From assembly GCA_022573815.1 (NCBI GenBank), contig JACZTG010000012.1:1-58322 (forward strand): a DNA stretch of 58,322 nucleotides. The letters run 5' to 3'. The notes below the pieces were generated by a model. That model did no database searches. It was not told where the DNA came from and saw only the letters and a list, made by a program, of their open reading frames with translations. Below are positions 1 through 58,322 of this stretch, one piece after another. Position numbers and translations under genes: made by a program. Numbering within the stretch: position 1 is the stretch's first letter; the number at the start of each line of letters is the position of its first letter. The DNA comes from Candidatus Neomarinimicrobiota bacterium. Its GTDB lineage: Bacteria; Fidelibacterota; SORT01.

Positions 1-935
1 TCCGTGAATATCTTGAAAGCCTTCGTTGCAAGGAGGATACTTTCGTCTATATCGTCTTTCCGGTGGAATATCTCCGCTCTTTCAAGGTATGAGAGTCCTG
101 CTATGCGTTCATCACCTGCCCGTTCAGAGAACTTAAGGCCGTCACCAAATTTCTTCTGGGCTCTGTCAAGCTCGCCTTTGTTCTTATAGGCGATACCGAT
201 GTTATGATGTATCAGCGCTCTCAGCGGGTCGTTGTCGCGTTTGCCCAGTGTGGTCAGTGCAGAGTCGTATGCCTCAAGAGCTCCGTCATGCTCGCCCCGG
301 ATATTGAGTATATTGCCCAGGTTCATATAGATCTTAAGGAGCAGGTCGCGGTCTTTCTTCGATGAAGCGAGCTTCTTGGCCGATTCAAACGATTCAAGCG
401 CGCGGGACATCTTTCCTGTCTCTGCGTATAGAATACCAAGCGTGTTCATCGTTGAGGCTAAAGCGATAACGTCGCCTGAGTCTCTAAGGAGAACTTCAGC
501 CGCGTTGAACTCTTCAAGCGCTCTCTCCCAGTTAGCCTGCTTGGCGTATATCTCGCCTAAGAAGCGACTGGCAGATCCCTTGATTGTGCGGTTCGTCTCG
601 CTTGCGGGGCGGCTCTTAACTTCTTCAAGAAGTCTCTCCGCCCTGTCAAACTGTAGGGAAGATATACCGATCCTGGCTATATCTATCAATAACGAATCAT
701 AAGCATCACCTTCAAGGTAACCCTGTGATACGCTCAGTATGATCTCGAACTTGGTGTCTATTGATAAGTTGTTACGGTCGTTCGTCGTAAGGTCTGTAGG
801 TAGGATGGTCTGCCACGATTCTTTAAGAGCAGCTTCGTTCTCCTTCAATACACCCGATACTCTCGAACCGAAGTCCCTGCCACAAAGCTTCGTGGCTGCC
901 CTGAGTATCTCTGTGATGAAGTTGTCAGTTACCAT
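1..935 (-). CDS. TPR-repeat protein, 3' end beyond left edge
   Basis: The reverse strand is open from an ATG at 935 to the window edge (311 codons seen). From about residue 75 the translation is a run of helix-turn-helix tetratricopeptide units, with motifs such as ALEEFNAAE, ALESFESAK, ALEAYDSAL and AQKKFGDGL at about 40-residue spacing. The first 70 residues are helical with no recognisable HTH or signal peptide, so the visible part is cytoplasmic. It starts 16 bases after the YGWAY peptide gene and is probably co-transcribed with it. Codon choice is biased to AAG, GAC, AAC, TAC and CTT, more than in neighbours, which hints at high expression. The effector end, if any, lies outside the window. 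A peptide-receptor role is inference only. Confidence 0.8.
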   Translation of the reverse strand, partial: MVTDNFITEILRAATKLCGRDFGSRVSGVLKENEAALKESWQTILPTDLTTNDRNNLSIDTKFEIILSVSQGYLEGDAYDSLLIDIARIGISSLQFDRAERLLEEVKSRPASETNRTIKGSASRFLGEIYAKQANWERALEEFNAAEVLLRDSGDVIALASTMNTLGILYAETGKMSRALESFESAKKLASSKKDRDLLLKIYMNLGNILNIRGEHDGALEAYDSALTTLGKRDNDPLRALIHHNIGIAYKNKGELDRAQKKFGDGLKFSERAGDERIAGLSYLERAEIFHRKDDIDESILLATKAFKIFT

Positions 936-950
936 CTATCTAAATATCCC

Positions 951-1205
951 TTAGTATGCCCAACCGTAACGTGTAGATTCTTCGTCCTGAGCACTTACCG
1001 AACTACCATTATTCTTATCGCTCTTCTTACCTTTTTTGAGGAGAGCATCATCTTCTGAATTGCTCTCATTGGCAGGTAACGCATTCGAAGTAACCGGCGC
1101 TTCAATTGCTCCGGGCGCAGTTATCGATGCGTAGTCACACGCAACTGAAAACAACAGCGCAACCGCCATTAAAGTAAGAAGTAATCCTCGTTTAGGTACT
1201 TTCAT
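951..1205 (-). CDS. small secreted/lipoprotein peptide precursor ending YGWAY
   Basis: An 84-residue product. I chose the ATG at 1205 because ACAGGAG lies 8 bases upstream and the protein then begins MKVPKRG followed by a hydrophobic core (LLLTLMAVALLFSVAC). That is a signal peptide with a lipobox-like ending at Cys22. The mature part is polar, with a Lys-rich patch (LLKKGKKSDKN), an acidic segment and the extreme C-terminus TRYGWAY before TAA. The layout of export signal, spacer and short aromatic tail resembles pro-peptides of secreted signals, but no family is recognised. It lies directly upstream of the TPR gene and has its own promoter. The same YGWAY ending is encoded at 47069-47101. 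It could also be an ordinary small lipoprotein. Confidence 0.7.
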   Translation of the reverse strand: MKVPKRGLLLTLMAVALLFSVACDYASITAPGAIEAPVTSNALPANESNSEDDALLKKGKKSDKNNGSSVSAQDEESTRYGWAY

Positions 1206-1227
1206 TGGATTTACTCCTGTTTTGATT

Positions 1228-1256
1228 GTATTACTAAAAGTATTACTAAAATTCAA
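1228..1256 (-). promoter_or_regulatory. sigma-70-like promoter with tandem 12-bp repeat
   Basis: On the minus strand TTGAAT (1256-1251) and TAATAC (1233-1228) are separated by 17 bases, close to the -35/-10 consensus, 22 bases upstream of the peptide gene start. The spacer and -10 contain TTTTAGTAATAC twice in direct tandem, which could be a regulator site. Seen in sequence; function is inferred. Confidence 0.5.
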
Positions 1257-1405
1257 ACTCTGTCTCCTAACATTATCCTTAAGATACAAAATGAAAAAAT
1301 CTTGACCGTGATAGGTGTCACAAAACTCCCTTTTATTTTTATCTTCCTGTAACTTCTTATTTATTCAGGACTTAAAAAGCGATATAATGCTTATCAGGTT
1401 CGCTT

Positions 1406-1996
1406 TTAGCCCTTACTGCCGTTTAAACCCAGCAAATTAGCCACTTCGGCTTTCAGGTCGGCTAATTTAAACGGTTTTCTGAGGTACTTAGATACCCCTG
1501 ATTCTTCTAATTTTGCTTCTGCTTCATCGTCAAGAGCAGAAGAAACCACCAAAATCTTAGCGGCAGAGTACTCTTCCGTCTTTTTTACCTGGCGAATTAC
1601 CTCAAATCCATTGATTTTCGGCATATTCAAATCAATTATGAGTAAGTCAGGCACTGATTTACCTATTTTCATCAGTCCTTCATATCCGTCTGTAGCCGAT
1701 TCAACGTTCAGGTCAGAATCCATATCTTCCAACGTCATAGCGATAGTCTTAACCATTCCCGGATCATCATCCATAATTAGGACGCTGTTATTAGAGTCAT
1801 AATTGGACAAGGATTCATCAATCGGCATATTGTTGGCTCTGAGGAATTTAACAAATGCTACCTTTTCTACCCGGAAATGACCCATCGGAGTTTGGAAACC
1901 GCTGAGATGTCCCTGTCGTATCCATCTCTTGACAGTTGTAATATTAACTTCACAATATCCGGCAATATCACCTGTGGATAAGTATTTTTTATCCAT
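1406..1996 (-). CDS. excisionase/MerR-type HTH fused to a response-regulator receiver domain
   Basis: A 196-residue protein. Residues 5-45 form an excisionase-like winged HTH (STGDIAGYCEVNITTVKRWI followed by GHLSGFQTPMGHFRV). Residues 71-190 form a CheY-like receiver with acidic D76-D78, the phospho-acceptor D122 in LIIDLNMP, S152 and K174 in LRKPF. DNA-binding first and receiver last is the reverse of the common OmpR/NarL order. It probably acts as a phosphorylation-controlled DNA-binding protein. No histidine kinase is adjacent, so the partner is unknown. Start ATG at 1996. It reads toward the YGWAY peptide gene, but that gene has its own promoter. Confidence 0.88.
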   Translation of the reverse strand: MDKKYLSTGDIAGYCEVNITTVKRWIRQGHLSGFQTPMGHFRVEKVAFVKFLRANNMPIDESLSNYDSNNSVLIMDDDPGMVKTIAMTLEDMDSDLNVESATDGYEGLMKIGKSVPDLLIIDLNMPKINGFEVIRQVKKTEEYSAAKILVVSSALDDEAEAKLEESGVSKYLRKPFKLADLKAEVANLLGLNGSKG

Positions 1997-2119
1997 ACTT
2001 ATACGTAAATCACCCGATTAACTCTTTTGCGCTGATTTGCACGAAATTTTGTAATATATACAGTTTTCAACATAGACTTCAAAATGTAGCATTTTATATG
2101 CTTAGAAGCAAACTATTTA

Positions 2120-2260
2120 TTACATAAATTAAGTTAACCACCCCTCACTCCCCTCCTCGAAAATGAGGGGTAAATTTAATGCGGTCATAGGGATTAAATA
2201 TCATCCTTTGTCATTGCGGGGAGTGATAGAGCCACGACACGGCAATCTCAAATTTCCCTG
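2120..2260. repeat. intergenic repeats, families B and A
   Basis: The 381-base gap between the regulator and the DUF885 gene holds a family B hairpin (CCCCTCACTCCCCTCC...GAGGGG, about 2140-2173), a short C fragment (GCGGTCATAGGG) and a family A arm (TGTCATTGCGGGGAG...CGGCAATCTCAA, 2209-2252). Nothing coding is seen here. Confidence 0.7.
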
Positions 2261-2381
2261 AATCGGTATATCGAAAATGCCCGTCTGACCGCCGGGCAGG
2301 CTTCCACTCTTTCAATTTACATAAGAAAGATGTAAATTAGCTTTCAATAAAATCGAATACTTTTCAAAGGAGAACTTTTCA

Positions 2382-4160
2382 ATGTACAGAAAGATGATTT
2401 TAGTAATTGTTTTACTCTTATTCTCATCATGCAGCTCATATACCGGTGTGCAAAAGCAAAATAATCAGGCGACAGGTCAACTCGAACAGCTTTTTGCCGA
2501 TGACTGGGAATACCAATTAAAAGAAAGCCCGCTCTTTGCCACATTCTACGGTGATAAACGTTATAACGCCGCGCTTCCGTCCGTATCGGTGGCTGATAAC
2601 CAACGAAGACTCGCTCAGGAAAAAGCATTCCTGACACGATTAGCAGAAATAGACAGGAACGCTCTTTCTGCAACTCATCAACTGAATTATGACATATTCA
2701 AACTATTAAAGCAGAACGACATAGCAGAATACCAATTCAAAACTTATCTGACTCCAATTACAAACCGGAGCGGATTTCATGTTTCGTTTCCTCAGTTAGC
2801 CGATAGAGTTCCGTTAAATAGCGTGGAAGATTACGAAAATTATATCGCCCGGCTAAACGGATTCGAGGTTTACGCTCAATCATATATTGAGCTTATGCGA
2901 GCGGGAATCAGCGAGGGATATGTACTTCCCGGAATCACGCTTAAGGGAATTGAAGGCACGATAGAGCCGCATATCGTCAAAGATGCGTCTGAAAGCTTGC
3001 TGTTCGCCGCATTTGAAAAATTCCCCGATGACATAGACGAAGCGGCGCAAGCAAACCTCACAGAAGCGGGTAAATCCGCGATTCTGAATTCGGTTGTTCC
3101 CGGCTATGAAGCGTTCTTAAAATTTATTACAGAGGAATACCTCCCTGCCGCAAGAGAAGATATTGCCGCTTCTTCCCTCCCCGACGGAAAAGCGTTTTAT
3201 GAGCATCGGGTTCGGCTGTTCACAACGCTGGATATAACGCCTAAAGAGGTTCACAAAATAGGTCATTCGGAGGTGAAGCGAATCCGCGGAGAAATGGAGG
3301 AACTGATTCGCGAGACAGGTTTTGAGGGAAGTTTTCAGGACTTTGTGCAATTTTTGCGGACAGATGACCGGTTCTACGTTGACAGCCCGAAGGCGTTGAT
3401 GGCTCAAATCGCTCTGACGCTGAAGCTGATGGACGGACAATTACCAACGCTATTCAAGACACTTCCCAGGTCGCCTTACGGAATCAAAAAGATACCTGAT
3501 TTCATCGCTCCGAAGACCACAACGGCTTATTATAACAGTCCCGCCGGCGACGGTTCAAAAGCGGGTTTCTATTTTGTAAATACGTATGACCTCAGAAGTC
3601 GCCCTACTTATGAGATCGAAGCTCTCTCCTTTCACGAGGCGGTTCCGGGGCATCATCTTCAGATAGCCCTGCAGCAGGAGATGGAGAACATTCCCGAATT
3701 CAGAAAATACGCCAGCTTCACCGCCTTTGTTGAGGGTTGGGCGCTTTATTCGGAACGGCTTGGTCTGGAGGTCGGCTTTTACGAGGATCCGTACAGCGAT
3801 TTCGGTCGATTGACTTACGAGATGTGGCGCGCGCTCCGGCTCGTTGTAGATACGGGCATGCATTATTTCGGGTGGTCACGCCAGAAAGCGATTGATTATA
3901 TGGCGGAGAATTCCGCTCTGACTATGCATAACATCACAACAGAAATAGACAGGTATATCTCGTGGCCCGGACAGGCGTTGGGATACAAAATGGGCGAGTT
4001 GAAGATCAGGGAACTCCGCGCCTACTCCAAAGAAAAATTAGGCGATAAATTTGACGTAAGAGAATTTCACGAAGTCGTTCTCGGCAGCGGAGCGGTTCCT
4101 ATGAATGTCCTCGAAGCCAATGTCACCGATTGGGTATCGAATAAACTATCAGAAAGGTAG
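2382..4160 (+). CDS. DUF885 family lipoprotein, putative zinc peptidase
   Basis: A 592-residue product with an N-terminal signal ending LLLFSSC (Cys17), so probably a lipid-anchored envelope protein. The DUF885 signature is clear: HEAVPGHH around residue 418 (an HExxxGH metal site) followed by FVEGWALYSERLG about 30 residues later, then SWPGQALGYKMGE near the C-terminus. The family is metallopeptidase-like; the substrate is unknown. The start at 2382 has AAAGGAG 9 bases upstream. It is followed 10 bases later by an M16 peptidase and faces a second DUF885 gene, suggesting peptide scavenging. Residue pattern is seen; activity is inferred from the family. Confidence 0.93.
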   Translation: MYRKMILVIVLLLFSSCSSYTGVQKQNNQATGQLEQLFADDWEYQLKESPLFATFYGDKRYNAALPSVSVADNQRRLAQEKAFLTRLAEIDRNALSATHQLNYDIFKLLKQNDIAEYQFKTYLTPITNRSGFHVSFPQLADRVPLNSVEDYENYIARLNGFEVYAQSYIELMRAGISEGYVLPGITLKGIEGTIEPHIVKDASESLLFAAFEKFPDDIDEAAQANLTEAGKSAILNSVVPGYEAFLKFITEEYLPAAREDIAASSLPDGKAFYEHRVRLFTTLDITPKEVHKIGHSEVKRIRGEMEELIRETGFEGSFQDFVQFLRTDDRFYVDSPKALMAQIALTLKLMDGQLPTLFKTLPRSPYGIKKIPDFIAPKTTTAYYNSPAGDGSKAGFYFVNTYDLRSRPTYEIEALSFHEAVPGHHLQIALQQEMENIPEFRKYASFTAFVEGWALYSERLGLEVGFYEDPYSDFGRLTYEMWRALRLVVDTGMHYFGWSRQKAIDYMAENSALTMHNITTEIDRYISWPGQALGYKMGELKIRELRAYSKEKLGDKFDVREFHEVVLGSGAVPMNVLEANVTDWVSNKLSER

Positions 4161-4170
4161 GAATCAGAAG

Positions 4171-7020
4171 ATGACTAAATTCAATCAATTATTTTTAATT
4201 ATAATAATCTTCTTCCTTACCGGATGCACCGGTCAGAAAGGAAACGAAAGCCTTAAAGGAATCGGACAGCAGTTTTTCCCGTCCCTGGATAGTCCCATAC
4301 CGGTCAACCCGAATGTGGTTGAAGGAAAATTGGATAACGGTATCAAATATCTTATTCTGAAAAACGGGAAACCGGAAAATAGAGCGGAACTCCGACTAGT
4401 TGTAAACGTCGGCTCGGTGTTGGAAGAAGATGATCAGCAAGGTCTCGCCCACTTTGTGGAGCATATGGCGTTCAACGGAACCAAGAATTTCGCGAAGCAG
4501 GAAATTGTGGATTATCTCGAATCCATCGGAATGCGGTTCGGAGCCGACATAAATGCGTACACAAGCTTTGACGAAACCGTTTATATGCTAAAAGTCCCAA
4601 CCGACAGCGCGGAAATGGTCGAACAGGGGTTCCTGATATTAGAAGATTGGGCAAGCGGTGTGAGCTTCGAAGATGAAGAAATCGACAAGGAAAGAGGCGT
4701 GGTCATCGAGGAATGGCGACTGCGAAGAGGCGCTGAAGCGCGGATGTTCGATAAACAGCTTCCCGTACTTTTCAAAGATTCCAGGTACGCTGTCCGGTTG
4801 CCTATCGGTCAAAAAGCCGTACTCGACAGCTTCAGTTATGATGCGGCAAAACGATTTTACAAAGAGTGGTATCGCCCCGAATTGATGGCTGTCATCGCAG
4901 TAGGCGACTTCGACGTAGAATGGATCGAAGGACTGATAAAAGAACACTTTAACCGAATCCCGGCAAGCGAGAATCCGAGAGATAGAGAAGTTTACGGAGT
5001 GCCCGACCATAAGGAAACTCTCGTCTCCATCGCCTCCGACAAGGAAGCCACCGGCTCACGGATTTCAATTTACTATAAGCAGGATACGAAAAATGAGAAC
5101 TCACATGGAGCATACCGGGAAGGAATTATAAAATCAATATACAACGCAATGCTTAATGACAGGCTCGCTGAGATCACCACCAAACTTAATGCTCCGTTCC
5201 TTTACGGATTTTCAGCGCAAGGAAGGTTCGTTCGGGAAAAGGAAGTTTACCTCTTAACGTCCGGTGTTCAGGATAACGGAATCGAACGCGGTCTTGAAGC
5301 CCTATTGACCGAAGCCGAACGGGTAGCGCTGCACGGATTCACTTCCGCAGAATTGGAACGGCAAAAGATAAATCAGCTTAAAAGTATGGAAAAAGCTTAC
5401 AACGAGAGGGACAAAACAAATTCCGGAAGTTACGCTTCCGAGTATATCAGACATTTCCTCGTTGACGAGCCGATTCCGGGCATCATATACGAATTTGAGC
5501 TATACAAGATGTATATGCCGACCATCACCCTTGACGAAATAAATAGTCTCGCACGCACCTGGCTCTCCGACGAGAACAGAGTCATCCTCGCAAATCTCCC
5601 GATAAAAGACAGTATAGTAGAACCAACAGATGCGTCTCTCCTCGCTGTCTTTGACATAGTGAAATCACTGACCATTGAGCCGTACGAAGAGTCAGTGCCT
5701 GACCTGCCATTGGTGGCGGATATTCCCGCGCCATCTGCGGTCACTTCCGAATCATATATAGAGGTGTTGGATATTCACGAATTTATTTTGGCGAATGGAA
5801 TACGCGTTCTGATGAAAAAAACCGACTTCAAAAACGATGAAATACTTATGACTTCGTTCAGCGCCGGCGGCAGATCTCACCTTGTGAGGGATGAATATGT
5901 TCCCGGAAAGATATCCGCGAGCGTCATCAATGAAAGCGGTTTCGGAGCGTTCAACAAAATAGCGTTGGAGAAAAAACTTGCCGGTAAAATTGTCGGAGTC
6001 TCTCCCTACATCGGGTCGGTGAAAGAGGGAATCTCAGGTTCCTCCACACCCGAAGATATTGAGACAATGTTTCAGCTCATTCATCTTGTCTTTACCGCTC
6101 CGAGGAAGGACAGCACCGCATATCTTGCGCTAAAAGAAAGGATAAACGGATTTGTGCTGAACAGGAGCGCAAGCCCCAACGTTGCTTTCAGAGACACTAT
6201 CAGCGCACTGATGTCCCGCAATCATCCGCGGTATCGACCCTGGTCAACAAAACTTGTTGAAGAGTTCGATCTTAATAAGTCATATAATATTTTCCGAAAC
6301 GCATTTGCCGATGCAGGCGACTTTACTTTTATTTTCATAGGAAATATCGAACCTGCTGTCATCAAGAAACTTTCCAGGATTTACCTTGGTAATCTTCCTG
6401 CTGATGCTGAACATTTATCCTTTAAAGACGACGGAGTTGATCCGCCGGAAGGTGTGATAAAGAAGAAAGTCTTTAAAGGTCAGGAACCGAAAAGTAATAC
6501 GCAGATTATCTTCACGGGCGATTTTGAATGGAACAGGCAGAACCGCTATAATATCAATTCAATGGTTCATTCTCTCCGAATTAAACTCCGGGAAGTATTG
6601 CGGGAAGAGCTGGGCGGAACTTACGGCGTCCGCGTAAGCGCAATTCTTCAGGAGTTCCCCGATGAGGAATATCAGATTCGTATCTCATTCGGCAGCGACC
6701 CGGACCGGGTGGCGGAACTGACCGAAACTGTTTTTACCCAGATAGACAGCCTTAGGAATTTCGGAACCACTGATAAAAATCTCGTTAAAATCAAAGAGAT
6801 CCAGCGAAGGACCCTTGAAACGAGTTTAAAGGAAAACAGTTTTTGGCTCAACACGATTGAATCATATGTGTGGCACAAACAGGATTTTGCTGATGTGATG
6901 AAGTTTGATGAATTGGTGGAAGCGCTTTCGCTTGAGACGATCCGGAAAACCGCCCACATGTATTTTGATATGAACAATTACGTTCAGGTATCGCTTTATC
7001 CTGAAGGATTTGTAGAATAG
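4171..7020 (+). CDS. M16 family (pitrilysin-like) zinc peptidase, lipoprotein
   Basis: A 949-residue product. I chose the ATG at 4171 over an in-frame ATG at 4105 inside the previous gene because AAAGGTAGGA precedes it and a lipoprotein signal (FFLTGC, Cys19) follows at once. It has two tandem M16 halves. The first carries the inverted zinc motif HFVEH in GLAHFVEHMAFNGTKNF, with the downstream ligand region EEIDKERGVVIEEWR about 75 residues later. The second half lacks the motif and ends with the usual REELGGTYGVRV element. It probably degrades peptides in the periplasm and is co-transcribed with the DUF885 gene upstream. Confidence 0.94.
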   Translation: MTKFNQLFLIIIIFFLTGCTGQKGNESLKGIGQQFFPSLDSPIPVNPNVVEGKLDNGIKYLILKNGKPENRAELRLVVNVGSVLEEDDQQGLAHFVEHMAFNGTKNFAKQEIVDYLESIGMRFGADINAYTSFDETVYMLKVPTDSAEMVEQGFLILEDWASGVSFEDEEIDKERGVVIEEWRLRRGAEARMFDKQLPVLFKDSRYAVRLPIGQKAVLDSFSYDAAKRFYKEWYRPELMAVIAVGDFDVEWIEGLIKEHFNRIPASENPRDREVYGVPDHKETLVSIASDKEATGSRISIYYKQDTKNENSHGAYREGIIKSIYNAMLNDRLAEITTKLNAPFLYGFSAQGRFVREKEVYLLTSGVQDNGIERGLEALLTEAERVALHGFTSAELERQKINQLKSMEKAYNERDKTNSGSYASEYIRHFLVDEPIPGIIYEFELYKMYMPTITLDEINSLARTWLSDENRVILANLPIKDSIVEPTDASLLAVFDIVKSLTIEPYEESVPDLPLVADIPAPSAVTSESYIEVLDIHEFILANGIRVLMKKTDFKNDEILMTSFSAGGRSHLVRDEYVPGKISASVINESGFGAFNKIALEKKLAGKIVGVSPYIGSVKEGISGSSTPEDIETMFQLIHLVFTAPRKDSTAYLALKERINGFVLNRSASPNVAFRDTISALMSRNHPRYRPWSTKLVEEFDLNKSYNIFRNAFADAGDFTFIFIGNIEPAVIKKLSRIYLGNLPADAEHLSFKDDGVDPPEGVIKKKVFKGQEPKSNTQIIFTGDFEWNRQNRYNINSMVHSLRIKLREVLREELGGTYGVRVSAILQEFPDEEYQIRISFGSDPDRVAELTETVFTQIDSLRNFGTTDKNLVKIKEIQRRTLETSLKENSFWLNTIESYVWHKQDFADVMKFDELVEALSLETIRKTAHMYFDMNNYVQVSLYPEGFVE

Positions 7021-7034
7021 AATCTGATAATTAA

Positions 7035-7386
7035 CTGAGAACCACCCCTCTATCCCCTCCTTAGAAAGGAGGGGAAGTTAACCTCTCCCCTTGAGGGGAG
7101 TGACCGTTACGTCACTAACATATTAGGAGTGATTTCAGAATTACACCCTCCGTCACTCCGTGACACCTCCCTCAAGGGAGGAGGTTAACTAACTGTTTCC
7201 GCCCATATTTTGTTATTCTTTGTCATTCCGAGCGCCTGCCCGACTGATGTCAGGCGGGAAGCGAAAGAATCTCAATTATTTGTTGACGAGTTAATCCTGA
7301 GATTCCTTCGTTGCCGTGCTCCTCTGAATGACGACAATGTGCGCGGGTTATCCGTCGGCTGACGGACTGACCGCGCAATCTCAATC
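7035..7386. repeat. intergenic repeat block, families B, A and C
   Basis: The gap between two convergent peptidase genes contains B modules (CCACCCC...CCTCCTTAGAAAGGAGGGG, CTCCCCTTGAGGGGAG and CTCCCTCAAGGGAGGAG), an A pair (TGTCATTCCGAGCG...GAATCTCAA facing GAGATTCCTTCG...CTGAATGACG, 7213-7330) and a C relative (GCGGGTTATCCGTCGGCTGACGGACTGACCGC). No gene is seen. Confidence 0.75.
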
Positions 7387-7388
7387 TA

Positions 7389-9119
7389 TTAAAAAAGAGA
7401 ACCGCCATCATCACCCAGCATTGCCTTACGAATCATCGGAATGGGCGGCCCGCCGAATGAGAGGTACATATCGTGATACGCTTTCCACGTTCCGTGCATT
7501 CCTCTCGACGCTGTCCAGTCTTCACGGAGTTTCTTTATCATAAGTTTGCCCATAGTGTAGTTCAGATAAGCCGGGTCGTAAGTTCCCCGCGCCGCCTGCT
7601 GCCTCGCATTGCCCGGGTCCTGAAAACCCGATTCCATAAAGAGCGCTTCCGATTCTTCAACTGTCATCCCTTCGGTGTGCAGACCGATGGTGGAAAGAAA
7701 TCGAGCGTTGCGAAGCAGTGCATTAATCAGTTGACCGATATGTATCTCAGGGTCGCCGTCGCTAAATCCGGCATCCCACATCATCTCTTCGGTGTAGTGC
7801 GCCCATCCTTCCGCAAACGCATAGCCGACAAATACCTGTCCGAATTTGGAATCAGACCTGTTGGAATGTAGAAATTGCAGGAAATGTCCGGGCCAAATCT
7901 CATGCACAGAAACGAACATCAGATCCGCTTTACCCGGAAGGTAATCGTGTTGATCTTTTTCGGACCAGGTGGGATCCGGCGGCGCGATATAATACGTTGA
8001 CGGCAATCCTTCTTCATACGGACCGGGAATATTTATATACGCGAAATTCCACCTTGCATATTCGGGCGCTTCCGCCACCAGCGCTTTTTCAGTTCCGGGA
8101 ATAGTTATGAGGTCCTTCTCAATCAGGAAATCTCTGAGCACCGATAATTGTTGACGCGCTCCTTCTACTGCTCCCCCCTCATTCTTCACGCTGCGAGCCT
8201 TTTCAACACACTCATGATTTGTCAGTCCGCTCGCGTATTCAGCGCACGCTTCTGTGAGAGATGCGATATTCCGCGCAAGGTCATTTTGTGCGATGACTTT
8301 TAGGTCAGCGATAGATACATCAACCCGTTCTGTCGCCCACAGCATTTCCTGAAAATTCTCGGCGCCAATTGCGAATCCATCGGTAGCGTCGGGACGCTGC
8401 TCTTCGATCCATGCGTCAAGTTTTTTCATAGCCGCAACGGCAAGCAAGTTCGCTTCTTTCAGATCTGCCTGGAGCTGAGCGTCTTCCACAGTTGCAAATA
8501 CGTCATAAATATCGTTTTCGAAATAAGTAGCATAACCACCGAAAGTGGTGTGACCTAAATTTACGAATGTCAGTGGAAGCGGAGTGCGCAGGTTTTCCAT
8601 TATCTGTTCAACCGCTCTTGGGACTTCACCGGCGAATTTTGTGTAAGCCTGCATCCGAACATCAAGCGGAGCATATTCAAGAATTACATAATTGCTCGGA
8701 TCAAAATGACCCTGGTAAAAATTGGGATTTCGATACTGCTTCTCCGTCGTTTCGAGCCAAAACAGGTCTCCGTCAATGACCGACAGCAAATACTCTCTTT
8801 CGAATCGTTGGCCATCACTCAGTGTTGTCCCGTCAAATGCCATTGCGCCAGTTCGTTTGGCGTGAAGCCGCGCTATCTCTTTGTTAAATCCTTCCACGCT
8901 CCAATCGGGAAGCTGTCCGTCAAATTCATGCCGACCCGCTCCGATAGCTGTTGTGGGATTTGCGACAAAATAATCTTCAAGGAAATCGGAGACGAATACG
9001 TCCCAATCCGCCGAGTGAGTCGGCGACATTTTCACTGTTGATTTTTGACAGCTGACGCTGAGGATTAATAGCATAAAAAGCGTAATAAATCCCGATGTTT
9101 TAGTTGAGATAATTCTCAT
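7389..9119 (-). CDS. DUF885 family lipoprotein, second copy
   Basis: A 576-residue product with a signal peptide ending LILSVSC (Cys24). It has the same metal-site layout as the 2382 gene but is a distant paralogue: HEIWPGHFLQ, then AFAEGWAHYTEEM about 30 residues on, and YTMGKLMIKKLR near the C-terminus. The ATG at 9119 has GGAG 7 bases upstream. It converges with the DUF885-M16 pair, so the three make a local envelope peptidase cluster. The substrate is unknown. Confidence 0.93.
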   Translation of the reverse strand: MRIISTKTSGFITLFMLLILSVSCQKSTVKMSPTHSADWDVFVSDFLEDYFVANPTTAIGAGRHEFDGQLPDWSVEGFNKEIARLHAKRTGAMAFDGTTLSDGQRFEREYLLSVIDGDLFWLETTEKQYRNPNFYQGHFDPSNYVILEYAPLDVRMQAYTKFAGEVPRAVEQIMENLRTPLPLTFVNLGHTTFGGYATYFENDIYDVFATVEDAQLQADLKEANLLAVAAMKKLDAWIEEQRPDATDGFAIGAENFQEMLWATERVDVSIADLKVIAQNDLARNIASLTEACAEYASGLTNHECVEKARSVKNEGGAVEGARQQLSVLRDFLIEKDLITIPGTEKALVAEAPEYARWNFAYINIPGPYEEGLPSTYYIAPPDPTWSEKDQHDYLPGKADLMFVSVHEIWPGHFLQFLHSNRSDSKFGQVFVGYAFAEGWAHYTEEMMWDAGFSDGDPEIHIGQLINALLRNARFLSTIGLHTEGMTVEESEALFMESGFQDPGNARQQAARGTYDPAYLNYTMGKLMIKKLREDWTASRGMHGTWKAYHDMYLSFGGPPIPMIRKAMLGDDGGSLF

Positions 9120-9202
9120 AAGTATTCTCCGGATAAAATTAGTCGGTGATGCTTCGTTTAATCTACGTAAAGTATTTCCAAATGTTCAGAGTGGCAATTT
9201 AA

Positions 9203-10561
9203 TTATTCAGAATATTTATTGATTTCAGGTATTTTGAGTTTTCTAAAGATTCGTCTGATTAGCAGGAATATGAGAAGCACTGCCGCTCCCAGATAAGACA
9301 AAGAATACTTGCTGCCGAAAATTCCGTCAGACTCCGATACCTGATGTCTAAAAGATTCAGAGAAAAACGGCAAAACTATATTTGTCAAACGAGATGATAT
9401 TTTGTTCAGATGATCGCCATCATATTCCTGGAAATTGTGATCAATATTACGCTTACTCAATTCTGCTGAAAAACTCATATTCGATATCAACCACTTATCG
9501 GCGCTACCAATATCGAAAGACAAAATCTGTCCTCCCCTACGCTGCTCATAGCCCGTCAGGTACTCATCGGTTGCTACCGAAAACTTCATCCATTTTTGCC
9601 AAACGTCATCCAAAAATATTTTATTCCCATCTTCATAGACAATCGGCAAATTCACAAAAAACGGCAGATTCAATGGATTAGGAGAAAATGCTGCTCCAAG
9701 GGAAATCGCCAACTGTGTCGAAAAACTTAAAGTTTTAAACAGATCAGCGTCGCTGATAAGAGATGCTTCTAACATATTATTTTCAAGTTCTTTGAGCATA
9801 TTGATTTCAAAATCAAGTCGTGAAGTACTCATTCCATATACAGAACCAAAAATATCCGGGTGTTCCATTCCGAGCCAAACAGCTCCAAACCCTCCCATCG
9901 AATGACCTGCGATTCCCCTGCTGGAACTGTTATCTATAGTTTTGAAAGTGGCATCAATCTCATGAACCAATTCTATAGTGATGAAATCATCCCAGTCTCC
10001 CATTATCCCTGAATTCACATACCAGCTACCGCCATACTTGTTGTGTGCGCTTGGCATAACGATTATCATCGGCTTGATTTCCCCTGCCTCGATAAGTGAA
10101 TCGGCAACATTTGTGATGTTCCACCCTTTCCCGAGCCAGAACCGCCCCACCGTCCAGAGATAATAATCCGCATTGAAACCGTGGAGCAGATACAGAACCG
10201 GATAACGCCTTTCTTCTGATTCGTTATATCCCAACGGGAGATGTACCATTACCTTTCTGTTAGGTGATTCACCTAACAGATTTCCCTCAAGCGCAATGCT
10301 GTGAACTGTGAGAATTATAGTCCGCTGGTCAGGATCTTTCTTTGCAGAAAGAGGTGAAGCAATTAGGATGAATAAAAAGATAGACAAGAAAAGTGGCTTA
10401 TATTTGGAGGTTGTTCTAATTATCTTTTTGCCTCTTATTGAATCTACAATCTCTATGTCATTCCGAGCGCCTGCCCGGCTACCGTCATGCGGACAATGAC
10501 AATATTTTTGCCTTTGCCGTGAGCCCGAACGATGATATAGAATTGTGCGGGTTAGTGCCAC
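9203..10561 (-). CDS. esterase (PF00756-type alpha/beta hydrolase) with C-terminal membrane anchor
   Basis: An alpha/beta hydrolase of the esterase D/antigen 85 type. It has PVLYLLHGFN, a long loop, the nucleophile elbow GHSMGG (Ser221 in the open frame) and a C-terminal EYDGDHL that could supply the catalytic His. An N-terminal signal (PLFLSIFLFILIASPLSA) exports it, and a hydrophobic segment near the C-terminus (LGAAVLLIFLLIRRIF) would anchor it. The frame is open from a GTG at 10561, but the first 35-40 codons fall in repeats A and C and look non-genic. The true start is more likely near 10423 (ATA after AAGAGG) or a TTG close by; no ATG is available. The acyl substrate is unknown. Confidence 0.8.
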   Translation of the reverse strand: MALTRTILYHRSGSRQRQKYCHCPHDGSRAGARNDIEIVDSIRGKKIIRTTSKYKPLFLSIFLFILIASPLSAKKDPDQRTIILTVHSIALEGNLLGESPNRKVMVHLPLGYNESEERRYPVLYLLHGFNADYYLWTVGRFWLGKGWNITNVADSLIEAGEIKPMIIVMPSAHNKYGGSWYVNSGIMGDWDDFITIELVHEIDATFKTIDNSSSRGIAGHSMGGFGAVWLGMEHPDIFGSVYGMSTSRLDFEINMLKELENNMLEASLISDADLFKTLSFSTQLAISLGAAFSPNPLNLPFFVNLPIVYEDGNKIFLDDVWQKWMKFSVATDEYLTGYEQRRGGQILSFDIGSADKWLISNMSFSAELSKRNIDHNFQEYDGDHLNKISSRLTNIVLPFFSESFRHQVSESDGIFGSKYSLSYLGAAVLLIFLLIRRIFRKLKIPEINKYSE

Positions 10562-10640
10562 CGCCGTTGGCGGGACTTACGCTTGCTTTGACCGCACTGA
10601 GGTCATCTTTAGGCGTCGGGGCAAGCCCCAGCCGCCACTA
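10452..10640. repeat. families A and C repeats upstream of esterase
   Basis: A half-element of family A (TGTCATTCCGAGCGCCTGCC, 10456 onward) is followed by a family C element (GTGCGGGTTAGTGCCACCGC through TTGACCGCAC, 10547-10598). Together they underlie the apparent N-terminal extension of the esterase frame. Confidence 0.65.
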
Positions 10641-10661
10641 CGAAAATTTCAAACTCATTTG

Positions 10662-10732
10662 CTGGGGAGCAGGGATTCGAACCCCGACCGGCGACTCCAG
10701 AGGCCGCTGTCCTGCCATTAGACGACTCCCCA
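10662..10732 (-). tRNA. tRNA-Gln (CTG)
   Basis: A 71-nt cloverleaf on the minus strand. The acceptor stem TGGGGAG pairs with CTCCCCA. The D-arm contains AATGGCAGGA, the anticodon stem GCGGC/GTCGC encloses loop CCTCTGGA, giving anticodon CTG, and the T-arm is CGGGG-TTCGAAT-CCCTG. The discriminator is G and CCA is not encoded. Confidence 0.93.
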
Positions 10733-10797
10733 AAAGCGACGTGAAATTAATCTGTCGTTCGATTATAGTCAAGGTTATTTACCTGGAATGGCTAAAC

Positions 10798-10925
10798 TTC
10801 TGTCATTGCGAGAAGTCTGAAAGACGACGCGGCAATCTCAATATTTACTGTCAGGCGAGAATTGAGATTACTTCGCTTCGCTGGCAATGACAACGGAGGC
10901 GGTCAGGACAAGCGTAAGTCCCGCT
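10798..10925. repeat. family A inverted pair plus C fragment
   Basis: TGTCATTGCGAGAAGTC...GCGGCAATCTCAAT and ATTGAGATTACTTCG...GGCAATGACA form a near-complete inverted repeat (10801-10892), able to fold into a long hairpin. A partial C arm (GCGGTCAGGACAAGCGTAAG) follows and abuts the dacB stop. Confidence 0.75.
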
Positions 10926-12414
10926 AATTCCCGCGGGAGTAATTTGAAAGAATGATTCCTATCCGATTCTGAAGTTCATTCGCCATACTCATTGGAAGAT
11001 TGTAATGATTCACAATGAAACTGAACACAATATCCTCCCCTTCCGCCGTTGTAACGTAACCAGACAAAGCCTTTACATAGCTTAACGATCCCGTTTTTGC
11101 TCTAAGATTCCCGGCGGCGTTTGTTCCGCTCATCCGCCTGCGGATAGTCCCGTCCACACCCGCAATAGGGAGTGAATTCATATAATAGTTCGCATACCTG
11201 TGCTTCCGCATATATCGGAGCAGCGTCGCCACCTGCTTAACGGTTATGAGATTCAGCCGTGATAGTCCTGAGCCGTCAACGATTTTAACAGCGTTATCGT
11301 CAATTCCCGTTTCCCTAAGGAACGACTTGACTACTTTTACGCCCGCCGAAGAACTCCCCGTTTTCTGATATTCCCTGCCAAGTGTTTTCAACAGCTGCTC
11401 CGCATAAAAATTCTGACTCGGCTTGTTAACTATTTTAATCATCTCGCTCATTGGAGGTGAAGTGTAAGTCGCCGCCACCATCATATTTTCATATTTTGGT
11501 TTAGATGTATGGTCATCGGCGTCCATTGCTTTCCCGCCGACAGATATTCCATTATCCTCAAGTGTTTCTTTAAGTACGGTCACAGTGTATAGCGTGGGAT
11601 TTCTGACCGAAGCCCAGGTCTTGGATTCTCTTTTCGTCAACGGCATATTACCCCAAAACGTGAAAAGGTTTCCGTCTATTGACCGATTGAAATTATAGTG
11701 CATTACAGAATCATTTTCTGTTGTCTTAATATTATTTTTAATCTGTATATATGACGTAGGCGGGTCGATCTCGATAATTGCCGGGTCTCCCGCTTTTTCT
11801 CCCGGCTTTATCAAAACATCTATGGCATTATCGTTGAATGACAGCCCGCTGATATGCGCTGAATACCAGTACGGCTCGTCATCCCAGCTCCAGCTATTAC
11901 CTAATGGAACATCGTCAAAGTAATCATCATCTCCGATAACATCGCCCGTTATTGCGTTGATACCCATTGCTTTCAGACTATCCGCCCAATCGAGAAAAGT
12001 GCCGACGATAACTCCCCCGTTGTACCTGCCGGATATAGTCGGGTCTCCCGAACCTTTTACGACAATGTTGCCTTTCAGCGTGCCGTTCTGAACCACGCCA
12101 TCTGTATATAACCGCGTTTTATATGTGAAGTTGGGACCGAATCTCACAAGCGCCGCAGCCGTTGTGAAGAGCTTCATATTTGAAGCGGGGATGAGAAGTT
12201 TATTCTCGTTATGACGGTACAGCACTTCGCGTTTGTCGGGAATTTCGATATAAACGCCCCACGTTGCTGAAGCAAATGCGGGATCATTCAGCAGTTGATC
12301 TATTTCAGTTCTTAGATTCCCTAACGGCGTGTCCGGATGTGCCATTTGGGCGGCACAGCCTGAGAACAGTGTGATCAGCAGTATAATCAGTAAGGTAATT
12401 TCCAATTTGTTCAT
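10924..12414 (-). CDS. dacB: D-alanyl-D-alanine carboxypeptidase/endopeptidase (PBP4, peptidase S13)
   Basis: A 496-residue penicillin-binding protein of family S13, which trims or cleaves D-Ala cross-links in peptidoglycan. It has a lipoprotein signal TLFSGC (Cys20), the SxxK motif S78-N-M-K81 in IPASNMKLF, SGLSRLN as the SxN motif and KTGSLSYV as the KTG motif. The long insert between the first two motifs is typical of the family. Its ATG overlaps the stop of the racemase/epimerase upstream by 4 bases, so it is translated in the same operon. The link to D-amino-acid enzymes upstream suggests wall-fragment recycling. Confidence 0.95.
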   Translation of the reverse strand: MNKLEITLLIILLITLFSGCAAQMAHPDTPLGNLRTEIDQLLNDPAFASATWGVYIEIPDKREVLYRHNENKLLIPASNMKLFTTAAALVRFGPNFTYKTRLYTDGVVQNGTLKGNIVVKGSGDPTISGRYNGGVIVGTFLDWADSLKAMGINAITGDVIGDDDYFDDVPLGNSWSWDDEPYWYSAHISGLSFNDNAIDVLIKPGEKAGDPAIIEIDPPTSYIQIKNNIKTTENDSVMHYNFNRSIDGNLFTFWGNMPLTKRESKTWASVRNPTLYTVTVLKETLEDNGISVGGKAMDADDHTSKPKYENMMVAATYTSPPMSEMIKIVNKPSQNFYAEQLLKTLGREYQKTGSSSAGVKVVKSFLRETGIDDNAVKIVDGSGLSRLNLITVKQVATLLRYMRKHRYANYYMNSLPIAGVDGTIRRRMSGTNAAGNLRAKTGSLSYVKALSGYVTTAEGEDIVFSFIVNHYNLPMSMANELQNRIGIILSNYSRGN

Positions 12415-13439
12415 TGATTATCTCCAATGGGTTCAACGCCTATTCCCGGTTTATCCGGAAGAATCAGTTTACCGTCAATAACGTCTATTCCGGTGTAAGG
12501 ATCGTTGCTCAAAAGCAGGTTGCCGTCCAGGTCGGCCCAATCCGCTAATGGAGAGAGATGAGCCGCCGCGCCGATTGCAATCGAACTTTCGCACATACAT
12601 CCCAGCATAACTTTTACGCCGTAAGAACGCGCTGTATGAATCATCTTGAGGGCTTCCGTCGGTCCTCCGCACTTCATAAGTTTAATGTTTATTCCGTGAA
12701 ATGCGTCGGCTATCTTCGGAATATCAACCGCCCTGATGCTGTTTTCATCCGCTATGAGTGGAAGCGGAGACCGCTCTTTCAGCCAGATGTAATCATCCAA
12801 GTTATCCGCGGGAAGCGGCTGCTCCACGAACTCCACATTTTGTCCGGCGAGCCAATTTATCTTTTCCAGCGCCTCTTCCTTGTTCCAACCCTCGTTTGCA
12901 TCCACCCGAATGACCTTGTCTGTCAATTCCCGAATTGCAATGATGATTTCCTTGTCGTTTTCAAGTCCCTGTTTCACTTTGAGAATCGGATATTGCTCAG
13001 CTTCCCGCACTTTCTGCTTTATAACATCAATCTCGTCAATTCCTATTGTAAACGTTGAAATTAGTGACTTATCCGGGTTCAAGCCCCATAATTTATAAAG
13101 CGGCTTGCCAAGTAGTTTTCCGAGAAGGTCCCAATAAGCGATGTTAACAGCGGCAATTGCCGACGGAGTCATAAGAGTGTTGCTTCTGCACGCCTCATCA
13201 ATATCCTCTATCAGATATGGATCATTGTATGGCGCTGAATCAAAATCGATACTCGCTAAGCCTGTTTCCACCTTTTTAATGTCTTCGCCATAGCGCGTTG
13301 TGGGAACCGCTTCACCTAACGCTTTAAGACCCTCGTATTCCAACTCCACAATCATCGAATCGTAGTGCGTCCGTGTACCGCGGGCGATTGTGAACGGATG
13401 CGTAAGATTCAATTTTACATATTTCCAGGTCGCTTTCAT
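12411..13439 (-). CDS. enolase-superfamily racemase: DgcA-like N-acetyl-D-Glu racemase or L-Ala-D/L-Glu epimerase
   Basis: A 342-residue mandelate-racemase/enolase-fold enzyme. Catalytic features are visible: KVK (K154 and K156) on one face, metal ligands D180 (VDANEGW), E206 (VEQPLP) and D231 (ADEN), the opposite base in NIKLMKCGG, and a C-terminal LDGN. This pattern fits dipeptide epimerases of the YcjG type and their relative DgcA. Because a DUF1611 (DgcN-type) gene precedes it with a 4-base overlap, I favour the DgcN-DgcA D-glutamate route, in which N-acetyl-D-Glu is racemised. The dipeptide epimerase alternative remains open, as dacB follows. Motifs are seen; the choice of substrate is inference. 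Confidence 0.88.
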   Translation of the reverse strand: MKATWKYVKLNLTHPFTIARGTRTHYDSMIVELEYEGLKALGEAVPTTRYGEDIKKVETGLASIDFDSAPYNDPYLIEDIDEACRSNTLMTPSAIAAVNIAYWDLLGKLLGKPLYKLWGLNPDKSLISTFTIGIDEIDVIKQKVREAEQYPILKVKQGLENDKEIIIAIRELTDKVIRVDANEGWNKEEALEKINWLAGQNVEFVEQPLPADNLDDYIWLKERSPLPLIADENSIRAVDIPKIADAFHGINIKLMKCGGPTEALKMIHTARSYGVKVMLGCMCESSIAIGAAAHLSPLADWADLDGNLLLSNDPYTGIDVIDGKLILPDKPGIGVEPIGDNQ

Positions 13440-14479
13440 TTATTCAACTTTACCGCTCTCATTATTGCATTTCCCAGCTTTTCACTGCCGAAACGAACAG
13501 GATCATCAGCAGGAAGACCCGTTTCTGCTTCTGCGGCTTCAATTGCGGACAACGCATCTTCTTCATTTAGTTCTGAAGTATACAGACTTACACCGATTAG
13601 GTCAACCTCTTTAAAAGGTTTCATCACCGCATTATGCATTTCGATAGCCGCAGTCAATGTTGGTAGTTCACTCCCATAATCGTTCAGTTTCCGCGACGGT
13701 TCGTGGCAGATTATCAGTCCGTCCGGCATTGACCCGTGAATTAACCCTAATGTAACTCCGCTATAACCCTGATGAAAAAGAGAACCTTGCCCTTCCACAA
13801 GCAGAAGATCGTTATCTTTTTCAATATCCATTATCACGCTCTCAATGGAACCCGCTATAAAATCGCTCACAACGGCATCTACGCAAACACCATAATCAGA
13901 TAATAATAATCCCGTTTGACCCGTCGCCACGAATGCTGTATTTAGCGGTTGATTTTTCAGGTAAGCAAGAAGTTGTAGTAGTGTGGTCATTTTCCCGATT
14001 GCCACATCCGTACCCACCGTCAGCAGGACATACGCTGAACGCTCCCGCCACAGGTCATCTGAAACGCTCAAGTCAACCGGGGGTCGCCTCAAATCCTGTA
14101 TATTCACGTTGTGTTTTCCCGCGGCTTCCTTGAATTCGTCATCGTCACCAATAAAACTGTGCATCCCGCTAACTATATCCAGTCCGGATTCAATTGCCTG
14201 CAACACCATACCGCGCCATTCGTCGGGAAGCCTTCCGCTCATTGGCGCAATACCTATAAGCAGGGCGTTTGGGGCGAATTCAAGGGTTTCTGAAAGAGTG
14301 GCCAATACAGGCGTATTATCTCCGTAACCAATCACATCCTCAGCAGTTTTTCCGGCATTGGCGCTGTCTATGAGAGCTACTGCAGAGTCCGGCGCATAAC
14401 GCAAGATGGCGTTGGCTGTTTTTGACTCTTTTGAGTTGAATTTTCCCTCTACGAGTATTGCGTAACGCCTTAAACTCAT
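13436..14479 (-). CDS. DUF1611 family P-loop protein, DgcN-like D-glutamate N-acetyltransferase
   Basis: A 347-residue protein of the DUF1611 family. It has an N-terminal Rossmann-like part (IGIAPMSGRLPDEWR) and a C-terminal P-loop half with GTDVAIGKMTT, plus LLLVEGQGSLFHQGYSG. Family members were shown to be D-Glu N-acetyltransferases (DgcN) that work with the enolase-superfamily racemase DgcA. The same gene order is present here. Its start overlaps the stop of the upstream LeuA/HMGL-like gene (TAATG) and its end overlaps the racemase start by 4 bases, indicating translational coupling. Substrate identity is inferred from this pairing. Confidence 0.82.
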   Translation of the reverse strand: MSLRRYAILVEGKFNSKESKTANAILRYAPDSAVALIDSANAGKTAEDVIGYGDNTPVLATLSETLEFAPNALLIGIAPMSGRLPDEWRGMVLQAIESGLDIVSGMHSFIGDDDEFKEAAGKHNVNIQDLRRPPVDLSVSDDLWRERSAYVLLTVGTDVAIGKMTTLLQLLAYLKNQPLNTAFVATGQTGLLLSDYGVCVDAVVSDFIAGSIESVIMDIEKDNDLLLVEGQGSLFHQGYSGVTLGLIHGSMPDGLIICHEPSRKLNDYGSELPTLTAAIEMHNAVMKPFKEVDLIGVSLYTSELNEEDALSAIEAAEAETGLPADDPVRFGSEKLGNAIMRAVKLNK

Positions 14480-15726
14480 TAAGAGTTGGCGTTCTCCACG
14501 ACGCTCATGATCTCATCACGAGTGAGTATCCTGTCAGACAGTTTCGCCAGGTCAAAGATACCGTCCACCAATGATTTTTCAGGCTCAATCCCCTCATTGC
14601 GGAGCCAGTAAATTACGTTGGATTTTCCCGACATAGGACCAATATCGATTATTTGGGTTTTCCCTACCATTCCGGCGGGAACTCCCGAATATATCCGGTC
14701 CGCCAACCATTCGTTACCTTTTGCATCCGCTTTAATTACCGCGGCGGCATGCACTCCGGTGCCTGTCCGGAAAGCGTCTTCACCTACCACAGGGTAGTTA
14801 TGAGCCAACGGGATACCCGTATATTCTGCTGTTTTTTCAACATATTCCGGCAGTCGTGTAAGGTCATTATTTATCACACCTAACAGGCGAAGGTTCACAA
14901 GCAGCAAGTCCATCGGAAGATTTCCCACCCGTTCTCCAATTCCCATTGCTGTTCCGTGCACCCTGTCCACTCCTGCTTCAATAGCAGCGAGAGCATTAGG
15001 CAGAGCCAATCCTCTGTCCCTGTGTCCGTGCCAATCTAATTTAATTGACTCATCTCTCGTGCTGAGAAATTCCCGTGTCCATCTAACTAAATTTTTCACA
15101 CCGTCGGGAGTGGCGTGCCCGCAGGTATCGCAAAGGCAGAGTCTGGATGCTCCGGAATCTATCGCAGCTCCGAATAGCGTCGCGAGAGTCTCAGGGTTCG
15201 CGCGCACAGTGTCCTCAGTTACGAACATAACCGGTAATCCTTCTTTGTGCGCGAAACTCACCGCTTCGGTAGTCCGTTTAACCATAAGATCAAGGCTCCA
15301 TTCTTCAGCGTAAACGCGAATCGGACTGCTGCCGATGAAAGCGCAACATTCAATGGGGATGCCCATTTCCTGTGATATTTCCGCTATCGGCTGGATATCC
15401 GAAATAACCGTTCGCGCGGCACAGTTAGGCGTTATTTTCATACCGTTTGAAACGATCTCTTTCACCAGAGCAGAAACGTCCGACAGGGCGCGAGGACCCG
15501 CTCCGGGAAGCCCAACATCCGCCGTGTGAATTCCTATCTCTTCCATCAGATGCAGAAGTTCTATTTTTTCTTCCAATGAAGGGTCTTTCACAGATGGCGA
15601 CTGAAGCCCGTCCCTCAGCGTTTCATCATCGAATTCTATTTCGCTCGTTCCCGATAACAGATTACCGTCAATGGTATTCCAATCATAGATAAGTTCGTTC
15701 ATATCAGGTGTAGATCTTTTATTCAA
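14479..15726 (-). CDS. HMGL/LeuA-like acyltransferase-lyase (2-isopropylmalate synthase superfamily)
   Basis: A TIM-barrel enzyme of the isopropylmalate synthase/HMG-CoA lyase superfamily. The metal and catalytic motif is DDETLRDGLQSPSV, followed by LCDTCGHATPDG, the ligand pair DWHGHRDRG and GIGERVGN. It is about 415 residues, so it lacks the LeuA leucine-binding regulatory domain. The specific substrate is not readable from sequence. The start is uncertain: TTG at 15726 has GGGAG upstream and lies just past the crotonase stop; ATG 15702 and TTG 15768 are alternatives. It sits between a crotonase and the DgcN/DgcA-like pair, an unusual set of neighbours. Confidence 0.82.
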   Translation of the reverse strand: MNKRSTPDMNELIYDWNTIDGNLLSGTSEIEFDDETLRDGLQSPSVKDPSLEEKIELLHLMEEIGIHTADVGLPGAGPRALSDVSALVKEIVSNGMKITPNCAARTVISDIQPIAEISQEMGIPIECCAFIGSSPIRVYAEEWSLDLMVKRTTEAVSFAHKEGLPVMFVTEDTVRANPETLATLFGAAIDSGASRLCLCDTCGHATPDGVKNLVRWTREFLSTRDESIKLDWHGHRDRGLALPNALAAIEAGVDRVHGTAMGIGERVGNLPMDLLLVNLRLLGVINNDLTRLPEYVEKTAEYTGIPLAHNYPVVGEDAFRTGTGVHAAAVIKADAKGNEWLADRIYSGVPAGMVGKTQIIDIGPMSGKSNVIYWLRNEGIEPEKSLVDGIFDLAKLSDRILTRDEIMSVVENANS

Positions 15727-15733
15727 ACCGCTA

Positions 15734-16516
15734 TCATCTCCCTTTGAATTTTGCGTCTCTTTTTTCAAGGAACGCGTTCATCCCTTCCTTCATATCCTCA
15801 GTTCCGCAGAGAATGCCGAACCTGTCCGACTCGATAGCAAGACCTTCTTCAAGCGACATATTCATCCCTCTCTGAACCGCCTCAATACACATTTTAACAG
15901 CGATAGGAGCATTTGAGATAATCTCTTTCATCATCTCTTTTGCCGCGTTAAGCGCCTCACCTTCAGGCACTACTTTATTAACGATGCCAAGCCTTTCAGC
16001 TTCTTCGGCAGTGATGATCTTGCCGGTAAGAATCAACTCTAAAGCGCGACCGGTCCCGATGAGTCGCGGCAACCGTTGAGTACCGCCGAATCCGGGCATA
16101 ATTCCAAGTCCGACCTCAGGCGCGCCTAATTTAGCGTTCTCGGAAGCGATGCGGATGTGACATCCGAGAGCCAGCTCGAATCCGCCTCCCAAAGCGTAAC
16201 CGTTAATGGCAGCGATAACGGGTTTCCCCATAAGCTCAAATACTGTCAGAGTTTCCTGCCCTTCGAAAGAAGTTTTCCTCCCCTCCAAAATAGAAGATTT
16301 AACCAGTTCATTTATATCCGCTCCCGCCATAAACGCTTTATCCCCTTCACCCGTGACTATCATTCCGGCGACGGAATCATCCTCGCTCACGGCAATTGCA
16401 GCGGCTTTCAGTTCAGCGTTCGTTTCGGCATTCATAGCGTTCAGAACATCAGGACGATTTACAGTCACAACGGCGATCCTGTCTTCCACTTCATATTTTA
16501 TATTTTTGTAGGACAT
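15734..16516 (-). CDS. enoyl-CoA hydratase (crotonase family)
   Basis: A 260-residue crotonase. It carries the oxyanion-hole segments MAGADI and GYALGGGFELALGCH, and the second catalytic Glu region PEVGLGIMPGFGGTQRLPR. Both Glu positions expected for hydration (E of FELAL and E of PEVGL) are present, so hydratase activity is likely rather than isomerase only. It ends FKGR like typical short-chain hydratases. ATG 16516 has GGAGAGG upstream. It is first in the operon running down to dacB. The pathway (fatty-acid or amino-acid catabolism) is not fixed by context. Confidence 0.92.
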   Translation of the reverse strand: MSYKNIKYEVEDRIAVVTVNRPDVLNAMNAETNAELKAAAIAVSEDDSVAGMIVTGEGDKAFMAGADINELVKSSILEGRKTSFEGQETLTVFELMGKPVIAAINGYALGGGFELALGCHIRIASENAKLGAPEVGLGIMPGFGGTQRLPRLIGTGRALELILTGKIITAEEAERLGIVNKVVPEGEALNAAKEMMKEIISNAPIAVKMCIEAVQRGMNMSLEEGLAIESDRFGILCGTEDMKEGMNAFLEKRDAKFKGR

Positions 16517-16531
16517 TTCCTCTCCTGTGTA

Positions 16532-17977
16532 TTATCGTTCCTTCCAGAATGTCCTGCTGAATAGGACGATAACAGTAAACAGTTCAAGTCTTCCAAGAAG
16601 CATACAGAAATTCAATAAAAGTTTCCCTAAAGCGGGCAAGTGAGCGTAATTATCGGTGGGACCCAAGCTTCCGAGGGCGGGGCCGATATTTCCGATTGCC
16701 GATGCCGTTACCGACAAAGCGCTAACCATATCCAGACCCATAGCAGACATAACTATACTTACGGTAACAAATATGCCCATATAGAAAAGGAAAAATCCCA
16801 GAACGTTTCTGATTACATCGTCGGAAATGAGACGCTCTCCGAACCGCACCGGATAGACGGCAGTCGGATGAACGAGTTTCCGGATTTCATGGGCGGCGTG
16901 TTTCACAAGTATAACAATCCGAATAACTTTCATCGAACCGCCTGTGGAGCTTGCGCATCCGCCGATGAACATCATTGCCAATACGAGCAACTGCCCTGCC
17001 GGGATCCAGAGTTCGAAATCTGTAGTCACATAACCTGTGGTGGTGATGATAGCAACGGTCTGAAACACGGCTTTTCGCAGCATTACATCGCCCGTAACGT
17101 TTTCGCTGATGGATATTATGACCAGAAATGCCGCCGAAAATATTATCATTAACCCAAGATAATACTGAAATTCCTTATCGCGAAAGTGAGCGGTCAAATC
17201 GCCCTTGAACATCCTGAAATGAAGCGCGAAATTAGCTCCTGCAAGCACCATAAAAAAGATGATTACATAATCAATATATGCGCTGTTATAGTGAGCAATG
17301 CTTGCGTTTTTAGTGGAAAATCCACCGGTAGCCATTGTTCCGAACGTATGACAGACCGAATCAAAAAAATCCATTCCCCCGACATAAAGCATCACGACTT
17401 CAACTCCGCTAATGAGAATATATGTTATCCAGAGCAGTTTCGCCGTCTCTCTGATACGCGGAGTAAACCTGTCTTTCGTGGGACCCGGCGCTTCGGCTTT
17501 ATAGAGCTGAGCGGCTCCTATGCCTAACATTGGAAGAATCGCAAGGGAAAACACAATAATTCCCATCCCGCCGAGCCAATGAGTCAGCGAACGCCAAAAG
17601 AGTATGCCGTGCGGAAGAGCTTCAATGTCTATGAGGATTGATGCGCCGGTAGTTGTAAACCCTGACATAGATTCAAAAAATGCGTCAACGGGACTTGCAA
17701 TACTACCCGATATAAGAAAAGGTAAAGCACCGAATATCGCGCTTGTAATCCAGCCGAATGTGACTATAGCAAATCCGTCTCTTACTTTTATCTCGGATTC
17801 CCCTCTTGTCGTAAACCATGCAACAAAACCTGTCCCAACGGTAATCCCGATAGAGATGAGAATAGCGTTAAAATCGCCATCCCCGTAGTAGAGCGAAAAC
17901 GGAAGAGCCAGTGCCATTGCTCCGCCGAGGAATATCCAGAGTGCACCTAAAGTATTCAGTATCTGCTTAAATTTCAC
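16532..17977 (-). CDS. trkH: Trk potassium uptake protein TrkH
   Basis: A 481-residue polytopic membrane protein with the four pore-loop repeats of TrkH/KtrB: TTTGASI, FGTMATGGFSTKNAS, IITTTGYVTTDF and TASAIGNIGPALG. Each includes the filter glycine region. It imports K+ together with the regulatory subunit TrkA, encoded just upstream at 18017-19360. The start codon is GTG at 17977 and no clear ribosome site is seen. Confidence 0.96.
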   Translation of the reverse strand: MKFKQILNTLGALWIFLGGAMALALPFSLYYGDGDFNAILISIGITVGTGFVAWFTTRGESEIKVRDGFAIVTFGWITSAIFGALPFLISGSIASPVDAFFESMSGFTTTGASILIDIEALPHGILFWRSLTHWLGGMGIIVFSLAILPMLGIGAAQLYKAEAPGPTKDRFTPRIRETAKLLWITYILISGVEVVMLYVGGMDFFDSVCHTFGTMATGGFSTKNASIAHYNSAYIDYVIIFFMVLAGANFALHFRMFKGDLTAHFRDKEFQYYLGLMIIFSAAFLVIISISENVTGDVMLRKAVFQTVAIITTTGYVTTDFELWIPAGQLLVLAMMFIGGCASSTGGSMKVIRIVILVKHAAHEIRKLVHPTAVYPVRFGERLISDDVIRNVLGFFLFYMGIFVTVSIVMSAMGLDMVSALSVTASAIGNIGPALGSLGPTDNYAHLPALGKLLLNFCMLLGRLELFTVIVLFSRTFWKER

Positions 17978-18016
17978 TTATAATCGTATTTCAGTTAAAG
18001 TAACAGTTTATGTACA

Positions 18017-19360
18017 TTATGGAGAGAATAATTTTTCAACTTCCGGGATCGCGTCAGCACGTGTGAAGACCACTACCTTATCTCCCGGCACGATAATACT
18101 ATCCCCGGTCGGTATTGTAATCTCGTTCACGTGCATCTGCGCGCCGATGATAGTTCCTTTCGGGAAATTACAATCTTTAATAGGTTTTTTTGTTACTTTG
18201 CTGTCCAATTGAGGAATGAGTTCAATCGCTTCAATGTCGGTTCCCTCAAGCGAAGTTACAGAAACCACAACTCCTTTTCGCACGAACTTCAGGATAGCGT
18301 CCACGGTGGCAACGCTCTTGCTGACCACAGAATCGACTCCGATGTGGTCAACCACAGGCATCAGGTCGGTGCGGGTAACATGCACTATTGCCTTTTTCAC
18401 TCCCAAATCCTTTGCGAGAATAGCGGAGACGATGTTTTTCTCATCAAGCTGTGACACCGCTACGAACGCGTCAATATCTTTGATACCTTCGCTATTCAGA
18501 AGCTCTATATCCGTACCGTCGCCTTTTATTATCAGCGTATTTTTAAGCATTTTTGCCGCTCTTTCAGTCTTTGATACGCTTGTATCAATAATTTTTACAG
18601 ATATTTTATCTTCAAGGAGCTGCGCAAGACGTCTTCCTATCTTCCCTGCCCCAAGTATCATAACGTTTTCAGCAGGCTCCTGCTCTTTACCGGCTAATTT
18701 CATCACATCGGAAATAGAATCGGTTTCGGCAATAATGTACACATGATCCTTCTGTTCAAATATTTCCGTGCCTGTAGGCATAATCGTTTCACCGTTCCTG
18801 CTGATTGCCACAGTTCTGTAAGATAAATCGGGATGATTTAGGCCGACATCCGTCAAGCTTTTCCCTATCATAGGCGAATCATCGCGAAGCTTCATCCCTA
18901 CAAGCTGAACCCTTCCGCCGGAGAATTCCGCTACTTCGCTTGCGGCGGAGCGTCGTATTAGATTTTTAATCTGTTTTGCCGCTTCTTCTTCAGGATGAAT
19001 CATTTTGTCCACACCAAGCTGAGCAGGCGTTATAAGAGCTCTCGGCTTTGAATATTCGGCGTTTCTCACACGGGCTATCTTCGTTTCCACTCCCAGCCTG
19101 TTTGCAAACATACAAGCCATTATATTTACTTCGTCCACACTTGTTACTCCGATGAGCATATCAACTTTCTTTATACCTGCTTCGGAAAGCGTTTCCGCGC
19201 TGGCTCCGTTCCCTTCCAACACAAGCACATCCAAATGCTCACGCGCCCGCTGGCACTTTACCGCATCATCGTCAAGCATAGTAATATCGTGGTTCTCTTC
19301 TGATAACATTTTTGCGAGATAAAATCCTACTTCCCCCGCTCCTACAATAATGATTTTCAT
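18017..19360 (-). CDS. trkA: Trk system potassium transporter regulatory subunit TrkA
   Basis: A 447-residue peripheral protein with two RCK units. The first Rossmann motif is [14 protein letters not shown] at residue 5 and the second is [14 protein letters not shown] near 236. Each is followed by a TrkA-C domain; the second ends [20 protein letters not shown]. It gates TrkH in response to nucleotides. Its ATG overlaps the threonine aldolase stop (4 bases), and trkH follows 39 bases later. Confidence 0.96.
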
Positions 19361-20412
19361 TGGTTGCTTCCTGTGTGAAATGCCTCTGCTTTGTGAACAT
19401 TATTAAATGCTTCTACCGCTCGATTCGTTCCCTCTTTATTTACATCCAGGTGAAAAACAGCTCTGAGCCGCTGCGGTGCCGTTGCCAAAATTGCCACTCC
19501 TTCTTTGCCTAAAGCTTCCGCCCATTCGGCTCCCGTGCCTATAGACGGATCGATGTCTATCATAACTATGTTTGATTGAACCCAATCGAGATCGACAGAT
19601 ATTCCTTCTAAGTCAGCGATTCCTTCCGCAAGAGTCCGAGCGTTTTTATGGTCATCCTTCAATCTTTCAACATTATTCTCAAGAGCGTAAATTCCCGCCT
19701 GAGCGATGATACCCGCCTGACGCATCCCTCCGCCGTAAGTTTTCCGGTAGCGGTGAGCCTTTTGAATAAATTCTTTTGTGCCTGCAATCAGAGATCCGAC
19801 CGGCGCGCCGAGACCTTTCGAAAGACAGATGCTTGCCGAATCAAAATACGACGCCCATTCATCGGCGGCGATTCCTGTAGCAGCGACAGCATTCAGAAGC
19901 CGCGCTCCGTCGAGGTGCATATTGATATCACGCTCTCTGGCAAGAGCGGAGATTTCTTTTATCTGCTCTATCGGAAAGATAGTTCCGCCCGCCCTGTTAT
20001 GCGTGTTTTCCAACGCTATGAGAGCTGACTGCGCAAAATGAGAGTTATCCGGTCTGATATTCTCTTTTACCTGATCGGCAGTGAAAGAGCCCATATGACC
20101 CTCGAGTGTCCTGAGCATTACTCCGGAGAGAAGAGCCGGACCGCCCGCTTCATAATTATATAGATGGCACCCCACTTCGCAGATGACCTCATTTCCGGGC
20201 TGTGTGTGAACGTTGATGCTGATTTGATTTGCCATCGTGCCGCTGGGCAGGTAAAGAGCGGCTTCTTTACCTAATAGTTCCGCAACGATTTCCTGAAGCC
20301 TGTTAATACTCGGGTCTTCACCGAATACATCATCCCCGACTTCCGCATTCATCATCGCCTCTCTCATCCCGGCCGAGGGCTTTGTGACTGTGTCGCTCCT
20401 GATATCAATCAT
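19357..20412 (-). CDS. ltaE: low-specificity L-threonine aldolase
   Basis: A 351-residue fold-type I PLP enzyme cleaving L-threonine or allo-threonine to glycine and acetaldehyde. It starts [19 protein letters not shown], a family hallmark, and has DGARLLNA and the Schiff-base Lys in [14 protein letters not shown], then [12 protein letters not shown]. Length is normal. It is cotranscribed with trkA, whose start overlaps its stop. Upstream lies a repeat-filled gap, so the operon promoter probably lies within about 60 bases of 20412. Confidence 0.95.
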
Positions 20413-20529
20413 GCCGAGCTTCTATTCTCCAGAGGATTGAATTTTTAGCATCCCAAAATTTAAAATAAATGAAGTTAACTAAACAGTAAATTCATACAGC
20501 TAATGATAATATTTTTTCGGCTGATTTGG

Positions 20530-20880
20530 CGTAAAATTGTGTGGGTTAAGGCCACCGCCGTTGGCGGGACTTACGCCTACCTTGACCACATTCTATTCTC
20601 TCCCCTTGAGGGGAGTGTCCGTCAGCTGACGGACGAGCCTGCCCGACTGACGTCAGGCGGGGGGTGTTATCGTCTGGTACCGATGAATATTGAGTGAATC
20701 TCAGAATCACACTCTCCCGATAAATCGGGATAAACTCACATAACTCAGGGAGGAGGTCTAATTCCCCTCCTTTTCAAGGAGGGGACTGAGGGGTGGTTTA
20801 ATCTCCATTGCTAAATTGAGATTCCTTCGTCATCCGCCAGCTGGCGGACTCCTCTGAATGACGATAAAACAGTGCGGGTT
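20530..20880. repeat. interspersed repeats, families C, B and A
   Basis: Starts with a C element (GTGTGGGTTAAGGCCACCGC through TTGACCACA). Then come B modules (CTCCCCTTGAGGGGAG, CTCCCGATAAATCGGGATAA, GGGAGGAGG, CCCCTCCTTTTCAAGGAGGGG) and an A half (GAGATTCCTTCGTC...CTGAATGACG, about 20817-20866). No gene is seen. Confidence 0.7.
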
Positions 20881-20891
20881 AGGATAAATAG

Positions 20892-21031
20892 CCCAGCCAT
20901 AAACGGCTGGGAAACGAGAAATAGAATAATAAAAATAGGGCGTTCTCGCCCTTTTCATTCTCCCGATTAAAACGCCGTAAACGGCGTAAGATTATTAGTT
21001 TAACTAAAAACCCCAGCCATAAATGGCTGGG
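20892..21031. repeat. cluster of short hairpins around the murA terminator
   Basis: Within 140 bases there are CCCAGCC-ATAAAC-GGCTGGG (20892-20911), ACGCCGT-AA-ACGGCGT (20972-20987) and CCCAGCC-ATAAAT-GGCTGGG (21012-21031), plus the terminator at 20938. The three share a loop core of the form TAAA flanked by CC/GG stems. They are not of families A-C. Confidence 0.6.
20938..20955 (-). terminator. intrinsic terminator for the recN-murA operon
   Basis: Hairpin GGGCG-AGAA-CGCCC on the minus strand followed by TATTTTTATT. It lies downstream of the murA stop at 21117. The plus strand also ends in TTTT, so it may work in both directions. Confidence 0.55.
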
Positions 21032-21116
21032 CTAAACATAATGTGTGCCGGTTAAGGCCACCGCCGTTGGCGGGACTTACGCCTGACCTGACCGCACTTT
21101 ATGATCAATCTTCTAA

Positions 21117-22379
21117 TTAAACTTCGGGGCCTTTTTCTCGTGTGATGTCGGCTCCGATGCCCCGCAGTTTTTGCTCGATATTTTCGTAGCCTCTGTCAAT
21201 ATGATAGATCCTGTGAATGTCGGTTCTACCTTCCGCCATCAGCCCGGCGATGATAAGGCTTGCGCTTGCGCGTATATCTGTGGACATCACCGGCGCGCCT
21301 TTCAGTTTTGAAACACCTTTTACTATAGCGGCATTATCTTTCAAGACCACATCTGCGCCCAGGCGCGCCAGTTCGGGAACGTGAGTGAACCTGTCCTTAT
21401 AAACGGTATCCGTTACGGTGCAATTCCCATTGGCTCTACTCATAAGCGCTATCCACTGAGCCTGCATATCCGTCGGGTAGCCGGGATAAACAGCGGTAGT
21501 CACATCCACAGCGTTCAGCGGAACGCCGCCTTTAACTATAATGCTGCTCGACTTCACATCTAAATTCGCTCCCGCTTTTTTCAAATTATCAATTACCGAA
21601 GTGAGTTGTGACGGGTCAATTCCGTCAACGGTCACTTCCCCTTCCAATGCCGCAGCGGCAACGAGAAACGTTCCCGCTTCTATCCTATCGGGAATCACTT
21701 CTATCTCCGCGGGTTGCAACACATCCACGCCCTGAATCGTCAGCATGTCGGTTCCGCCTCCCTGTATATCCGCTCCCATAAGGTTAAGAAAATTTATCAG
21801 GCAGACGATTTCAGGTTCTCTGGCAGCATTTTCGATGGTAGTTTCTCCCTTGGCTGTGACAGCCGCCATAAGCAGGTTTCCTGTTGCGCCCACGCTTGAG
21901 ATAGCGAGATTTATTGCGCTGCCTTTAAGCCCGCTTGTTCTCGTCTTGATATATCCTTCAGTGAGGTCAATTTGCGCGCCGAGTTTTTCCAGACCTTTCA
22001 GATGCAAATCAACGGGTCGCGGTCCCCACGCGCAGCCTCCCGGCAGACTTATCCTCGCTTCTCCGAAACGCGCCGTGAGCGGCCCGAGAACATAGAACGA
22101 TGCGCGCATAGTTTTCACAAGTTCGTAAGGCGCTTCGGGATTATTTGCTCCCGCCGCGTCTATCTCAATAACGCCGTCCTCGAATCTCACCTCCGCGCCG
22201 ATAATAGTGAGAAGTTTCGCCATCGTCCGAGTATCACGCAGGTTAGGCACATTTCGGATAACGCTTTTCCCGCGTGCCAAAAGCGCGGCTGCCATTACGG
22301 GCAGGACGGCATTTTTCGAGCCGCTAACTTTGATAGCGCCGTTAAGCGGCTTTCCGCCATGAATTACGAACTTATCCAA
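21117..22379 (-). CDS. murA: UDP-N-acetylglucosamine 1-carboxyvinyltransferase
   Basis: A 420-residue enzyme for the first committed step of peptidoglycan synthesis (transfer of enolpyruvate from PEP to UDP-GlcNAc). It starts LDKFVIHGGKPLNGAIKVSGSKNA and carries the active-site Cys in LPGGCAWGPRPVDLHLKG. The open frame extends to 22445, but the TTG at 22379, preceded by GGAG and overlapping the recN stop by 8 bases, gives the usual length and N-terminus. It is the last gene of the HAD-acpS-nnr-vanZ-recN-murA chain. Confidence 0.96.
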   Translation of the reverse strand: MDKFVIHGGKPLNGAIKVSGSKNAVLPVMAAALLARGKSVIRNVPNLRDTRTMAKLLTIIGAEVRFEDGVIEIDAAGANNPEAPYELVKTMRASFYVLGPLTARFGEARISLPGGCAWGPRPVDLHLKGLEKLGAQIDLTEGYIKTRTSGLKGSAINLAISSVGATGNLLMAAVTAKGETTIENAAREPEIVCLINFLNLMGADIQGGGTDMLTIQGVDVLQPAEIEVIPDRIEAGTFLVAAAALEGEVTVDGIDPSQLTSVIDNLKKAGANLDVKSSSIIVKGGVPLNAVDVTTAVYPGYPTDMQAQWIALMSRANGNCTVTDTVYKDRFTHVPELARLGADVVLKDNAAIVKGVSKLKGAPVMSTDIRASASLIIAGLMAEGRTDIHRIYHIDRGYENIEQKLRGIGADITREKGPEV

Positions 22380-24054
22380 GAAGCATCTCCTCCGCCTGTT
22401 TTCGCGCGCTGTCGGTAACCTCGCTTCCGGCGAGCAGCGATGCAACTGCTTCTTTCCGTTCGGCGAGGCTAAGTTCCCTAACCGTGGAGAAAGTCCTGCC
22501 GGATTTCACGTTTTTTTCCACAAGATAATGTGTGTCGGCTTTGCTCGCTATCTGCGGCAGATGAGTGATACAAATAATCTGATGATATTTGGAGAGTTCG
22601 TGCAACCGTTCGCCGACCGCTTCCGCTACCCTGCCCGAGATTCCGATATCTATCTCATCAAAAACGAGAACGGGTATATTGTCCTTTTCGGCGAGCATCG
22701 CTTTGATGGCGAGCATGATACGGGAAATCTCACCGCCCGATGCCACCTGAGCAAGCGGTTTCATGTCTTCACCCGGATTGGTGGAAATATAAAATTCCAT
22801 ATTATCAATTCCGTTTTCCGTGGCGAACAGCGTTATGCCTGTGTCCGTCACCCAACCCGATTCAGATTCCTGTCGCCCCATTTCGGTTAGGAATCGTGAA
22901 TTTTCAATCCCTAATCCCTTCATAGATTGCACTACGTCAGTCGCAAATATTTCTGCCGCCGTTTTTCTCCGGTCCGAAAGTTTTATGCACGCATTCGAGA
23001 ACGCAGCTTTTTCATCTTCAAAACTTTTCCTCGCCTTATCAATGTCGCCTTCAACTGATTCCAAAGAATCAAATTCCTCTCGCGTCTCTTCGTATAGTTT
23101 CAGCATCGCTGCTTCGCTCCCGCCGTATTTCCGCGCCAGCGATACGAGCAGAGTGTGGCGCTCTCTCAGCTGTTCGAGCCGGGCAGGGTCAAGGTCGATT
23201 TTATCCGCATAGCTGGAAAGGCTTGCCGCCACTTCTTTGAGAGCGATGGACGCGCCGGCTATTTCCGTAGTTTCTTCTTTCAGATCAGGGTCTATTTTAG
23301 AAAGCTCTTCCAAATCCGCGCGTATGAATTCCAAGACCTCATAGAGTGACGCATCTTGCTCATACAGTCGGTTCGCCAATTCCTGACTCTTTTTGAGGAG
23401 TGTTTCGCCATGTTCCAAAAGCCTGAGTTCTTCCTCGATTTCTTCGGTCTCTCCAGCCTGCGGATCTGCGGAAGAGAATTCTTTCATCCGAAAACTCAGC
23501 AGTTCGCGCCGCTCCTCCGCCAATCGCTTTCGTTCCAACAGCAGGTCGAGTTCGTCCTTCGCCGATTTTGTCGAATAATATCCTGCTTGCACTTTCTCCT
23601 TCAATCCGCTTAGTTCGCCTCGCGCATCAATAAAACCGCCGTGACGTTTCGGGTCCAGCAGCGATTGATGTTCGTGCTGTCCGTGCAGGTCGATGAGATG
23701 CGAGGCTATTTCTCTCATTGCCGAAGATGATTGAGCCAAATCGTTGATTGACGATTTCGATTTTCCGTTTGAATTTATCACCCGTTTGAAGAGAAGCCGC
23801 GTGACATCCAGTCCATCGTCAAATTGAGCCGCGATGTTTTCGTTAATAATGAATTCGGCTTCCACCACCGCTTCATCCGTATCTTTCCTGACGGCATCCG
23901 ATTTCGTGCGTTTTCCCAGAAGCATACTAATGGAATCTATGAGCATTGATTTTCCCGCGCCCGTCTCACCCGTGATGACGTTCAGCCCTTTACCAAGAGC
24001 GATGTCCACCTCTTTGATGAGGCGGAAATTTGTTATTTTAAGTCGTTTTATCAT
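22372..24054 (-). CDS. recN: DNA repair protein RecN
   Basis: A 560-residue SMC-like ATPase in double-strand-break repair. Walker A GETGAGKS lies at about residue 30, with a central coiled coil (LRLLEHGETLLKKSQELANRL and similar). The C-terminal signature is ASGGEISRIMLAIKAML and Walker B is VLVFDEIDIGISG. It lacks obvious defects. The start overlaps the end of the VanZ-like gene. Confidence 0.96.
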   Translation of the reverse strand: MIKRLKITNFRLIKEVDIALGKGLNVITGETGAGKSMLIDSISMLLGKRTKSDAVRKDTDEAVVEAEFIINENIAAQFDDGLDVTRLLFKRVINSNGKSKSSINDLAQSSSAMREIASHLIDLHGQHEHQSLLDPKRHGGFIDARGELSGLKEKVQAGYYSTKSAKDELDLLLERKRLAEERRELLSFRMKEFSSADPQAGETEEIEEELRLLEHGETLLKKSQELANRLYEQDASLYEVLEFIRADLEELSKIDPDLKEETTEIAGASIALKEVAASLSSYADKIDLDPARLEQLRERHTLLVSLARKYGGSEAAMLKLYEETREEFDSLESVEGDIDKARKSFEDEKAAFSNACIKLSDRRKTAAEIFATDVVQSMKGLGIENSRFLTEMGRQESESGWVTDTGITLFATENGIDNMEFYISTNPGEDMKPLAQVASGGEISRIMLAIKAMLAEKDNIPVLVFDEIDIGISGRVAEAVGERLHELSKYHQIICITHLPQIASKADTHYLVEKNVKSGRTFSTVRELSLAERKEAVASLLAGSEVTDSARKQAEEMLLG

Positions 24055-24442
24055 TTATCCGGTTTCTTGATTGATAGCTGTCATAGAAATACGCCAAGCT
24101 GAACAACGCTATCGTCACTCCCGAAAGGTCTGCGATAACGTCAAGCCAGCTGGACGTTCTGCCGGGAATAAAACTCTGATAGAACTCATCCGATAAGGGA
24201 AATATAATTCCTATTTTCAATGTATAGGCAATCCATTTCATTCTGCGTCTTCGGTCCGGTGAATAAATATACGCCGACGCAATGAGCAAGGTGAAGATAA
24301 AATATTCAACAAAGTGAAAAACCTTATCCCACGAAAACACTTCCTGACTTGGAAGGTAGTTTCCCGGAATACTCGAAACTGCAATTATCCCGACAGCATA
24401 AATAAAGCTCAGCGTTCGAAAATTTATCTTCTCGAAATTCAT
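24038..24442 (-). CDS. VanZ-like membrane protein
   Basis: A 134-residue protein with four predicted hydrophobic segments. The VanZ-family pattern is present: SWDKVFHFVEYFIFTLL in the second segment, and SDEFYQSFIPGRTSSWLDVIADLSG before the last helix. The molecular role of this family outside glycopeptide resistance is not established. It overlaps nnr at its start and recN at its end. Confidence 0.85.
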   Translation of the reverse strand: MNFEKINFRTLSFIYAVGIIAVSSIPGNYLPSQEVFSWDKVFHFVEYFIFTLLIASAYIYSPDRRRRMKWIAYTLKIGIIFPLSDEFYQSFIPGRTSSWLDVIADLSGVTIALFSLAYFYDSYQSRNRINDKTT

Positions 24443-25977
24443 TCGATTGCTCGATACATTTCGGGGAACGAGCGAATCAAATCGGACGCTTTCATCGGTC
24501 TCATTCCCATTTCATCCGCTGCTATATCCCCCGCCAATCCGTGCAGATAAACTCCGGCTACGGCAGCGTCTTTCGATGAAAGACCCTGCGCAATCAGCGA
24601 TCCTATCATACCGGTCAGCACATCACCCGAGCCCGCTGTTGCCATTCCCGGATTTCCCGTCGGATTCAGATAAACCGTTCCGTCGGGGTCTGCCGTCACG
24701 GATGGAGCTCCTTTCAGCACGATATTGATTCCGTATTTCACCGCTGTTTCCCTGGCAACGGAAATAGGATTCTTCTTTACCATTTCAATCGGATATTCAA
24801 ATGTATTGGCGAATTCCGCGTGATGCGGAGTAAGAACAGTCGAACTTCCCAAATGGGCAAGCAGCGATCTCCGCTCCTTAAATACCGCAAGAGCGTCTGC
24901 GTCTATGACCATCGGAATACGGGTGCCCTCCGCTACCTTCAGCACGAATTCCGCTGTTTCGGGCGTCTTGCCGAGTCCGGGTCCGATGAGAAGAACATCC
25001 GCCCATTCATAATAATCTGTCAACGCCGAACTCGATTCAGCTGTGAAGTGACCCTTCGAATCATCCTCCAGCGGAAGCGTCATCTCTTCGGTGAGTTTCA
25101 CTTCAAAGATTTCGTTCAGACTCGCGGGAACGGCGGTGATGACAAGCCCGCATCCCATTGATAGAGCGGCTTTGCTCGAAAGGGTAATGGCTCCCGTCAT
25201 CCCGCGTGAACCGCCGATAGCCAGAAGTTTCCCCGCCTGCTGTTTATAAAGGTCAGCCGCCAGCGGAGGAACGAGTTTCCGGACATCACGCTTTTCAAGC
25301 ATAAATATATCTACTTTTCCCTCGCTAATAGCCGCGGCGGGAAAGCCGATTGGAGCCACACGAATTTCCCCGCAATGTTCAATTCCCGCATTGAAGAATT
25401 GACCTATTTTCGGGATTCCCATACTGATTGTTATGTCCGCCTTAACGGCGTTCTTGCTCTTGCTGCCGTCTTCGGCGCTGATGCCCGTCGGCATATCCAC
25501 CGCCACCACCATCGCGGAAAGAGTTGAAAGATGCTCCACTACGGAATTTATCGGCTCGCGAAGATCGCCCTTGGTTCCCGTGCCGAGGATAGCGTCAACT
25601 ATCAGGTCATAGGAAGAAAGATCAATATCTTTTGCATCGGTGACGAACGAAATCGTGTCGGGCTGAGATTTTTGGAGAATCTTCAGGTTAGCCAGCGTAT
25701 CGCCTCTCAGCGAGTTTTTCGCTCCGAAGATAAAAACGTCATTGTCAATCCGCTCTGCCGTGAGATATTTTGCCGCCACCAATCCGTCACCGCCGTTGTT
25801 TCCTTTTCCGCAAAGCAGTGCGACTTTCGGCTCGGGTAAATCTTCCAAGAGTTCAAGCACAGCGTCGGCGACATTTAATCCTGCCGCTTCCATAAGCGCT
25901 GTTATGGGAACTTTAAAAGATTCAATAGCGCGTTTTTCAATGCTGCGCATCTGATCTGAATTAACTACCGGAATCAA
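24439..25977 (-). CDS. nnr: bifunctional NAD(P)H-hydrate epimerase / ADP-dependent dehydratase
   Basis: About 512 residues. It repairs hydrated NAD(P)H (NADHX). The N-terminal epimerase (YjeF-N) domain has LLCGKGNNGGDGLVAAKYL and VDAILGTGTKGDLR. The C-terminal dehydratase (YjeF-C) has GGSRGMTGAITLSSKAAL, VIDADAL, TPHHAEFAN and NPGMATAGSGDVLTGMIG. The start is uncertain: TTG at 25977 overlaps the acpS stop, and TTG 26004 is an alternative. No ATG is available before residue 19. Pairing of nnr with acpS is common in bacteria. Confidence 0.93.
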   Translation of the reverse strand: MIPVVNSDQMRSIEKRAIESFKVPITALMEAAGLNVADAVLELLEDLPEPKVALLCGKGNNGGDGLVAAKYLTAERIDNDVFIFGAKNSLRGDTLANLKILQKSQPDTISFVTDAKDIDLSSYDLIVDAILGTGTKGDLREPINSVVEHLSTLSAMVVAVDMPTGISAEDGSKSKNAVKADITISMGIPKIGQFFNAGIEHCGEIRVAPIGFPAAAISEGKVDIFMLEKRDVRKLVPPLAADLYKQQAGKLLAIGGSRGMTGAITLSSKAALSMGCGLVITAVPASLNEIFEVKLTEEMTLPLEDDSKGHFTAESSSALTDYYEWADVLLIGPGLGKTPETAEFVLKVAEGTRIPMVIDADALAVFKERRSLLAHLGSSTVLTPHHAEFANTFEYPIEMVKKNPISVARETAVKYGINIVLKGAPSVTADPDGTVYLNPTGNPGMATAGSGDVLTGMIGSLIAQGLSSKDAAVAGVYLHGLAGDIAADEMGMRPMKASDLIRSFPEMYRAIE

Positions 25978-25978
25978 T

Positions 25979-26350
25979 TCAGTTCTGAGAGTTAAGGATG
26001 GCAACCGCTACGGCGGACTCGTCTGAATGGGAGACGCTGAGAGAAAGATTATGATTGGAGAACCGCTGAGCCGCTTCGCCGTGCAATCGAACTTTCGGCG
26101 CGCCCCCTTTCTGAGTCAAGATTTCCACGTCGCGCCACTTCATCGTAACATCTGAGGAAGATTTTATCGCTTTTGCCACCGCTTCCTTTGCCGCAAACCG
26201 AACGGCGAAATGCTGCGCCGGATGATGACGCGCTTCGCAGTATTTAACTTCATCAGGCAGGTAAACTTTGGATTTGAACCTATCTCCCCATCGTTTAAGC
26301 GCCGAGCGAATTCGCTCGATCTCGATTATGTCTATGCCGACTTCCGTCAT
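25979..26350 (-). CDS. acpS: holo-[acyl-carrier-protein] synthase
   Basis: A 123-residue phosphopantetheinyl transferase that activates ACP. The Mg-binding GIDIIEIERI lies at the start and FAAKEAVAKAI carries the second metal-binding Glu and catalytic Lys. It ends LSLSVSHSDESAVAVAIL, typical of the family. ATG 26350 overlaps the stop of the HAD gene by 4 bases. Confidence 0.95.
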   Translation of the reverse strand: MTEVGIDIIEIERIRSALKRWGDRFKSKVYLPDEVKYCEARHHPAQHFAVRFAAKEAVAKAIKSSSDVTMKWRDVEILTQKGGAPKVRLHGEAAQRFSNHNLSLSVSHSDESAVAVAILNSQN

Positions 26351-27033
26351 TTAGCGTTTTCCTTTTTAATTATATCCAGGATGTCGTTGAAATCGTCTAT
26401 CTCGTAGTCCGCGCCGGATTCTTTTGTATCGAATGTGTCGCCATATCGGGCGAAAACGGTTTTCATCCCCACAGCCGCCGCTCCCACAACGTCGCGCTCG
26501 GGCCAATCGCCAACCATGAGCGCATCGCTTGCGGGAATGTCAAGCCGCCGCAATATTTCCTCGAACGGAGCCGGATCGGGTTTACGTTTTCCCGTATCGG
26601 TAAATGTCACCACATCGTCAAAAACGTTGTGCAGATTGAGATAGCAGAGCCGGAGCCACGCCTCCCTGCTTGGAGCGTCCGACACTATTCCGAGTTTTAT
26701 TCCGGTTTTCACGAGTTTATAAAGAGTGGAAATTACCTGCGGATACGGAACGAGAGCCGCTTCCTTCGCCCTCCGGTAGCCTACGATTCCCGCTGCGAGA
26801 ATTTTGTAATCGAGAACTCCGTTGTTGAGTTCAAGAATAAAATCGTTGAACACCTCCTGATATTCCCACCCTTTATCCTCGTAAATCTCCATAATTCTCT
26901 TGTGAGCGGAGTCCATATCCAATTTAAGACCCGCTTCCGCCATTCCGGCAAGCCCGGCGTCAATAGCGTTCTCCTTCAATCGAACGAAGTCTATCAAGGT
27001 GTTGTCTAAATCTAATATCAGCGCGCGAATCAT
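26347..27033 (-). CDS. HAD superfamily phosphatase
   Basis: A 228-residue HAD hydrolase. Motif I is LDLDNTLIDF, motif II is VSDAPSR, and motif IV is VGDWPERDVVGAAAVGMKTVF. A helical cap lies between motifs I and II. The frame extends upstream to 27087, but the ATG at 27033 places motif I at the usual residue 7 to 12, and the extension falls in a repeat. It could be a haloacid-dehalogenase-like phosphoglycolate or pyrimidine nucleotidase; the substrate is not assignable. First gene of the acpS-murA chain. Confidence 0.9.
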   Translation of the reverse strand: MIRALILDLDNTLIDFVRLKENAIDAGLAGMAEAGLKLDMDSAHKRIMEIYEDKGWEYQEVFNDFILELNNGVLDYKILAAGIVGYRRAKEAALVPYPQVISTLYKLVKTGIKLGIVSDAPSREAWLRLCYLNLHNVFDDVVTFTDTGKRKPDPAPFEEILRRLDIPASDALMVGDWPERDVVGAAAVGMKTVFARYGDTFDTKESGADYEIDDFNDILDIIKKENAK

Positions 27034-27057
27034 AATAGGATGTGAATTTAATAGAGA

Positions 27058-27225
27058 AATGCGGTCAGGGCAAGCCCTAACCCGCACTTAATAAGACAAC
27101 CACCCCTATATCCCCTCCTTTCTAAGGAGGGGCGGATTTTGTTCCGATTGTTCGGGACGAAAGACGGAGTGGTTCCAATGCTGAGATTCTTTCGTCCGCC
27201 AGCCGGCGGACTCAGAATGACGAAG
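27058..27225. repeat. repeats C, B and A between HAD gene and merB fragment
   Basis: C arm GCGGTCAGGGCAAGCCCTAACCCGCAC, then a B hairpin (CCACCCC...CCCTCCTTTCTAAGGAGGGG), then an A half (GAGATTCTTTCGTCCGCC...CTCAGAATGACG). The block ends 5 bases before the merB fragment stop. Confidence 0.7.
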
Positions 27226-27229
27226 AGGT

Positions 27230-27583
27230 TTAGTAATCCTTATACGGTATCAAGATTTCACCAAGCTGCAGCTCGTTTCTTCGCAGCGCAATCATGTATG
27301 CATCTTCCAATGATAAAATCAGCAGATCGTCCTTCTTTTCGCTTTGGGAAATCCATTCTTCCGCCGAATTTCGCGACTCAAAGAAATTGACATAGTGGCA
27401 GAAACTTTTTATCACATCAGACCTGACCTCATCCGTATCGGGGATCATAAAGGATATAACGGTTTCATTTGGCTCAATGTCGGATATTCCGCTATCGGGA
27501 GTTACCGTTAGCGAGATGGTTTTTTTGGTCAGAGGGTCTCTTGATTCCACTCCGGCTGTTTTTCCGATAATTTGAGGAATTCT
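27230..27583 (-). pseudogene. merB: organomercurial lyase (MerB) C-terminal fragment
   Basis: The minus-strand open stretch (no stop from 27583 to 27230) reads like the C-terminal half of MerB: GKTAGVESRDPLT, then ISLTVTP, EPNETVISFMIP, SFCHYVNFFESRNSAEEWI and a final LSLEDAYMIALRRNE. The second catalytic Cys (SFCHYVNFF) is kept. The first, expected in the SxC(P/A)xTG position, is Asp. The N-terminal domain is absent: the frame is closed by TGA at 27584 and several stops beyond. A GTG at 27550 gives a 106-residue ORF. Most likely a decaying remnant next to the mercury operon; a repurposed small protein is possible. Confidence 0.65.
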
Positions 27584-27725
27584 TCATTAATACCATTATA
27601 ACGTTCAATAACTTGCTCCTTTTTATTATTATTTTACTGTTTGCTCAAATAGGTTTACGGTATCTATTGTCATAATGTTTCATAAATATTTATTAATAAT
27701 CACTAATATCAATCGATAAAAGTAC

Positions 27726-27754
27726 TTGACATCTAAATTTGTGAAACATATCTT
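27726..27754 (+). promoter_or_regulatory. promoter of the mercury operon
   Basis: TTGACA (27726-27731) and TATCTT (27749-27754) with a 17-base spacer, a near-consensus sigma-70 promoter, 50 bases upstream of the arsR-type start. A TATAAT at 27766 is a weaker alternative -10. Confidence 0.6.
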
Positions 27755-27772
27755 AGCTGCGTACGTATAATC

Positions 27773-27792
27773 ATTTGAACAACTGTTCAAAT
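27773..27792 (+). promoter_or_regulatory. ArsR/SmtB-type operator
   Basis: Perfect inverted repeat ATTTGAACA - AC - TGTTCAAAT just downstream of the promoter and 14 bases before the regulator start. The 2-base centre and TGAACA/TGTTCA half-sites match the known operator type of ArsR/SmtB repressors, so autoregulation is likely. Confidence 0.65.
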
Positions 27793-27805
27793 AAAAGGAA
27801 AAGAA

Positions 27806-28195
27806 TTGGAAAAAACAATAGCAAAGATTATCGAACTTTCCGAAATCACCTGTACACGGAAAGAAGTTGATATTGATAATCTCAGAGAACTGCAAAATAA
27901 AATGCTCAATCGACCTGATTTAGCTGCGATTGCAAAAGCGTTTGACATTATAGGCAACGAAACACGGATAAAAATCCTCTTCATCCTTTCCGAAGCGGGC
28001 GAGCTCTGCGTCTGCGACCTGTCAGACATTATCGGTCACACGGTCTCCGCTATTTCTCACCAGCTCAAAAAACTCAAAGAGATCGGTTTCGTGAAAACAC
28101 GCAGAGAACCGCCGACGATATATTACTCAATTTCTGATAACTCGTATCTGAATCTCCTTGTGAATCTCGTTAAGATGGGCGGATTGTATGGTTAA
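27806..28195 (+). CDS. ArsR/SmtB family metal-responsive repressor
   Basis: A 129-residue winged-helix repressor. ELCVCDL (C68, C70) in the alpha-3 region is the classic ArsR/CadC metal site, and C16 in the N-terminal arm (SEITCTRKEVD) could be a third thiol, as in CadC. The DNA-recognition helix is HTVSAISHQLKKLKEIG and the wing FVKTRREPPTIYYSI. The start is TTG at 27806 with AAGGA upstream. Given the MerT downstream, the inducer is probably Hg(II). Canonical mer operons use MerR instead, so this is an ArsR-controlled variant. The merT start overlaps its end. Confidence 0.9.
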   Translation: MEKTIAKIIELSEITCTRKEVDIDNLRELQNKMLNRPDLAAIAKAFDIIGNETRIKILFILSEAGELCVCDLSDIIGHTVSAISHQLKKLKEIGFVKTRREPPTIYYSISDNSYLNLLVNLVKMGGLYG

Positions 28196-28532
28196 AAGTT
28201 CATTCGCATCTATGGGCTCGGTATTTACTGCCTTTATTGCCTCGAGTTGCTGTATCGGCCCTTTAGCCTTTACTCTTCTTGGAGTAGGTGGTATAGGATT
28301 TGGCGTAGGCTTGGAAAAATACAGACCAATTTTGTTGGTCGTCACTTTAGCGCTTCTCGGAATCTCTTTTCAAATGGCATATCGCCCTATAGAGGAAGCC
28401 TGTGTTGATGGAAAATGCGAAGTTGAACCTATAAGGAAATCGAGAAAAATAAACAGAGCCATCCTTTGGATTTCCGCCGGCGTGGCGGTTGTGTTTATGT
28501 TTGTCCCTCAATTACTGCTGATAATCACTTAG
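28188..28532 (+). CDS. merT: mercuric ion transporter MerT
   Basis: A 114-residue inner-membrane protein with three hydrophobic segments. The vicinal pair C21-C22 in ASSCCIGPLAFTLLGVGG is the hallmark of MerT, followed by LEKYRPILLVVTLALLG. A cytoplasmic thiol pair C72/C77 lies in EACVDGKCEVEP before the third segment. It moves Hg(II) from periplasm to cytoplasm. No merP gene is visible nearby. Its ATG overlaps the regulator gene by 8 bases. Confidence 0.92.
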   Translation: MVKSSFASMGSVFTAFIASSCCIGPLAFTLLGVGGIGFGVGLEKYRPILLVVTLALLGISFQMAYRPIEEACVDGKCEVEPIRKSRKINRAILWISAGVAVVFMFVPQLLLIIT

Positions 28533-28547
28533 CCAGAAGAAAATATT

Positions 28548-29069
28548 TTGACAGATACAAATATCATAATTAAAGAAGCAGAATCCACGCATTCAGCTGA
28601 AGTGGATTCTTGCGGCTGCTGTGTTGTTCCGGAAAAGATTGAAGCGCCGGCAAAGGCTGAGTGTCCGGAATCAGGCACGCTGTCTAAAAAAGTTTATCAT
28701 GAAACTTTGGAAAACCTCATCGTTCAGGATAAAAAACATCTAATCTCAAAAGATGTTCAGTATTATAATTGCAGCGACCCTGAATGTGAAGTTGTATATT
28801 TTTCGAATCAGGAAGCGCCTTCATTCAGCGTCGATGATCTTTCAGTCAAGGTATTCGCAAAAGATCCGGGCGATGATGTGAATGTCTGTTACTGCTTCGA
28901 TTGGACGCGAGAACGCATCATAGATCAAATCGAGACTACGGGCAGCTCAACGGCTTTTGATGAAGTTACAAAAGAAGTGAACGCTGATAATTGCGAGTGC
29001 GAAAGGAAAAACCCTAAAGGCGCATGCTGTCTCGGTGACATAAATAGATTCATGAAAGAAATTGCCTAA
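28548..29069 (+). CDS. CopZ-N-like iron-sulfur/zinc metallochaperone, copy 1
   Basis: A 173-residue Cys-rich protein. Cysteines stand at 22, 24, 25 and 39, then C75-x4-C80 (YYNCSDPECEVVYF), C114-x-C116 (VNVCYCFDW) and C149/C151 with C160/C161 (CECERKNPKGACCLGD). This is the [2Fe-2S]- and Zn-binding domain known from the N-terminal half of Archaeoglobus CopZ. The HMA domain is absent. Such stand-alone proteins are often found in mercury or copper loci, where they probably accept metal in the cytoplasm. The start is TTG at 28548. A paralogue lies at 31289. Confidence 0.88.
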   Translation: MTDTNIIIKEAESTHSAEVDSCGCCVVPEKIEAPAKAECPESGTLSKKVYHETLENLIVQDKKHLISKDVQYYNCSDPECEVVYFSNQEAPSFSVDDLSVKVFAKDPGDDVNVCYCFDWTRERIIDQIETTGSSTAFDEVTKEVNADNCECERKNPKGACCLGDINRFMKEIA

Positions 29070-30025
29070 TGCTTAATAAACTTTATCTGTTCATATTCGT
29101 CCTGATAATTTCTTATGCCTCCCCTGCCTGGGGGCAGTGACCCCTTTGAGGGAATATAACGCTTCCGGTCGGCAGCGCAATTGAAGGTATAGGTCTTCGG
29201 AAAGACCAGATTCTCATCGGAAGCGGAGGAACACAATCGTATTCTTCTGAAATTCTCAGCAGCGATAACGGCAGTGGCGAATCCGGGCATGCCGGAAGTC
29301 TTACTATAACCGAGCTGAATCTGTTTGTAGGTTACGGGGTCTCAAGCCTTCTCAATCTGTATGTCAATTTACCTATTAAGCGTATATCACAAAATCCCGC
29401 TGAAGAAGACTTCCATCACCGAACTGAAAGCTTGAACGGAATCGGAGACACGCGGATAAGTCTTAAATGGGTGTTAAGGAATCAGCGTTTAGGTCCCGGC
29501 TGGCGATTATTCTTTGGTTCCGACTTTGTTCTGCCAACGGGCGATTCTTTTGACGTCAATCCATTTTTGACGTCTGCCGATTTCAGTGATCACAGGCACT
29601 TTGCTCTGGGCAACGGAACGAAACTTGCTGATGTTTCTCTTGAAGTATGGAACCGCTCAGAATTTCCGTTCATAATAGGCGCAACTATCAGACAGGGAGT
29701 TTATTCTTCAACAAGTAACGTCGGCTTTAATCCCGGCTTAAATTCCAAGATAACCATTCACGCTATCAGGCAGCGAGCGCTGTTCAGGAATGTATTTCCA
29801 TATCTCAAACTTACAACGCGAATTAAAAGAAAAGACGAGTGGAACGAAATCAATCCGCCAAATTCGGGCGGCACTTTTATCGAGGGAATGTTAGGCTTGA
29901 ATCTCGAGATAAACGACAGAGTGTCCGGTCTTATCAATTTTGATTTTCCCATCTGGAAGTCCGCTACGGGTAATCAGCTGGATTCGTTTAGATTCGTTTT
30001 TTCGTTCAGGCGAATTATTAATTAA
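29069..30025 (+). CDS. outer-membrane barrel with two in-frame TGA codons, candidate UxxU selenoprotein
   Basis: ATG 29069 to the TAA ending at 30025 is one reading frame (318 codons) broken only by TGA at 29138 and 29147. The N-terminus is a signal peptide (LFIFVLIISYASPAWG), and the mature protein would begin Q-[TGA]-P-L-[TGA]-G-NITLPVG. Related barrel proteins of the phenol-MetA/transporter type often have a CxxCG motif just after the signal, so both TGAs fall where Cys is expected. A hairpin with a GGUC loop follows at the right distance. The rest reads as beta strands (LTITELNLFVGYGVSSLLNLYVNLP, GIGDTRISLKW, FVFSFRR end). If TGA is not decoded as Sec it is a pseudogene whose frame has otherwise been preserved. 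It overlaps the chaperone stop by 1 base. Confidence 0.65.
29160..29177 (+). promoter_or_regulatory. candidate bacterial SECIS hairpin
   Basis: CGCT-T-CC-GGTC-GG-C-AGCG: a four-base-pair lower stem, a T/C mismatch, two G-C pairs and a GGUC loop. The E. coli fdhF SECIS also has a GGUC apical loop with an unpaired U below it. The loop begins 17 nt after the second TGA and 26 nt after the first, both within the 16-37 nt range accepted for bacterial SECIS. The upper stem is short, so this is a candidate. Confidence 0.45.
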
Positions 30026-30044
30026 ATATCTTAGGGGGGGGAAT

Positions 30045-30539
30045 ATGAGCGCTGAATCAAAAATTAAAGTATTGCTGATAACTGTTCTTACTTTTTTAAT
30101 CGGCAGCAGCGGTTTCAATTCCGCAATGGCGCAGAATAAAAAAATGATGAAAGCGCCTGATTTCCATCTGATTACAAAATCAATTTACGATTTCTCTGAC
30201 ACTGTAGAATTGCTTAAAGCAAGTATTGAAGAGCAGAACCTGATGGTTATCAACGAAGTTGACCCTCAGAAAATGTTACGGCTTGTTGGAGTTAAGACAA
30301 AAGGAATGAGGCAAATATTCTTTTTCCATCCGCGTTATATGAAACGAATATATGAAACGAACAAACTGGCATCAATTGAACCGCCACTGAAGATTGTAGT
30401 GATGGAAATGCCCAACGGTAAAGTGATGGTACGCTATATAAGACCTTCTCACAAGTTCAATCCTTATATGGGTCTTAATGAGCTTGCTGCAGAGCTTGAT
30501 GAATTATTGGTAACGATAGCTAAGACTACGACCAAATAG
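30045..30539 (+). CDS. DUF302 domain protein with signal peptide
   Basis: A 164-residue exported protein. The ATG at 30045 follows an AGGGGGGGGAA ribosome site. An in-frame upstream extension to 29940 lies inside the barrel gene and is rejected. After the signal (VLLITVLTFLIGSSGFNSAMA) comes a DUF302 fold: DFSDTVELLKASIEEQNLMV, a long middle part, then LKIVVMEMPNGKVMVRYIRPS and a C-terminal helix. DUF302 proteins are periplasmic and of unknown function, often near metal or stress genes. Confidence 0.85.
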   Translation: MSAESKIKVLLITVLTFLIGSSGFNSAMAQNKKMMKAPDFHLITKSIYDFSDTVELLKASIEEQNLMVINEVDPQKMLRLVGVKTKGMRQIFFFHPRYMKRIYETNKLASIEPPLKIVVMEMPNGKVMVRYIRPSHKFNPYMGLNELAAELDELLVTIAKTTTK

Positions 30540-30557
30540 TATTTTTTTACCGCTGTT

Positions 30558-31286
30558 TTGCTTAAAAATAATCAAAGAAAATATCTCATTCTTCTCGCGC
30601 TGTTCACCGGTGGAGCTGTTCCTATTCAGTTCGTAACTCTTTCGTTTGGTTACGCTCAGCTCATCAAGCAGGTATCGTTAGGTCCCAAAGTAGTAATTAC
30701 AGCTCACGAGTTTGCTTCATATTATATTCCACTGATTTATATTCCGTCCATACTGGTTCTTATTGCGATTACAGTTTACAGCCGAAAAAAATATCCCGAT
30801 CTATTCAGAAGAATTGTTGTAGGATTAGGTACGGGAGCTATCGCCACTATCGCTTTAGACGCGGTCAGACAATCGGGAGTTATTCACGGCTGGCTGCCTG
30901 CTGATATGCCTATTCTTTTCGGAAAAGCTGCAACAGGAAGCGGGAGTTTCGCCGTTTATTACCCGGTTGGATTATTCATTCATTTTTTCAACGGCGCAAA
31001 TTTCGGATTAATCTATGCTTTCATCTGGGGGAAACGGAATAATTATAAATCAGCTGTTTTGTGGGCTACTTTTTGGTTGTTATTGATGGAACTCGGTATG
31101 ATGACCGCACCGCCTATGGGTCCCATGGTCGGTCCATTCGGAATCAATTACCTATGGCCACAGTTATTTATTCTTACTCTCATCGCTCATGTAGCATTCG
31201 GAGTTGTGTTAGGCTTGTTAACACAACACTTTTTAAAAGAGGACGACAAGGTCGGGTTTTTACAATTTATTAAAAATAGAGGATAG
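30558..31286 (+). CDS. polytopic membrane protein of the mercury cluster, unknown function
   Basis: A 242-residue protein with about six hydrophobic segments, including LILLALFTGGAVPIQFVTL, FASYYIPLIYIPSILVLIAI, VGLGTGAIATIALDAV and LFILTLIAHVAFGVVLGLL. A MELGMMTAPPMGPMVGPFG stretch is rich in Met, which could contact a soft metal. There is no family I can name. The start codon is TTG at 30558 with no good ribosome site, and the previous gene's stop is in the same frame 18 bases before. It is followed immediately by the second CopZ-N-like gene. Confidence 0.75.
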   Translation: MLKNNQRKYLILLALFTGGAVPIQFVTLSFGYAQLIKQVSLGPKVVITAHEFASYYIPLIYIPSILVLIAITVYSRKKYPDLFRRIVVGLGTGAIATIALDAVRQSGVIHGWLPADMPILFGKAATGSGSFAVYYPVGLFIHFFNGANFGLIYAFIWGKRNNYKSAVLWATFWLLLMELGMMTAPPMGPMVGPFGINYLWPQLFILTLIAHVAFGVVLGLLTQHFLKEDDKVGFLQFIKNRG

Positions 31287-31288
31287 CT

Positions 31289-31807
31289 ATGCATGACTGC
31301 TGCGATGTTTCGATAGATAAAATTATGGCGAACGAACACAAAGCCGGCGGAGTTTGCTGCCTTGTAACGGAGAAAACAGATGCTCCCCTGCGAGCCGACT
31401 GTCCACAATCGGGAACGAGCTCCCGAAAAATTCAGCGCCGAACTGTTGAGCATTTGGTAAAACCTGAATTGATTGGAAACTTATCAGATTCGCAGTATTA
31501 CTATTGCGACGCTCCTGATTGCCTCGTAGTATATTTCAGTCAGAATGGTTCCGGTACTTTTACCAAAGGTGATTTGCAGGTGGCGGTATTCGCAAAAGAT
31601 TCGGGCAGAGATGTGAACGTCTGTTATTGTTTTGATTGGACGCGAGGACGTATTGAAGAAGAGATCAAAGAAACAGGCGCCTCCACCGCATCCCGTGACG
31701 TGGCTGAAAAAGTCAAAGCAGGTCTTTGTGAATGTGACATAAAGAATCCAAAAGGAACTTGCTGTCTTGGTGATCTGAATCGGGTAGTAGCGGCGCTTCA
31801 GGAATAA
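31289..31807 (+). CDS. CopZ-N-like iron-sulfur/zinc metallochaperone, copy 2
   Basis: A 172-residue paralogue of the 28548 product. The same Cys scaffold is present: C38, C73-x4-C78 (YYYCDAPDCLVVYF), VNVCYCFDWTRGR and CECDIKNPKGTCCLGDLN at the end. The N-terminus differs: MHDCCD and GVCCL add two vicinal thiol pairs. It begins 2 bases after the membrane-protein stop, so it is translationally linked. Two diverged copies in one operon suggest separate partners or metals. Confidence 0.88.
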   Translation: MHDCCDVSIDKIMANEHKAGGVCCLVTEKTDAPLRADCPQSGTSSRKIQRRTVEHLVKPELIGNLSDSQYYYCDAPDCLVVYFSQNGSGTFTKGDLQVAVFAKDSGRDVNVCYCFDWTRGRIEEEIKETGASTASRDVAEKVKAGLCECDIKNPKGTCCLGDLNRVVAALQE

Positions 31808-31827
31808 AATAATTCCTCTTTCAATCC

Positions 31828-32045
31828 TATCTGTCATTACGAGGAGTCGCAGACGACGTGGCAATCTCTGATATAGCCTGTAATTACAGATCTGAGATTC
31901 TTTCGTCCGCCAGTCGGCGGGCTCGGAATGACGAAGAAGTGTGCGGGTTATCCGTCGGCTGACGGACTGACCGCTCCAATATGACAACCACCCCTCCTTA
32001 AAAAGGAGGGGTGGTCGATAGAGTCAAAAGATGTAGGTCTTACCC
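31828..32045. repeat. repeats A, C and B between mercury cluster and TonB receptor
   Basis: A inverted pair (TGTCATTACGAGGAGTC...GTGGCAATCTC and GAGATTCTTTCG...CTCGGAATGACG, 31833-31935), a C relative (GCGGGTTATCCGTCGG...ACTGACCGC) and a B hairpin (CCACCCCTCCTTAAAAAGGAGGGGTGG, 31986-32013). It may serve as a shared terminator of the two convergent operons. Confidence 0.65.
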
Positions 32046-32052
32046 CTCTTAC

Positions 32053-34473
32053 CTATAGAAAGTAATCGAAACCTACCGACATCTGTCGGAATAGACCCGG
32101 TTTTATCCCTTCAGGTCTGCGGGAAGCTATGTATTTGCTGTTAAATATATTTTTCAATGCGAATGACACCCGCATCGGAAGCGTGCGCAATTGATATTGA
32201 CCTGTAACATCCCAAATCTGGTACGAAGGTATAAGTCCTATGCGTCCATTGGCAGAACCTTCAATCGTATTGGCATTATCAGCGAATTGTTCGCTTACAA
32301 AAGTACCGTTTAACCCTAAGTTAAATCCGCGTTGACCAACATATTGAAACCGCAGCGAAAAAATATTCTCCGGAGCGTACGGGAGTCTGAATCCCTTTAC
32401 GTTCACGCCGTTGATAAACCTGTCGGAGGAAAACTTGGCGTTTGTATGCGTGAAAGTCAGATTGGCTGTCAGGCTCGAGTTCACATCAAATAGCCGGGCA
32501 AAATCATAACCGATATTTCCTTCGATTCCTTTATGTTCGGTCTCTCCCTGATTGACTTTCGGCAGATCGGAAACCGCGCCGCCTGATTCGGATGTGGGGA
32601 TTATCTGGTTGGAAAAATCCATCAGAAACAGTGTCGTTTCAAATGACAATCCGCCGTCTGTTTCAAATCGGGTGCCGACTTCGAGATTCAGACTCCGTTC
32701 AGCGTCCAATAAGATAGAGATCGCCTGCGTTCCATCTGCTGTTATGGCAATCGCATCTTTAATTCTGGGCGGAGCGAATCCCCGGAACGCGCCTGCGAAC
32801 AGCGTAAAAGAGTTGTTCGGCACATAGCTGATACCGAAACCGGGAATCAATTCAAAGAGATCGTCTCCTGACCTGATATCAACATCTGTAGGGACCCTAA
32901 CGCCTTCAGTATTGGTAACTCTTGTGCGCAGAATATGCCTGTTATAGGAAAACCGCTCCAATCTAATTCCGGGAGTCAGCCGTAATTTTTCATTAATGAA
33001 TATGCTGTTTTGGATGAAAGATGAAAACGCTTTCCCCGAACGCACTTCATCGTCGCGAATAATTCCTGTATTGGAGTCCCCTCTCTCCCCGTTTATCCGC
33101 TGTTCGTGAGCCCGTTCGGAGTGAACACGGACGCCCGCATCAAGTTCATTCCTGAAGTTGGCTATCGAATAATCTATTTTCAGGCGGGGCTCAAGACCGA
33201 CAACCTCAAATGTTCGGTTCCGGTTGCCTGTGCTGTTCTCAACAATTATTTCCGTTCCATCGTCCGAATAGTGATAATCCTGCCTCTGCCAATTCCTTGT
33301 TGTCTGATACGCATAAAACGTGGTCTTTAGGCTTGCTTTCGAGCTGAAGTTATATTGATGCGTGGCGCTTGTGGAATACCGCCGAATCTTCAACCGGTCA
33401 TCAGGCACGGGATTAAAGTTAGGATCTGTATCATATCCTTTTTGGGTAAGCCCCACATAGGTCGAGTTAGAGGCTTCGTCATACGCATTCACCTTGAATC
33501 CGACAGTTGACCGCGCACTCAGGCTAACAGTCGTCTTTACCAGAATATCGGTGACATTAAAAAAGATGCTGCGGATGCTGTCGCCCTGCTTTCGGAGAAC
33601 GTTCAGAAGCACAGCCGCTTCTTCGTATTTTTTGGCGAACTGACCCTGAGCGATAAATAAGCCATTCTGACCGCCCTGGAAAATAAAGCGTCCTTCGGGA
33701 GCTTGACGGGGATCTATGGTTACATAATTTATGACCCCGCCTATGGTTTGAGGTCCGAAAAGGATAGACCCGCTTCCCTTCACGACTTCAATTTTACTCA
33801 TCCTATCTATGGGAGGCGTGTAATACATTTCAGGTTCTGAATATGGCGCAAGCGCAATAGGAACTCCATCTTCCAACATAAGAACCGTTCGGCTCCTGTC
33901 GGGATCAAGTCCTCTGATACTGATATTCGCGCGCAATCCCAGTCCTTCTTCTTCCTGAATATGAATTCCCGGAATTTGCCTGAGAATCTCATTTCCGCTA
34001 AGCGGCTTTGTGTTCATGAGCCTTGCGGACGAGATAAGAGTTCCCGAGCCCGGTATGCGTTGGAGCGCCTGACTCCCTTCGCCTATGATGAAAACCTGCG
34101 GAGAATTAAGCGTGGTTATCTCCATAAACAATTCGACCGAGGAAGCGCGACCGCTGCTGACAAATACGCTTATATTTATTTTAGAGTAGCCGATATAACT
34201 TCCGGTAAGGATGTGCCCTCCGGCAGTGATATTCTCCAAAATAAATCTTCCGTTCAAATCTGTCGTAGTTCCCCTTCCTATCTCTTTAATTATGATATTC
34301 GCACCCGCTAACGGCTCATTCGTCCCGGCATCAATGACTCTTCCAAGTATTGAGCCGAACTCCTGAGCAAACAGTTCTGTGGCGTTTTGACTGCTTATCA
34401 GTAATATTACAAATATAAATAACCGTGTAAACGAATGGCTGGGTGTATTGTTTTTTAGTTTACTGTATTTCAA
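32053..34473 (-). CDS. TonB-dependent receptor, FecA-like, with carboxypeptidase-like N-domain
   Basis: An 806-residue outer-membrane receptor. Signal peptide ends about residue 36 (ELFAQ). A carboxypeptidase-D-like regulatory domain follows (GSILGRVIDAGTNEPLAGA, DLNGRFILENI). The plug has SGNEILRQIPGIHIQEEEG, NISIRGLDPDRSRTVLMLEDG and GSGSILFGPQTIGGVINYV, close to FecA-type plugs. The barrel ends in KPGLFRQMSVGFDYFL with a terminal aromatic. It probably takes up a ferric chelate; the exact ligand is unknown. The start is TTG 34473 with GGAG upstream. A Fur-like palindrome lies 31 bases before it. Confidence 0.93.
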   Translation of the reverse strand: MKYSKLKNNTPSHSFTRLFIFVILLISSQNATELFAQEFGSILGRVIDAGTNEPLAGANIIIKEIGRGTTTDLNGRFILENITAGGHILTGSYIGYSKINISVFVSSGRASSVELFMEITTLNSPQVFIIGEGSQALQRIPGSGTLISSARLMNTKPLSGNEILRQIPGIHIQEEEGLGLRANISIRGLDPDRSRTVLMLEDGVPIALAPYSEPEMYYTPPIDRMSKIEVVKGSGSILFGPQTIGGVINYVTIDPRQAPEGRFIFQGGQNGLFIAQGQFAKKYEEAAVLLNVLRKQGDSIRSIFFNVTDILVKTTVSLSARSTVGFKVNAYDEASNSTYVGLTQKGYDTDPNFNPVPDDRLKIRRYSTSATHQYNFSSKASLKTTFYAYQTTRNWQRQDYHYSDDGTEIIVENSTGNRNRTFEVVGLEPRLKIDYSIANFRNELDAGVRVHSERAHEQRINGERGDSNTGIIRDDEVRSGKAFSSFIQNSIFINEKLRLTPGIRLERFSYNRHILRTRVTNTEGVRVPTDVDIRSGDDLFELIPGFGISYVPNNSFTLFAGAFRGFAPPRIKDAIAITADGTQAISILLDAERSLNLEVGTRFETDGGLSFETTLFLMDFSNQIIPTSESGGAVSDLPKVNQGETEHKGIEGNIGYDFARLFDVNSSLTANLTFTHTNAKFSSDRFINGVNVKGFRLPYAPENIFSLRFQYVGQRGFNLGLNGTFVSEQFADNANTIEGSANGRIGLIPSYQIWDVTGQYQLRTLPMRVSFALKNIFNSKYIASRRPEGIKPGLFRQMSVGFDYFL

Positions 34474-34503
34474 TTACATGCTCCATAGTATCAAATTCTT
34501 AAT

Positions 34504-34518
34504 TGAGAACGAGTCTCA
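34504..34518 (-). promoter_or_regulatory. Fur-like palindrome upstream of the TonB receptor
   Basis: TGAGA-ACGAG-TCTCA is an inverted repeat in an AT-rich stretch upstream of the FecA-like gene. It resembles Fur boxes of the GAGAATGAGTCTCAT type. Location and target fit iron repression. This rests on one site only. Confidence 0.4.
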
Positions 34519-34604
34519 TTCACAATAATCAATCTATACTCCATAATGAAGACTGTCAAGGTATAATTTATAATCAGATGAACTTTTCTGAACCGGCTAT
34601 TACC

Positions 34605-34790
34605 TCATATAGGTAACCACCCCTTAATCCCCTCCTTGAGAAAGGAGGGGAAATACCCACGTGCCGTCGGTTGATAAGATAATTATCGTTGCCTGTCTGT
34701 CTTCCGGACGAGCGAGGAGTCGAAGACGACTAAGCGCGAGTCAGAATTTACGTCAGTTCCGCCAATAGCAGTGGTCATAACCGCTTAATA
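34605..34790. repeat. family B element and decayed A element
   Basis: The 467-base gap holds a B hairpin (CCACCCC...CCCTCCTTGAGAAAGGAGGGG, 34617-34650) and a degraded A-like stretch (GAGCGAGGAGTCGAAGACGAC, about 34710). The remainder is AT-rich and probably holds the promoters of the two divergent genes. Confidence 0.6.
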
Positions 34791-34940
34791 ACCTGATTGG
34801 AAAGTTGTTTCTCATATCACTTAAACCAAATGTTATAACAGTTAAATCCTTTTATGTGATTTGCAGCAAAATTAATTGGAACTTTACTCTTATGTTGCTG
34901 TTTAAGACTGAGTGAATGCAAAAATAAATAGGAGAAAAAT

Positions 34941-35717
34941 ATGAAGGTAATTATACAGTTTCTTTTCGTCGCTGCAATATTTACAGCGTGCAGTGATGAT
35001 CCAACAGCGCCTGCTGGGGATGGGACAGCTACATTTACTATGCAGCTATCATCTTCAACGGGCAGTGCGTCAAAATCCACTTTAAACTCAGTAGTCACAG
35101 ATACAATATTTTCAGTGACCGACTTGAGTGGAACACTCTTCTCCATCAAAGAAGCGCGCGTCAGTGTCAGGAACATTCAATTCGATTTTCCCGATGGCGT
35201 AGTTGATACTCTCGGCGAAGATAAAATCAGTATTGATGGTCCTTTCGTCATTGATCTGATGACAGGTGTCAGCACTCCCGCGATAAGTGAGTTCACAATA
35301 GAACCCGGAATATACAAGCGTATTGACGTCCGGTTAGATGATTCGAAAGCGAGTGACGGTCTTGTAGATTCAAGCGATGCTCTTTTCGAAAATACTTTAG
35401 TTGTGGCAGGAAATTTCGATTACGATGATGTAACGGGAAGATCTTTCTCCATAGTCTTGAAATTTAATGAAGACGTACGGTTTGAAGAACCGGGTGGTAT
35501 AGTTATAGATGAAGATGCGCTTAATAATGTCGTGATAAATCTATTGGTGGATGAATGGCTGCAGGGAATAGATATCACCACCTGTTTGGATGATGGAGAT
35601 TTAACGTTTGATAACGACGGTAACCTTCTGATAGATGACAGTTCAGGAGGCGGTAGTTGTCAGGATATCGAAGGAATTATCAAAACAAACATTAAGAATA
35701 ATTTCGACCTTGATTAA
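34941..35717 (+). CDS. DUF4382-like lipoprotein
   Basis: A 258-residue product. Lipoprotein signal IFTAC (Cys17) followed by acidic SDDPTAPAGDG. The body has beta-rich segments (ATFTMQLSSSTG, IKEARVSVRNIQF, GPFVIDLMTG, ISEFTIEPGIYKRIDVRL) typical of the DUF4382 fold and its calcium-like acidic loops (DDGDLTFDNDGN). It is surface or periplasmic, of unknown function. ATG 34941 has GGAG upstream. Monocistronic, with repeats following. Confidence 0.82.
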   Translation: MKVIIQFLFVAAIFTACSDDPTAPAGDGTATFTMQLSSSTGSASKSTLNSVVTDTIFSVTDLSGTLFSIKEARVSVRNIQFDFPDGVVDTLGEDKISIDGPFVIDLMTGVSTPAISEFTIEPGIYKRIDVRLDDSKASDGLVDSSDALFENTLVVAGNFDYDDVTGRSFSIVLKFNEDVRFEEPGGIVIDEDALNNVVINLLVDEWLQGIDITTCLDDGDLTFDNDGNLLIDDSSGGGSCQDIEGIIKTNIKNNFDLD

Positions 35718-35883
35718 AGCGTTTTAGTCAAGTGTTTCTGTAGCAATCATTGGAGCTCAAATCAAGATATTGAAGAGAATCGTCTTGATTTGAGCGTCCA
35801 ATTAATTTTCCAAGAAAGAAAAGCAGTGAATTCAGTTTTACACTGATACCCCTTTTGCAATCCACAATGGTCTCAATGACAAG

Positions 35884-36300
35884 AATTTAGGCGCGGTCAG
35901 AGCAAGCGTAAGTCCCGCCAACGGCGGTGGCCCTAACCCGCACGTAAGTACCCTCTCCCCTTGAGGGGAGTGCCCGTCAACTGACGGGCGAGGGGTGTAA
36001 TCGTAAAGTACCCCCAAAATATTATCAAGTTTCAGAATCACACCCTCTCCCGATAAATCGGGATAAACTCACCTCCCTCCGGGGGGAGGAGGTTGACTTC
36101 CCCTCCTTTTTAAGGAAGGGATATATTTAAGTGCGAGTTAGGGCTTGCCCGCCTGGAATTAGTCTGACAGGCCCTGACCGCTAAACCAATATCTGTCATC
36201 TCCCGGCTCCGGCGGGATTCGTGACACCTGCCTCCGGGGGAGGAGCTTGACTTCCCCTCCTTTTCAAGGAGGGGACTGAGGGGTGGTTGTTAACACCTGG
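35884..36300. repeat. dense repeat block, families C and B
   Basis: A 713-base gap before the sigma factor. It contains C (GCGGTCAGAGCAAGCG...GGCCCTAACCCGCAC, 35892-35943), B modules (CTCCCCTTGAGGGGAG, CTCCCGATAAATCGGGATAA, CCTCCGGGGGGAGGAGG, CCCCTCCTTTTTAAGG), a second C (GCGAGTTAGGGCTTGCC...CCCTGACCGC) and a B end (CTCCTTTTCAAGGAGGGG...GGGGTGGTT). The last 130 bases before 36432 are unique and should carry the sigma gene promoter. Confidence 0.7.
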
Positions 36301-36431
36301 TAATCTCAATATTATCCTCATCCGACTGATTTGAAATTCCCCCACTATTCGGAATCTTGACTATTACTAAGGTTCAAAGTAACTTACCGTCGCTTTTGTG
36401 CAACAATAAACTACATCAAACGTAAATAGAT

Positions 36432-37013
36432 ATGAATGCGGAAGATAGGAGCGACTACGAGCTCATAGATGAATCCATTAGTGGAAATGAAGACGCATTC
36501 GGTATCCTTATGGGGAGATATGAAAATTCTCTCTATGGGCTGATATTCAAGATGGTAAGGAATCATGAGGAGACACAAGACCTTGTTCAAGAAGCGTTTA
36601 TCAAAAGTTATAATGCTCTGGCATCGTTTAATAAGCAATATTCGTTCAGCACATGGTTATTTAAAATCGCCTCGAATAATTGCATCGACCATCTCAGGAA
36701 ACGTAAACTCAAGACTACCTCAATTGATGCTCCAATTCAGACAGAGAACGGCTCTCTCAGTCAGGACCTCCCCGATAATTCTTACAACCCGGAGAGAGAC
36801 TCCCTCAGGAACGAATTATTTTCGTCCATAAATTCAATAATTGAGGAGCTTCCCGAAAAATATAGAGTAGTGATAAATTTGAGACATAAAGAAGACAATA
36901 GCTACGAAGAAATCGCGCAGGCGTTGAATATCCCCATTGGAACCGTCAAGGCAAGGATATTCCGCGCACGTGAAATATTAAAGAAATCCATAACAAAGAT
37001 GAAGCTGCTGTGA
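36432..37013 (+). CDS. ECF-type RNA polymerase sigma factor
   Basis: A 193-residue sigma-70 family factor. Region 2: ILMGRYENSLYGLIFKMVRN and ETQDLVQEAFIKSYNALASF, then STWLFKIASNNCIDHLRKRK. Region 4: IEELPEKYRVVINLRHKEDNSYEEIAQAL and IPIGTVKARIFRAREILKK. Closest in style to SigW/RpoE. No anti-sigma gene follows; instead the next gene starts inside its stop codon (GTGA) and encodes an exported toast-rack protein, possibly the envelope effector. Start ATG 36432. Confidence 0.94.
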   Translation: MNAEDRSDYELIDESISGNEDAFGILMGRYENSLYGLIFKMVRNHEETQDLVQEAFIKSYNALASFNKQYSFSTWLFKIASNNCIDHLRKRKLKTTSIDAPIQTENGSLSQDLPDNSYNPERDSLRNELFSSINSIIEELPEKYRVVINLRHKEDNSYEEIAQALNIPIGTVKARIFRAREILKKSITKMKLL

Positions 37014-37939
37014 ATCCATTATTAAAAATCTGCGCAATGCTTTTCGCAATGCTTTTCACGGTAGATTCCTCTTATGGATTTCTTCCGCAAAGGATGGCGA
37101 CTTTCTCCCGGAGCGAACGGTTGGAAAATCAGGATAACCTCTATGCTAAGCTTGTGTTGGGGGGCGGCAAAATATGGCTCTCGAAATCATCTCACGGAGA
37201 ACTTCTTTCTGTTGAAGTGGAATACAGCAAAGAGGAGACTAAACCTGTATTTGATTTCCGGGACAACGAAGATGGGGAAGCGTTACTCTTTTTCAGCATT
37301 ACATCAAAAAATCATTATTACGATAATTATGATGTCTTTGAAGAGATGGACTTTTTCGATGAAGACCACGATATATCTTTGGGTCTATCATCTACCAAGA
37401 AAACATCCTGGGACCTGAAATTTACCGATGAAATCCCTATTGAGTTCGAAATCGCAGTGGGCGCCGCAAAAGCCAACCTGGATTTTACCGGAATGAAAAT
37501 CAGCAATCTCAACATCGAAGCAGGCGCAAGTCGAATGTTTATTAACTTCGATGAACCTAATCCAATAATAATGGACGAGCTGAATATCGAGATCGGACTT
37601 GCGAAATTCAAAGGAAAAAACCTCCTTAACGCAAATTTTGACGAGCTGAATATCGAAGCCGGGTTGGGTTCTATCACTCTTGACCTGACAGGGGAAATAA
37701 ATCGCCGCGTATATGTGAATATGGATTTAGGGTTAGGCTCCACGACTATAATTCTTCCTTCGAACGCAGGCGTAAAGTTATATATGGAATCTTCATTTTT
37801 TACATCGGTTGATATTGATGAACTTATAGAAGTGAAGGACGACGTTTATGAAAGTGAAAATTGGGGCGAAACTGAGGCTGAATTGATACTTGAAATTGAT
37901 GCCGCTCTTGGCTTAGTCAAATTCATATTCGAAAATTAG
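37010..37939 (+). CDS. exported toast-rack/LiaF-like beta protein
   Basis: A 309-residue product starting at GTG 37010 with a signal peptide ending SSYG. The second half has regular repeating strands (LNIEAGASRMFINF, LNIEIGLAKFKG, LNIEAGLGSITLDL, VNMDLGLGSTTIILPSNAGVKL), the pattern of toast-rack/DUF2154 domains found in LiaF-type envelope-stress proteins. An acidic stretch lies at 115-125. It overlaps the sigma factor gene by 4 bases and probably senses or responds to envelope damage. Confidence 0.8.
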   Translation: MNPLLKICAMLFAMLFTVDSSYGFLPQRMATFSRSERLENQDNLYAKLVLGGGKIWLSKSSHGELLSVEVEYSKEETKPVFDFRDNEDGEALLFFSITSKNHYYDNYDVFEEMDFFDEDHDISLGLSSTKKTSWDLKFTDEIPIEFEIAVGAAKANLDFTGMKISNLNIEAGASRMFINFDEPNPIIMDELNIEIGLAKFKGKNLLNANFDELNIEAGLGSITLDLTGEINRRVYVNMDLGLGSTTIILPSNAGVKLYMESSFFTSVDIDELIEVKDDVYESENWGETEAELILEIDAALGLVKFIFEN

Positions 37940-37984
37940 CCAGTAGAAATCTTTCCTTTATAATTTATGCTTCCCTAACCGCTC

Positions 37985-38392
37985 ATTATATGCCAACCTC
38001 CCCTTTTTCCTTCCTTTTCAAGGAGGGGTAGCCGATCAAATAAGAATCTTATTAGGAAGGACTGGCGTGTGTGGCAGTTCGGTTAGTTGCGGTAGAGAGC
38101 TGTACGACCGATGTCGGGAATTGAATCACCATCTTTCCCTAAAATTTTCATAATCAAACGGTCACACCCCTCCCTCCTTCGGAGTACTCCCCTCAAGGGG
38201 AGAGGATATAAATTTAAAGAGTAAATAAGGCTCAATTGATAAAAATCAAAAGCACCGAATTATGTGCGGGTTAGGGCCACCGCCGTTGGCGGGACTTACG
38301 CTTGCCCTCCGAGGAGGAGATTTATTTCCCCTCCTTTTCAAATAGGGGATATTTTTAAGTGCGGGTTAGGGCTTGCCCTGACCGCACATAAT
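37985..38392. repeat. repeat block, families B, C and a 3' module shared with 46937-47023
   Basis: The 522-base gap holds B fragments (CCTCCCC...CCTTTTCAAGGAGGGG), TCCTTCGGA and CTCCCCTCAAGGGGAG, an 87-base module at 38171-38257 almost identical to 46937-47023 (ends GATAAAAATCAAAAGC), and C (GTGCGGGTTAGGGCCACCGC, 38264; then GTGCGGGTTAGGGCTTGCCC...GACCGCAC, 38361-38390). No gene is seen. Confidence 0.7.
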
Positions 38393-38399
38393 ATTCCCA

Positions 38400-38435
38400 A
38401 TAAAAAACAAAACGGCGACTTAGAATAAGTCGCCG
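38400..38435 (-). terminator. intrinsic terminator of the TPR gene
   Basis: Minus-strand hairpin CGGCGACTTA-TTC-TAAGTCGCCG followed by TTTTGTTTTTTATT. A perfect 10-bp stem 28 bases past the stop of the TPR gene at 38463. Confidence 0.85.
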
Positions 38436-38462
38436 CTCTGGTCTTCACCTAAGAATTTTAAG

Positions 38463-39578
38463 CTAATTCAAATTGTATTTATCTTTATTCACGATTATGT
38501 CGATATTGTAAACGGCTACCTGTCTCCATCTGCTGTCCCGTTTTGCTTTTTCAAATGCCGCAAGCGCTTCGGCTTCCATACTTAAACATTTATAGGAAAG
38601 ACCGAGTTCAACCCACGAACCGCCGCTGGTCGCTTTTAGCTTCGTTGAGATAAGCGCTGCTTTCTGCGCTTCATCGCATTTCCCAAGTTGATTATTTGCT
38701 TCGGCGAGATGAAAAAACGCTCTGTAATCGCGTTTATTCAGCGTAGTAGCTTTGGTCTGAAGCTCAGCCGCCTTATCCCATTTATCTATTTCTGAATAGG
38801 CTATTCCCTGGTCACGGTAAGCCCGCGCTAATTTCGGATCTGCGTCAATCGCATTTTGTGTAACTTTAATTACCTTGTCATAATTTTTTCTGTTCAGCTC
38901 GATAACTCCGATATTTGCCCATGCTTTCGCATTTGTCGGGTCAAGCGATGCCGCTGTCTCGAAATCCCTAATCGCGCTATCGTAATTCCTGTCCGAAAGG
39001 TATGCGTTTCCTCGAGCGTAATAAGATTTTCCCGAAGTGGGGCTCGAGTTAATAGCCGCTGTAAAATTCTTTATCGATTCCTTGATATTTCGCTGAGTTC
39101 GAGCGATTATCCCTTTCATATAATGAGCGTTAGCGTAACCGGGATCGAATTTCAAAACCGTATTATATTTTTCCAATGCCTTCCGATAATTTCCCTTTTT
39201 ATATTCTAAATTGCCTTCGTTATAGTTCAGACCTATGATATTCTTAAGCTCTTTACCATATTTATCGTTATCGGGATCCAGCTTAATCGACATTCTGATA
39301 TTTTTAGCGGCGGCGTCATAATTTTTTTCTCTAACGCTGATTTTTGTGCTCAGAAAATAAGCGGGAGCGAATTGAGAATCTATACTCATAAGCCTTTTCA
39401 AAGAATCTTTTGCTGCCGGTAAGTTCGAGTCAGTGTAGGCTTTATTTGCGCCAACCATTAGATTGTTTATGATTCTCTCACCCTTTTCCTGCTCCGTTTC
39501 CTCTTCCTGCGCATAAAGCGGAAAACTAAACGAGAATATGAATATACCAGTTAACAATAAAGTTATTTTAAGATTCAT
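38463..39578 (-). CDS. exported TPR-repeat protein
   Basis: A 371-residue protein with a signal peptide ending SFPLYAQ, so periplasmic or outer-membrane associated. About eight TPR units follow from residue 60, e.g. ALEKYNTVLKFDPGYANAHY, AIRDFETAASLDPTNAKAWA and VIKVTQNAIDADPKLARAYR. It probably acts as a protein-protein scaffold; no enzymatic domain is present. The ATG at 39578 has AGGA upstream. It is followed by a strong terminator and so appears monocistronic. Confidence 0.92.
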   Translation of the reverse strand: MNLKITLLLTGIFIFSFSFPLYAQEEETEQEKGERIINNLMVGANKAYTDSNLPAAKDSLKRLMSIDSQFAPAYFLSTKISVREKNYDAAAKNIRMSIKLDPDNDKYGKELKNIIGLNYNEGNLEYKKGNYRKALEKYNTVLKFDPGYANAHYMKGIIARTQRNIKESIKNFTAAINSSPTSGKSYYARGNAYLSDRNYDSAIRDFETAASLDPTNAKAWANIGVIELNRKNYDKVIKVTQNAIDADPKLARAYRDQGIAYSEIDKWDKAAELQTKATTLNKRDYRAFFHLAEANNQLGKCDEAQKAALISTKLKATSGGSWVELGLSYKCLSMEAEALAAFEKAKRDSRWRQVAVYNIDIIVNKDKYNLN

Positions 39579-39616
39579 ATCTAATAATCCTTATAAAATC
39601 CGACTTTAAAATCTTG

Positions 39617-39704
<88 letters not shown>

Positions 39705-39709
39705 AGCGT

Positions 39710-40069
39710 TCAATTTCCGGAGTTCTCTTCTTCAAGCACCGGTTTAAGGGATGAAGGTGCAGGAAGAGTTGCTCCCGGACCGGAAAATGCTTCCCTTGCC
39801 GCTTCCTGGATGATGCTCGTGCCCTCTTCTGCCGATCTGGAGGTAAACCCGATTAAAATAGCGACTACCATAAAGGAGACTACCAATCCTGTCGTCAGTT
39901 TTTGGAGGAAACTCGCGGCTCCTCTTCCGCCGAAAACAGCGCTTGTTCCCGCTCCGCCGAAAGCTCCGGCAAGGCCTCCTCCTTTACTCGATTGCATCAA
40001 TATACTGATTACGAGAAAAAGACTTATAAAAATGTGAATTGCTACTAATAAACCGTACAAACCTATCAT
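39710..40069 (-). CDS. secG: preprotein translocase subunit SecG
   Basis: A 119-residue membrane protein of the SecYEG channel. Two transmembrane segments (LLVAIHIFISLFLVISILMQ and TGLVVSFMVVAILIGF) flank the conserved SSKGGGLAGAFGGAG turn. The C-terminal tail is Pro/Glu-rich. Its ATG overlaps the tpiA stop (TAATG). Operon pfk-pgk-tpiA-secG-tRNA-Leu. Confidence 0.95.
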   Translation of the reverse strand: MIGLYGLLVAIHIFISLFLVISILMQSSKGGGLAGAFGGAGTSAVFGGRGAASFLQKLTTGLVVSFMVVAILIGFTSRSAEEGTSIIQEAAREAFSGPGATLPAPSSLKPVLEEENSGN

Positions 40070-40836
40070 TACTCCTTACTTAGTTCTTCAGCTACTTCCG
40101 CAATGCCTATAAATGAGTCTGCTTTCAGACTCGCTCCGCCGATAAGCGCGCCGTCAATATTCGGGCTGCTCAACAGCTCTTTGGCATTCGGCAAAGATAC
40201 ACTACCACCATACAAAATCAAAATACTTTCTGCTTTTTCCTCTCCCGAGGATTTTTTTATCAGATCCCTGATATATTTGTGCATTTCTTCCGCCTGCTCC
40301 GGTGTGGCTGTTTTCCCCGTTCCGATCGCCCACACGGGCTCATACGCGATGACGATTTTCGACAAATCACCAGCTGCCTCTAAAATATAATCAAGCTGTT
40401 TCCTGATAACGTCATTCTGAATCCCGGCTTCTCTCTCTTCTAACGATTCACCGATACATACGATGGCCTTAAGACCATTTTGAAGAACGTTTTTCAGCTT
40501 TTTTGCAACTGTTTCATCGTTTTCGCCAAAAAGTTTTCGCCGTTCCGAATGCCCGATTATAACCCAATCGGCTCCTGCCGATTTTATCATATCAGCGGAG
40601 ATTTCACCCGTAAAAGCTCCCGATGCTTCAAAATGACAATCCTGAGCAGCCACCAAAACAGATGAGTCCTCAGCCGCATGCGATACTATTACAAGCGATA
40701 TGAAAGTCGGGCTTATAAGCACCTTAATATTATCAAACTTGGAGGTTCCTTTCACCACGGCTTCAGCAAGTTGTAACGAATCCTTCAAGTTAAGGTTCAT
40801 CTTCCAGTTGCCAGCTATAAATAACTCCCTTTTCAT
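40069..40836 (-). CDS. tpiA: triosephosphate isomerase
   Basis: A 255-residue TIM-barrel enzyme interconverting DHAP and glyceraldehyde-3-phosphate. Has GNWKMN (catalytic Lys), IGHSERR (His), AYEPVWAIGTGKTATPEQ (catalytic Glu and loop 6) and YGGSVS. ATG 40836 overlaps the pgk stop (TGATG) and has AGGAG upstream; a TTG at 40839 is in frame but less likely. Confidence 0.97.
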   Translation of the reverse strand: MKRELFIAGNWKMNLNLKDSLQLAEAVVKGTSKFDNIKVLISPTFISLVIVSHAAEDSSVLVAAQDCHFEASGAFTGEISADMIKSAGADWVIIGHSERRKLFGENDETVAKKLKNVLQNGLKAIVCIGESLEEREAGIQNDVIRKQLDYILEAAGDLSKIVIAYEPVWAIGTGKTATPEQAEEMHKYIRDLIKKSSGEEKAESILILYGGSVSLPNAKELLSSPNIDGALIGGASLKADSFIGIAEVAEELSKE

Positions 40837-42035
40837 CAATTTTTCTCCTGTAAAACTTCAAGACCGGGTAATTCTTTGCCTGATAGAAGCTCCAACGAGG
40901 CTCCTCCGCCTGTGGAAATGTGAGTGACTTCTTCCGTGAGTCCCAACACCTTCAAAGCGGCTGCCGAATCTCCTCCGCCAACGATAGTCGTTGTCCCGGA
41001 TTTTGTCAGGTCGGCAAGTTGTTTTGCCACCGAGGCGGTACCGTTAGACCAGTGTACCACTTCAAATATGCCCATAGGGCCGTTCCAGATGACGGTTTGC
41101 GCTCCTTCCAGAACATGGTCGAATTCCGCAACCGTCATAGGCCCGATATCTACGCCTATCAAATCATCGCCCAATTCATCTATCGTACATACTTCCCCTA
41201 CTTCGCTCGGATCAACTTTCGTCACGGCGATACAATCAGTCGGCAGATGATAATTAACGCCTGATTTTCTCAATTCCATCAAAATTTCTTTGCAAGTTTC
41301 CACCATATCGTTATCGCACAACGATTTCCCGATTTTTTTTCCTTCAGCCTTCAAGAATGTAAACGCCATTCCGCCGCCGATCAGGAATGCGTCAGCCACT
41401 TTCGCGAGGCTTTTGATAACAGGAATCTTATCCGTGACCTTTGCCCCGCCTAAAATCACTACAGTGGGCTGTTTCGGTTCAGCTATCAGATCTGATAAAT
41501 ATTTCACCTCGTCACTCATCAGGTAGCCGGCAACGGCAGGATCAAGAATTTTCGCTACGCCGACTGTAGAAGCGTGCGAGCGATGCGCCGTTCCGAATGC
41601 GTCATTAACGAACAGCTCACCGTGGACTGCCAACGCCCGGGCGAATCCGCTGTCGTTTTCTACTTCCTTATTGTGAAACCGAAGGTTTTCAAGGAGAAGG
41701 GCTTCACCCGGTTGAAGCGATTCCGATGCTTTCAACGCTTCTGCTCCGATGCAGTCAGGAACGAATTTCACCTCCTGGTCGAGTAACTCCGATAACCTTT
41801 CCGCCACAGGTTTAAGGCTCAGATTCGGAACCGCGTGACCGTCCGGTCTGCCTAAATGACTCATCAGCACAAGACGCCCGCCGTCAGAAAGCACTTTAGT
41901 TATGCTGGGAAGAGCAGACCGAATCCTGTAATCGTCCTCGATGACTCCCTTTTCAGAAACTGGAACATTGAAATCCACCCGCATAAGCACACGTTTACCG
42001 GATAGTGGAATATCGTCGAGAGTGAGTTTCGCCAC
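40836..42035 (-). CDS. pgk: phosphoglycerate kinase
   Basis: A 399-residue monomeric kinase of lower glycolysis. N-domain: RVLMRVDFNVP, SHLGRPDG, LLENLRFHNKE. C-domain: LGGAKVTDKIPVIKSL, WNGPMGIFE and GGGDSAAAL with STGGGASLELL. All expected substrate motifs are present. The start is GTG 42035 just after the pfk stop. Confidence 0.97.
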   Translation of the reverse strand: MAKLTLDDIPLSGKRVLMRVDFNVPVSEKGVIEDDYRIRSALPSITKVLSDGGRLVLMSHLGRPDGHAVPNLSLKPVAERLSELLDQEVKFVPDCIGAEALKASESLQPGEALLLENLRFHNKEVENDSGFARALAVHGELFVNDAFGTAHRSHASTVGVAKILDPAVAGYLMSDEVKYLSDLIAEPKQPTVVILGGAKVTDKIPVIKSLAKVADAFLIGGGMAFTFLKAEGKKIGKSLCDNDMVETCKEILMELRKSGVNYHLPTDCIAVTKVDPSEVGEVCTIDELGDDLIGVDIGPMTVAEFDHVLEGAQTVIWNGPMGIFEVVHWSNGTASVAKQLADLTKSGTTTIVGGGDSAAALKVLGLTEEVTHISTGGGASLELLSGKELPGLEVLQEKN

Positions 42036-42037
42036 TA

Positions 42038-43069
42038 TCAGTTGAAAAAGGTTTTTGCTAATTCGTACAGCTCGGGAGGAACGAGTTTCAGTTCGCTTGT
42101 AGCATCTGCGAGCGGAACAGGAACAATTTCAGTTCCCCTGAGCGCTGCCATAACGCCGAATTTTCCCTCGTTGATATATTCCGCCGCCGCAATCCCGAAC
42201 CGTGTGGCAAGCATCCGGTCGTATGCCGTGGGAGGACCGCCGCGCTGAGTATGACCGAGAACAACGGTTCGTATTTCATCCCCTGTCTTTTTCCCCACTT
42301 CGCGGCCTACGTATTCGCCGACTCCGCCCAGCCGCACATGTCCGAATTCATCCAAAGAATCGTCTTTTGTCAGCGCGTCATCACCACCGCCGATCAAGGC
42401 TCCCTCGGAAACTACAATAATATGGAACTTCTTCCCCGCCTCTTTCCGATTGTTGATGATGTCCACTACTTCCTGAATGCTCATCTCAAATTCCGGTAGC
42501 ATAATACAGTCCGCGCTGCCTGCTATTCCCGAATGAAGCGCTATCCAACCGGCGTGCCTTCCCATTACCTCCACCACCATCGTTCTGTGATGCGACTCCG
42601 CAGTGGTGGTTAGGCGGTCAATGGCTTCAACCGCAATGGAAACGGCGGTATCGAACCCGAATGTGGAATCCGTGGCTGAAAGGTCATTGTCAATAGTCTT
42701 CGGAACGCCAACACACGGAATCCCTTCTTCCGTCAGTTTGGTGGCAACGCCAAGCGTATCGTCTCCTCCGATTGCCACTATCGCGTCCAGTTTAAACTTT
42801 TCGATGTTGGCTTTAACGCTCTTAATAGCATGGTCATCGTTATACGGATTAGTCCGGGAAGTGCCGAGTATAGTCCCGCCTTTCCTGATTATCCCGCCTA
42901 CGTCCAGATGCGTAAGCTGAAACAGATCGCCGTCAACAAGCCCTTTCCAACCGTCACGAATTCCGAAAACCTCATGTCCGTAACCGCCAATGGATTTCCG
43001 TACTATCGCCCTGATAGTAGCGTTTAATCCGGGGCAATCTCCCCCTCCCGTGAGAACTCCAATACGCAT
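42038..43069 (-). CDS. 6-phosphofructokinase, group III, probably PPi-dependent
   Basis: A 343-residue PFK. Motifs: TGGGDCPGLNATIR (nucleotide/PPi loop), GIRDGWKGL, GGDDT (D103-D104), PKTIDND (K124, catalytic D127) and MGRHAGWIAL. In ATP-dependent enzymes such as E. coli PfkA positions 104 and 124 are Gly and Gly; Asp104 together with Lys124 is the accepted mark of PPi-dependent enzymes. The length and the GXGGDDT/KTIDND set fit the mixed-substrate group III family. The enzyme would then work reversibly in glycolysis and gluconeogenesis. It leads the pgk-tpiA operon. Confidence 0.93.
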   Translation of the reverse strand: MRIGVLTGGGDCPGLNATIRAIVRKSIGGYGHEVFGIRDGWKGLVDGDLFQLTHLDVGGIIRKGGTILGTSRTNPYNDDHAIKSVKANIEKFKLDAIVAIGGDDTLGVATKLTEEGIPCVGVPKTIDNDLSATDSTFGFDTAVSIAVEAIDRLTTTAESHHRTMVVEVMGRHAGWIALHSGIAGSADCIMLPEFEMSIQEVVDIINNRKEAGKKFHIIVVSEGALIGGGDDALTKDDSLDEFGHVRLGGVGEYVGREVGKKTGDEIRTVVLGHTQRGGPPTAYDRMLATRFGIAAAEYINEGKFGVMAALRGTEIVPVPLADATSELKLVPPELYELAKTFFN

Positions 43070-43087
43070 TTGCTGTTTCCTTATACT

Positions 43088-43585
43088 ATTTTATTGTGCG
43101 GGTTAGGGCTTGCCCTGACCGCCACATTAATAATAATTTTTAATACTATATCAATATTATCGGTCAAAAATATTACCGAACCAGAAAGGAATATGCAAGG
43201 TATAAATTTTTTGGGAGCTATTTAAAGTACAGTCATTGCGGGGAAGAACGTAGTAATTATGTGGCAATCTCGGGTTTCTCTTGATCCGACAATATTGAGA
43301 TTCCTTCTTCCGCCAGCCGGCGGTGGCCCTGACTGCAAGTCAGAGAGTCAACCACCCCTTTATCCCCTCCTTATAAAGGAGGGGAAATCTCCTCCCCTGA
43401 GGGAGGTGAGTTTATCCCGATTTATCGGGAGTGGGTGTGATTTTGAAAATAACTCAATTACTTCCGTTACCGAACGGTCACACCCCCTGCCTGACATCAG
43501 TCGGGCAGGCTCCCTCCTGCGAGGTACTCCCCTCAAGGGGAGAAAATATATGTGCGGTCAGGATTTATACTGACCGCACAATCTT
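43088..43585. repeat. long repeat block, families C, A and B
   Basis: The 635-base gap upstream of pfk has a C element (GTGCGGGTTAGGGCTTGCCC...GACCGC, 43096-43124), a unique AT-rich 90 bases that may hold the pfk promoter, an A pair (CAGTCATTGCGGGGAAG...GGCAATCTC, GAGATTCCTTCTTCCGCC), B modules (CCACCCC...CCTCCTTATAAAGGAGGGG, CTCCCCTGAGGGAGG, CCCGATTTATCGGGAGTGGG, CTCCCCTCAAGGGGAG) and a C end (GTGCGGTCAGG...CTGACCGCAC). Confidence 0.7.
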
Positions 43586-43705
43586 TTCAACAGCAGCATT
43601 TTTCCCGTTTGGATATTGTAGAATTCCATCGGAGAATAATCGTTGCTATTTTGAATTCACCGTTGCTTTTTTTCGTAATTCAGAAAGACTTAATAGTTAC
43701 ATAAC

Positions 43706-44317
43706 CTAAAATACATTTATTGCTTTCGCCATCGCATCCGCACCGGGAAACCCGGCGAGTGGTCCGTTGCATTCCACCATGAGTTTGCTGATGTCTTCGG
43801 GGCCGTCGTGCCTTCCGGATGTTACCTTTTCAAATACCATTATCATATTTAGACCTTTTGCAACAAGGTCCACGCCTTCGCGATATTCCAGCGTACCGCC
43901 TCCATTGTCATTCATTACAAGGTCACCTAAACTATACCATTGGCTTATTAAACCGGCTACCTCATCAAAGGGTGGTGGCTCAGAAACGATCCCCTTTTCC
44001 GGATCCCCATCGACGAACATCTTCTGCATATACGCATGTGCGTCAATTTCAAATAGGAATGCCTCATATCCTGTCTCTGATGATGGAAAATTCATCACTT
44101 CTACCCGTGCTTCACCTTTTTCCCAATCACCAACAACGTAACCCTTTGCACCAATGAGCGGCTTGTCGATGTAGGTTTTCCTTACAGTTCCCTCATTGAT
44201 CTCCGAAACTGCTCGAGAACTTTTGGCAACCGGCATTTTCTCTTCAGCGGAAGTACAGGAGATTACAGTTATAAAGATTATAAGCGCTACTGTAAATAAT
44301 TTAGGGTAATTATACAT
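43706..44317 (-). CDS. lipoprotein of unknown function
   Basis: A 203-residue product with a lipoprotein signal ITVISC (Cys21). The mature part starts polar and then has an alpha/beta region (GYVVGDWEKGEARVEVMNFP, YEAFLFEIDAHAYMQKMF, LEYREGVDLVAKGLNMIMVF). I do not recognise a family. ATG 44317 has AGGAG upstream. Monocistronic between repeat blocks. Confidence 0.78.
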   Translation of the reverse strand: MYNYPKLFTVALIIFITVISCTSAEEKMPVAKSSRAVSEINEGTVRKTYIDKPLIGAKGYVVGDWEKGEARVEVMNFPSSETGYEAFLFEIDAHAYMQKMFVDGDPEKGIVSEPPPFDEVAGLISQWYSLGDLVMNDNGGGTLEYREGVDLVAKGLNMIMVFEKVTSGRHDGPEDISKLMVECNGPLAGFPGADAMAKAINVF

Positions 44318-44562
44318 ATCCGACTCCTAATTTATGAGTGTATTAGTATTTGCTCCATACGACCTAACGTATTGAACCGACATACTCGGGAAATACCTAC
44401 TATTATCAAATAATTAAGCCATATGAAATATTGTAGCATAAAACATATACTATAATCAGTCACAATAACAATATAAATTTCGCACAATGTACCATCTATG
44501 AAACACACAAAAAGTGTATCAGAATCGGTGGATTTTTTAACAGTTCGCCCCATCTTTCCCTT

Positions 44563-44740
44563 CCCGATTTATCGGGAGTGGGTGTGATTCTGAAATTCTT
44601 GCTCATATTAGGGATGCATAACTATTACACCCCTCCCCTCTGCGAGGTACTCCCCTCAAGGGGAGAGGTTATTATATGCGCGGGTTAGGGCCCACCGCCG
44701 TTGGCGGGACTTAAGCTTGCCCTGACCGTACCGCACCTAT
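44563..44740. repeat. 105-nt exact repeat (copy 1) plus family C
   Basis: 44563-44667 is identical base for base to 45088-45192. It begins CCCGATTTATCGGGAGTGGG and ends CCCCTCAAGGGGAGAG. A family C element (GCGCGGGTTAGGGCCCACCG through CCCTGACCG) follows. The pair brackets the small membrane protein gene at 44765. Confidence 0.8.
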
Positions 44741-44764
44741 ATCTTTCAGAGAAGGAACCAGTTA

Positions 44765-44971
44765 ATGACAATCATATTCGTACTCGTTTACATCGCGCTC
44801 ACCCGTTTAGCGATGTGGCTGTTTGACAGAACTACAATCAGCTGGACAATTCGACTTATCATCATAATTGCCATAAACGCCGGAGCAACAATTTTGATGT
44901 TCGATTATATTGATAATCAATTCGAACCCATCAGAAGGGTTTTCGAGAAGTATTACGAACGATATGAATGA
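44765..44971 (+). CDS. small membrane protein, unknown function
   Basis: A 68-residue protein with two hydrophobic segments (IIFVLVYIALTRLAMWLF and IRLIIIIAINAGATILMF) and a charged C-terminus (RRVFEKYYERYE). ATG 44765 has AAGGA at a good distance upstream, which supports translation despite its small size. It lies between two identical 105-base repeats. No family is recognised. Confidence 0.62.
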   Translation: MTIIFVLVYIALTRLAMWLFDRTTISWTIRLIIIIAINAGATILMFDYIDNQFEPIRRVFEKYYERYE

Positions 44972-44994
44972 GTCGTCTCCGGAAGCCGCTGGTA

Positions 44995-45350
44995 GATAAC
45001 CACCCCTTTGTCCCCTCCTTAGAAAGGAGGGGAAATCTCCTCCCTCCTGCCCGACATCGGTCAGACGGGCGAGGGAGGTGAGTTTATCCCGATTTATCGG
45101 GAGTGGGTGTGATTCTGAAATTCTTGCTCATATTAGGGATGCATAACTATTACACCCCTCCCCTCTGCGAGGTACTCCCCTCAAGGGGAGAGAATATATA
45201 TGCGCAGGTTAGGGCCACCAAATCCCCCCTCCTTAGAAAGGAGGGGTAGTTCTGTCATTGCGAGCGAAGCGCGGCAATCTCGGGTTTCTCCTTCGTCTTA
45301 ATAAATTTAGATTGCCACGTCAATACGTTCCTCGCAAAGATTGACTTTTG
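44995..45350. repeat. repeat block with 105-nt exact repeat (copy 2)
   Basis: B hairpin (CCACCCC...CCTCCTTAGAAAGGAGGGG, about 45001-45031), then the 105-nt repeat (45088-45192), a C fragment (GCGCAGGTTAGGGCCACC), another B and an A pair (TGTCATTGCGAGCGAAGC...GGCAATCTC and a decayed partner with AGATTGCCACG, 45254-45340). No gene is seen. Confidence 0.75.
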
Positions 45351-45391
45351 CATTTATCTGCGAAGATGAAAAAAGACGGGTCAGGATTTAA

Positions 45392-46180
45392 TCAGATAAT
45401 CCCCGTGCCCAAAAGCAACGCCAGCAAGAGAAGCATCCCTACCACACTGTTGCGGACATGAATCATTTTAACTTTTTTCATCAGCCTGCTTCCGACAAAT
45501 GAACCGATAAACGCCGTAACCGTTGCGGCGATTATCAGATTCATACCTCCTGAATCGGACACTATCGTCAACGTTCCCGCAGATATTGATGTTCCATAAA
45601 CGGTCAGGCGGGCTAAATCCACAACCACCGCGCAGACGACACCCGTTCCGATGAAGCGGGTCTTATCGCTGATTGAGCGGAGCAGGAATGCGCTCCGCAG
45701 CGCGCCCTGATGCCCGGAAAGTCCGCCGAAAAAGCCTGATAACGCCCCGCCGAGCGGGATATACCGCTTGGAAAACTTGAATTTCTCTTTAGTCGGCATC
45801 AGCTCAAGGAGCGCAAAAAATATCATTAGAATCGCCACCACAAGTTTAACTATAGTGATTTCCCGCGTACCGTTCAGCTCATACGTCCAGAGCGGAGCCG
45901 AAACAGAAATACGCGTCAGTAGATAAGCGCCCAAAGCGGAGGTAACCAGTCCGGGCAACACGAACCGCCATACGATACTCCAATCTGCATACTTACCCAT
46001 AATTCCTAATTTGAACAGATTATTGCTAAGGTGAACAACTGCGGTCATAATTATCGCTGATTCAATGGGAAAGAAGAGCGCGAAGACAGGCATCAGAAGC
46101 ATCCCGATTCCGAACCCGGAAAAGAGAGTGAGAGCCGCAACTACCAGAGCGGCAAGCATCACTACCGCGTACATTATCAT
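45392..46180 (-). CDS. TSUP/TauE-SafE family membrane permease
   Basis: A 262-residue protein with about eight hydrophobic segments in two related halves. The family motifs are FSGFGIGMLLMPVFALFFP in the first half and GGALSGFFGGLSGHQGALRSAFL in the second. TSUP proteins export or import sulfite, sulfoacetate or other small anions; this one cannot be assigned. ATG 46180, no clear ribosome site. Confidence 0.9.
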   Translation of the reverse strand: MIMYAVVMLAALVVAALTLFSGFGIGMLLMPVFALFFPIESAIIMTAVVHLSNNLFKLGIMGKYADWSIVWRFVLPGLVTSALGAYLLTRISVSAPLWTYELNGTREITIVKLVVAILMIFFALLELMPTKEKFKFSKRYIPLGGALSGFFGGLSGHQGALRSAFLLRSISDKTRFIGTGVVCAVVVDLARLTVYGTSISAGTLTIVSDSGGMNLIIAATVTAFIGSFVGSRLMKKVKMIHVRNSVVGMLLLLALLLGTGII

Positions 46181-46280
46181 TTTATTATTAGAGTAGTGAG
46201 TTTCAAGCGGATAATATAAAATAGATTCAGCTTAATCGGAAGTTCAATTCGGTCTGCTCCGGCAGCACAACCAAGAATCT

Positions 46281-47024
46281 GTCATTCAGAGTCAACCACC
46301 CCTTTTATCTCCTCCCTGGAGGGAGGTGGCACGAAGTGACGGTGGGTGTGATTTTGAAAATAACTCAATAACTTCCGTTACCGAACGGTCACACCCCTCC
46401 CTCCTTCGGAGTACTCCCCTCAAGGGGAGAGAGAATATATGCACGGGTTAGGACTTGCCTGTCCCGCCAGTGGCGGTGGTCCTGACCGCACACTCTCTGT
46501 CATTCAGAGGAGCGAACCCAGCCAGCGGCGGTGGATGCGACGAAGGAATCTCACAATTTACCTCAGTGGACAGACTTGAGATTCTTTCGCTCCGCTCAGA
46601 ATGACGGAAAGGATAAATATCAGTGCGAGTCAAGACCACTGCCGGAGGCAGTGGATAAAATGTTTATTTGGAGTGCATTGACTATGTCAATGCGGCATCA
46701 ACACAGTTGATGCACTCCTATAAAAACGCATAGGTCAGGCGGAGAGTGTGATTTATCAATTTGCTCTATACCTTTCGCGATCAAACGGTCACACCCCTCC
46801 CTCCTTCGGAGTACTCCCCTTAAGGGGAGAGTTATATGCACGGGTTAAGGCTTGCCTGTCCCGCAGTGGCAGAGACCTGCCCGCAGTCAGAGTCAACCAC
46901 CCCTTTGTCCCCTCCTTAGAAAGGAGGGGAAATCTCCTCCCTCCTTCGGAGTACTCCCCTCAAGGGGAGAGGATATAAATTCAATGAGTAAATAATGAGC
47001 AATTGATAAAAATCAAAAGCCCCG
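46281..47024. repeat. 888-base repeat-filled gap
   Basis: From left: B modules (CCACCCC...CCTCCCTGGAGGGAGG, CTCCCCTCAAGGGGAG), C relative (GCACGGGTTAGGACTTGCC...CCTGACCGCAC), A pair (TGTCATTCAGAGGAG...GGAATCTCA, GAGATTCTTTCG...CAGAATGACGG, 46498-46606), the 46641-46800 module shared with 49167-49325, a B block, and the 46937-47023 module shared with 38171-38257. No gene is seen. Confidence 0.7.
46641..46800. repeat. 160-bp direct repeat, copy 1
   Basis: Close copy of 49167-49325 in the same orientation. Both include a palindromic core GGAGTGCATTGAC...CAGTTGATGCACTCC (46670-46718) and ATTTATCAATTTGCTCT. The two copies bracket the hub gene and the 10-codon YGWAY ORF. Confidence 0.8.
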
Positions 47025-47039
47025 AGTTTCCTCAGGGCT
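47018..47039 (-). terminator. intrinsic terminator after the YGWAY mini-ORF and tail module
   Basis: Minus strand AGCCC-TGAG-GAAA-CTCG-GGGCT style hairpin (AGCCC/GGGCT plus GAG/CTC, one mismatch) followed by TTTGATTTTTATC. Plus strand is also followed by TTTT, so it may be bidirectional. Confidence 0.7.
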
Positions 47040-47068
47040 TTTCTTCGTTTTCATCTATCCAATACGGG

Positions 47069-47101
47069 TTAGTATGCCCACCCGTACATTGTCCGCTTCA
47101 T
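47069..47101 (-). CDS. 10-codon ORF MKRTMYGWAY
   Basis: ATG 47101 with AAAGGAG 7 bases upstream (AAGGAGTAAGATAATGAAG), ten codons, TAA, then a terminator 30 bases later. The C-terminus YGWAY equals that of the 84-residue peptide at 951-1205, and the underlying DNA is 17 of 18 bases identical over the last six codons including stop. The ribosome-site context (AGGAGTAA) is also shared. It has no signal peptide. A caution: TACGGGT...ACCCGTA around the stop can form a 7-bp hairpin, so RNA structure is an alternative. It follows the phage tail hub gene by 75 bases. Confidence 0.45.
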   Translation of the reverse strand: MKRTMYGWAY

Positions 47102-47176
47102 TATCTTACTCCTTTGTTTCCCTCACACTGATATATACGCATATTTAGGCAATTTGTTCCGTATTTTACCTTACAA

Positions 47177-49090
47177 TTACCCTAAAATATGCAATTCGCG
47201 TTTATTCACAGAAAGCCCGCTGTTACTCAGTCTCCGGTCATCCACACGTCTGCCCATCAGGTTGCCAACACTCTGATTCAGCCGGCTATTTCGTCTCGCT
47301 TCATTCCGAAGCGTTTTCGGAAGCCTATCAACGAAATTTTCTATTTCGTACTCCGTTTTCCACGGCTCCAATAGATCAATTTTTTTCGATTGCACCCGGG
47401 CGCTTATGTCAATTCCGAGCTCATCGTCCTGCACTAAAATGGTGTCTCCCACTTCGATTTTGTCGTATTGGAAAGCGTCCGGGTCCATCTCATAAAGATC
47501 AACCGCATTTATGATATATTTTGTTTTCGGAGTTTTATTCTCCTGAAGAGCGTCGAACCCTTCATCCCAGAGCAGTCGCGCTCCGCTGATGGGATAAAAT
47601 TCGTTTGGAACGCTCAGTCGCGCCGCTTTTTCCACCATAACTGAATCCACGTAAAATTCCGATTGAGCGGAATTTGAGAGTATCTTAACAGTTCCCACAG
47701 TTGTTTTAGCCGTAATCCCCTCAACAATGAGCTGCGTCCATACGCCGATAATTGAGGTTTCCGCCGTTTCGCCTGAGGCTGACGGCTGGTCATCAACGCC
47801 GTCATTGAGTTCAAGTTTTACATTACCTGATATAACATAAACCCATACGTATAACGAATAAATGCTGTCCGTTTCTAATATGACAGATTGCTTTATTCCC
47901 TCTCCCACATCGGCTTCTTCGATCTTCTGACTCTTTGAACCGTATCGCACGAAATTTGGATCGGTCACCGCGGCTACCGGAAATGATCCGCCGATTGTGA
48001 CAACAGACCAGTTTTCCCCGATTCCGGAAACGAACTCCCGTGAAAAATCAGGATTGAATAGTAGATTTCGCGCCTCAACTATGGATTTATTGAAATGAGC
48101 CGCTTCCACCGTTCCGTGAGATGCGATAGAAGCTGCGTCTCTTATGTAATTAAAATCCGTTCCCGACGCATCGGCAACTATCTTGAAATAATCGCCTACC
48201 GTCAGGCTGCTCAGAGCGGTTGTTATCACCACCTGACTTCCTGCAATCGAGTCTATTATTTCACGCCGCACTCCAATTGATACTCCGCCCACCGCTCTTG
48301 TCACCTCGAAATGATAATTATTCCACGAATCGTCCGACGGTACTAACCGATTGTGAGAGTTAATGGTAGCGCCGGATATGGATTCGACAATATGTTCCGC
48401 TGATACCGTATCGAGGATATTGTCTCCGCCGATATCCGCTGGCGGCTCTCCACCTCCCGCCGGATATACGACATTGAAAAGGTCCCGCGTATCAATATTT
48501 CTCCTGATGCCCGTGAGATTCCGCGTATAACGCAGCCGTGCGCTTCGGTTTGTCCCTCTTGGGAGGATACTGACAGATTTATCATTGTTGACTATGAGGT
48601 CGCTTCCGAGACGTTCCCGCACATCGTCCACCAACTCAAGCACCGAGCCGAAATTCAGCACTACATCAAGTTTGGTGGCGGGGCTGATAGTGCCTACCGT
48701 AAATGACGACTCTCCCATTATCTCATTCATCACCGTCAAAGGCTCAGCCTGAACGTACGGAGTCCATTTCGGATAGATTTCCTCCAACATATCGTATTTA
48801 ATATGTTCGCACTCCAAAAATCCTGTAGGCGAATCTTTCTCCGTACGTGTGTCCTGTTTTTGTTTTATCCTGAACGGCAGATAGCTCTCATCATCGAGAT
48901 TCACCACCCGAATAAACTTGCGATTTTCTATCATAGACCAGCTGTCGCTATCTCTTGAAATGCCTATGGATAAAGAGTTATCGCCGTTTAATTCGTCAAT
49001 CATTTTCGCGAAAATCAGATCGTCAGTGGGAATTATGAGCTCCCGGGACGAGTTAGCTGAGTCGTACAGTTCCAGCCGGAATTTAGCCAT
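47177..49090 (-). CDS. phage tail hub/tail-associated protein with carbohydrate-binding insert
   Basis: A 637-residue protein. The first 230 residues match the prophage tail-associated (Gp27/Tal-type) hub: MAKFRLELYDSANSSRELII, PTGFLECEHIKYDMLEEIYP and LVDDVRERLGSDLIVNNDKS with NIDTRDLFNVVYPAGGG. Residues 340-490 are a galactose-binding/CBM-like jelly roll (NLLFNPDFSREF, GSKSQKIEEADVGEGIKQSV). The end (VGDTILVQDDELGIDISARVQ) closes the hub. It is probably the central tail tip protein and may contact the host surface. Usual partner of Dit (49629-52733). Confidence 0.85.
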   Translation of the reverse strand: MAKFRLELYDSANSSRELIIPTDDLIFAKMIDELNGDNSLSIGISRDSDSWSMIENRKFIRVVNLDDESYLPFRIKQKQDTRTEKDSPTGFLECEHIKYDMLEEIYPKWTPYVQAEPLTVMNEIMGESSFTVGTISPATKLDVVLNFGSVLELVDDVRERLGSDLIVNNDKSVSILPRGTNRSARLRYTRNLTGIRRNIDTRDLFNVVYPAGGGEPPADIGGDNILDTVSAEHIVESISGATINSHNRLVPSDDSWNNYHFEVTRAVGGVSIGVRREIIDSIAGSQVVITTALSSLTVGDYFKIVADASGTDFNYIRDAASIASHGTVEAAHFNKSIVEARNLLFNPDFSREFVSGIGENWSVVTIGGSFPVAAVTDPNFVRYGSKSQKIEEADVGEGIKQSVILETDSIYSLYVWVYVISGNVKLELNDGVDDQPSASGETAETSIIGVWTQLIVEGITAKTTVGTVKILSNSAQSEFYVDSVMVEKAARLSVPNEFYPISGARLLWDEGFDALQENKTPKTKYIINAVDLYEMDPDAFQYDKIEVGDTILVQDDELGIDISARVQSKKIDLLEPWKTEYEIENFVDRLPKTLRNEARRNSRLNQSVGNLMGRRVDDRRLSNSGLSVNKRELHILG

Positions 49091-49109
49091 ATTTTAGTGC
49101 CTTATTTTA

Positions 49110-49610
49110 TTGTTCGCCATCAGCCTGTGTACCTTTAAGCCCATATATTCTTTCGTCGCATCCACCGCCGGAGGCAGGGGATAAAATGTTTTTTTTGAGT
49201 GCATTGACTATGTCAATGCGGCATCAACGCAGTTGATGCACTCCTATAAAACGATAGGCCGTGCGGGAAGTGTGTGATTTATCAATTTGCTCTAAACCTT
49301 TCGCTATCAAACAGTCACACCCCTCGTCCGCCGGCTGGCGGACACTCCCCTCAAGGGGAGAGGAATTATTTACGGTCAGGGCCTGTCCGACTGATGCCAG
49401 GCGGGCAAGCGTAAGTCCCGCCAACGGCGGTGGCCCTAACCGCCATCAGCTGATTTTGCGACACACCCCGCCCTCAACCTCGGTTGAGCCACCCCTCCCC
49501 GCCAGACCAATGTCGGGCTGGTTTATAGAGGGGAATTGAACGACGGCTGCTGCCCTTTGTTGCCTCCCCTCCTTTTTAAGGAGGGGACTGAGGGGTGGTT
49601 TTCCATACCA
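49110..49610. repeat. repeats between two tail genes, including 160-bp direct repeat copy 2
   Basis: 49167-49325 is the second copy of the 46641 module with the palindromic core at 49197-49243. Then B modules (CTCCCCTCAAGGGGAG), C (GGTCAGGGCCTGTCC...GGCCCTAACC) and a B end (CCTCCTTTTTAAGGAGGGG...GGGGTGGTT). Host-type repeats have thus invaded the phage module. Confidence 0.75.
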
Positions 49611-49628
49611 TCTCATTCCTGCCATTCT

Positions 49629-52600
49629 TTAGAGCCACCGCTTTCTGTATTTAATATTCATTCCACCGTTTGCCGTTTTATTGAAAATAACCGATTTGCC
49701 GGATTCTAACTTCGGCAAGATTGCGCCTACATCCATAGAGGCTACGGCGTTTGTGAAAGTTCCCGCTGATGAATCGGCAAATTCCACAGTTTGCTTTCTG
49801 CTGTCCAACAGCAACCGGTCCCCTTCCGCAAGAACTTTTGTCATACTGAATTTCGCGTTATCATTCTTCAATGCGGTTGCTGAATTTGCATACTTCAGCG
49901 CTTCTACTCCTGAAAGTTCACGGGAAAAGAGGTAGAGTTCGTCAACTATCGCGTCGGGAAAGAGCGTCTGAGCCCCATCGCTCATATACAAGGTGGCGGG
50001 ATTACCGCTTAGAGCCGAAACATTTGAATTCGTTACGTTTCCGGCGATTCCGTTCAGATATACTTTCACGCCTCCCGCTCCGTAAGTGCCTGTAAGACAG
50101 AGTGTTTCCCCTGCGTTAAAAGTAGGCGCAAGCAGTTCAGCATCGTAATCAGTCCCGCTGACTTTTTTCCTGAAGACAAATTTCCCGTTGGTCCCGTCAT
50201 AGAAAAGTCGCAGATAGTTATTCGCGTCATACCGAATCTCGTAAAATACCGCATCCTGATTATTGCCCGTCCAGCCGGAACCGAAGAGCGGTTTCAGCCA
50301 TACGATTATGGAACCTTCGTCTTTATTCGCCGTGACATTCCACGATAGCGTGTCGTCTCCGTCTAACAATAAGCCCTGCCCGAACCGTTCCTGTGAATAC
50401 GAATCGAATTCGGGTGTTGCTTTTGAGGCGGCATTTGCGGTTACGGTGTCGAGTTCGATTATATGAACATCGTCAATCCAAAAAGTATTAGTACCGCTTT
50501 CAGCGGTCCGGATTCTTAAATCCCCATTCGTATCTGAAGCGCCGCTTTTTATAAGCAGATAGTATTTAGTCCAATTCGTTGAGATATTTGTTATAGTCTT
50601 TGAAGTCTCGCCAATCGCTCCAACCAATCCCTCAACATTAATAATGACGTCTTCAGTCCCGTCACTGCCTTTTAGCCATACCGCTGCGAGAAACCATTTG
50701 TTAATCGGGAAAGATACTCCATTCTGACGAATACCCTCGCCTATTGCATCGGTGACTATTTTTTGAGATGCGCCTCCTGAATGAACAGTCGAGTTATCTT
50801 CCGTTATAGTTGGCGTGCCCATCAAAGTCCAACTGTCTGCCAGACCCGCTGTGAAGTTTTCCATACCTCCATTGTCTACGTTACTAACCTGACAATCCAT
50901 CTGGTCTACTCGTATTTCAGCATCGCCGTTGGCGTTTACTTTTCTTAGTCTAAATTGATGCGCTACAGCGCCGTCAGCTTCAAACGTTCCCTCGAAATAT
51001 AACCATTTTCCCGTTGCATAGGATACGCCCATATCATCAGTAACATTATCTAATCGTCTTGTATGAACAGTTGAATTTCCTGCAATATCAAGAAATAATC
51101 TATCGTTGAAATGTAAGGTTTGAGCATAAACCCATAGACGATAGAAGTAATCCTGGTTATCAACAAGTACGACGGTAGACCTGAATGCATATTCTTCTGT
51201 AAGGGCAGAAGTCCAATCTAATTGTGCCGATTGTGCATCATATTTTACTATAGCCGCCTCGTTAGTTACTGAGGTATTTACACCAGAGCCACCTGTTCCT
51301 CCGTAAACCCACTCAGCCGCCGGATCGACTTCTTGGTCGCCATCTGTGAACTTATTATCCACCCACGGATATTGGACGCTCACAGGAACCCCGGAGGATA
51401 ATTCGCCCGCCGATAAAAGTTTCGTGTCGGGAGTAACGAAAGGCTCAACACCCGCACCCGAATTATATAGCGCCGCAATTTCCGCATCAGACAATGCTCG
51501 CTCCAAAATTTGCCAATGGATTAAACCTTCCGTAATTTGAGAGGCATTTAAATTTTCATCCTGTCCTATTGAAAGTGTAGCGTCCACATCGCCAACGGCA
51601 ATAGTTGATTTAGTATTGCCTCCTTCCCTCGATGTGTTTACGTCAATCTGCAAACTGTTATTTGATGAGTCTATCTTATTTTTCAAGTCCCATCTTGCGG
51701 TAATCATAACCCAAGCGCCGGCAACTATATCACCGGCAACACCTGAAATAGAAGCGCTGTTAGTTGCGGTCGGTTCTCTATATGTGAAAGTTATTCCGGG
51801 AGTCGTTTGATTATCAATTTCTATAGAGATAAAATTATTACTGCCAAACTTCTCTATGAAAATAGTATGACCTAATAAATCTCCTGCCGTGAAATAAGGT
51901 TTGAGCCAGATTACGACAGTACCCTGATACGGATTGAAATTCTTGTAATTGAAGCCATTCAGAAGACTTCCTCTATCGAAGTATAGGTTATCCTTCCGAT
52001 TAATCTGTATTCCCTTCGACTGTCGGCTCGAAAGGTTTTTGAAAGTTCTGTAACCAAATTGATTTGTGTAATTTCCCGCAATATCAGAAAGCGTTACATC
52101 CGACAGATTGTCGCTATAATCAAAGTGCGCTATCGCTGCCTTATCGCCCTCAACAAGAATCGGGTTTGTGACAGCCCCTTTTATCTCAATAATAGAATCG
52201 TTGTGAGCAGTTCCGGTGGGAAAGGTCTTGAATTCATCGGCGGAACCCGCCATTGTGGCTTCGGACAAAGCACTCGCAACGGCAAAAGGCTCGTCGCATC
52301 TGAACCGCGCCCGAAACCGTTTTATGTCGTTACTCATCCAGCGATGCGATATTTCCGGAAGATCAAATATTCCATCGAACACAGCGTTGTAATACCTACC
52401 CGATTCATCGCCGAATTCTAACCTTCCGTATTCCATCCCGTCGGAGATAGTCCTGTTTCCCGTCGGCAACAGTTCATCTTCCATTGCGAAAAGCGATTTC
52501 AGATTATCGATATTGCTCATCAAATTTGAGTGTGAAGTTCCCTCAACAGTTCCCTCTATCTCAATGATACGAGGCTTGTACGTCTGCTTGAAAGCCATCT

Positions 52601-52733
52601 GTCCGTGCCGCCCGGGAATCGAAATACCTTTCACGTTCACCCGGGGTTTCCCTCGTCCCATTACTTCCGTTATCTCCGCGAAATAATCACGCAGCGATTT
52701 GCCGTTCCATTTGATTGAATCGGTGAATGCCAT
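49629..52733 (-). CDS. evolved distal tail protein (Dit) with LamG and CBM insertions
   Basis: A 1034-residue protein. Residues 1-160 are a siphovirus tail (PF05709-type) N-domain: SIKWNGKSLRDYFAEITEV, VKGISIPGRHGQMAFKQTY, FDLPEISHRWMSNDIKRFRARF. The matching C-terminal part reappears only at the end (VLAEGDRLLLDSRKQTVEF through INIKYRKRWL-like end). Between them are a LamG domain (about 200-430), CBM-like jelly rolls (about 470-760) and a second LamG (about 790-970, DEGSIIVWLKPLFG, DAIVDELYLFSRELSG). So sugar-binding modules were inserted into Dit, as in the evolved Dit proteins of lactic phages. ATG 52733 has GGGAG upstream. Confidence 0.85.
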   Translation of the reverse strand: MAFTDSIKWNGKSLRDYFAEITEVMGRGKPRVNVKGISIPGRHGQMAFKQTYKPRIIEIEGTVEGTSHSNLMSNIDNLKSLFAMEDELLPTGNRTISDGMEYGRLEFGDESGRYYNAVFDGIFDLPEISHRWMSNDIKRFRARFRCDEPFAVASALSEATMAGSADEFKTFPTGTAHNDSIIEIKGAVTNPILVEGDKAAIAHFDYSDNLSDVTLSDIAGNYTNQFGYRTFKNLSSRQSKGIQINRKDNLYFDRGSLLNGFNYKNFNPYQGTVVIWLKPYFTAGDLLGHTIFIEKFGSNNFISIEIDNQTTPGITFTYREPTATNSASISGVAGDIVAGAWVMITARWDLKNKIDSSNNSLQIDVNTSREGGNTKSTIAVGDVDATLSIGQDENLNASQITEGLIHWQILERALSDAEIAALYNSGAGVEPFVTPDTKLLSAGELSSGVPVSVQYPWVDNKFTDGDQEVDPAAEWVYGGTGGSGVNTSVTNEAAIVKYDAQSAQLDWTSALTEEYAFRSTVVLVDNQDYFYRLWVYAQTLHFNDRLFLDIAGNSTVHTRRLDNVTDDMGVSYATGKWLYFEGTFEADGAVAHQFRLRKVNANGDAEIRVDQMDCQVSNVDNGGMENFTAGLADSWTLMGTPTITEDNSTVHSGGASQKIVTDAIGEGIRQNGVSFPINKWFLAAVWLKGSDGTEDVIINVEGLVGAIGETSKTITNISTNWTKYYLLIKSGASDTNGDLRIRTAESGTNTFWIDDVHIIELDTVTANAASKATPEFDSYSQERFGQGLLLDGDDTLSWNVTANKDEGSIIVWLKPLFGSGWTGNNQDAVFYEIRYDANNYLRLFYDGTNGKFVFRKKVSGTDYDAELLAPTFNAGETLCLTGTYGAGGVKVYLNGIAGNVTNSNVSALSGNPATLYMSDGAQTLFPDAIVDELYLFSRELSGVEALKYANSATALKNDNAKFSMTKVLAEGDRLLLDSRKQTVEFADSSAGTFTNAVASMDVGAILPKLESGKSVIFNKTANGGMNIKYRKRWL

Positions 52734-52926
52734 TCAACTCTCCCGTTCAGAATTGCCAACTGCCTGTCATTTAAACGGGTTTAGGTCAGGTTTTTGCTTG
52801 ATGTGGAGGGATGAGTTAAATTGCTTGCTTGATTTGGAGCTGACGGACTAAATTATCTTATTCTCGAGAATCGGATTTTCATGGGCTGTAATATAACTGA
52901 TAGTGTATATAGAGTATGGATAGAAA

Positions 52927-53820
52927 GTGAAACAAGGAACTGAGTTCGAAATATTGACAACGGAACTGTTCTCACGATTATCAAAGGATAGAGAGTTTGA
53001 ATCAGTTGAGCATAATATTTGGCTTGATGGTCATGATGGTAAACGACAAATAGATGTATTATTGTCTGGAAAAGTTGGTCCTTTTGATGTGAAAACAATA
53101 ATCGAATGTAAAGATTTTTCGAAAAATGTAAATATTACCGAAATCGACGCACTTCCTTCAAAGAGGATGGATGTTAATGCTCATAAAGCGGTGTTGGTAG
53201 CAAGAAAAGGTTTTTCGAAGAAAGCAATAAATAAAGCAAAAAGATTAGGGATTTCTCTTTGCACAGCACACAGTGCTTCAAAGGAAAGATGGAAATTTGC
53301 TCTTGAGCTTCCTATCGTAATCACAGAGCATGCTTGTGATGTATCAACTCCAAGTTTTGAATTTAGAGCAATTGGAAATTCTCTTAATCTTGATTCAATA
53401 ACAAATTTTAATGATATTCCGCTTCCTAAAATTATTGCAAATTACTGGAATGACACGGAAATAAAGTGTAAAGATGGCTTGAATGATCACAAATTTTATC
53501 CCGATATTCCAAAACCTCAGTGGATACGGGTACCTGACGGTAGAAAAATGATAATAGAAAATTTTAATATAATTATGCATATACAAAAATCATATTATTT
53601 TGGATACGTGAATAATCTTGACTCAGCTAAATATCTTCAATTTTATGATGAAAATAAACGCCATGTAATTTTTGATCCGAGAGATTTATCGGATTATCGT
53701 ACAAAATTTGTGAAATTTATTAACAAAGAAGAATTGCCCAATATTGACGATACAGTCTTTATTAGTGTTAAACATTTGCACAATCCGGATGCAGTATTCA
53801 ATCCGAGTGAAACTCCATAG
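52927..53820 (+). CDS. Mrr-like PD-(D/E)xK nuclease
   Basis: A 297-residue protein. The N-terminal half has the Mrr/endonuclease-like core: E8, D43 (GKRQIDVLLSG), E60-C-K62 (VKTIIECKDF) and the helix NVNITEIDALPSKRMDVNAHKAVLVARKGFSKKAI. The second half (130-297) is of unknown fold. Start is GTG 52927. Base composition is clearly more AT-rich than the flanking tail genes and it lies on the opposite strand, so it looks like a separately acquired gene (moron) that may restrict other phages. Confidence 0.82.
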   Translation: MKQGTEFEILTTELFSRLSKDREFESVEHNIWLDGHDGKRQIDVLLSGKVGPFDVKTIIECKDFSKNVNITEIDALPSKRMDVNAHKAVLVARKGFSKKAINKAKRLGISLCTAHSASKERWKFALELPIVITEHACDVSTPSFEFRAIGNSLNLDSITNFNDIPLPKIIANYWNDTEIKCKDGLNDHKFYPDIPKPQWIRVPDGRKMIIENFNIIMHIQKSYYFGYVNNLDSAKYLQFYDENKRHVIFDPRDLSDYRTKFVKFINKEELPNIDDTVFISVKHLHNPDAVFNPSETP

Positions 53821-53918
53821 TCGGACAGGTCACGTCGTCTTCGATTCCTCGCAAAGTCAGATAGTCTATAAATTTACAACAAGTTGGGCTTTAGTTTCAT
53901 CGCTTCAAGCAGAGATTA

Positions 53919-54779
53919 TTACTTCCGCATAACAGCGGCGAGTTGTAAATCGTTCAGATAGAGTTGAAGCAGGTTCCGCTGCGTTCGGACGGGACCCAGC
54001 CGGTCGTTCAGCTTCTTTCGCCGGTCGTCCCGGAGCTTCTCAAAAGTCTCTTCAATGCCCATCATTGCGGCGGCGTCTTTTTCTCTGTCGCCCACAGCCA
54101 GCGGATTCGATTTTTCTTTCACAGTGGGCCAGACAGATTCGAAATAATTTATCAGTCGAGTATTATTTTCAGATAACGACTTCCGGTATTTATCCAACGC
54201 CTCAAGCGGATAGTGTCTGATGAGTTTTGTCAGCTCCCGCTGCTCCTCTATTTGCGCTATCTTCCTCAGATTCACCGCTGTTTCCAATGCGAGTTTTCGG
54301 CTCACCTTATCGTCCGACAACACAGCGTCATTTATCCCGTTTTTCGCCTCACTCACAAGCGACCGATACGACACTTCTTCCTCGTCATCGGCATAGATAA
54401 TTGATTCCTCCTCGGACTCCAGCCCCGCTATTCTGTTCTGAATTGCAGCGCTGTGATTAGAATCCGCCGTTTGCAGAAGCGAGTCGTATTCCCGACCGAT
54501 TTTTTCCGATTCGTTCTTTATGAATTCTTCCGAATACCGTTCATCATCCTGAATCTGGTCAAGCTCGGTATCTCGCTGAAGCCGTAACTTTTCCACTTTC
54601 ATATTATACTCTTCCACAAATCCGGGAAAGAGTTCTTTCAACGATGAAATGACGTCCGTTCCGTAAATCGGATTCATATTTGAGTCGGCGGCTACCGCCG
54701 ATTCTTCTGCCACTTCTTCTTTTATATTTTCAATGACTTCCATCTTCTCTTCCGGTTGCGCAGTCATTTCTTGCTCCAT
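53919..54779 (-). CDS. coiled-coil phage structural-module protein
   Basis: A 286-residue acidic and helical protein. Long heptad-like stretches (VEEYNMKVEKLRLQRDTELDQI, KIAQIEEQRELTKLIRHYPL, TFEKLRDDRRKKLNDRLGPV) suggest a coiled coil. No signal peptide. It lies between the tape-measure-like gene (54785) and Dit, where a tape measure or tail accessory is expected. No family match is recognised; it could be a detached part of the tape measure. Confidence 0.7.
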   Translation of the reverse strand: MEQEMTAQPEEKMEVIENIKEEVAEESAVAADSNMNPIYGTDVISSLKELFPGFVEEYNMKVEKLRLQRDTELDQIQDDERYSEEFIKNESEKIGREYDSLLQTADSNHSAAIQNRIAGLESEEESIIYADDEEEVSYRSLVSEAKNGINDAVLSDDKVSRKLALETAVNLRKIAQIEEQRELTKLIRHYPLEALDKYRKSLSENNTRLINYFESVWPTVKEKSNPLAVGDREKDAAAMMGIEETFEKLRDDRRKKLNDRLGPVRTQRNLLQLYLNDLQLAAVMRK

Positions 54780-54784
54780 CTGTG

Positions 54785-55339
54785 TTAAATTCTAATTCCC
54801 ACCGCTCGCATCTGCGAAACAGTTTCGTTTGCCAGTCTTTCGGCGATAGTCGAAATTTTCTCGCTGTCGGAAAAGCTGATATCACCGTTAAAATTATTAT
54901 GGATTTCAACTACTTTATCAGATTGCTCCCCTGTGGAAGAATTGAGACTTCCATCCGCGAAAGTGTTCCGCCAGAGGTCCAGCGATTCCTGCTGAATAGC
55001 GCGACTTGTGTTCAAAATCCCGATAAGCAGATTCGCCTGTATCTCGGTAATCCCCACGAAATGCCGAAACGACGTTGACCGATTATCTGCTGCATCTCCC
55101 CCGGGCAAGCCTCCGTCCGGTTCGTCATCATCTCCGTCTCCATCGCCATCAGAATTATTTCCAGAATTCAATTCATCGTCAATATTTAAGTCATCGTCGT
55201 TATTATCATCGTCATCGTCGTCATCATCCGGCTCTTTTATCGCATCTCTAATACCTTCGAGAATGAAGATTATTTTTCGTTGCTCCTCGAATGTTGTGCC
55301 AAGGACAGCTTCTGTTCTTTCTTTATCCAATTTCGCCAC
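54785..55339 (-). CDS. short tape-measure-like protein with Asp-rich linker
   Basis: The frame is open from TTG 55426, but GTG 55339 (just inside the end of the chaperone extension) is my choice, giving 184 residues; the start is uncertain. An N-terminal helix (TTFEEQRKIIFILEGIRDAI) is followed by an acidic linker of Asp, Asn, Glu and Gly, then helices and an end NNFNGDISFSDSEKISTIAERL...MRAVGIRI that looks like the C-terminus of tail tape measures. Tape measures are usually 500-2000 residues, so this one is very short: it would specify a short tail or is degenerate. Confidence 0.62.
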   Translation of the reverse strand: MAKLDKERTEAVLGTTFEEQRKIIFILEGIRDAIKEPDDDDDDDDNNDDDLNIDDELNSGNNSDGDGDGDDDEPDGGLPGGDAADNRSTSFRHFVGITEIQANLLIGILNTSRAIQQESLDLWRNTFADGSLNSSTGEQSDKVVEIHNNFNGDISFSDSEKISTIAERLANETVSQMRAVGIRI

Positions 55340-55520
55340 CGAATTTTTTAAGCGCACCGGTTGATGCGGATTTATTTCCTTTTGTCTCGGGCTGAGAGCC
55401 GTAACGGGGGTATCTGTTAGCCACAAGCAGAAGCTGCGGATACGAAATCCCGTGCAGAATATAATCGACTTTCCAGTTCGTCAGGGCGACGATCGCCGCC
55501 ACTACATCTCCCATATCCAA
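55323..55520 (-). CDS. tail assembly chaperone extension (gpT-like), read by -1 frameshift
   Basis: A 65-codon stretch starting at TTG 55520 in the -1 frame relative to the upstream chaperone: AAIVALTNWKVDYILHGISYPQLLLVANRYPRYG and a Lys-rich tail. Its frame is already open from 55547, so ribosomes slipping at A-AAA-AAA (55547-55553) would enter it and make a fusion of about 207 residues. This is the typical gpG/gpGT arrangement between tail tube and tape-measure genes. Independent initiation at the TTG is less likely. Confidence 0.72.
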   Translation of the reverse strand: MDMGDVVAAIVALTNWKVDYILHGISYPQLLLVANRYPRYGSQPETKGNKSASTGALKKFGGEIG

Positions 55521-55522
55521 AG

Positions 55523-55945
55523 TCAGACCACCCTCAGCCCGCTGATTTTTTTTAGCAGATCCTCCACGTTGTGCATATGGAAGATTTTATCTATCAGGTT
55601 AGTTATTTCCCGGATATCCATCTTTTCGATGGAATCCGCGGTTACAATGGGGTTTTCAGAATCGTATTCCCGATTCTCATCCAAGAACATCTGAATTATC
55701 GTAATAATATGGTCGTACGGCATATCGAGGATCTTATCCACCGCCGGTTTCAGCTCTTCCTCTTTCTTGGAATTCAGAGCCTCCACACCCACGTAAAGTC
55801 CGTCGCTGTAACGGGCAATTGCTTTCGATATCGCCCTCATCTGAAAAAGCGTTCTCGGTTTGAGAGTATAAGATTTCTCTCCGATTTTGAATTCTTCAGT
55901 CGCCGCCGTTATGATGTCCGCCGCTCTTTCCGCTGACTTATTCAT
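55523..55945 (-). CDS. tail assembly chaperone (gpG-like)
   Basis: A 140-residue helical protein: EFKIGEKSYTLKPRTLFQMRAIS, DMPYDHIITIIQMFLDENRE, IREITNLIDKIFHM and a C-terminal DLLKKISGLRVV. It lies between tail tube and tape-measure genes, the conserved position of the G chaperone. Near its end CTA AAA AAA ATC contains the slippery heptamer A-AAA-AAA. Its ATG is 3 bases beyond the tail tube stop. Confidence 0.82.
   Translation of the reverse strand: MNKSAERAADIITAATEEFKIGEKSYTLKPRTLFQMRAISKAIARYSDGLYVGVEALNSKKEEELKPAVDKILDMPYDHIITIIQMFLDENREYDSENPIVTADSIEKMDIREITNLIDKIFHMHNVEDLLKKISGLRVV
55547..55553 (-). promoter_or_regulatory. -1 ribosomal frameshift slippery site
   Basis: On the minus strand, eight A residues (55553-55546) in frame CTA AAA AAA ATC give the heptamer A-AAA-AAA. 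The -1 frame is open from there into the gpT-like ORF, whereas the 0 frame ends 21 bases later. Matches the general X-XXY-YYZ rule. Confidence 0.65.
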
Positions 55946-55948
55946 CCG

Positions 55949-56440
55949 TTACGCCGTTGCGTCGTTAATCGTGAAAAACGTATCCACTCCGTCCGATGAA
56001 GGCAAAATCTCGAACTCCACAGGCACGAAAGTTATTCCGTCTCTTTTGAACGAAGATTCCGAGTTGCCCAGCGAGACTATCTTGCTGAAACTCAAAGTCC
56101 TGTCGAATCCGGCGGGGTTTCCGTTTGTTACAACGAAACTACCCGTAACGGCTCCCCGCTCGCTCCCTCCGAAAGTCAATGTCTGACCCGAAATTCCGCT
56201 TGCCGGAAGCCCGTAACTCACCGCGAAATTCGCCAGCGCCGCTTCAGCAACATTGGTCTTGCCGAAGAGTCTGCGTCTGACCAACTTCTTTTTCTGCACT
56301 CCAACCGATTGATCCACCATCGCGTCGAACCAGTCCTGTTCCTGCCTGAGCGTAAATCCGCCTTCTGTGGCTCCGAGAGCTACGCTGTCGATACTCAGTT
56401 CGCCCTCGCCCACAAGTATATTGTTAGTTGTTATAGCCAT
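55949..56440 (-). CDS. phage major tail tube protein
   Basis: A 163-residue beta-rich protein: LVGEGELSIDSVALGATEGGF, then QEQDWFDAMVDQSVGVQKKKL, and FKRDGITFVPVEFEILPSSDGV near the C-terminus. The hallmarks are an N-terminal statement of a value plus late strands as in siphovirus tail tube proteins, and it precedes the G chaperone gene. ATG 56440 has AGGAG upstream. Confidence 0.82.
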   Translation of the reverse strand: MAITTNNILVGEGELSIDSVALGATEGGFTLRQEQDWFDAMVDQSVGVQKKKLVRRRLFGKTNVAEAALANFAVSYGLPASGISGQTLTFGGSERGAVTGSFVVTNGNPAGFDRTLSFSKIVSLGNSESSFKRDGITFVPVEFEILPSSDGVDTFFTINDATA

Positions 56441-56511
56441 CAGGTTATCTCCTAATTAGGTTTTCAATTATATAGTTTCCGTCAGGATTAATTTCTGACT
56501 TGTGCATTAAA

Positions 56512-56590
56512 ATCCAACCACCCCTTCTTTTGGCTGCACCAAAATTCACCCCTCCTTCATAAGGAGGGGGCTGGGGGTGGTTTTCATTTA
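56512..56590. repeat. family B palindrome inside the phage module
   Basis: AACCACCCC...CCCCTCCTTCATAAGGAGGGG...GGGGTGGTT spans the gap between tail completion and tail tube genes. A perfect inner hairpin (CCTCCTT/AAGGAGG) and outer arms identical to those in host intergenic regions. Confidence 0.75.
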
Positions 56591-56699
56591 AATTATATAA
56601 TAGATCTTCTGTCGATCACCCCTCACATAAAATCCGTGGTGCGGCGTCCTCCGTCAATCATGGGGGAATATGAATTAACGCTTAAAGGCTCCAGCCGCA

Positions 56700-57131
56700 T
56701 CACGTAGTCTTTATAGCGAACATCCGGAAAATCAATTCCTGCCGATGTTCTTTATGATGCTGTGCGTCATAGATCGCTTCTGTGCTGCTGTCAAAATAAA
56801 TGCTTCTGATGCGTCCGCCGTTGATGGTCATATCTGCGCTGTGCAACAGGTCAACCACCCGATCCGTAATATTTCCTAACGTTGTCAGGTCGGCGTTTCC
56901 GTTCTCCAGATCCTGAACGTAAGCCGTTATTACAAGATTCCATCGCTCCATCGTAGATTCGCTCAGTGTCCGATTTCCATCCACGGTCAGCAGTGGATTA
57001 TCAGTCTGATTCGGACGTTTCGCGCCTGTCCAGATCTTCCCCGTTCCGCCGAGAAACGCCGATGATTGCAGTGTTGCGTCAGCGTTCAGCTGCCGCCAGA
57101 CAGCCGAAAGCAGTTCATTTTGAGAAAACAT
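56700..57131 (-). CDS. tail completion/minor tail protein (DUF3168-like)
   Basis: A 143-residue product. The frame runs on to 57179, but ATG 57131, which overlaps the previous stop (TGATG) and follows AGGAG, is the likely start: MFSQNELLSAVWRQLNADAT. Pattern of the tail-terminator type: short helical N-terminus, strand-rich middle (ERWNLVITAYVQDLENGN), helix NITDRVVDLLH and final strands with RQELIFRMFAIKTT. Position before tail tube fits. Confidence 0.75.
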   Translation of the reverse strand: MFSQNELLSAVWRQLNADATLQSSAFLGGTGKIWTGAKRPNQTDNPLLTVDGNRTLSESTMERWNLVITAYVQDLENGNADLTTLGNITDRVVDLLHSADMTINGGRIRSIYFDSSTEAIYDAQHHKEHRQELIFRMFAIKTT

Positions 57132-57475
57132 CAGCTCCGGCTCCTCTCTCTTAACAATATTTCCCAGTGGGAACGCCAATCACGCTTCGCCACGATTTCA
57201 TACTCCGTTCCCCCGTCGGAGACAAGGTCGTGGACGCGGAAATCCGAACTTATCTTCGTCGCCGTGAACATAATCAGGTCTGCGCTGATTTCTTCTCCCG
57301 AAGCATCCCGTACAATATCGCCCCGCTTAGTCGTGTACGGCTGAATATCGCATTCTATATTTACCTGAATTGTTACAGTTGAAACCGTGTACTCGCCGGT
57401 CACAGGGTCCTGCGTGCCGGCATTTTTTCTGATAACTGTCACCGTCCGTTTTGCTGTGTTGTCAATGAAAGTCAC
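57131..57475 (-). CDS. head closure / head-tail joining protein
   Basis: A 114-residue beta-barrel-like protein: RTVTVIRKNAGTQDPVTGEYT, DIQPYTTKRGDIVRDASG, DLVSDGGTEYEIVAKRDW and IL-rich end. This resembles head-tail joining (SPP1 gp16/HK97 gp10-like) proteins. Start GTG 57475 overlaps the preceding stop (4 bases). Confidence 0.78.
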   Translation of the reverse strand: MTFIDNTAKRTVTVIRKNAGTQDPVTGEYTVSTVTIQVNIECDIQPYTTKRGDIVRDASGEEISADLIMFTATKISSDFRVHDLVSDGGTEYEIVAKRDWRSHWEILLRERSRS

Positions 57476-57723
57476 CGCTCAGTGCCACCATTTTTCAGTT
57501 CTTTCAGAGAAATTTTAATCTCATTCAACGCTTTCTCGATATTTTGGAGCCGCACGTCAATAACGTCTTTCCGGGCGTATTCATCTTTAAATTCTTCCAA
57601 CTCCTCTTTGTATCCGGCAACCCCGCCGTAATTGATGCCCGCTGTGAAGATAAACGCGATAATAGCTATCATCAGAAAGAGAGTATTCAGGTTGAAACCG
57701 CTTTTGAAATCACCGTTAGCCAC
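57472..57723 (-). CDS. small membrane protein with coiled coil, holin- or spanin-like
   Basis: An 83-residue protein: one hydrophobic segment (LNTLFLMIAIIAFIFTAGI) then a charged helix (EELEEFKDEYARKDVIDVRL through LNEIKISLKELKNGG). One membrane pass plus coiled coil resembles Rz-like or holin accessory proteins, but the position between connector genes is unusual. The start is GTG 57723, overlapping the upstream stop. Function not assigned. Confidence 0.62.
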   Translation of the reverse strand: MANGDFKSGFNLNTLFLMIAIIAFIFTAGINYGGVAGYKEELEEFKDEYARKDVIDVRLQNIEKALNEIKISLKELKNGGTER

Positions 57724-58204
57724 GGGCTGTCCGCAGCACGTTCGGACGAAATCCCATCCGCTCGTAATTGTCCGCCATCTTCAGCAAGTCTCTCTTTTGG
57801 AGCTCAACTTCCCCCCGCTCATACCGCTGCCAGCTGTCCTCATCCGAGACTATCGCCCGGTACGCCAACGACAGTGTGAGAAACAGGTTATGCGAATATC
57901 CCTTTAACCGCAGCGGAGTTGACTGAGCCGCACTGAAACTGAACAATCCCTCCACAGGCGAAGAAGCGTCCGCCGAAACGGCGTTGCCCGCGCTGTCCGT
58001 GATTGTGAAGCCCGACTCCACATATTTACTTGGTGATTCGAAAACTTTTGATTCGGAGTCGCTCCCAAGAATCACCTTGTCCAACCGTTTCCTGTTCAGG
58101 TCGAATAAGTTCTGAACCTCTCCGTCCGTCATCACAGAAGATGTGATGTCACCTCTGAACAACCTGAACCTGCCGATAAGCTCGGTCATTGTGCTTCGCG
58201 CCAT
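57716..58204 (-). CDS. phage head-tail connector-like protein
   Basis: A 162-residue protein: FRLFRGDITSSVMTDGEVQNLFDLNRKRLDKVI, a middle strand region and SLAYRAIVSDEDSWQRYERGEVELQKRDLLKMADNYERM. Helical ends with acidic loops fit gp6-like (head-tail connector) proteins, and its place upstream of head closure supports that. ATG 58204 has GGAGAG upstream. Further head genes would lie beyond the right edge. Confidence 0.62.
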   Translation of the reverse strand: MARSTMTELIGRFRLFRGDITSSVMTDGEVQNLFDLNRKRLDKVILGSDSESKVFESPSKYVESGFTITDSAGNAVSADASSPVEGLFSFSAAQSTPLRLKGYSHNLFLTLSLAYRAIVSDEDSWQRYERGEVELQKRDLLKMADNYERMGFRPNVLRTARG

Positions 58205-58322
58205 ACTGCTCTCCTTTTTCTATTTATAAGAGATTAGTCAGGTTTTCCGACGTGATGCTGAATTACCGAACGATTGAATCCTCCAAACGATAAATTGGTC
58301 AGATCAAAATAAAACTTTTATT
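58205..58322. other. short AT-rich end of window
   Basis: 118 bases upstream of the connector gene with no ORF or recognisable repeat. It may hold the promoter of the tail module or the tail end of the next head gene. Confidence 0.4.

Follow-up and report, generated by a model that had tools for sequence, protein, structure and literature searches.

What brings a crotonase and an enzyme resembling 2-isopropylmalate synthase (LeuA-like) into one operon with a putative D-glutamate (D-Glu) pathway? The question is raised by a 58,322-nucleotide stretch of DNA (hereafter the window) from a member of the Marinimicrobia (Fidelibacterota). The original prediction held that five coupled genes, encoding a crotonase, the LeuA-like enzyme, DgcN-like and DgcA-like enzymes, and DacB, combine a known D-Glu route with DacB, which releases D-amino acids from the cell wall, and that the first two enzymes may define a new downstream branch. 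In our reading, to which we assign a probability of roughly 0.55, the locus is a phylum-level D-Glu salvage operon that, in the window's lineage, carries a foreign crotonase/LeuA-like pair from another pathway.

The five open reading frames (ORFs) are present on the minus strand where they had been placed, and hmmscan against Pfam and NCBIfam (with its curated cut-offs) was used to assign them to families. The run extends further, with three genes ahead of the crotonase, yielding an eight-gene order of threonine aldolase, TrkA, TrkH, crotonase, LeuA-like, DgcN-like, DgcA-like, and DacB, all on the minus strand. At its head stands a gene (19357..20412) for a GntG/low-specificity L-threonine aldolase-type PLP enzyme (NCBIfam NF041359, 424 bits against a cut-off of 230; NF007825, 341 against 312). 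It overlaps by 4 bp with trkA (18017..19360), encoding the NAD-binding subunit of a K+ uptake system, which is followed after 39 bp by trkH (16532..17977) for the membrane subunit. Both were recognized by eye; a TrkA homolog occupies the equivalent position in other families, and TrkH is conserved upstream of crotonase/DgcN. After another 15 bp come the genes for the crotonase (15734..16516), the LeuA-like protein (14479..15702), the DgcN-like protein (13436..14479), the DgcA-like protein (12411..13439), and DacB (10924..12414). The overlaps of 1-4 bases predicted from the LeuA-like gene to dacB were measured as 1, 4, and 4 bp, and the corresponding overlaps in two related loci (L249 and L063) are conserved as 4, 4, and 4 bp. 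The LeuA-like gene, with its stop at 14479, likely starts at the ATG at 15702, leaving a 31-bp gap to the crotonase; a longer form starting at TTG would instead extend 35 bp into the crotonase gene. In its relatives, the start lies at about this position and the gaps are likewise short.

The five-gene order was confined to four genomes, all from the family of the window. It lies on a single contig in G000, G002 (locus L062), and G003 (apparently L063), and in G001 a contig ends just past the LeuA-like gene, with DgcN-DgcA-DacB on a separate contig (L058, L250); in G004, a 66% complete genome of the same family, neither LeuA-like nor DUF1611 genes were found. Owing to this repetition and the conserved overlaps, the arrangement is not a matter of chance. 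A backbone of TrkA-TrkH-crotonase-DgcN-DgcA without the LeuA-like gene recurs in several Marinimicrobia families, in some lineages together with threonine aldolase and DacB, and the order is retained at about 40-50% protein identity. Of the 30 DUF1611 loci listed, 16 have DgcN and DgcA side by side. Neighbors were counted in regions picked by hand (60 fetched, 59 with a DgcN-like match): downstream of DgcN, DgcA is present in 47 and missing in 12, methylmalonyl-CoA epimerase is present in 40, and DacB in 10; upstream, TrkH is present in 30 and crotonase in 25. Gamma-glutamyltransferase (GGT) occurs in 10 of the 59 regions and the LeuA-like gene in one, namely that of the window's family. Conservation of the five-gene order thus ends with this family, whereas the four-gene order without LeuA-like reaches further; likewise, the translationally coupled operon stands in several families for the DgcN-DgcA-type pair with crotonase (and in some lineages DacB), but LeuA-like belongs to it in the window's family only. 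Other insertions at this operon site are an aldehyde dehydrogenase (ALDH), a YkvI-like transporter, and GGT. In another Marinimicrobia lineage GGT lies between DgcN and DgcA, which fits a glutamyl substrate.

A DgcN-DgcA pathway for D-Glu (EC 2.3.1.312 and 5.1.1.25) is described in passages of PMC11747546, PMC10845958, and PMC12363236. The window's pair resembles it in having a DUF1611 protein followed by an enolase-superfamily racemase, in the order of annotated Klebsiella/Pantoea plasmid loci; unlike in those loci, no ABC transporter genes come after the pair, which is instead linked to Trk, crotonase, and DacB. The DgcN-like protein has the DUF1611_N plus DUF1611_C (P-loop) architecture (PF07755, 216 bits; PF17396, 91 bits), with a coupled DgcA-like gene, but both proteins stay below the curated cut-offs, DgcN-like with 254.6 bits against 480 (NF041892) and DgcA-like with 233.4 against 400 (NF042940). 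For the latter (MR_MLE_N/C domains) this is still the best NCBIfam match, the L-Ala-D/L-Glu epimerase model (NF011708) giving 158.9 bits against a cut-off of 343. The KxK, D, E, D, and K positions of enolase-superfamily racemases, which we take to be the catalytic ones, all align in the DgcA-like protein, so that the catalytic set is present; its structure model is poor (pLDDT 50.7). The coupled pair and its architecture speak for the predicted D-Glu route and the curated cut-offs against it. With MurI (260 bits), a glutamate racemase, encoded in the same genome, D-Glu can be produced without the pair, and synthesis was rejected as the operon's role. DacB (PBP4; TIGR00666, 343.2 bits against a cut-off of 107.8, with Peptidase_S13/PBP4), a D-Ala-D-Ala carboxypeptidase-endopeptidase, acts on D-Ala peptide bonds and is thus not itself a source of D-Glu. 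We propose that the operon would serve the salvage of D-Glu or D-Glu-containing compounds throughout the Marinimicrobia, in which DgcN-like may N-acylate D-Glu and DgcA-like may racemize the N-acyl-Glu to its L form. The substrates of all operon enzymes named here are predictions from sequence.

The operon could also be a cell-wall recycling unit with DacB, with DgcA-like acting on murein peptides as an L-Ala-D/L-Glu epimerase and DgcN-like performing another step; we consider this unlikely, but it deserves a serious hearing. The closest solved sequence to DgcA-like is PDB 3iji (316 bits, twice the next), which, with 3ijl and 3ijq, is presumably the Bacteroides dipeptide epimerase BT1313. The tree also groups DgcA-like with 3iji, apart from 1jpd (YcjG) and from the plasmid proteins labelled DgcA; this tree has long branches and only two rows labelled DgcA. 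Together with the presence of DacB, this favors wall recycling, but the NCBIfam scores (233 versus 159 bits) favor DgcA, the coupling to a DUF1611 protein (47 of the 59 regions) sets the window's enzyme apart from the Bacteroides one (no DUF1611 was found in the Bacteroides control genome), and DacB joins in only 10 of these regions. The DLDG motif of dipeptide epimerases is present in DgcA-like, but the plasmid DgcA proteins contain it as well, so that it does not tell the two apart; a DxD motif, contained in all 12 aligned rows, is useless as a test. On the expectation that the racemase would not group with strict Ala-Glu dipeptide epimerases, tree and profile scores point in opposite directions, the tree leaning against it and the scores for it.

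Within the proposed salvage operon, the crotonase would be an old member that hydrates a short-chain enoyl-CoA. The window's protein matches the family over its whole length (ECH_1, 226 bits against a gathering score of 27), like short-chain enoyl-CoA hydratases of the PRK05809 type, its best NCBIfam match, but it falls short of that model's cut-off (324.5 versus 394 bits). In a tree that includes crotonases not linked to LeuA-like as controls, a single clade of all Marinimicrobia crotonases is rejected (p-AU 0.0009); the window's crotonase is xenologous to those that occupy the corresponding operon position in other families. The crotonases of the window's lineage form a clade with only L065 and L070 (support 97/90), where L070 as their sister has a support of only 43/61. 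A wider clade that also takes in L088 and L108 is rejected with the controls (p 0.004); an earlier tree without them had not rejected it (p 0.08) and was too generous, leaving L065 and L070 as the loci that argue for a pair. Crotonase adjoins LeuA-like in L070, L088, and L108, all from other phyla, and in L065 one ORF of 244 amino acids lies between them. Because it clusters with crotonases that elsewhere lie close to LeuA-like genes, the window's crotonase probably forms a pair with LeuA-like. The trees hint at different donors for the two genes, the crotonase pointing to L065/L070 and LeuA-like to Gemmatimonadota, and there is weak evidence (p 0.038) against a clade uniting the window family's LeuA-like proteins with those of L065 and L070. 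We suggest that, in this deep lineage, a foreign crotonase plus the LeuA-like gene occupies the place of the operon's crotonase, and that the two may work together in another pathway. As this family lies deep in the phylum, the present state could have arisen by import into it or, alternatively, by loss and replacement elsewhere in the phylum.

That the gene order is merely inherited, with a common promoter, no common pathway, and LeuA-like there by accident, seems rather improbable to us. Genes for K+ uptake, a threonine aldolase, and a wall peptidase do not together suggest a single pathway, and the ALDH, YkvI-like, and GGT insertions at the same place fit such an accident. However, an accidental order would have to persist at the protein identities given above, and neither the adjacency of crotonase and LeuA-like in other phyla nor the grouping of the window's crotonase with two LeuA-linked ones is expected from it.

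What, then, does the LeuA-like enzyme do? It matches PF00682 (HMGL-like, 139 bits), lacks a regulatory domain, and carries an N-terminal ELIYDWN motif. The phylogeny that the original prediction called for places it in a separate clade (SH-aLRT 100, stem 3.37). R30, D31, E163, H225, H227, N261, H318, and Y338 are invariant in 83 members; equivalent catalytic residues of methylthioalkylmalate synthase (MAMS) and 2-isopropylmalate synthase (IPMS) are described in part of PMC11532901, and their mapping to LeuA-like is ours. The AF2 model (pLDDT 93) is closest to the catalytic domain of a homocitrate synthase (HCS; 6ktq, Z 44.6). The catalytic Arg, Asp, two His, and Glu, the C-terminal His/Tyr, and the full-length fold are all those of a Claisen-condensing DRE-TIM metallolyase. 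In its fold, over 376 residues, the protein resembles 2-isopropylmalate, homocitrate, citramalate, and methylthioalkylmalate synthases, but it differs from them by its own clade, motif, and pocket residues and by the missing regulatory domain. R129 is invariant, at a position where the IPMS and CimA references, with a single exception, carry His, and Met159 takes the place of the Arg that the four HCS references have in the strand preceding the catalytic Glu. Scores fall below the cut-offs for the IPMS models (190.8 versus 517 and 141.6 versus 598.7 bits) and the HCS models (TIGR02660, 172.8 versus 462.9; TIGR02146, 168.4 versus 413.55). We rejected an HMG-CoA lyase role because of the synthase-type C-terminal His/Tyr region and the poorer fit of HMGL folds (Z about 28-30), and a need for a Re-citrate synthase because the genome has a full citrate synthase. 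The enzyme may use the DRE-TIM Claisen mechanism to join acetyl-CoA to a polar 2-oxo acid.

The subfamily is widespread: two N-terminal motifs matched 310 loci in a collection of 84,980 species, of which the best 80 were kept. DgcN or DgcA was found at none of 78 LeuA-like loci outside the phylum; this lends no support to the new downstream D-Glu branch that had been suggested for crotonase and LeuA-like. Their neighbors include thiolase (20), isopropylmalate/isocitrate-type dehydrogenase (13), crotonase (11), LeuD (5), and LeuC (3), many loci being ended by contig ends; in other phyla LeuA-like accompanies thiolase, 3-hydroxybutyryl-CoA dehydrogenase, LeuB/C/D, or benzoyl-CoA genes. In the salvage operon, the insert would draw glutamate-side carbon or acetyl-CoA only via shared expression rather than serve as a dedicated D-Glu branch.

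A glutamate-oxidizing branch would spell out the idea of the original prediction, yet we regard it as improbable. Here, L-Glu would be converted to 2-oxoglutarate, then with acetyl-CoA by LeuA-like to homocitrate, by LeuCD and an IDH-like enzyme to 2-oxoadipate, and by a 2-oxoacid dehydrogenase to glutaryl-CoA and on to crotonyl-CoA, which the operon's crotonase would hydrate en route to acetyl-CoA. The HCS-like fold fits this route, R129 could suit a second carboxylate, and two LeuC/LeuD sets occur in the genome, one of them next to a 2-oxoacid dehydrogenase E1 and an IDH-like gene that matches homoisocitrate dehydrogenase best. Elsewhere, LeuA-like lies near IDH, acyl-CoA dehydrogenase, and crotonase (L064/L066) or inside a benzoyl-CoA cluster (L098/L130), the benzoyl-CoA pathway being one that yields glutaryl-CoA. 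Against it stand Met159, the low HCS scores (168-173 against cut-offs of 414-463), the lack of DgcN/DgcA at LeuA-like loci elsewhere, the LeuC/LeuB next to LeuA-like in L130, which pass the isopropylmalate rather than the homoaconitate cut-offs, and Pyrinomonas (G245), which has LeuA-like and whose sole separate LeuD-type subunit lies near canonical LeuA. A lysine (AAA) role was rejected for the window's family as LysX reaches at best 115-127 bits in its four genomes (cut-off 275.6, exceeded in 5 of the 39 genomes examined).

Ketol-acid reductoisomerase (KARI, PF01450) is absent from the four searched genomes of the window's family (G000-G003) and from 24 of the 37 named genomes with LeuA-like. 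It tracks canonical LeuA instead (both in 10 of the 37, KARI only in 3, LeuA only in 2, neither in 22; Fisher p 4e-5), also without G262, where the LeuA match adjoins a LysX match and may be HCS (9/4/2/22, p 2e-4). That LeuA-like is the 2-isopropylmalate synthase for leucine is hence very improbable, and we rejected it on this survey, the replaced IPMS pocket residues, and the L134 genome, which holds canonical LeuA, KARI, lysine-type HCS, and LysX besides LeuA-like, even though an IPMS subfamily is its best NCBIfam match, it is the only PF00682 gene in its genome, and LeuCDB adjoins it in Chloroflexi (L134/L136). As LeuA-like often occurs without KARI and beside acyl-CoA genes, the similarity-based label 2-isopropylmalate synthase is probably wrong. 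We offer as a bold and doubtful suggestion that the ELIYDWN proteins are an unrecognized acetyl-CoA:2-oxo-acid condensing class which, with LeuC/D/B homologs, thiolase, 3-hydroxybutyryl-CoA dehydrogenase, and crotonase, might perform a further alkylmalate-type chain extension beside those of leucine, isoleucine, and lysine. Such a pathway would connect short-chain acyl-CoAs with the pool of 2-oxo acids in a wide range of uncultured phyla, and in the window's lineage it would have been wired to D-glutamate supply. Our search of freely accessible papers recognized no publication on this operon or the LeuA-like subfamily.

Marinimicrobia are common in the sea, and the retention of a DgcN-DgcA operon across many of their families indicates where to look for the use of D-Glu. 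According to passages of PMC12363236, D-amino acids including D-Glu are part of the sea's recalcitrant organic matter; the paper also reports dgcN in Marinisomatia. The phylum also has a second DUF1611 subfamily, 32-39% identical to that of the window, which occurs without DgcA in loci of 3-3.6 kb.

The operon is real. The original prediction had placed a crotonase, a LeuA-like gene, a DgcN-like gene, a DgcA-like gene and DacB at 10924-16516; open reading frame inspection confirmed all five on the minus strand, and hmmscan assigned them to ECH_1, HMGL-like, DUF1611_N plus DUF1611, the enolase superfamily and PBP4, respectively. The coupling proposed from the LeuA-like gene to dacB was also found, with overlaps of 1 bp (LeuA-like/DgcN-like), 4 bp (DgcN-like/DgcA-like) and 4 bp (DgcA-like/DacB), and in L249 and L063, two relatives from the same family, these junctions overlap by 4, 4 and 4 bp. 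A 31 bp gap separates the crotonase from the likely start codon of the LeuA-like gene (ATG, 15702). On its upstream side, the crotonase lies 15 bp after the end of TrkH, which is preceded by TrkA; trkA overlaps a threonine aldolase-type gene by 4 bp. With these three upstream genes, the run thus comprises eight genes. Beyond dacB lies a tRNA-Gln (10661-10732), and promoter and terminator scans gave results near chance level. The host genome (2.39 Mb, 65 contigs, 96% complete) has four other genomes in its family, and its next kin among the matches listed share the phylum only. The relatives that bear names are genomes of Candidatus Neomarinimicrobiota (Marinimicrobia), a phylum also labeled Fidelibacterota.

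DUF1611 is present in 102 of the 245 genomes of the phylum, and DgcA adjoins it in 16 of 30 loci among the matches listed, four of these 16 belonging to the window's family. A published study of Mariana Trench data reports dgcN in Marinisomatia (PMC12363236). For gene order, 60 regions were chosen from the DUF1611 list plus one LeuA-like contig, with preference for DgcN-like genes; 59 contain a DgcN-like match, and only same-strand neighbors were counted in them. DgcA lies downstream of the DgcN-like gene in 47 of the 59 and a crotonase upstream in 25; other neighbors are TrkH (30), TrkA (28), DacB (10), aldehyde dehydrogenase (6) and an HMG-CoA lyase-like gene (2). The backbone is kept across the phylum. 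The LeuA-like gene occurs in 1/59 regions (L249, from the window's family). Family f3 has the order threonine aldolase, TrkA, TrkH, crotonase, DgcN, DgcA and DacB, i.e., that of the window without the LeuA-like gene, at about 40-54% protein identity; the crotonase is therefore a member of the old operon and the LeuA-like gene the odd one out.

In two f11 genomes, an HMG-CoA lyase-like gene stands directly upstream of a DgcN-like gene, without DgcA (L192:7405-9332, 4 bp overlap; L232:5996-7928, 25 bp gap), and is a second DRE-TIM family enzyme adjoining DgcN in the phylum. A methylmalonyl-CoA epimerase follows DgcA in 40 of the 59 chosen regions (e.g., L203:9855-10280), and the single one tested exceeded its model's cut-off. 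One lineage (10/59 regions; L204, L205, L210, L214, L246 and others) carries a gamma-glutamyltransferase-like gene between DgcN and DgcA, which suggests a glutamyl substrate. Five f9 genomes (G103, G105, G106, G107 and G014; three at least 95% complete) have DUF1611, and none is among the MurI matches listed; DgcN-DgcA might serve to supply D-Glu in them.

The link of the operon to D-glutamate is likely but uncertified. Against the NCBI models, the DgcN-like protein scored 254.6 (cut-off 480) and the DgcA-like protein 233.4 (cut-off 400), so that both are relatives of DgcN and DgcA rather than certified members; the latter also fell below the L-Ala-D/L-Glu epimerase cut-off (158.9 vs 343). Its nearest PDB sequence is 3iji (316 bits; runner-up 153), which we take to be a dipeptide epimerase. 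A 53-row tree with long branches splits (100/100) the Marinimicrobia DgcA-like proteins, on one side with 3iji and 3jva, from plasmid proteins labeled DgcA (Klebsiella, Pantoea), which lie on the other with E. coli YcjG. Each of the 12 rows inspected, out of 53, has the DLDG motif and the full set of catalytic positions, so these motifs cannot separate N-acyl-Glu racemases from dipeptide epimerases. On two Vibrio plasmids (L253:4860-7174 and L258:4860-7198), the DUF1611 gene overlaps by 4 bp an alanine/ornithine racemase-family gene, not DgcA; DUF1611 thus partners with differing racemase types.

The LeuA-like proteins form one clade apart from the isopropylmalate (IPMS), citramalate (CimA) and homocitrate (HCS) synthases (SH-aLRT 100, stem 3.37; 61 rows, quick method, long branches). 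Invariant in their 83-member alignment are R30, D31, E163, H225, H227, N261, H318 and Y338. For methylthioalkylmalate synthase (MAMS), a sister enzyme, published work describes roles for Arg, Asp, Glu, Tyr, two His and a further His later in the chain (PMC11532901); their mapping onto the window protein is our own. R129, E133, W135, V161 and H196 are likewise invariant, unlike in nearly all references, and residue 159 is Met in 83% of members; its counterpart in the references is E for IPMS, R for HCS and I/V for CimA. The AF2 model (pLDDT 93, pTM 0.90) best matches homocitrate synthase 6ktq (Z 44.6, 376 aligned, 2.4 A), followed by MAMS 6e1j (42.2) and IPMS (37-38); Foldseek concurs. Given the invariant catalytic residues and fold matches, the LeuA-like protein is very likely a condensing enzyme, in which R129 may bind a carboxylate.

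Within the phylum (245 genomes), the LeuA-like gene is restricted to four genomes of the window's family (>860 bits vs at most 142.5 elsewhere). A scan of 84,980 species gave 310 relatives, the best 80 of which were kept and come from Gemmatimonadota, Acidobacteria, Eisenbacteria, Myxococcota/Deltaproteobacteria, Planctomycetota, KSB1, Chloroflexi, Ignavibacteria and others. At the 78 non-Marinimicrobia loci, neither DgcN nor DgcA was found; neighbors include thiolase (at least 20), IDH/LeuB-like (13), crotonase (11), LeuD (5) and LeuC (3), all lower bounds because contigs end. L134 and L136 have the order LeuA-like, LeuC, LeuD, LeuB, thiolase, and in L098 and L130 the gene sits amid genes for benzoyl-CoA degradation, of which the 6-oxocyclohex-1-ene-1-carbonyl-CoA hydratase exceeds its cut-off and the reductase subunits were named by eye. 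A peptidase of the M20 type, recognized by eye in the sequence, occurs near 24 of the 80, mostly in Acidobacteria and within 300 bp in 20.

A 56-row crotonase tree, including control crotonases from the same genomes, unites the window-family crotonases with those of L065 and L070 only (97/90), and a single clade of all Marinimicrobia crotonases was rejected (p-AU 0.0009); L070 alone as sister was unsupported (43/61). The crotonase directly precedes the LeuA-like gene in L070, and one ORF intervenes in L065. L088 and L108 likewise have a crotonase immediately ahead of the LeuA-like gene, yet these crotonases fall outside the set, and adding them was rejected (p 0.004). The window-family LeuA-like proteins are placed near Gemmatimonadota in the 61-row tree, and their grouping with L065 and L070 was weakly rejected (p 0.038). 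We read crotonase and LeuA-like protein as a probable working pair; the pair is a lineage-specific arrangement out of another pathway context. The new downstream branch of D-glutamate originally proposed for them is possible at most.

A leucine role was rejected, the host genome having a single PF00682 gene and no ketol-acid reductoisomerase (KARI). Across 37 named LeuA-like genomes, KARI tracks canonical LeuA, by our own reading a PF00682 score of at least 240 bits (10 both, 3 KARI only, 2 LeuA only, 22 neither; p 4e-5). One match of this strength each in G279 (L267) and G255 (L262) is HCS- or NifV-like by NCBIfam, and both genomes have another above 300 bits; that of G262 adjoins a LysX match and may be HCS, and counting G262 as not canonical gives 9, 4, 2 and 22 (p 2e-4). 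A lysine role in the window's family was likewise rejected, with LysX over cut-off in 5/39 genomes but below it in all four genomes searched from this family. The L134 genome already holds canonical LeuA, KARI, LysX and a lysine-type HCS, so its LeuA-like protein contributes something else there. Elsewhere in the host genome, an operon on contig 3 (L180:432-13182) encodes a fused 2-oxoacid dehydrogenase E1, SucC-/SucD-like, citryl-CoA lyase-type, LeuC, LeuD, IDH-like and PrpD-like proteins, possibly a variant TCA or methylcitrate-like unit.

Follow-up and report, generated by a model that had tools for sequence, protein, structure and literature searches.

A gene of a marine Candidatus Neomarinimicrobiota bacterium, analyzed in a window of 58,322 nt (the whole stretch of DNA under study), encodes with near certainty a selenoprotein, judged from its sequence and those of its relatives; this has not been shown chemically. 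By comparison of homologs, two selenocysteine (Sec, U) residues in the motif Q-U-x-x-U-S/G-N-P were shown beside the predicted mature N-terminus, decoded via one conserved hairpin. For the remainder of the protein, modeling predicted an outer-membrane barrel of 12 strands that resembles FapF and the COG4313 channels. The features of the locus are listed in Table 1.

Table 1. Features of the barrel gene and its neighbors (positions in the window)
Feature	Position	Strand	Evidence or remark
ArsR/SmtB metalloregulator	27806-28195	+	PF01022, E 4e-17; NF033788
MerT-like mercuric transport protein	28188-28532	+	PF02411, 62.7 bits (cut-off 32.9); under NCBIfam equivalog cut-offs
CopZ-type 2Fe-2S/zinc metallochaperone	28548-29069	+	PF18423; NF047645, 113 bits (cut-off 100)
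Predicted double-selenocysteine outer-membrane β-barrel protein	29069-30025	+	318 aa if each TGA is decoded as Sec; homologs, AlphaFold2 (AF2) barrel, dN/dS
Predicted signal peptide, codons M1-G22	29069-29134	+	Judged by eye, no SignalP; AF2 helix 2-16
Predicted Sec codon 1, TGA, residue 24	29138-29140	+	TGA in 79/80 aligned loci, TGT in 1/80; column invariant
Predicted Sec codon 2, TGA, residue 27	29147-29149	+	TGA in 79/80 aligned loci, TGT in 1/80; column invariant
SECIS-like hairpin, GGUC loop 29167-29170	29160-29177	+	Covariation versus synonymous-shuffle control
DUF302 secreted protein	30045-30539	+	PF03625, 33 bits (cut-off 23)
DUF6789-like membrane protein, start codon uncertain	30558-31286	+	PF20587, 24 bits, just under cut-off 27.1
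Second CopZ-type metallochaperone	31289-31807	+	PF18423, 67 bits; NF047645, 132.7 bits

Reading Frame of the Barrel Gene

Between its ATG and a TAA stop, the barrel frame is interrupted only by the TGAs at codons 24 and 27, and the codons around them translate as ...AWGQ-U-P-L-U-GNITLPVGS.... The original prediction, made from this DNA alone, had described one frame with only two in-frame TGAs after a signal peptide and no frameshift. Both TGA positions, 29138 and 29147, were reproduced. The reading frame is the same in relatives, so a frameshift is not needed. Signal peptide cleavage was predicted by eye before Q23, i.e., the mature protein would begin Q-Sec-P-L-Sec. The ATG overlaps the stop codon of the upstream CopZ gene (TAATG, 29067-29071), and the barrel gene therefore looks translationally coupled to it.

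Within the window alone, the barrel frame is not beyond chance, because one or two TGAs occur in 18 frames that span 250 codons or more without TAA or TAG, and because the thermodynamic fold of the single hairpin sequence was uninformative, i.e., no better than shuffles (z = -0.1). The case becomes decisive through conservation, since nearly every one of the approximately 83 homologs of the phylum retains this pair of TGAs, as does a second phylum.

Homologs in Neomarinimicrobiota and Other Groups

The gene was found in 81 of 245 Neomarinimicrobiota genomes by sequence search and in about 83 of them with a profile. Nearly all of these homologs, down to approximately 25% identity, have two TGAs and no more, each at the matching codon. 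Over both phyla, more than 140 other genomes carry the same gene. In an alignment of 54 rows, in which U was read as C, the columns Q23, U24, U27, N29, P33, and G35 are invariant. One-site changes from TGA to TGT were found in two members, i.e., UALC in G125 and CSLU in G086. Adjacent barrel paralogs carry CALU in two genomes and the all-Cys CAMC in one. These tandem paralogs, CALU with its own CCUCCGGUCGGAGG hairpin or all-Cys CAMC, were located at L044 (about 5688-6605, - strand), L045 (about 8238-9155, + strand), and L049 (about 8094-9002, + strand). At the three loci they are followed by DUF3179, a known part-selenoprotein family.

In the second phylum, 68 of 85 genomes gave a match, as UxxU or CxxU, i.e., with two TGAs or one. 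The loci that were read have UGAUSNP, with a paralog that has CPAUSNP or CSAUSNP. A third group, the class of G305, has an all-Cys form in 7 of 198 genomes. The motif CPACSNP was readable in six of the seven, and masked bases lie at the motif in the remaining one. In hhalign profile comparison (probability 99.3, E 3e-20), the Cys residues of the third group align with the Sec columns. The three lineages stay separate in the tree, where row L212 is a CSAU, i.e., CxxU, form, and several Sec/Cys changes are needed. The original prediction had pointed to Cys at positions 24 and 27 of relatives as a check, and such residues exist at both positions in CPACSNP and CAMC and at one position in UALC and CSLU. 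Because Cys forms exist without selenium, Sec is not indispensable to the barrel family.

Several more distant barrels were also observed. In G178, the barrel L166 (4841-5797, + strand) has a single in-frame TGA just past the signal peptide (QVSURRPVLPVG), and it is possibly a further selenoprotein subfamily. Related barrels have CC near the mature N-terminus, i.e., AQLCCTT and GQACCT (L165, about 4400-5330, + strand; neighbor +4 of L045), and barrels of this class may often bear a Cys/Sec motif at the N-terminus. Another distant barrel, L162 (6112-8871, - strand), has CDICGCG near its N-terminus and adjoins MbnH-like and MbnP-like copper genes. It matches the profile of the present family weakly (E 1.5e-6), has a CxxC close to the mature N-terminus, and stands in a copper-type context, but it is very distant, the match is partial, and a single locus was looked at.

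Other searches gave little. The single-sequence pattern scan of genome contigs recovered one relative only, probably because one-sequence patterns reach only close relatives and the motif pattern spells Cys codons. No barrel relative was found by plasmid tblastn or in the viral-contig scans, and the PDB sequence search with the barrel gave a spurious match only.

SECIS-like Hairpin

The bacterial SECIS is a stem-loop located 16-37 nt past the UGA (PMC13188914). The criterion applied here was a stem-loop at that distance that also has a G among its first two loop nucleotides. The barrel family satisfies it with a GGUC, AGUU, or AGGU loop, which lies 17 nt after the second TGA and 26 nt after the first. 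A GGUC-loop hairpin at the proper distance from both TGAs had already been proposed from the single sequence; its position was confirmed, and it covaries. Among 76 distinct sequences of the first phylum, the loop is GGUC in 53, AGUU in 19, and AGGU in 4. The loop-closing pair is intact in all 76, i.e., G-C in 53 and A-U in 23. The seven stem pairs were formed in 94.7% of cells, versus 76.6 ± 1.1% (maximum 81.8%) in 2000 shuffles that exchanged synonymous codons among sequences. On this covariation evidence, the SECIS-like hairpin is under RNA-level selection. Rfam gave no match at the hairpin.

A different hairpin, GAAGUC-AGUUU-GACUUC, was found in the second phylum. Its first nucleotide lies roughly 33 nt past the second UGA, and compensatory variants of the stem occur. 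Its loop lies about 39 nt after the second UGA, slightly outside 16-37 nt, and the hairpin is for that reason called putative. At loci L194-L213 of this phylum, the UxxU motif is unchanged, but the distance downstream to the SECIS-like hairpin is larger by about 20 nt than in the first phylum. Apparently, the element has been moved or exchanged there.

Selenocysteine Machinery and Decoding of the TGA Codons

The presence of Sec machinery in the same genome had been named as a further check, and all four components were found over curated cut-offs, i.e., selA (545 bits), selB (358.6 bits), selD (358 bits), and tRNA-Sec (64.5 bits). The selB gene adjoins selA. The selD gene itself (G000:C21:1186-2109, L170) has one in-frame TGA, and its product is probably also a selenoprotein. 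Across the phylum, selA was detected in 72 of 83 family-positive genomes versus 105 of 162 family-negative genomes. The difference is significant, but it is weak evidence because selA is common in the phylum. The 11 family-positive genomes without selA are mostly incomplete.

In the window, TGA ends 11 of 40 ORFs, which rules out a change of the genetic code. Decoding of the two TGAs as another amino acid, or low-level readthrough, has only the absence of protein chemistry in its favor. This reading is very improbable, since homologs have Cys at both columns, the SECIS-like hairpin covaries, the Sec machinery is complete, and TGA serves as an ordinary stop in the window. The simplest reading of one sequence, a pseudogene with two nonsense mutations (the alternative named in the original prediction) or sequencing errors, retains practically no credibility and is excluded by the recurrence of identical TGAs across two phyla, in more than 140 independent genomes, and by strong purifying selection, i.e., dN 0.17 and dS 1.10 (dN/dS about 0.16) versus the nearest relative, a Candidatus Neomarinimicrobiota MAG.

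Predicted Fold and Structural Relatives

The AlphaFold2 model built with 54 homologs gave a 12-strand barrel with a pLDDT of 87.9, and the mature form gave 88.3. The first 13 mature residues are below 50, and the N-terminus is about 42 in both models. By Foldseek, the best match was FapF (PDB 5o67; E 6.5e-13, TM 0.62/0.67). The COG4313 channel Pput2725 (PDB 4rl8) was also matched (E 3.6e-9, TM 0.64/0.75). FapF differs from the barrel protein in sequence (14% identity) and in its function, polypeptide secretion, and no amyloid genes were recognized near the barrel family. COG4313 shares with the barrel protein the predicted 12-strand architecture and a segment before strand 1. In Pput2725, the lumen is occluded by this segment; hydrophobic substrates were proposed for COG4313, and cysteine is not mentioned in that paper (PMC4493636). 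The two are nevertheless distinct, with about 12% identity, no Pfam match for the barrel or its homologs, and no match of the family profile.

By analogy with this channel, the Sec pair is inferred to lie inside the lumen or by the periplasmic opening, with the reservation that the N-terminus was modeled at low confidence. Five histidines, H74, H116, H117, H175, and H177, are nearly invariant in the 54-row alignment and have counterparts in the Cys forms. From counting strands in the model, they are inferred to sit in loops on the side away from the N-terminus.

Gene Neighborhoods and Metal Context

The gene order in the window is ArsR, MerT, CopZ, barrel, DUF302, DUF6789-like, CopZ. The metal context assigned in the original prediction, i.e., MerT, ArsR, and metallochaperones, was borne out, with MerT, ArsR, and two CopZ-type metallochaperones flanking the barrel gene. 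No MerA over the cut-off was found in this genome. Separately, tailed-phage-like prophage tail and structural genes (minor tail protein, Dit, Ig-domain protein) were observed at the contig end (window 47177-58204, - strand).

Over 79 loci, the commonest neighbors are ArsR (14), MerT(P) (14), and CopZ (10), and an HMA-bearing MerA-like reductase occurs in five. Nearly all of these ArsR, MerT(P), CopZ, and MerA-like neighbors belong to the clade nearest to this gene. Linkage to mer genes holds in the nearest clade and in the Cys forms, but not in most open-ocean members, which among these loci have no mer or copper neighbors. Other clades have gyrase and other housekeeping genes as neighbors and lack the metal genes, except that a small HMA protein is encoded alongside the barrel in five cases. 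At all seven Cys-form loci, an HMA-thioredoxin protein directly precedes the barrel, and several of them additionally encode ArsR, MerT-HMA, and a heavy-metal ATPase. The domain assignments rest on tests in one or two of these loci and on reading by eye in the others. In the second phylum, the CxxU paralogs L203, L204, and L205 are found in a Cus-type operon, i.e., YHS-TolC-TolC-CusB(HMBD). As far as gene neighborhoods can tell, both the Sec and the Cys versions keep soft-metal gene company in separate lineages.

Proposed Function

Selenols bind Hg(II) and Cu(I) strongly. We consider it somewhat probable that the barrel is an outer-membrane soft-metal (Hg/Cu) trap or gate; metal capture is inferred and is not supported by biochemistry. 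The segment before strand 1 would fold into the barrel lumen, as in COG4313, and would bring the pair of selenols, or their diselenide, into the lumen or close to its periplasmic mouth. The barrel would serve a soft-metal system as its outer-membrane component. The metal that it would capture is Hg(II) or, for other members of the family, Cu(I)/Ag(I), and it may hand this metal to, or take it from, MerT and periplasmic carriers of the HMA or CopZ type. Alternatively, it may be a channel that is gated by metal binding or diselenide formation. The transfer may serve metal uptake ahead of reduction, the trapping of metal that has leaked out, or sensing. Sec translation would couple barrel production to the selenium supply. 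Binding of mercury in particular remains an inference, as most open-ocean members lack the mer context.

Two other functions were weighed against the soft-metal trap or gate. In the first, the protein is a redox device, in which UxxU or CxxC cycles between the diselenide or disulfide and the reduced state and thereby gates a channel or reduces an outer-membrane substrate, with no metal capture. UxxU, CxxU, and CxxC are typical redox motifs (PMC13188914), and the HMA-thioredoxin fusion directly before the Cys forms also fits such a device. The flanking genes, however, are metal genes and not redox enzymes, the thioredoxin partner itself has a metal-binding HMA domain, and the five conserved histidines suggest metal ligands. 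The redox device is accordingly regarded as unlikely. In the second, which we hold to be rather doubtful, the barrel is a channel for another substrate, e.g., an organic or selenium compound, the Sec pair is structural or regulatory, and its translation ties the channel to the selenium supply. The Foldseek relatives carry polypeptides (FapF) or hydrophobics (COG4313), and the open-ocean loci have housekeeping neighbors, both of which favor this reading; the metal-gene context in three lineages, in Sec as well as Cys forms, speaks against it.

The soft-metal trap or gate may also be stated for the whole barrel class. Its widespread members, in Sec/Sec, Cys/Sec, Sec/Cys, and Cys/Cys versions from at least three lineages, would carry an N-terminal plug whose selenol pair traps or gates soft metals, and they would provide mer-type (Hg) and cus-type (Cu/Ag) pathways with their step at the outer membrane. 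For this wider statement, the chances appear evenly balanced.

Relation to Known Selenoproteins

No Pfam or NCBIfam model matched the barrel protein, and the family is absent from the 2026 catalog of 119 prokaryotic selenoprotein families (PMC13188914). No such protein appears in the main text of the deep-Sep paper. The family was rated as a new selenoprotein family with two Sec, and a prior mention is not fully excluded.

Other outer-membrane barrel selenoproteins are cataloged, i.e., the GSU2204 family of MtrB/PioB type (NF041027) and the FCYXU TonB-dependent receptor (NF049945) (PMC13188914). They differ from the present barrel in having one Sec each and in belonging to other families, and neither model matched the barrel protein or any row of the 54-row alignment. 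The UxxU metal-binding selenoprotein NF041115 and the Sec-containing MerT (PF02411, C/SxxU) are similar to the barrel in their double Sec or mercury-linked Sec (PMC13188914), but they are separate families, and the barrel matches neither model. The MerT beside the barrel is an uninterrupted ORF without TGA.

Most characterized selenoproteins have a thioredoxin-like fold (PMC13188914). The present protein contrasts with them in its predicted outer-membrane barrel, the Sec pair at the very start, and the mercury and copper gene neighbors. Although two phyla or more commonly carry the family, it is missing from the catalog, Pfam, and NCBIfam. A standard gene caller is expected to split such genes or clip their 5' part. 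If the metal role is true, mer-type systems would gain an identified step at the outer membrane, and the natural Sec/Cys series of the barrel would allow a direct test of why evolution favors selenium over sulfur for mercury binding.
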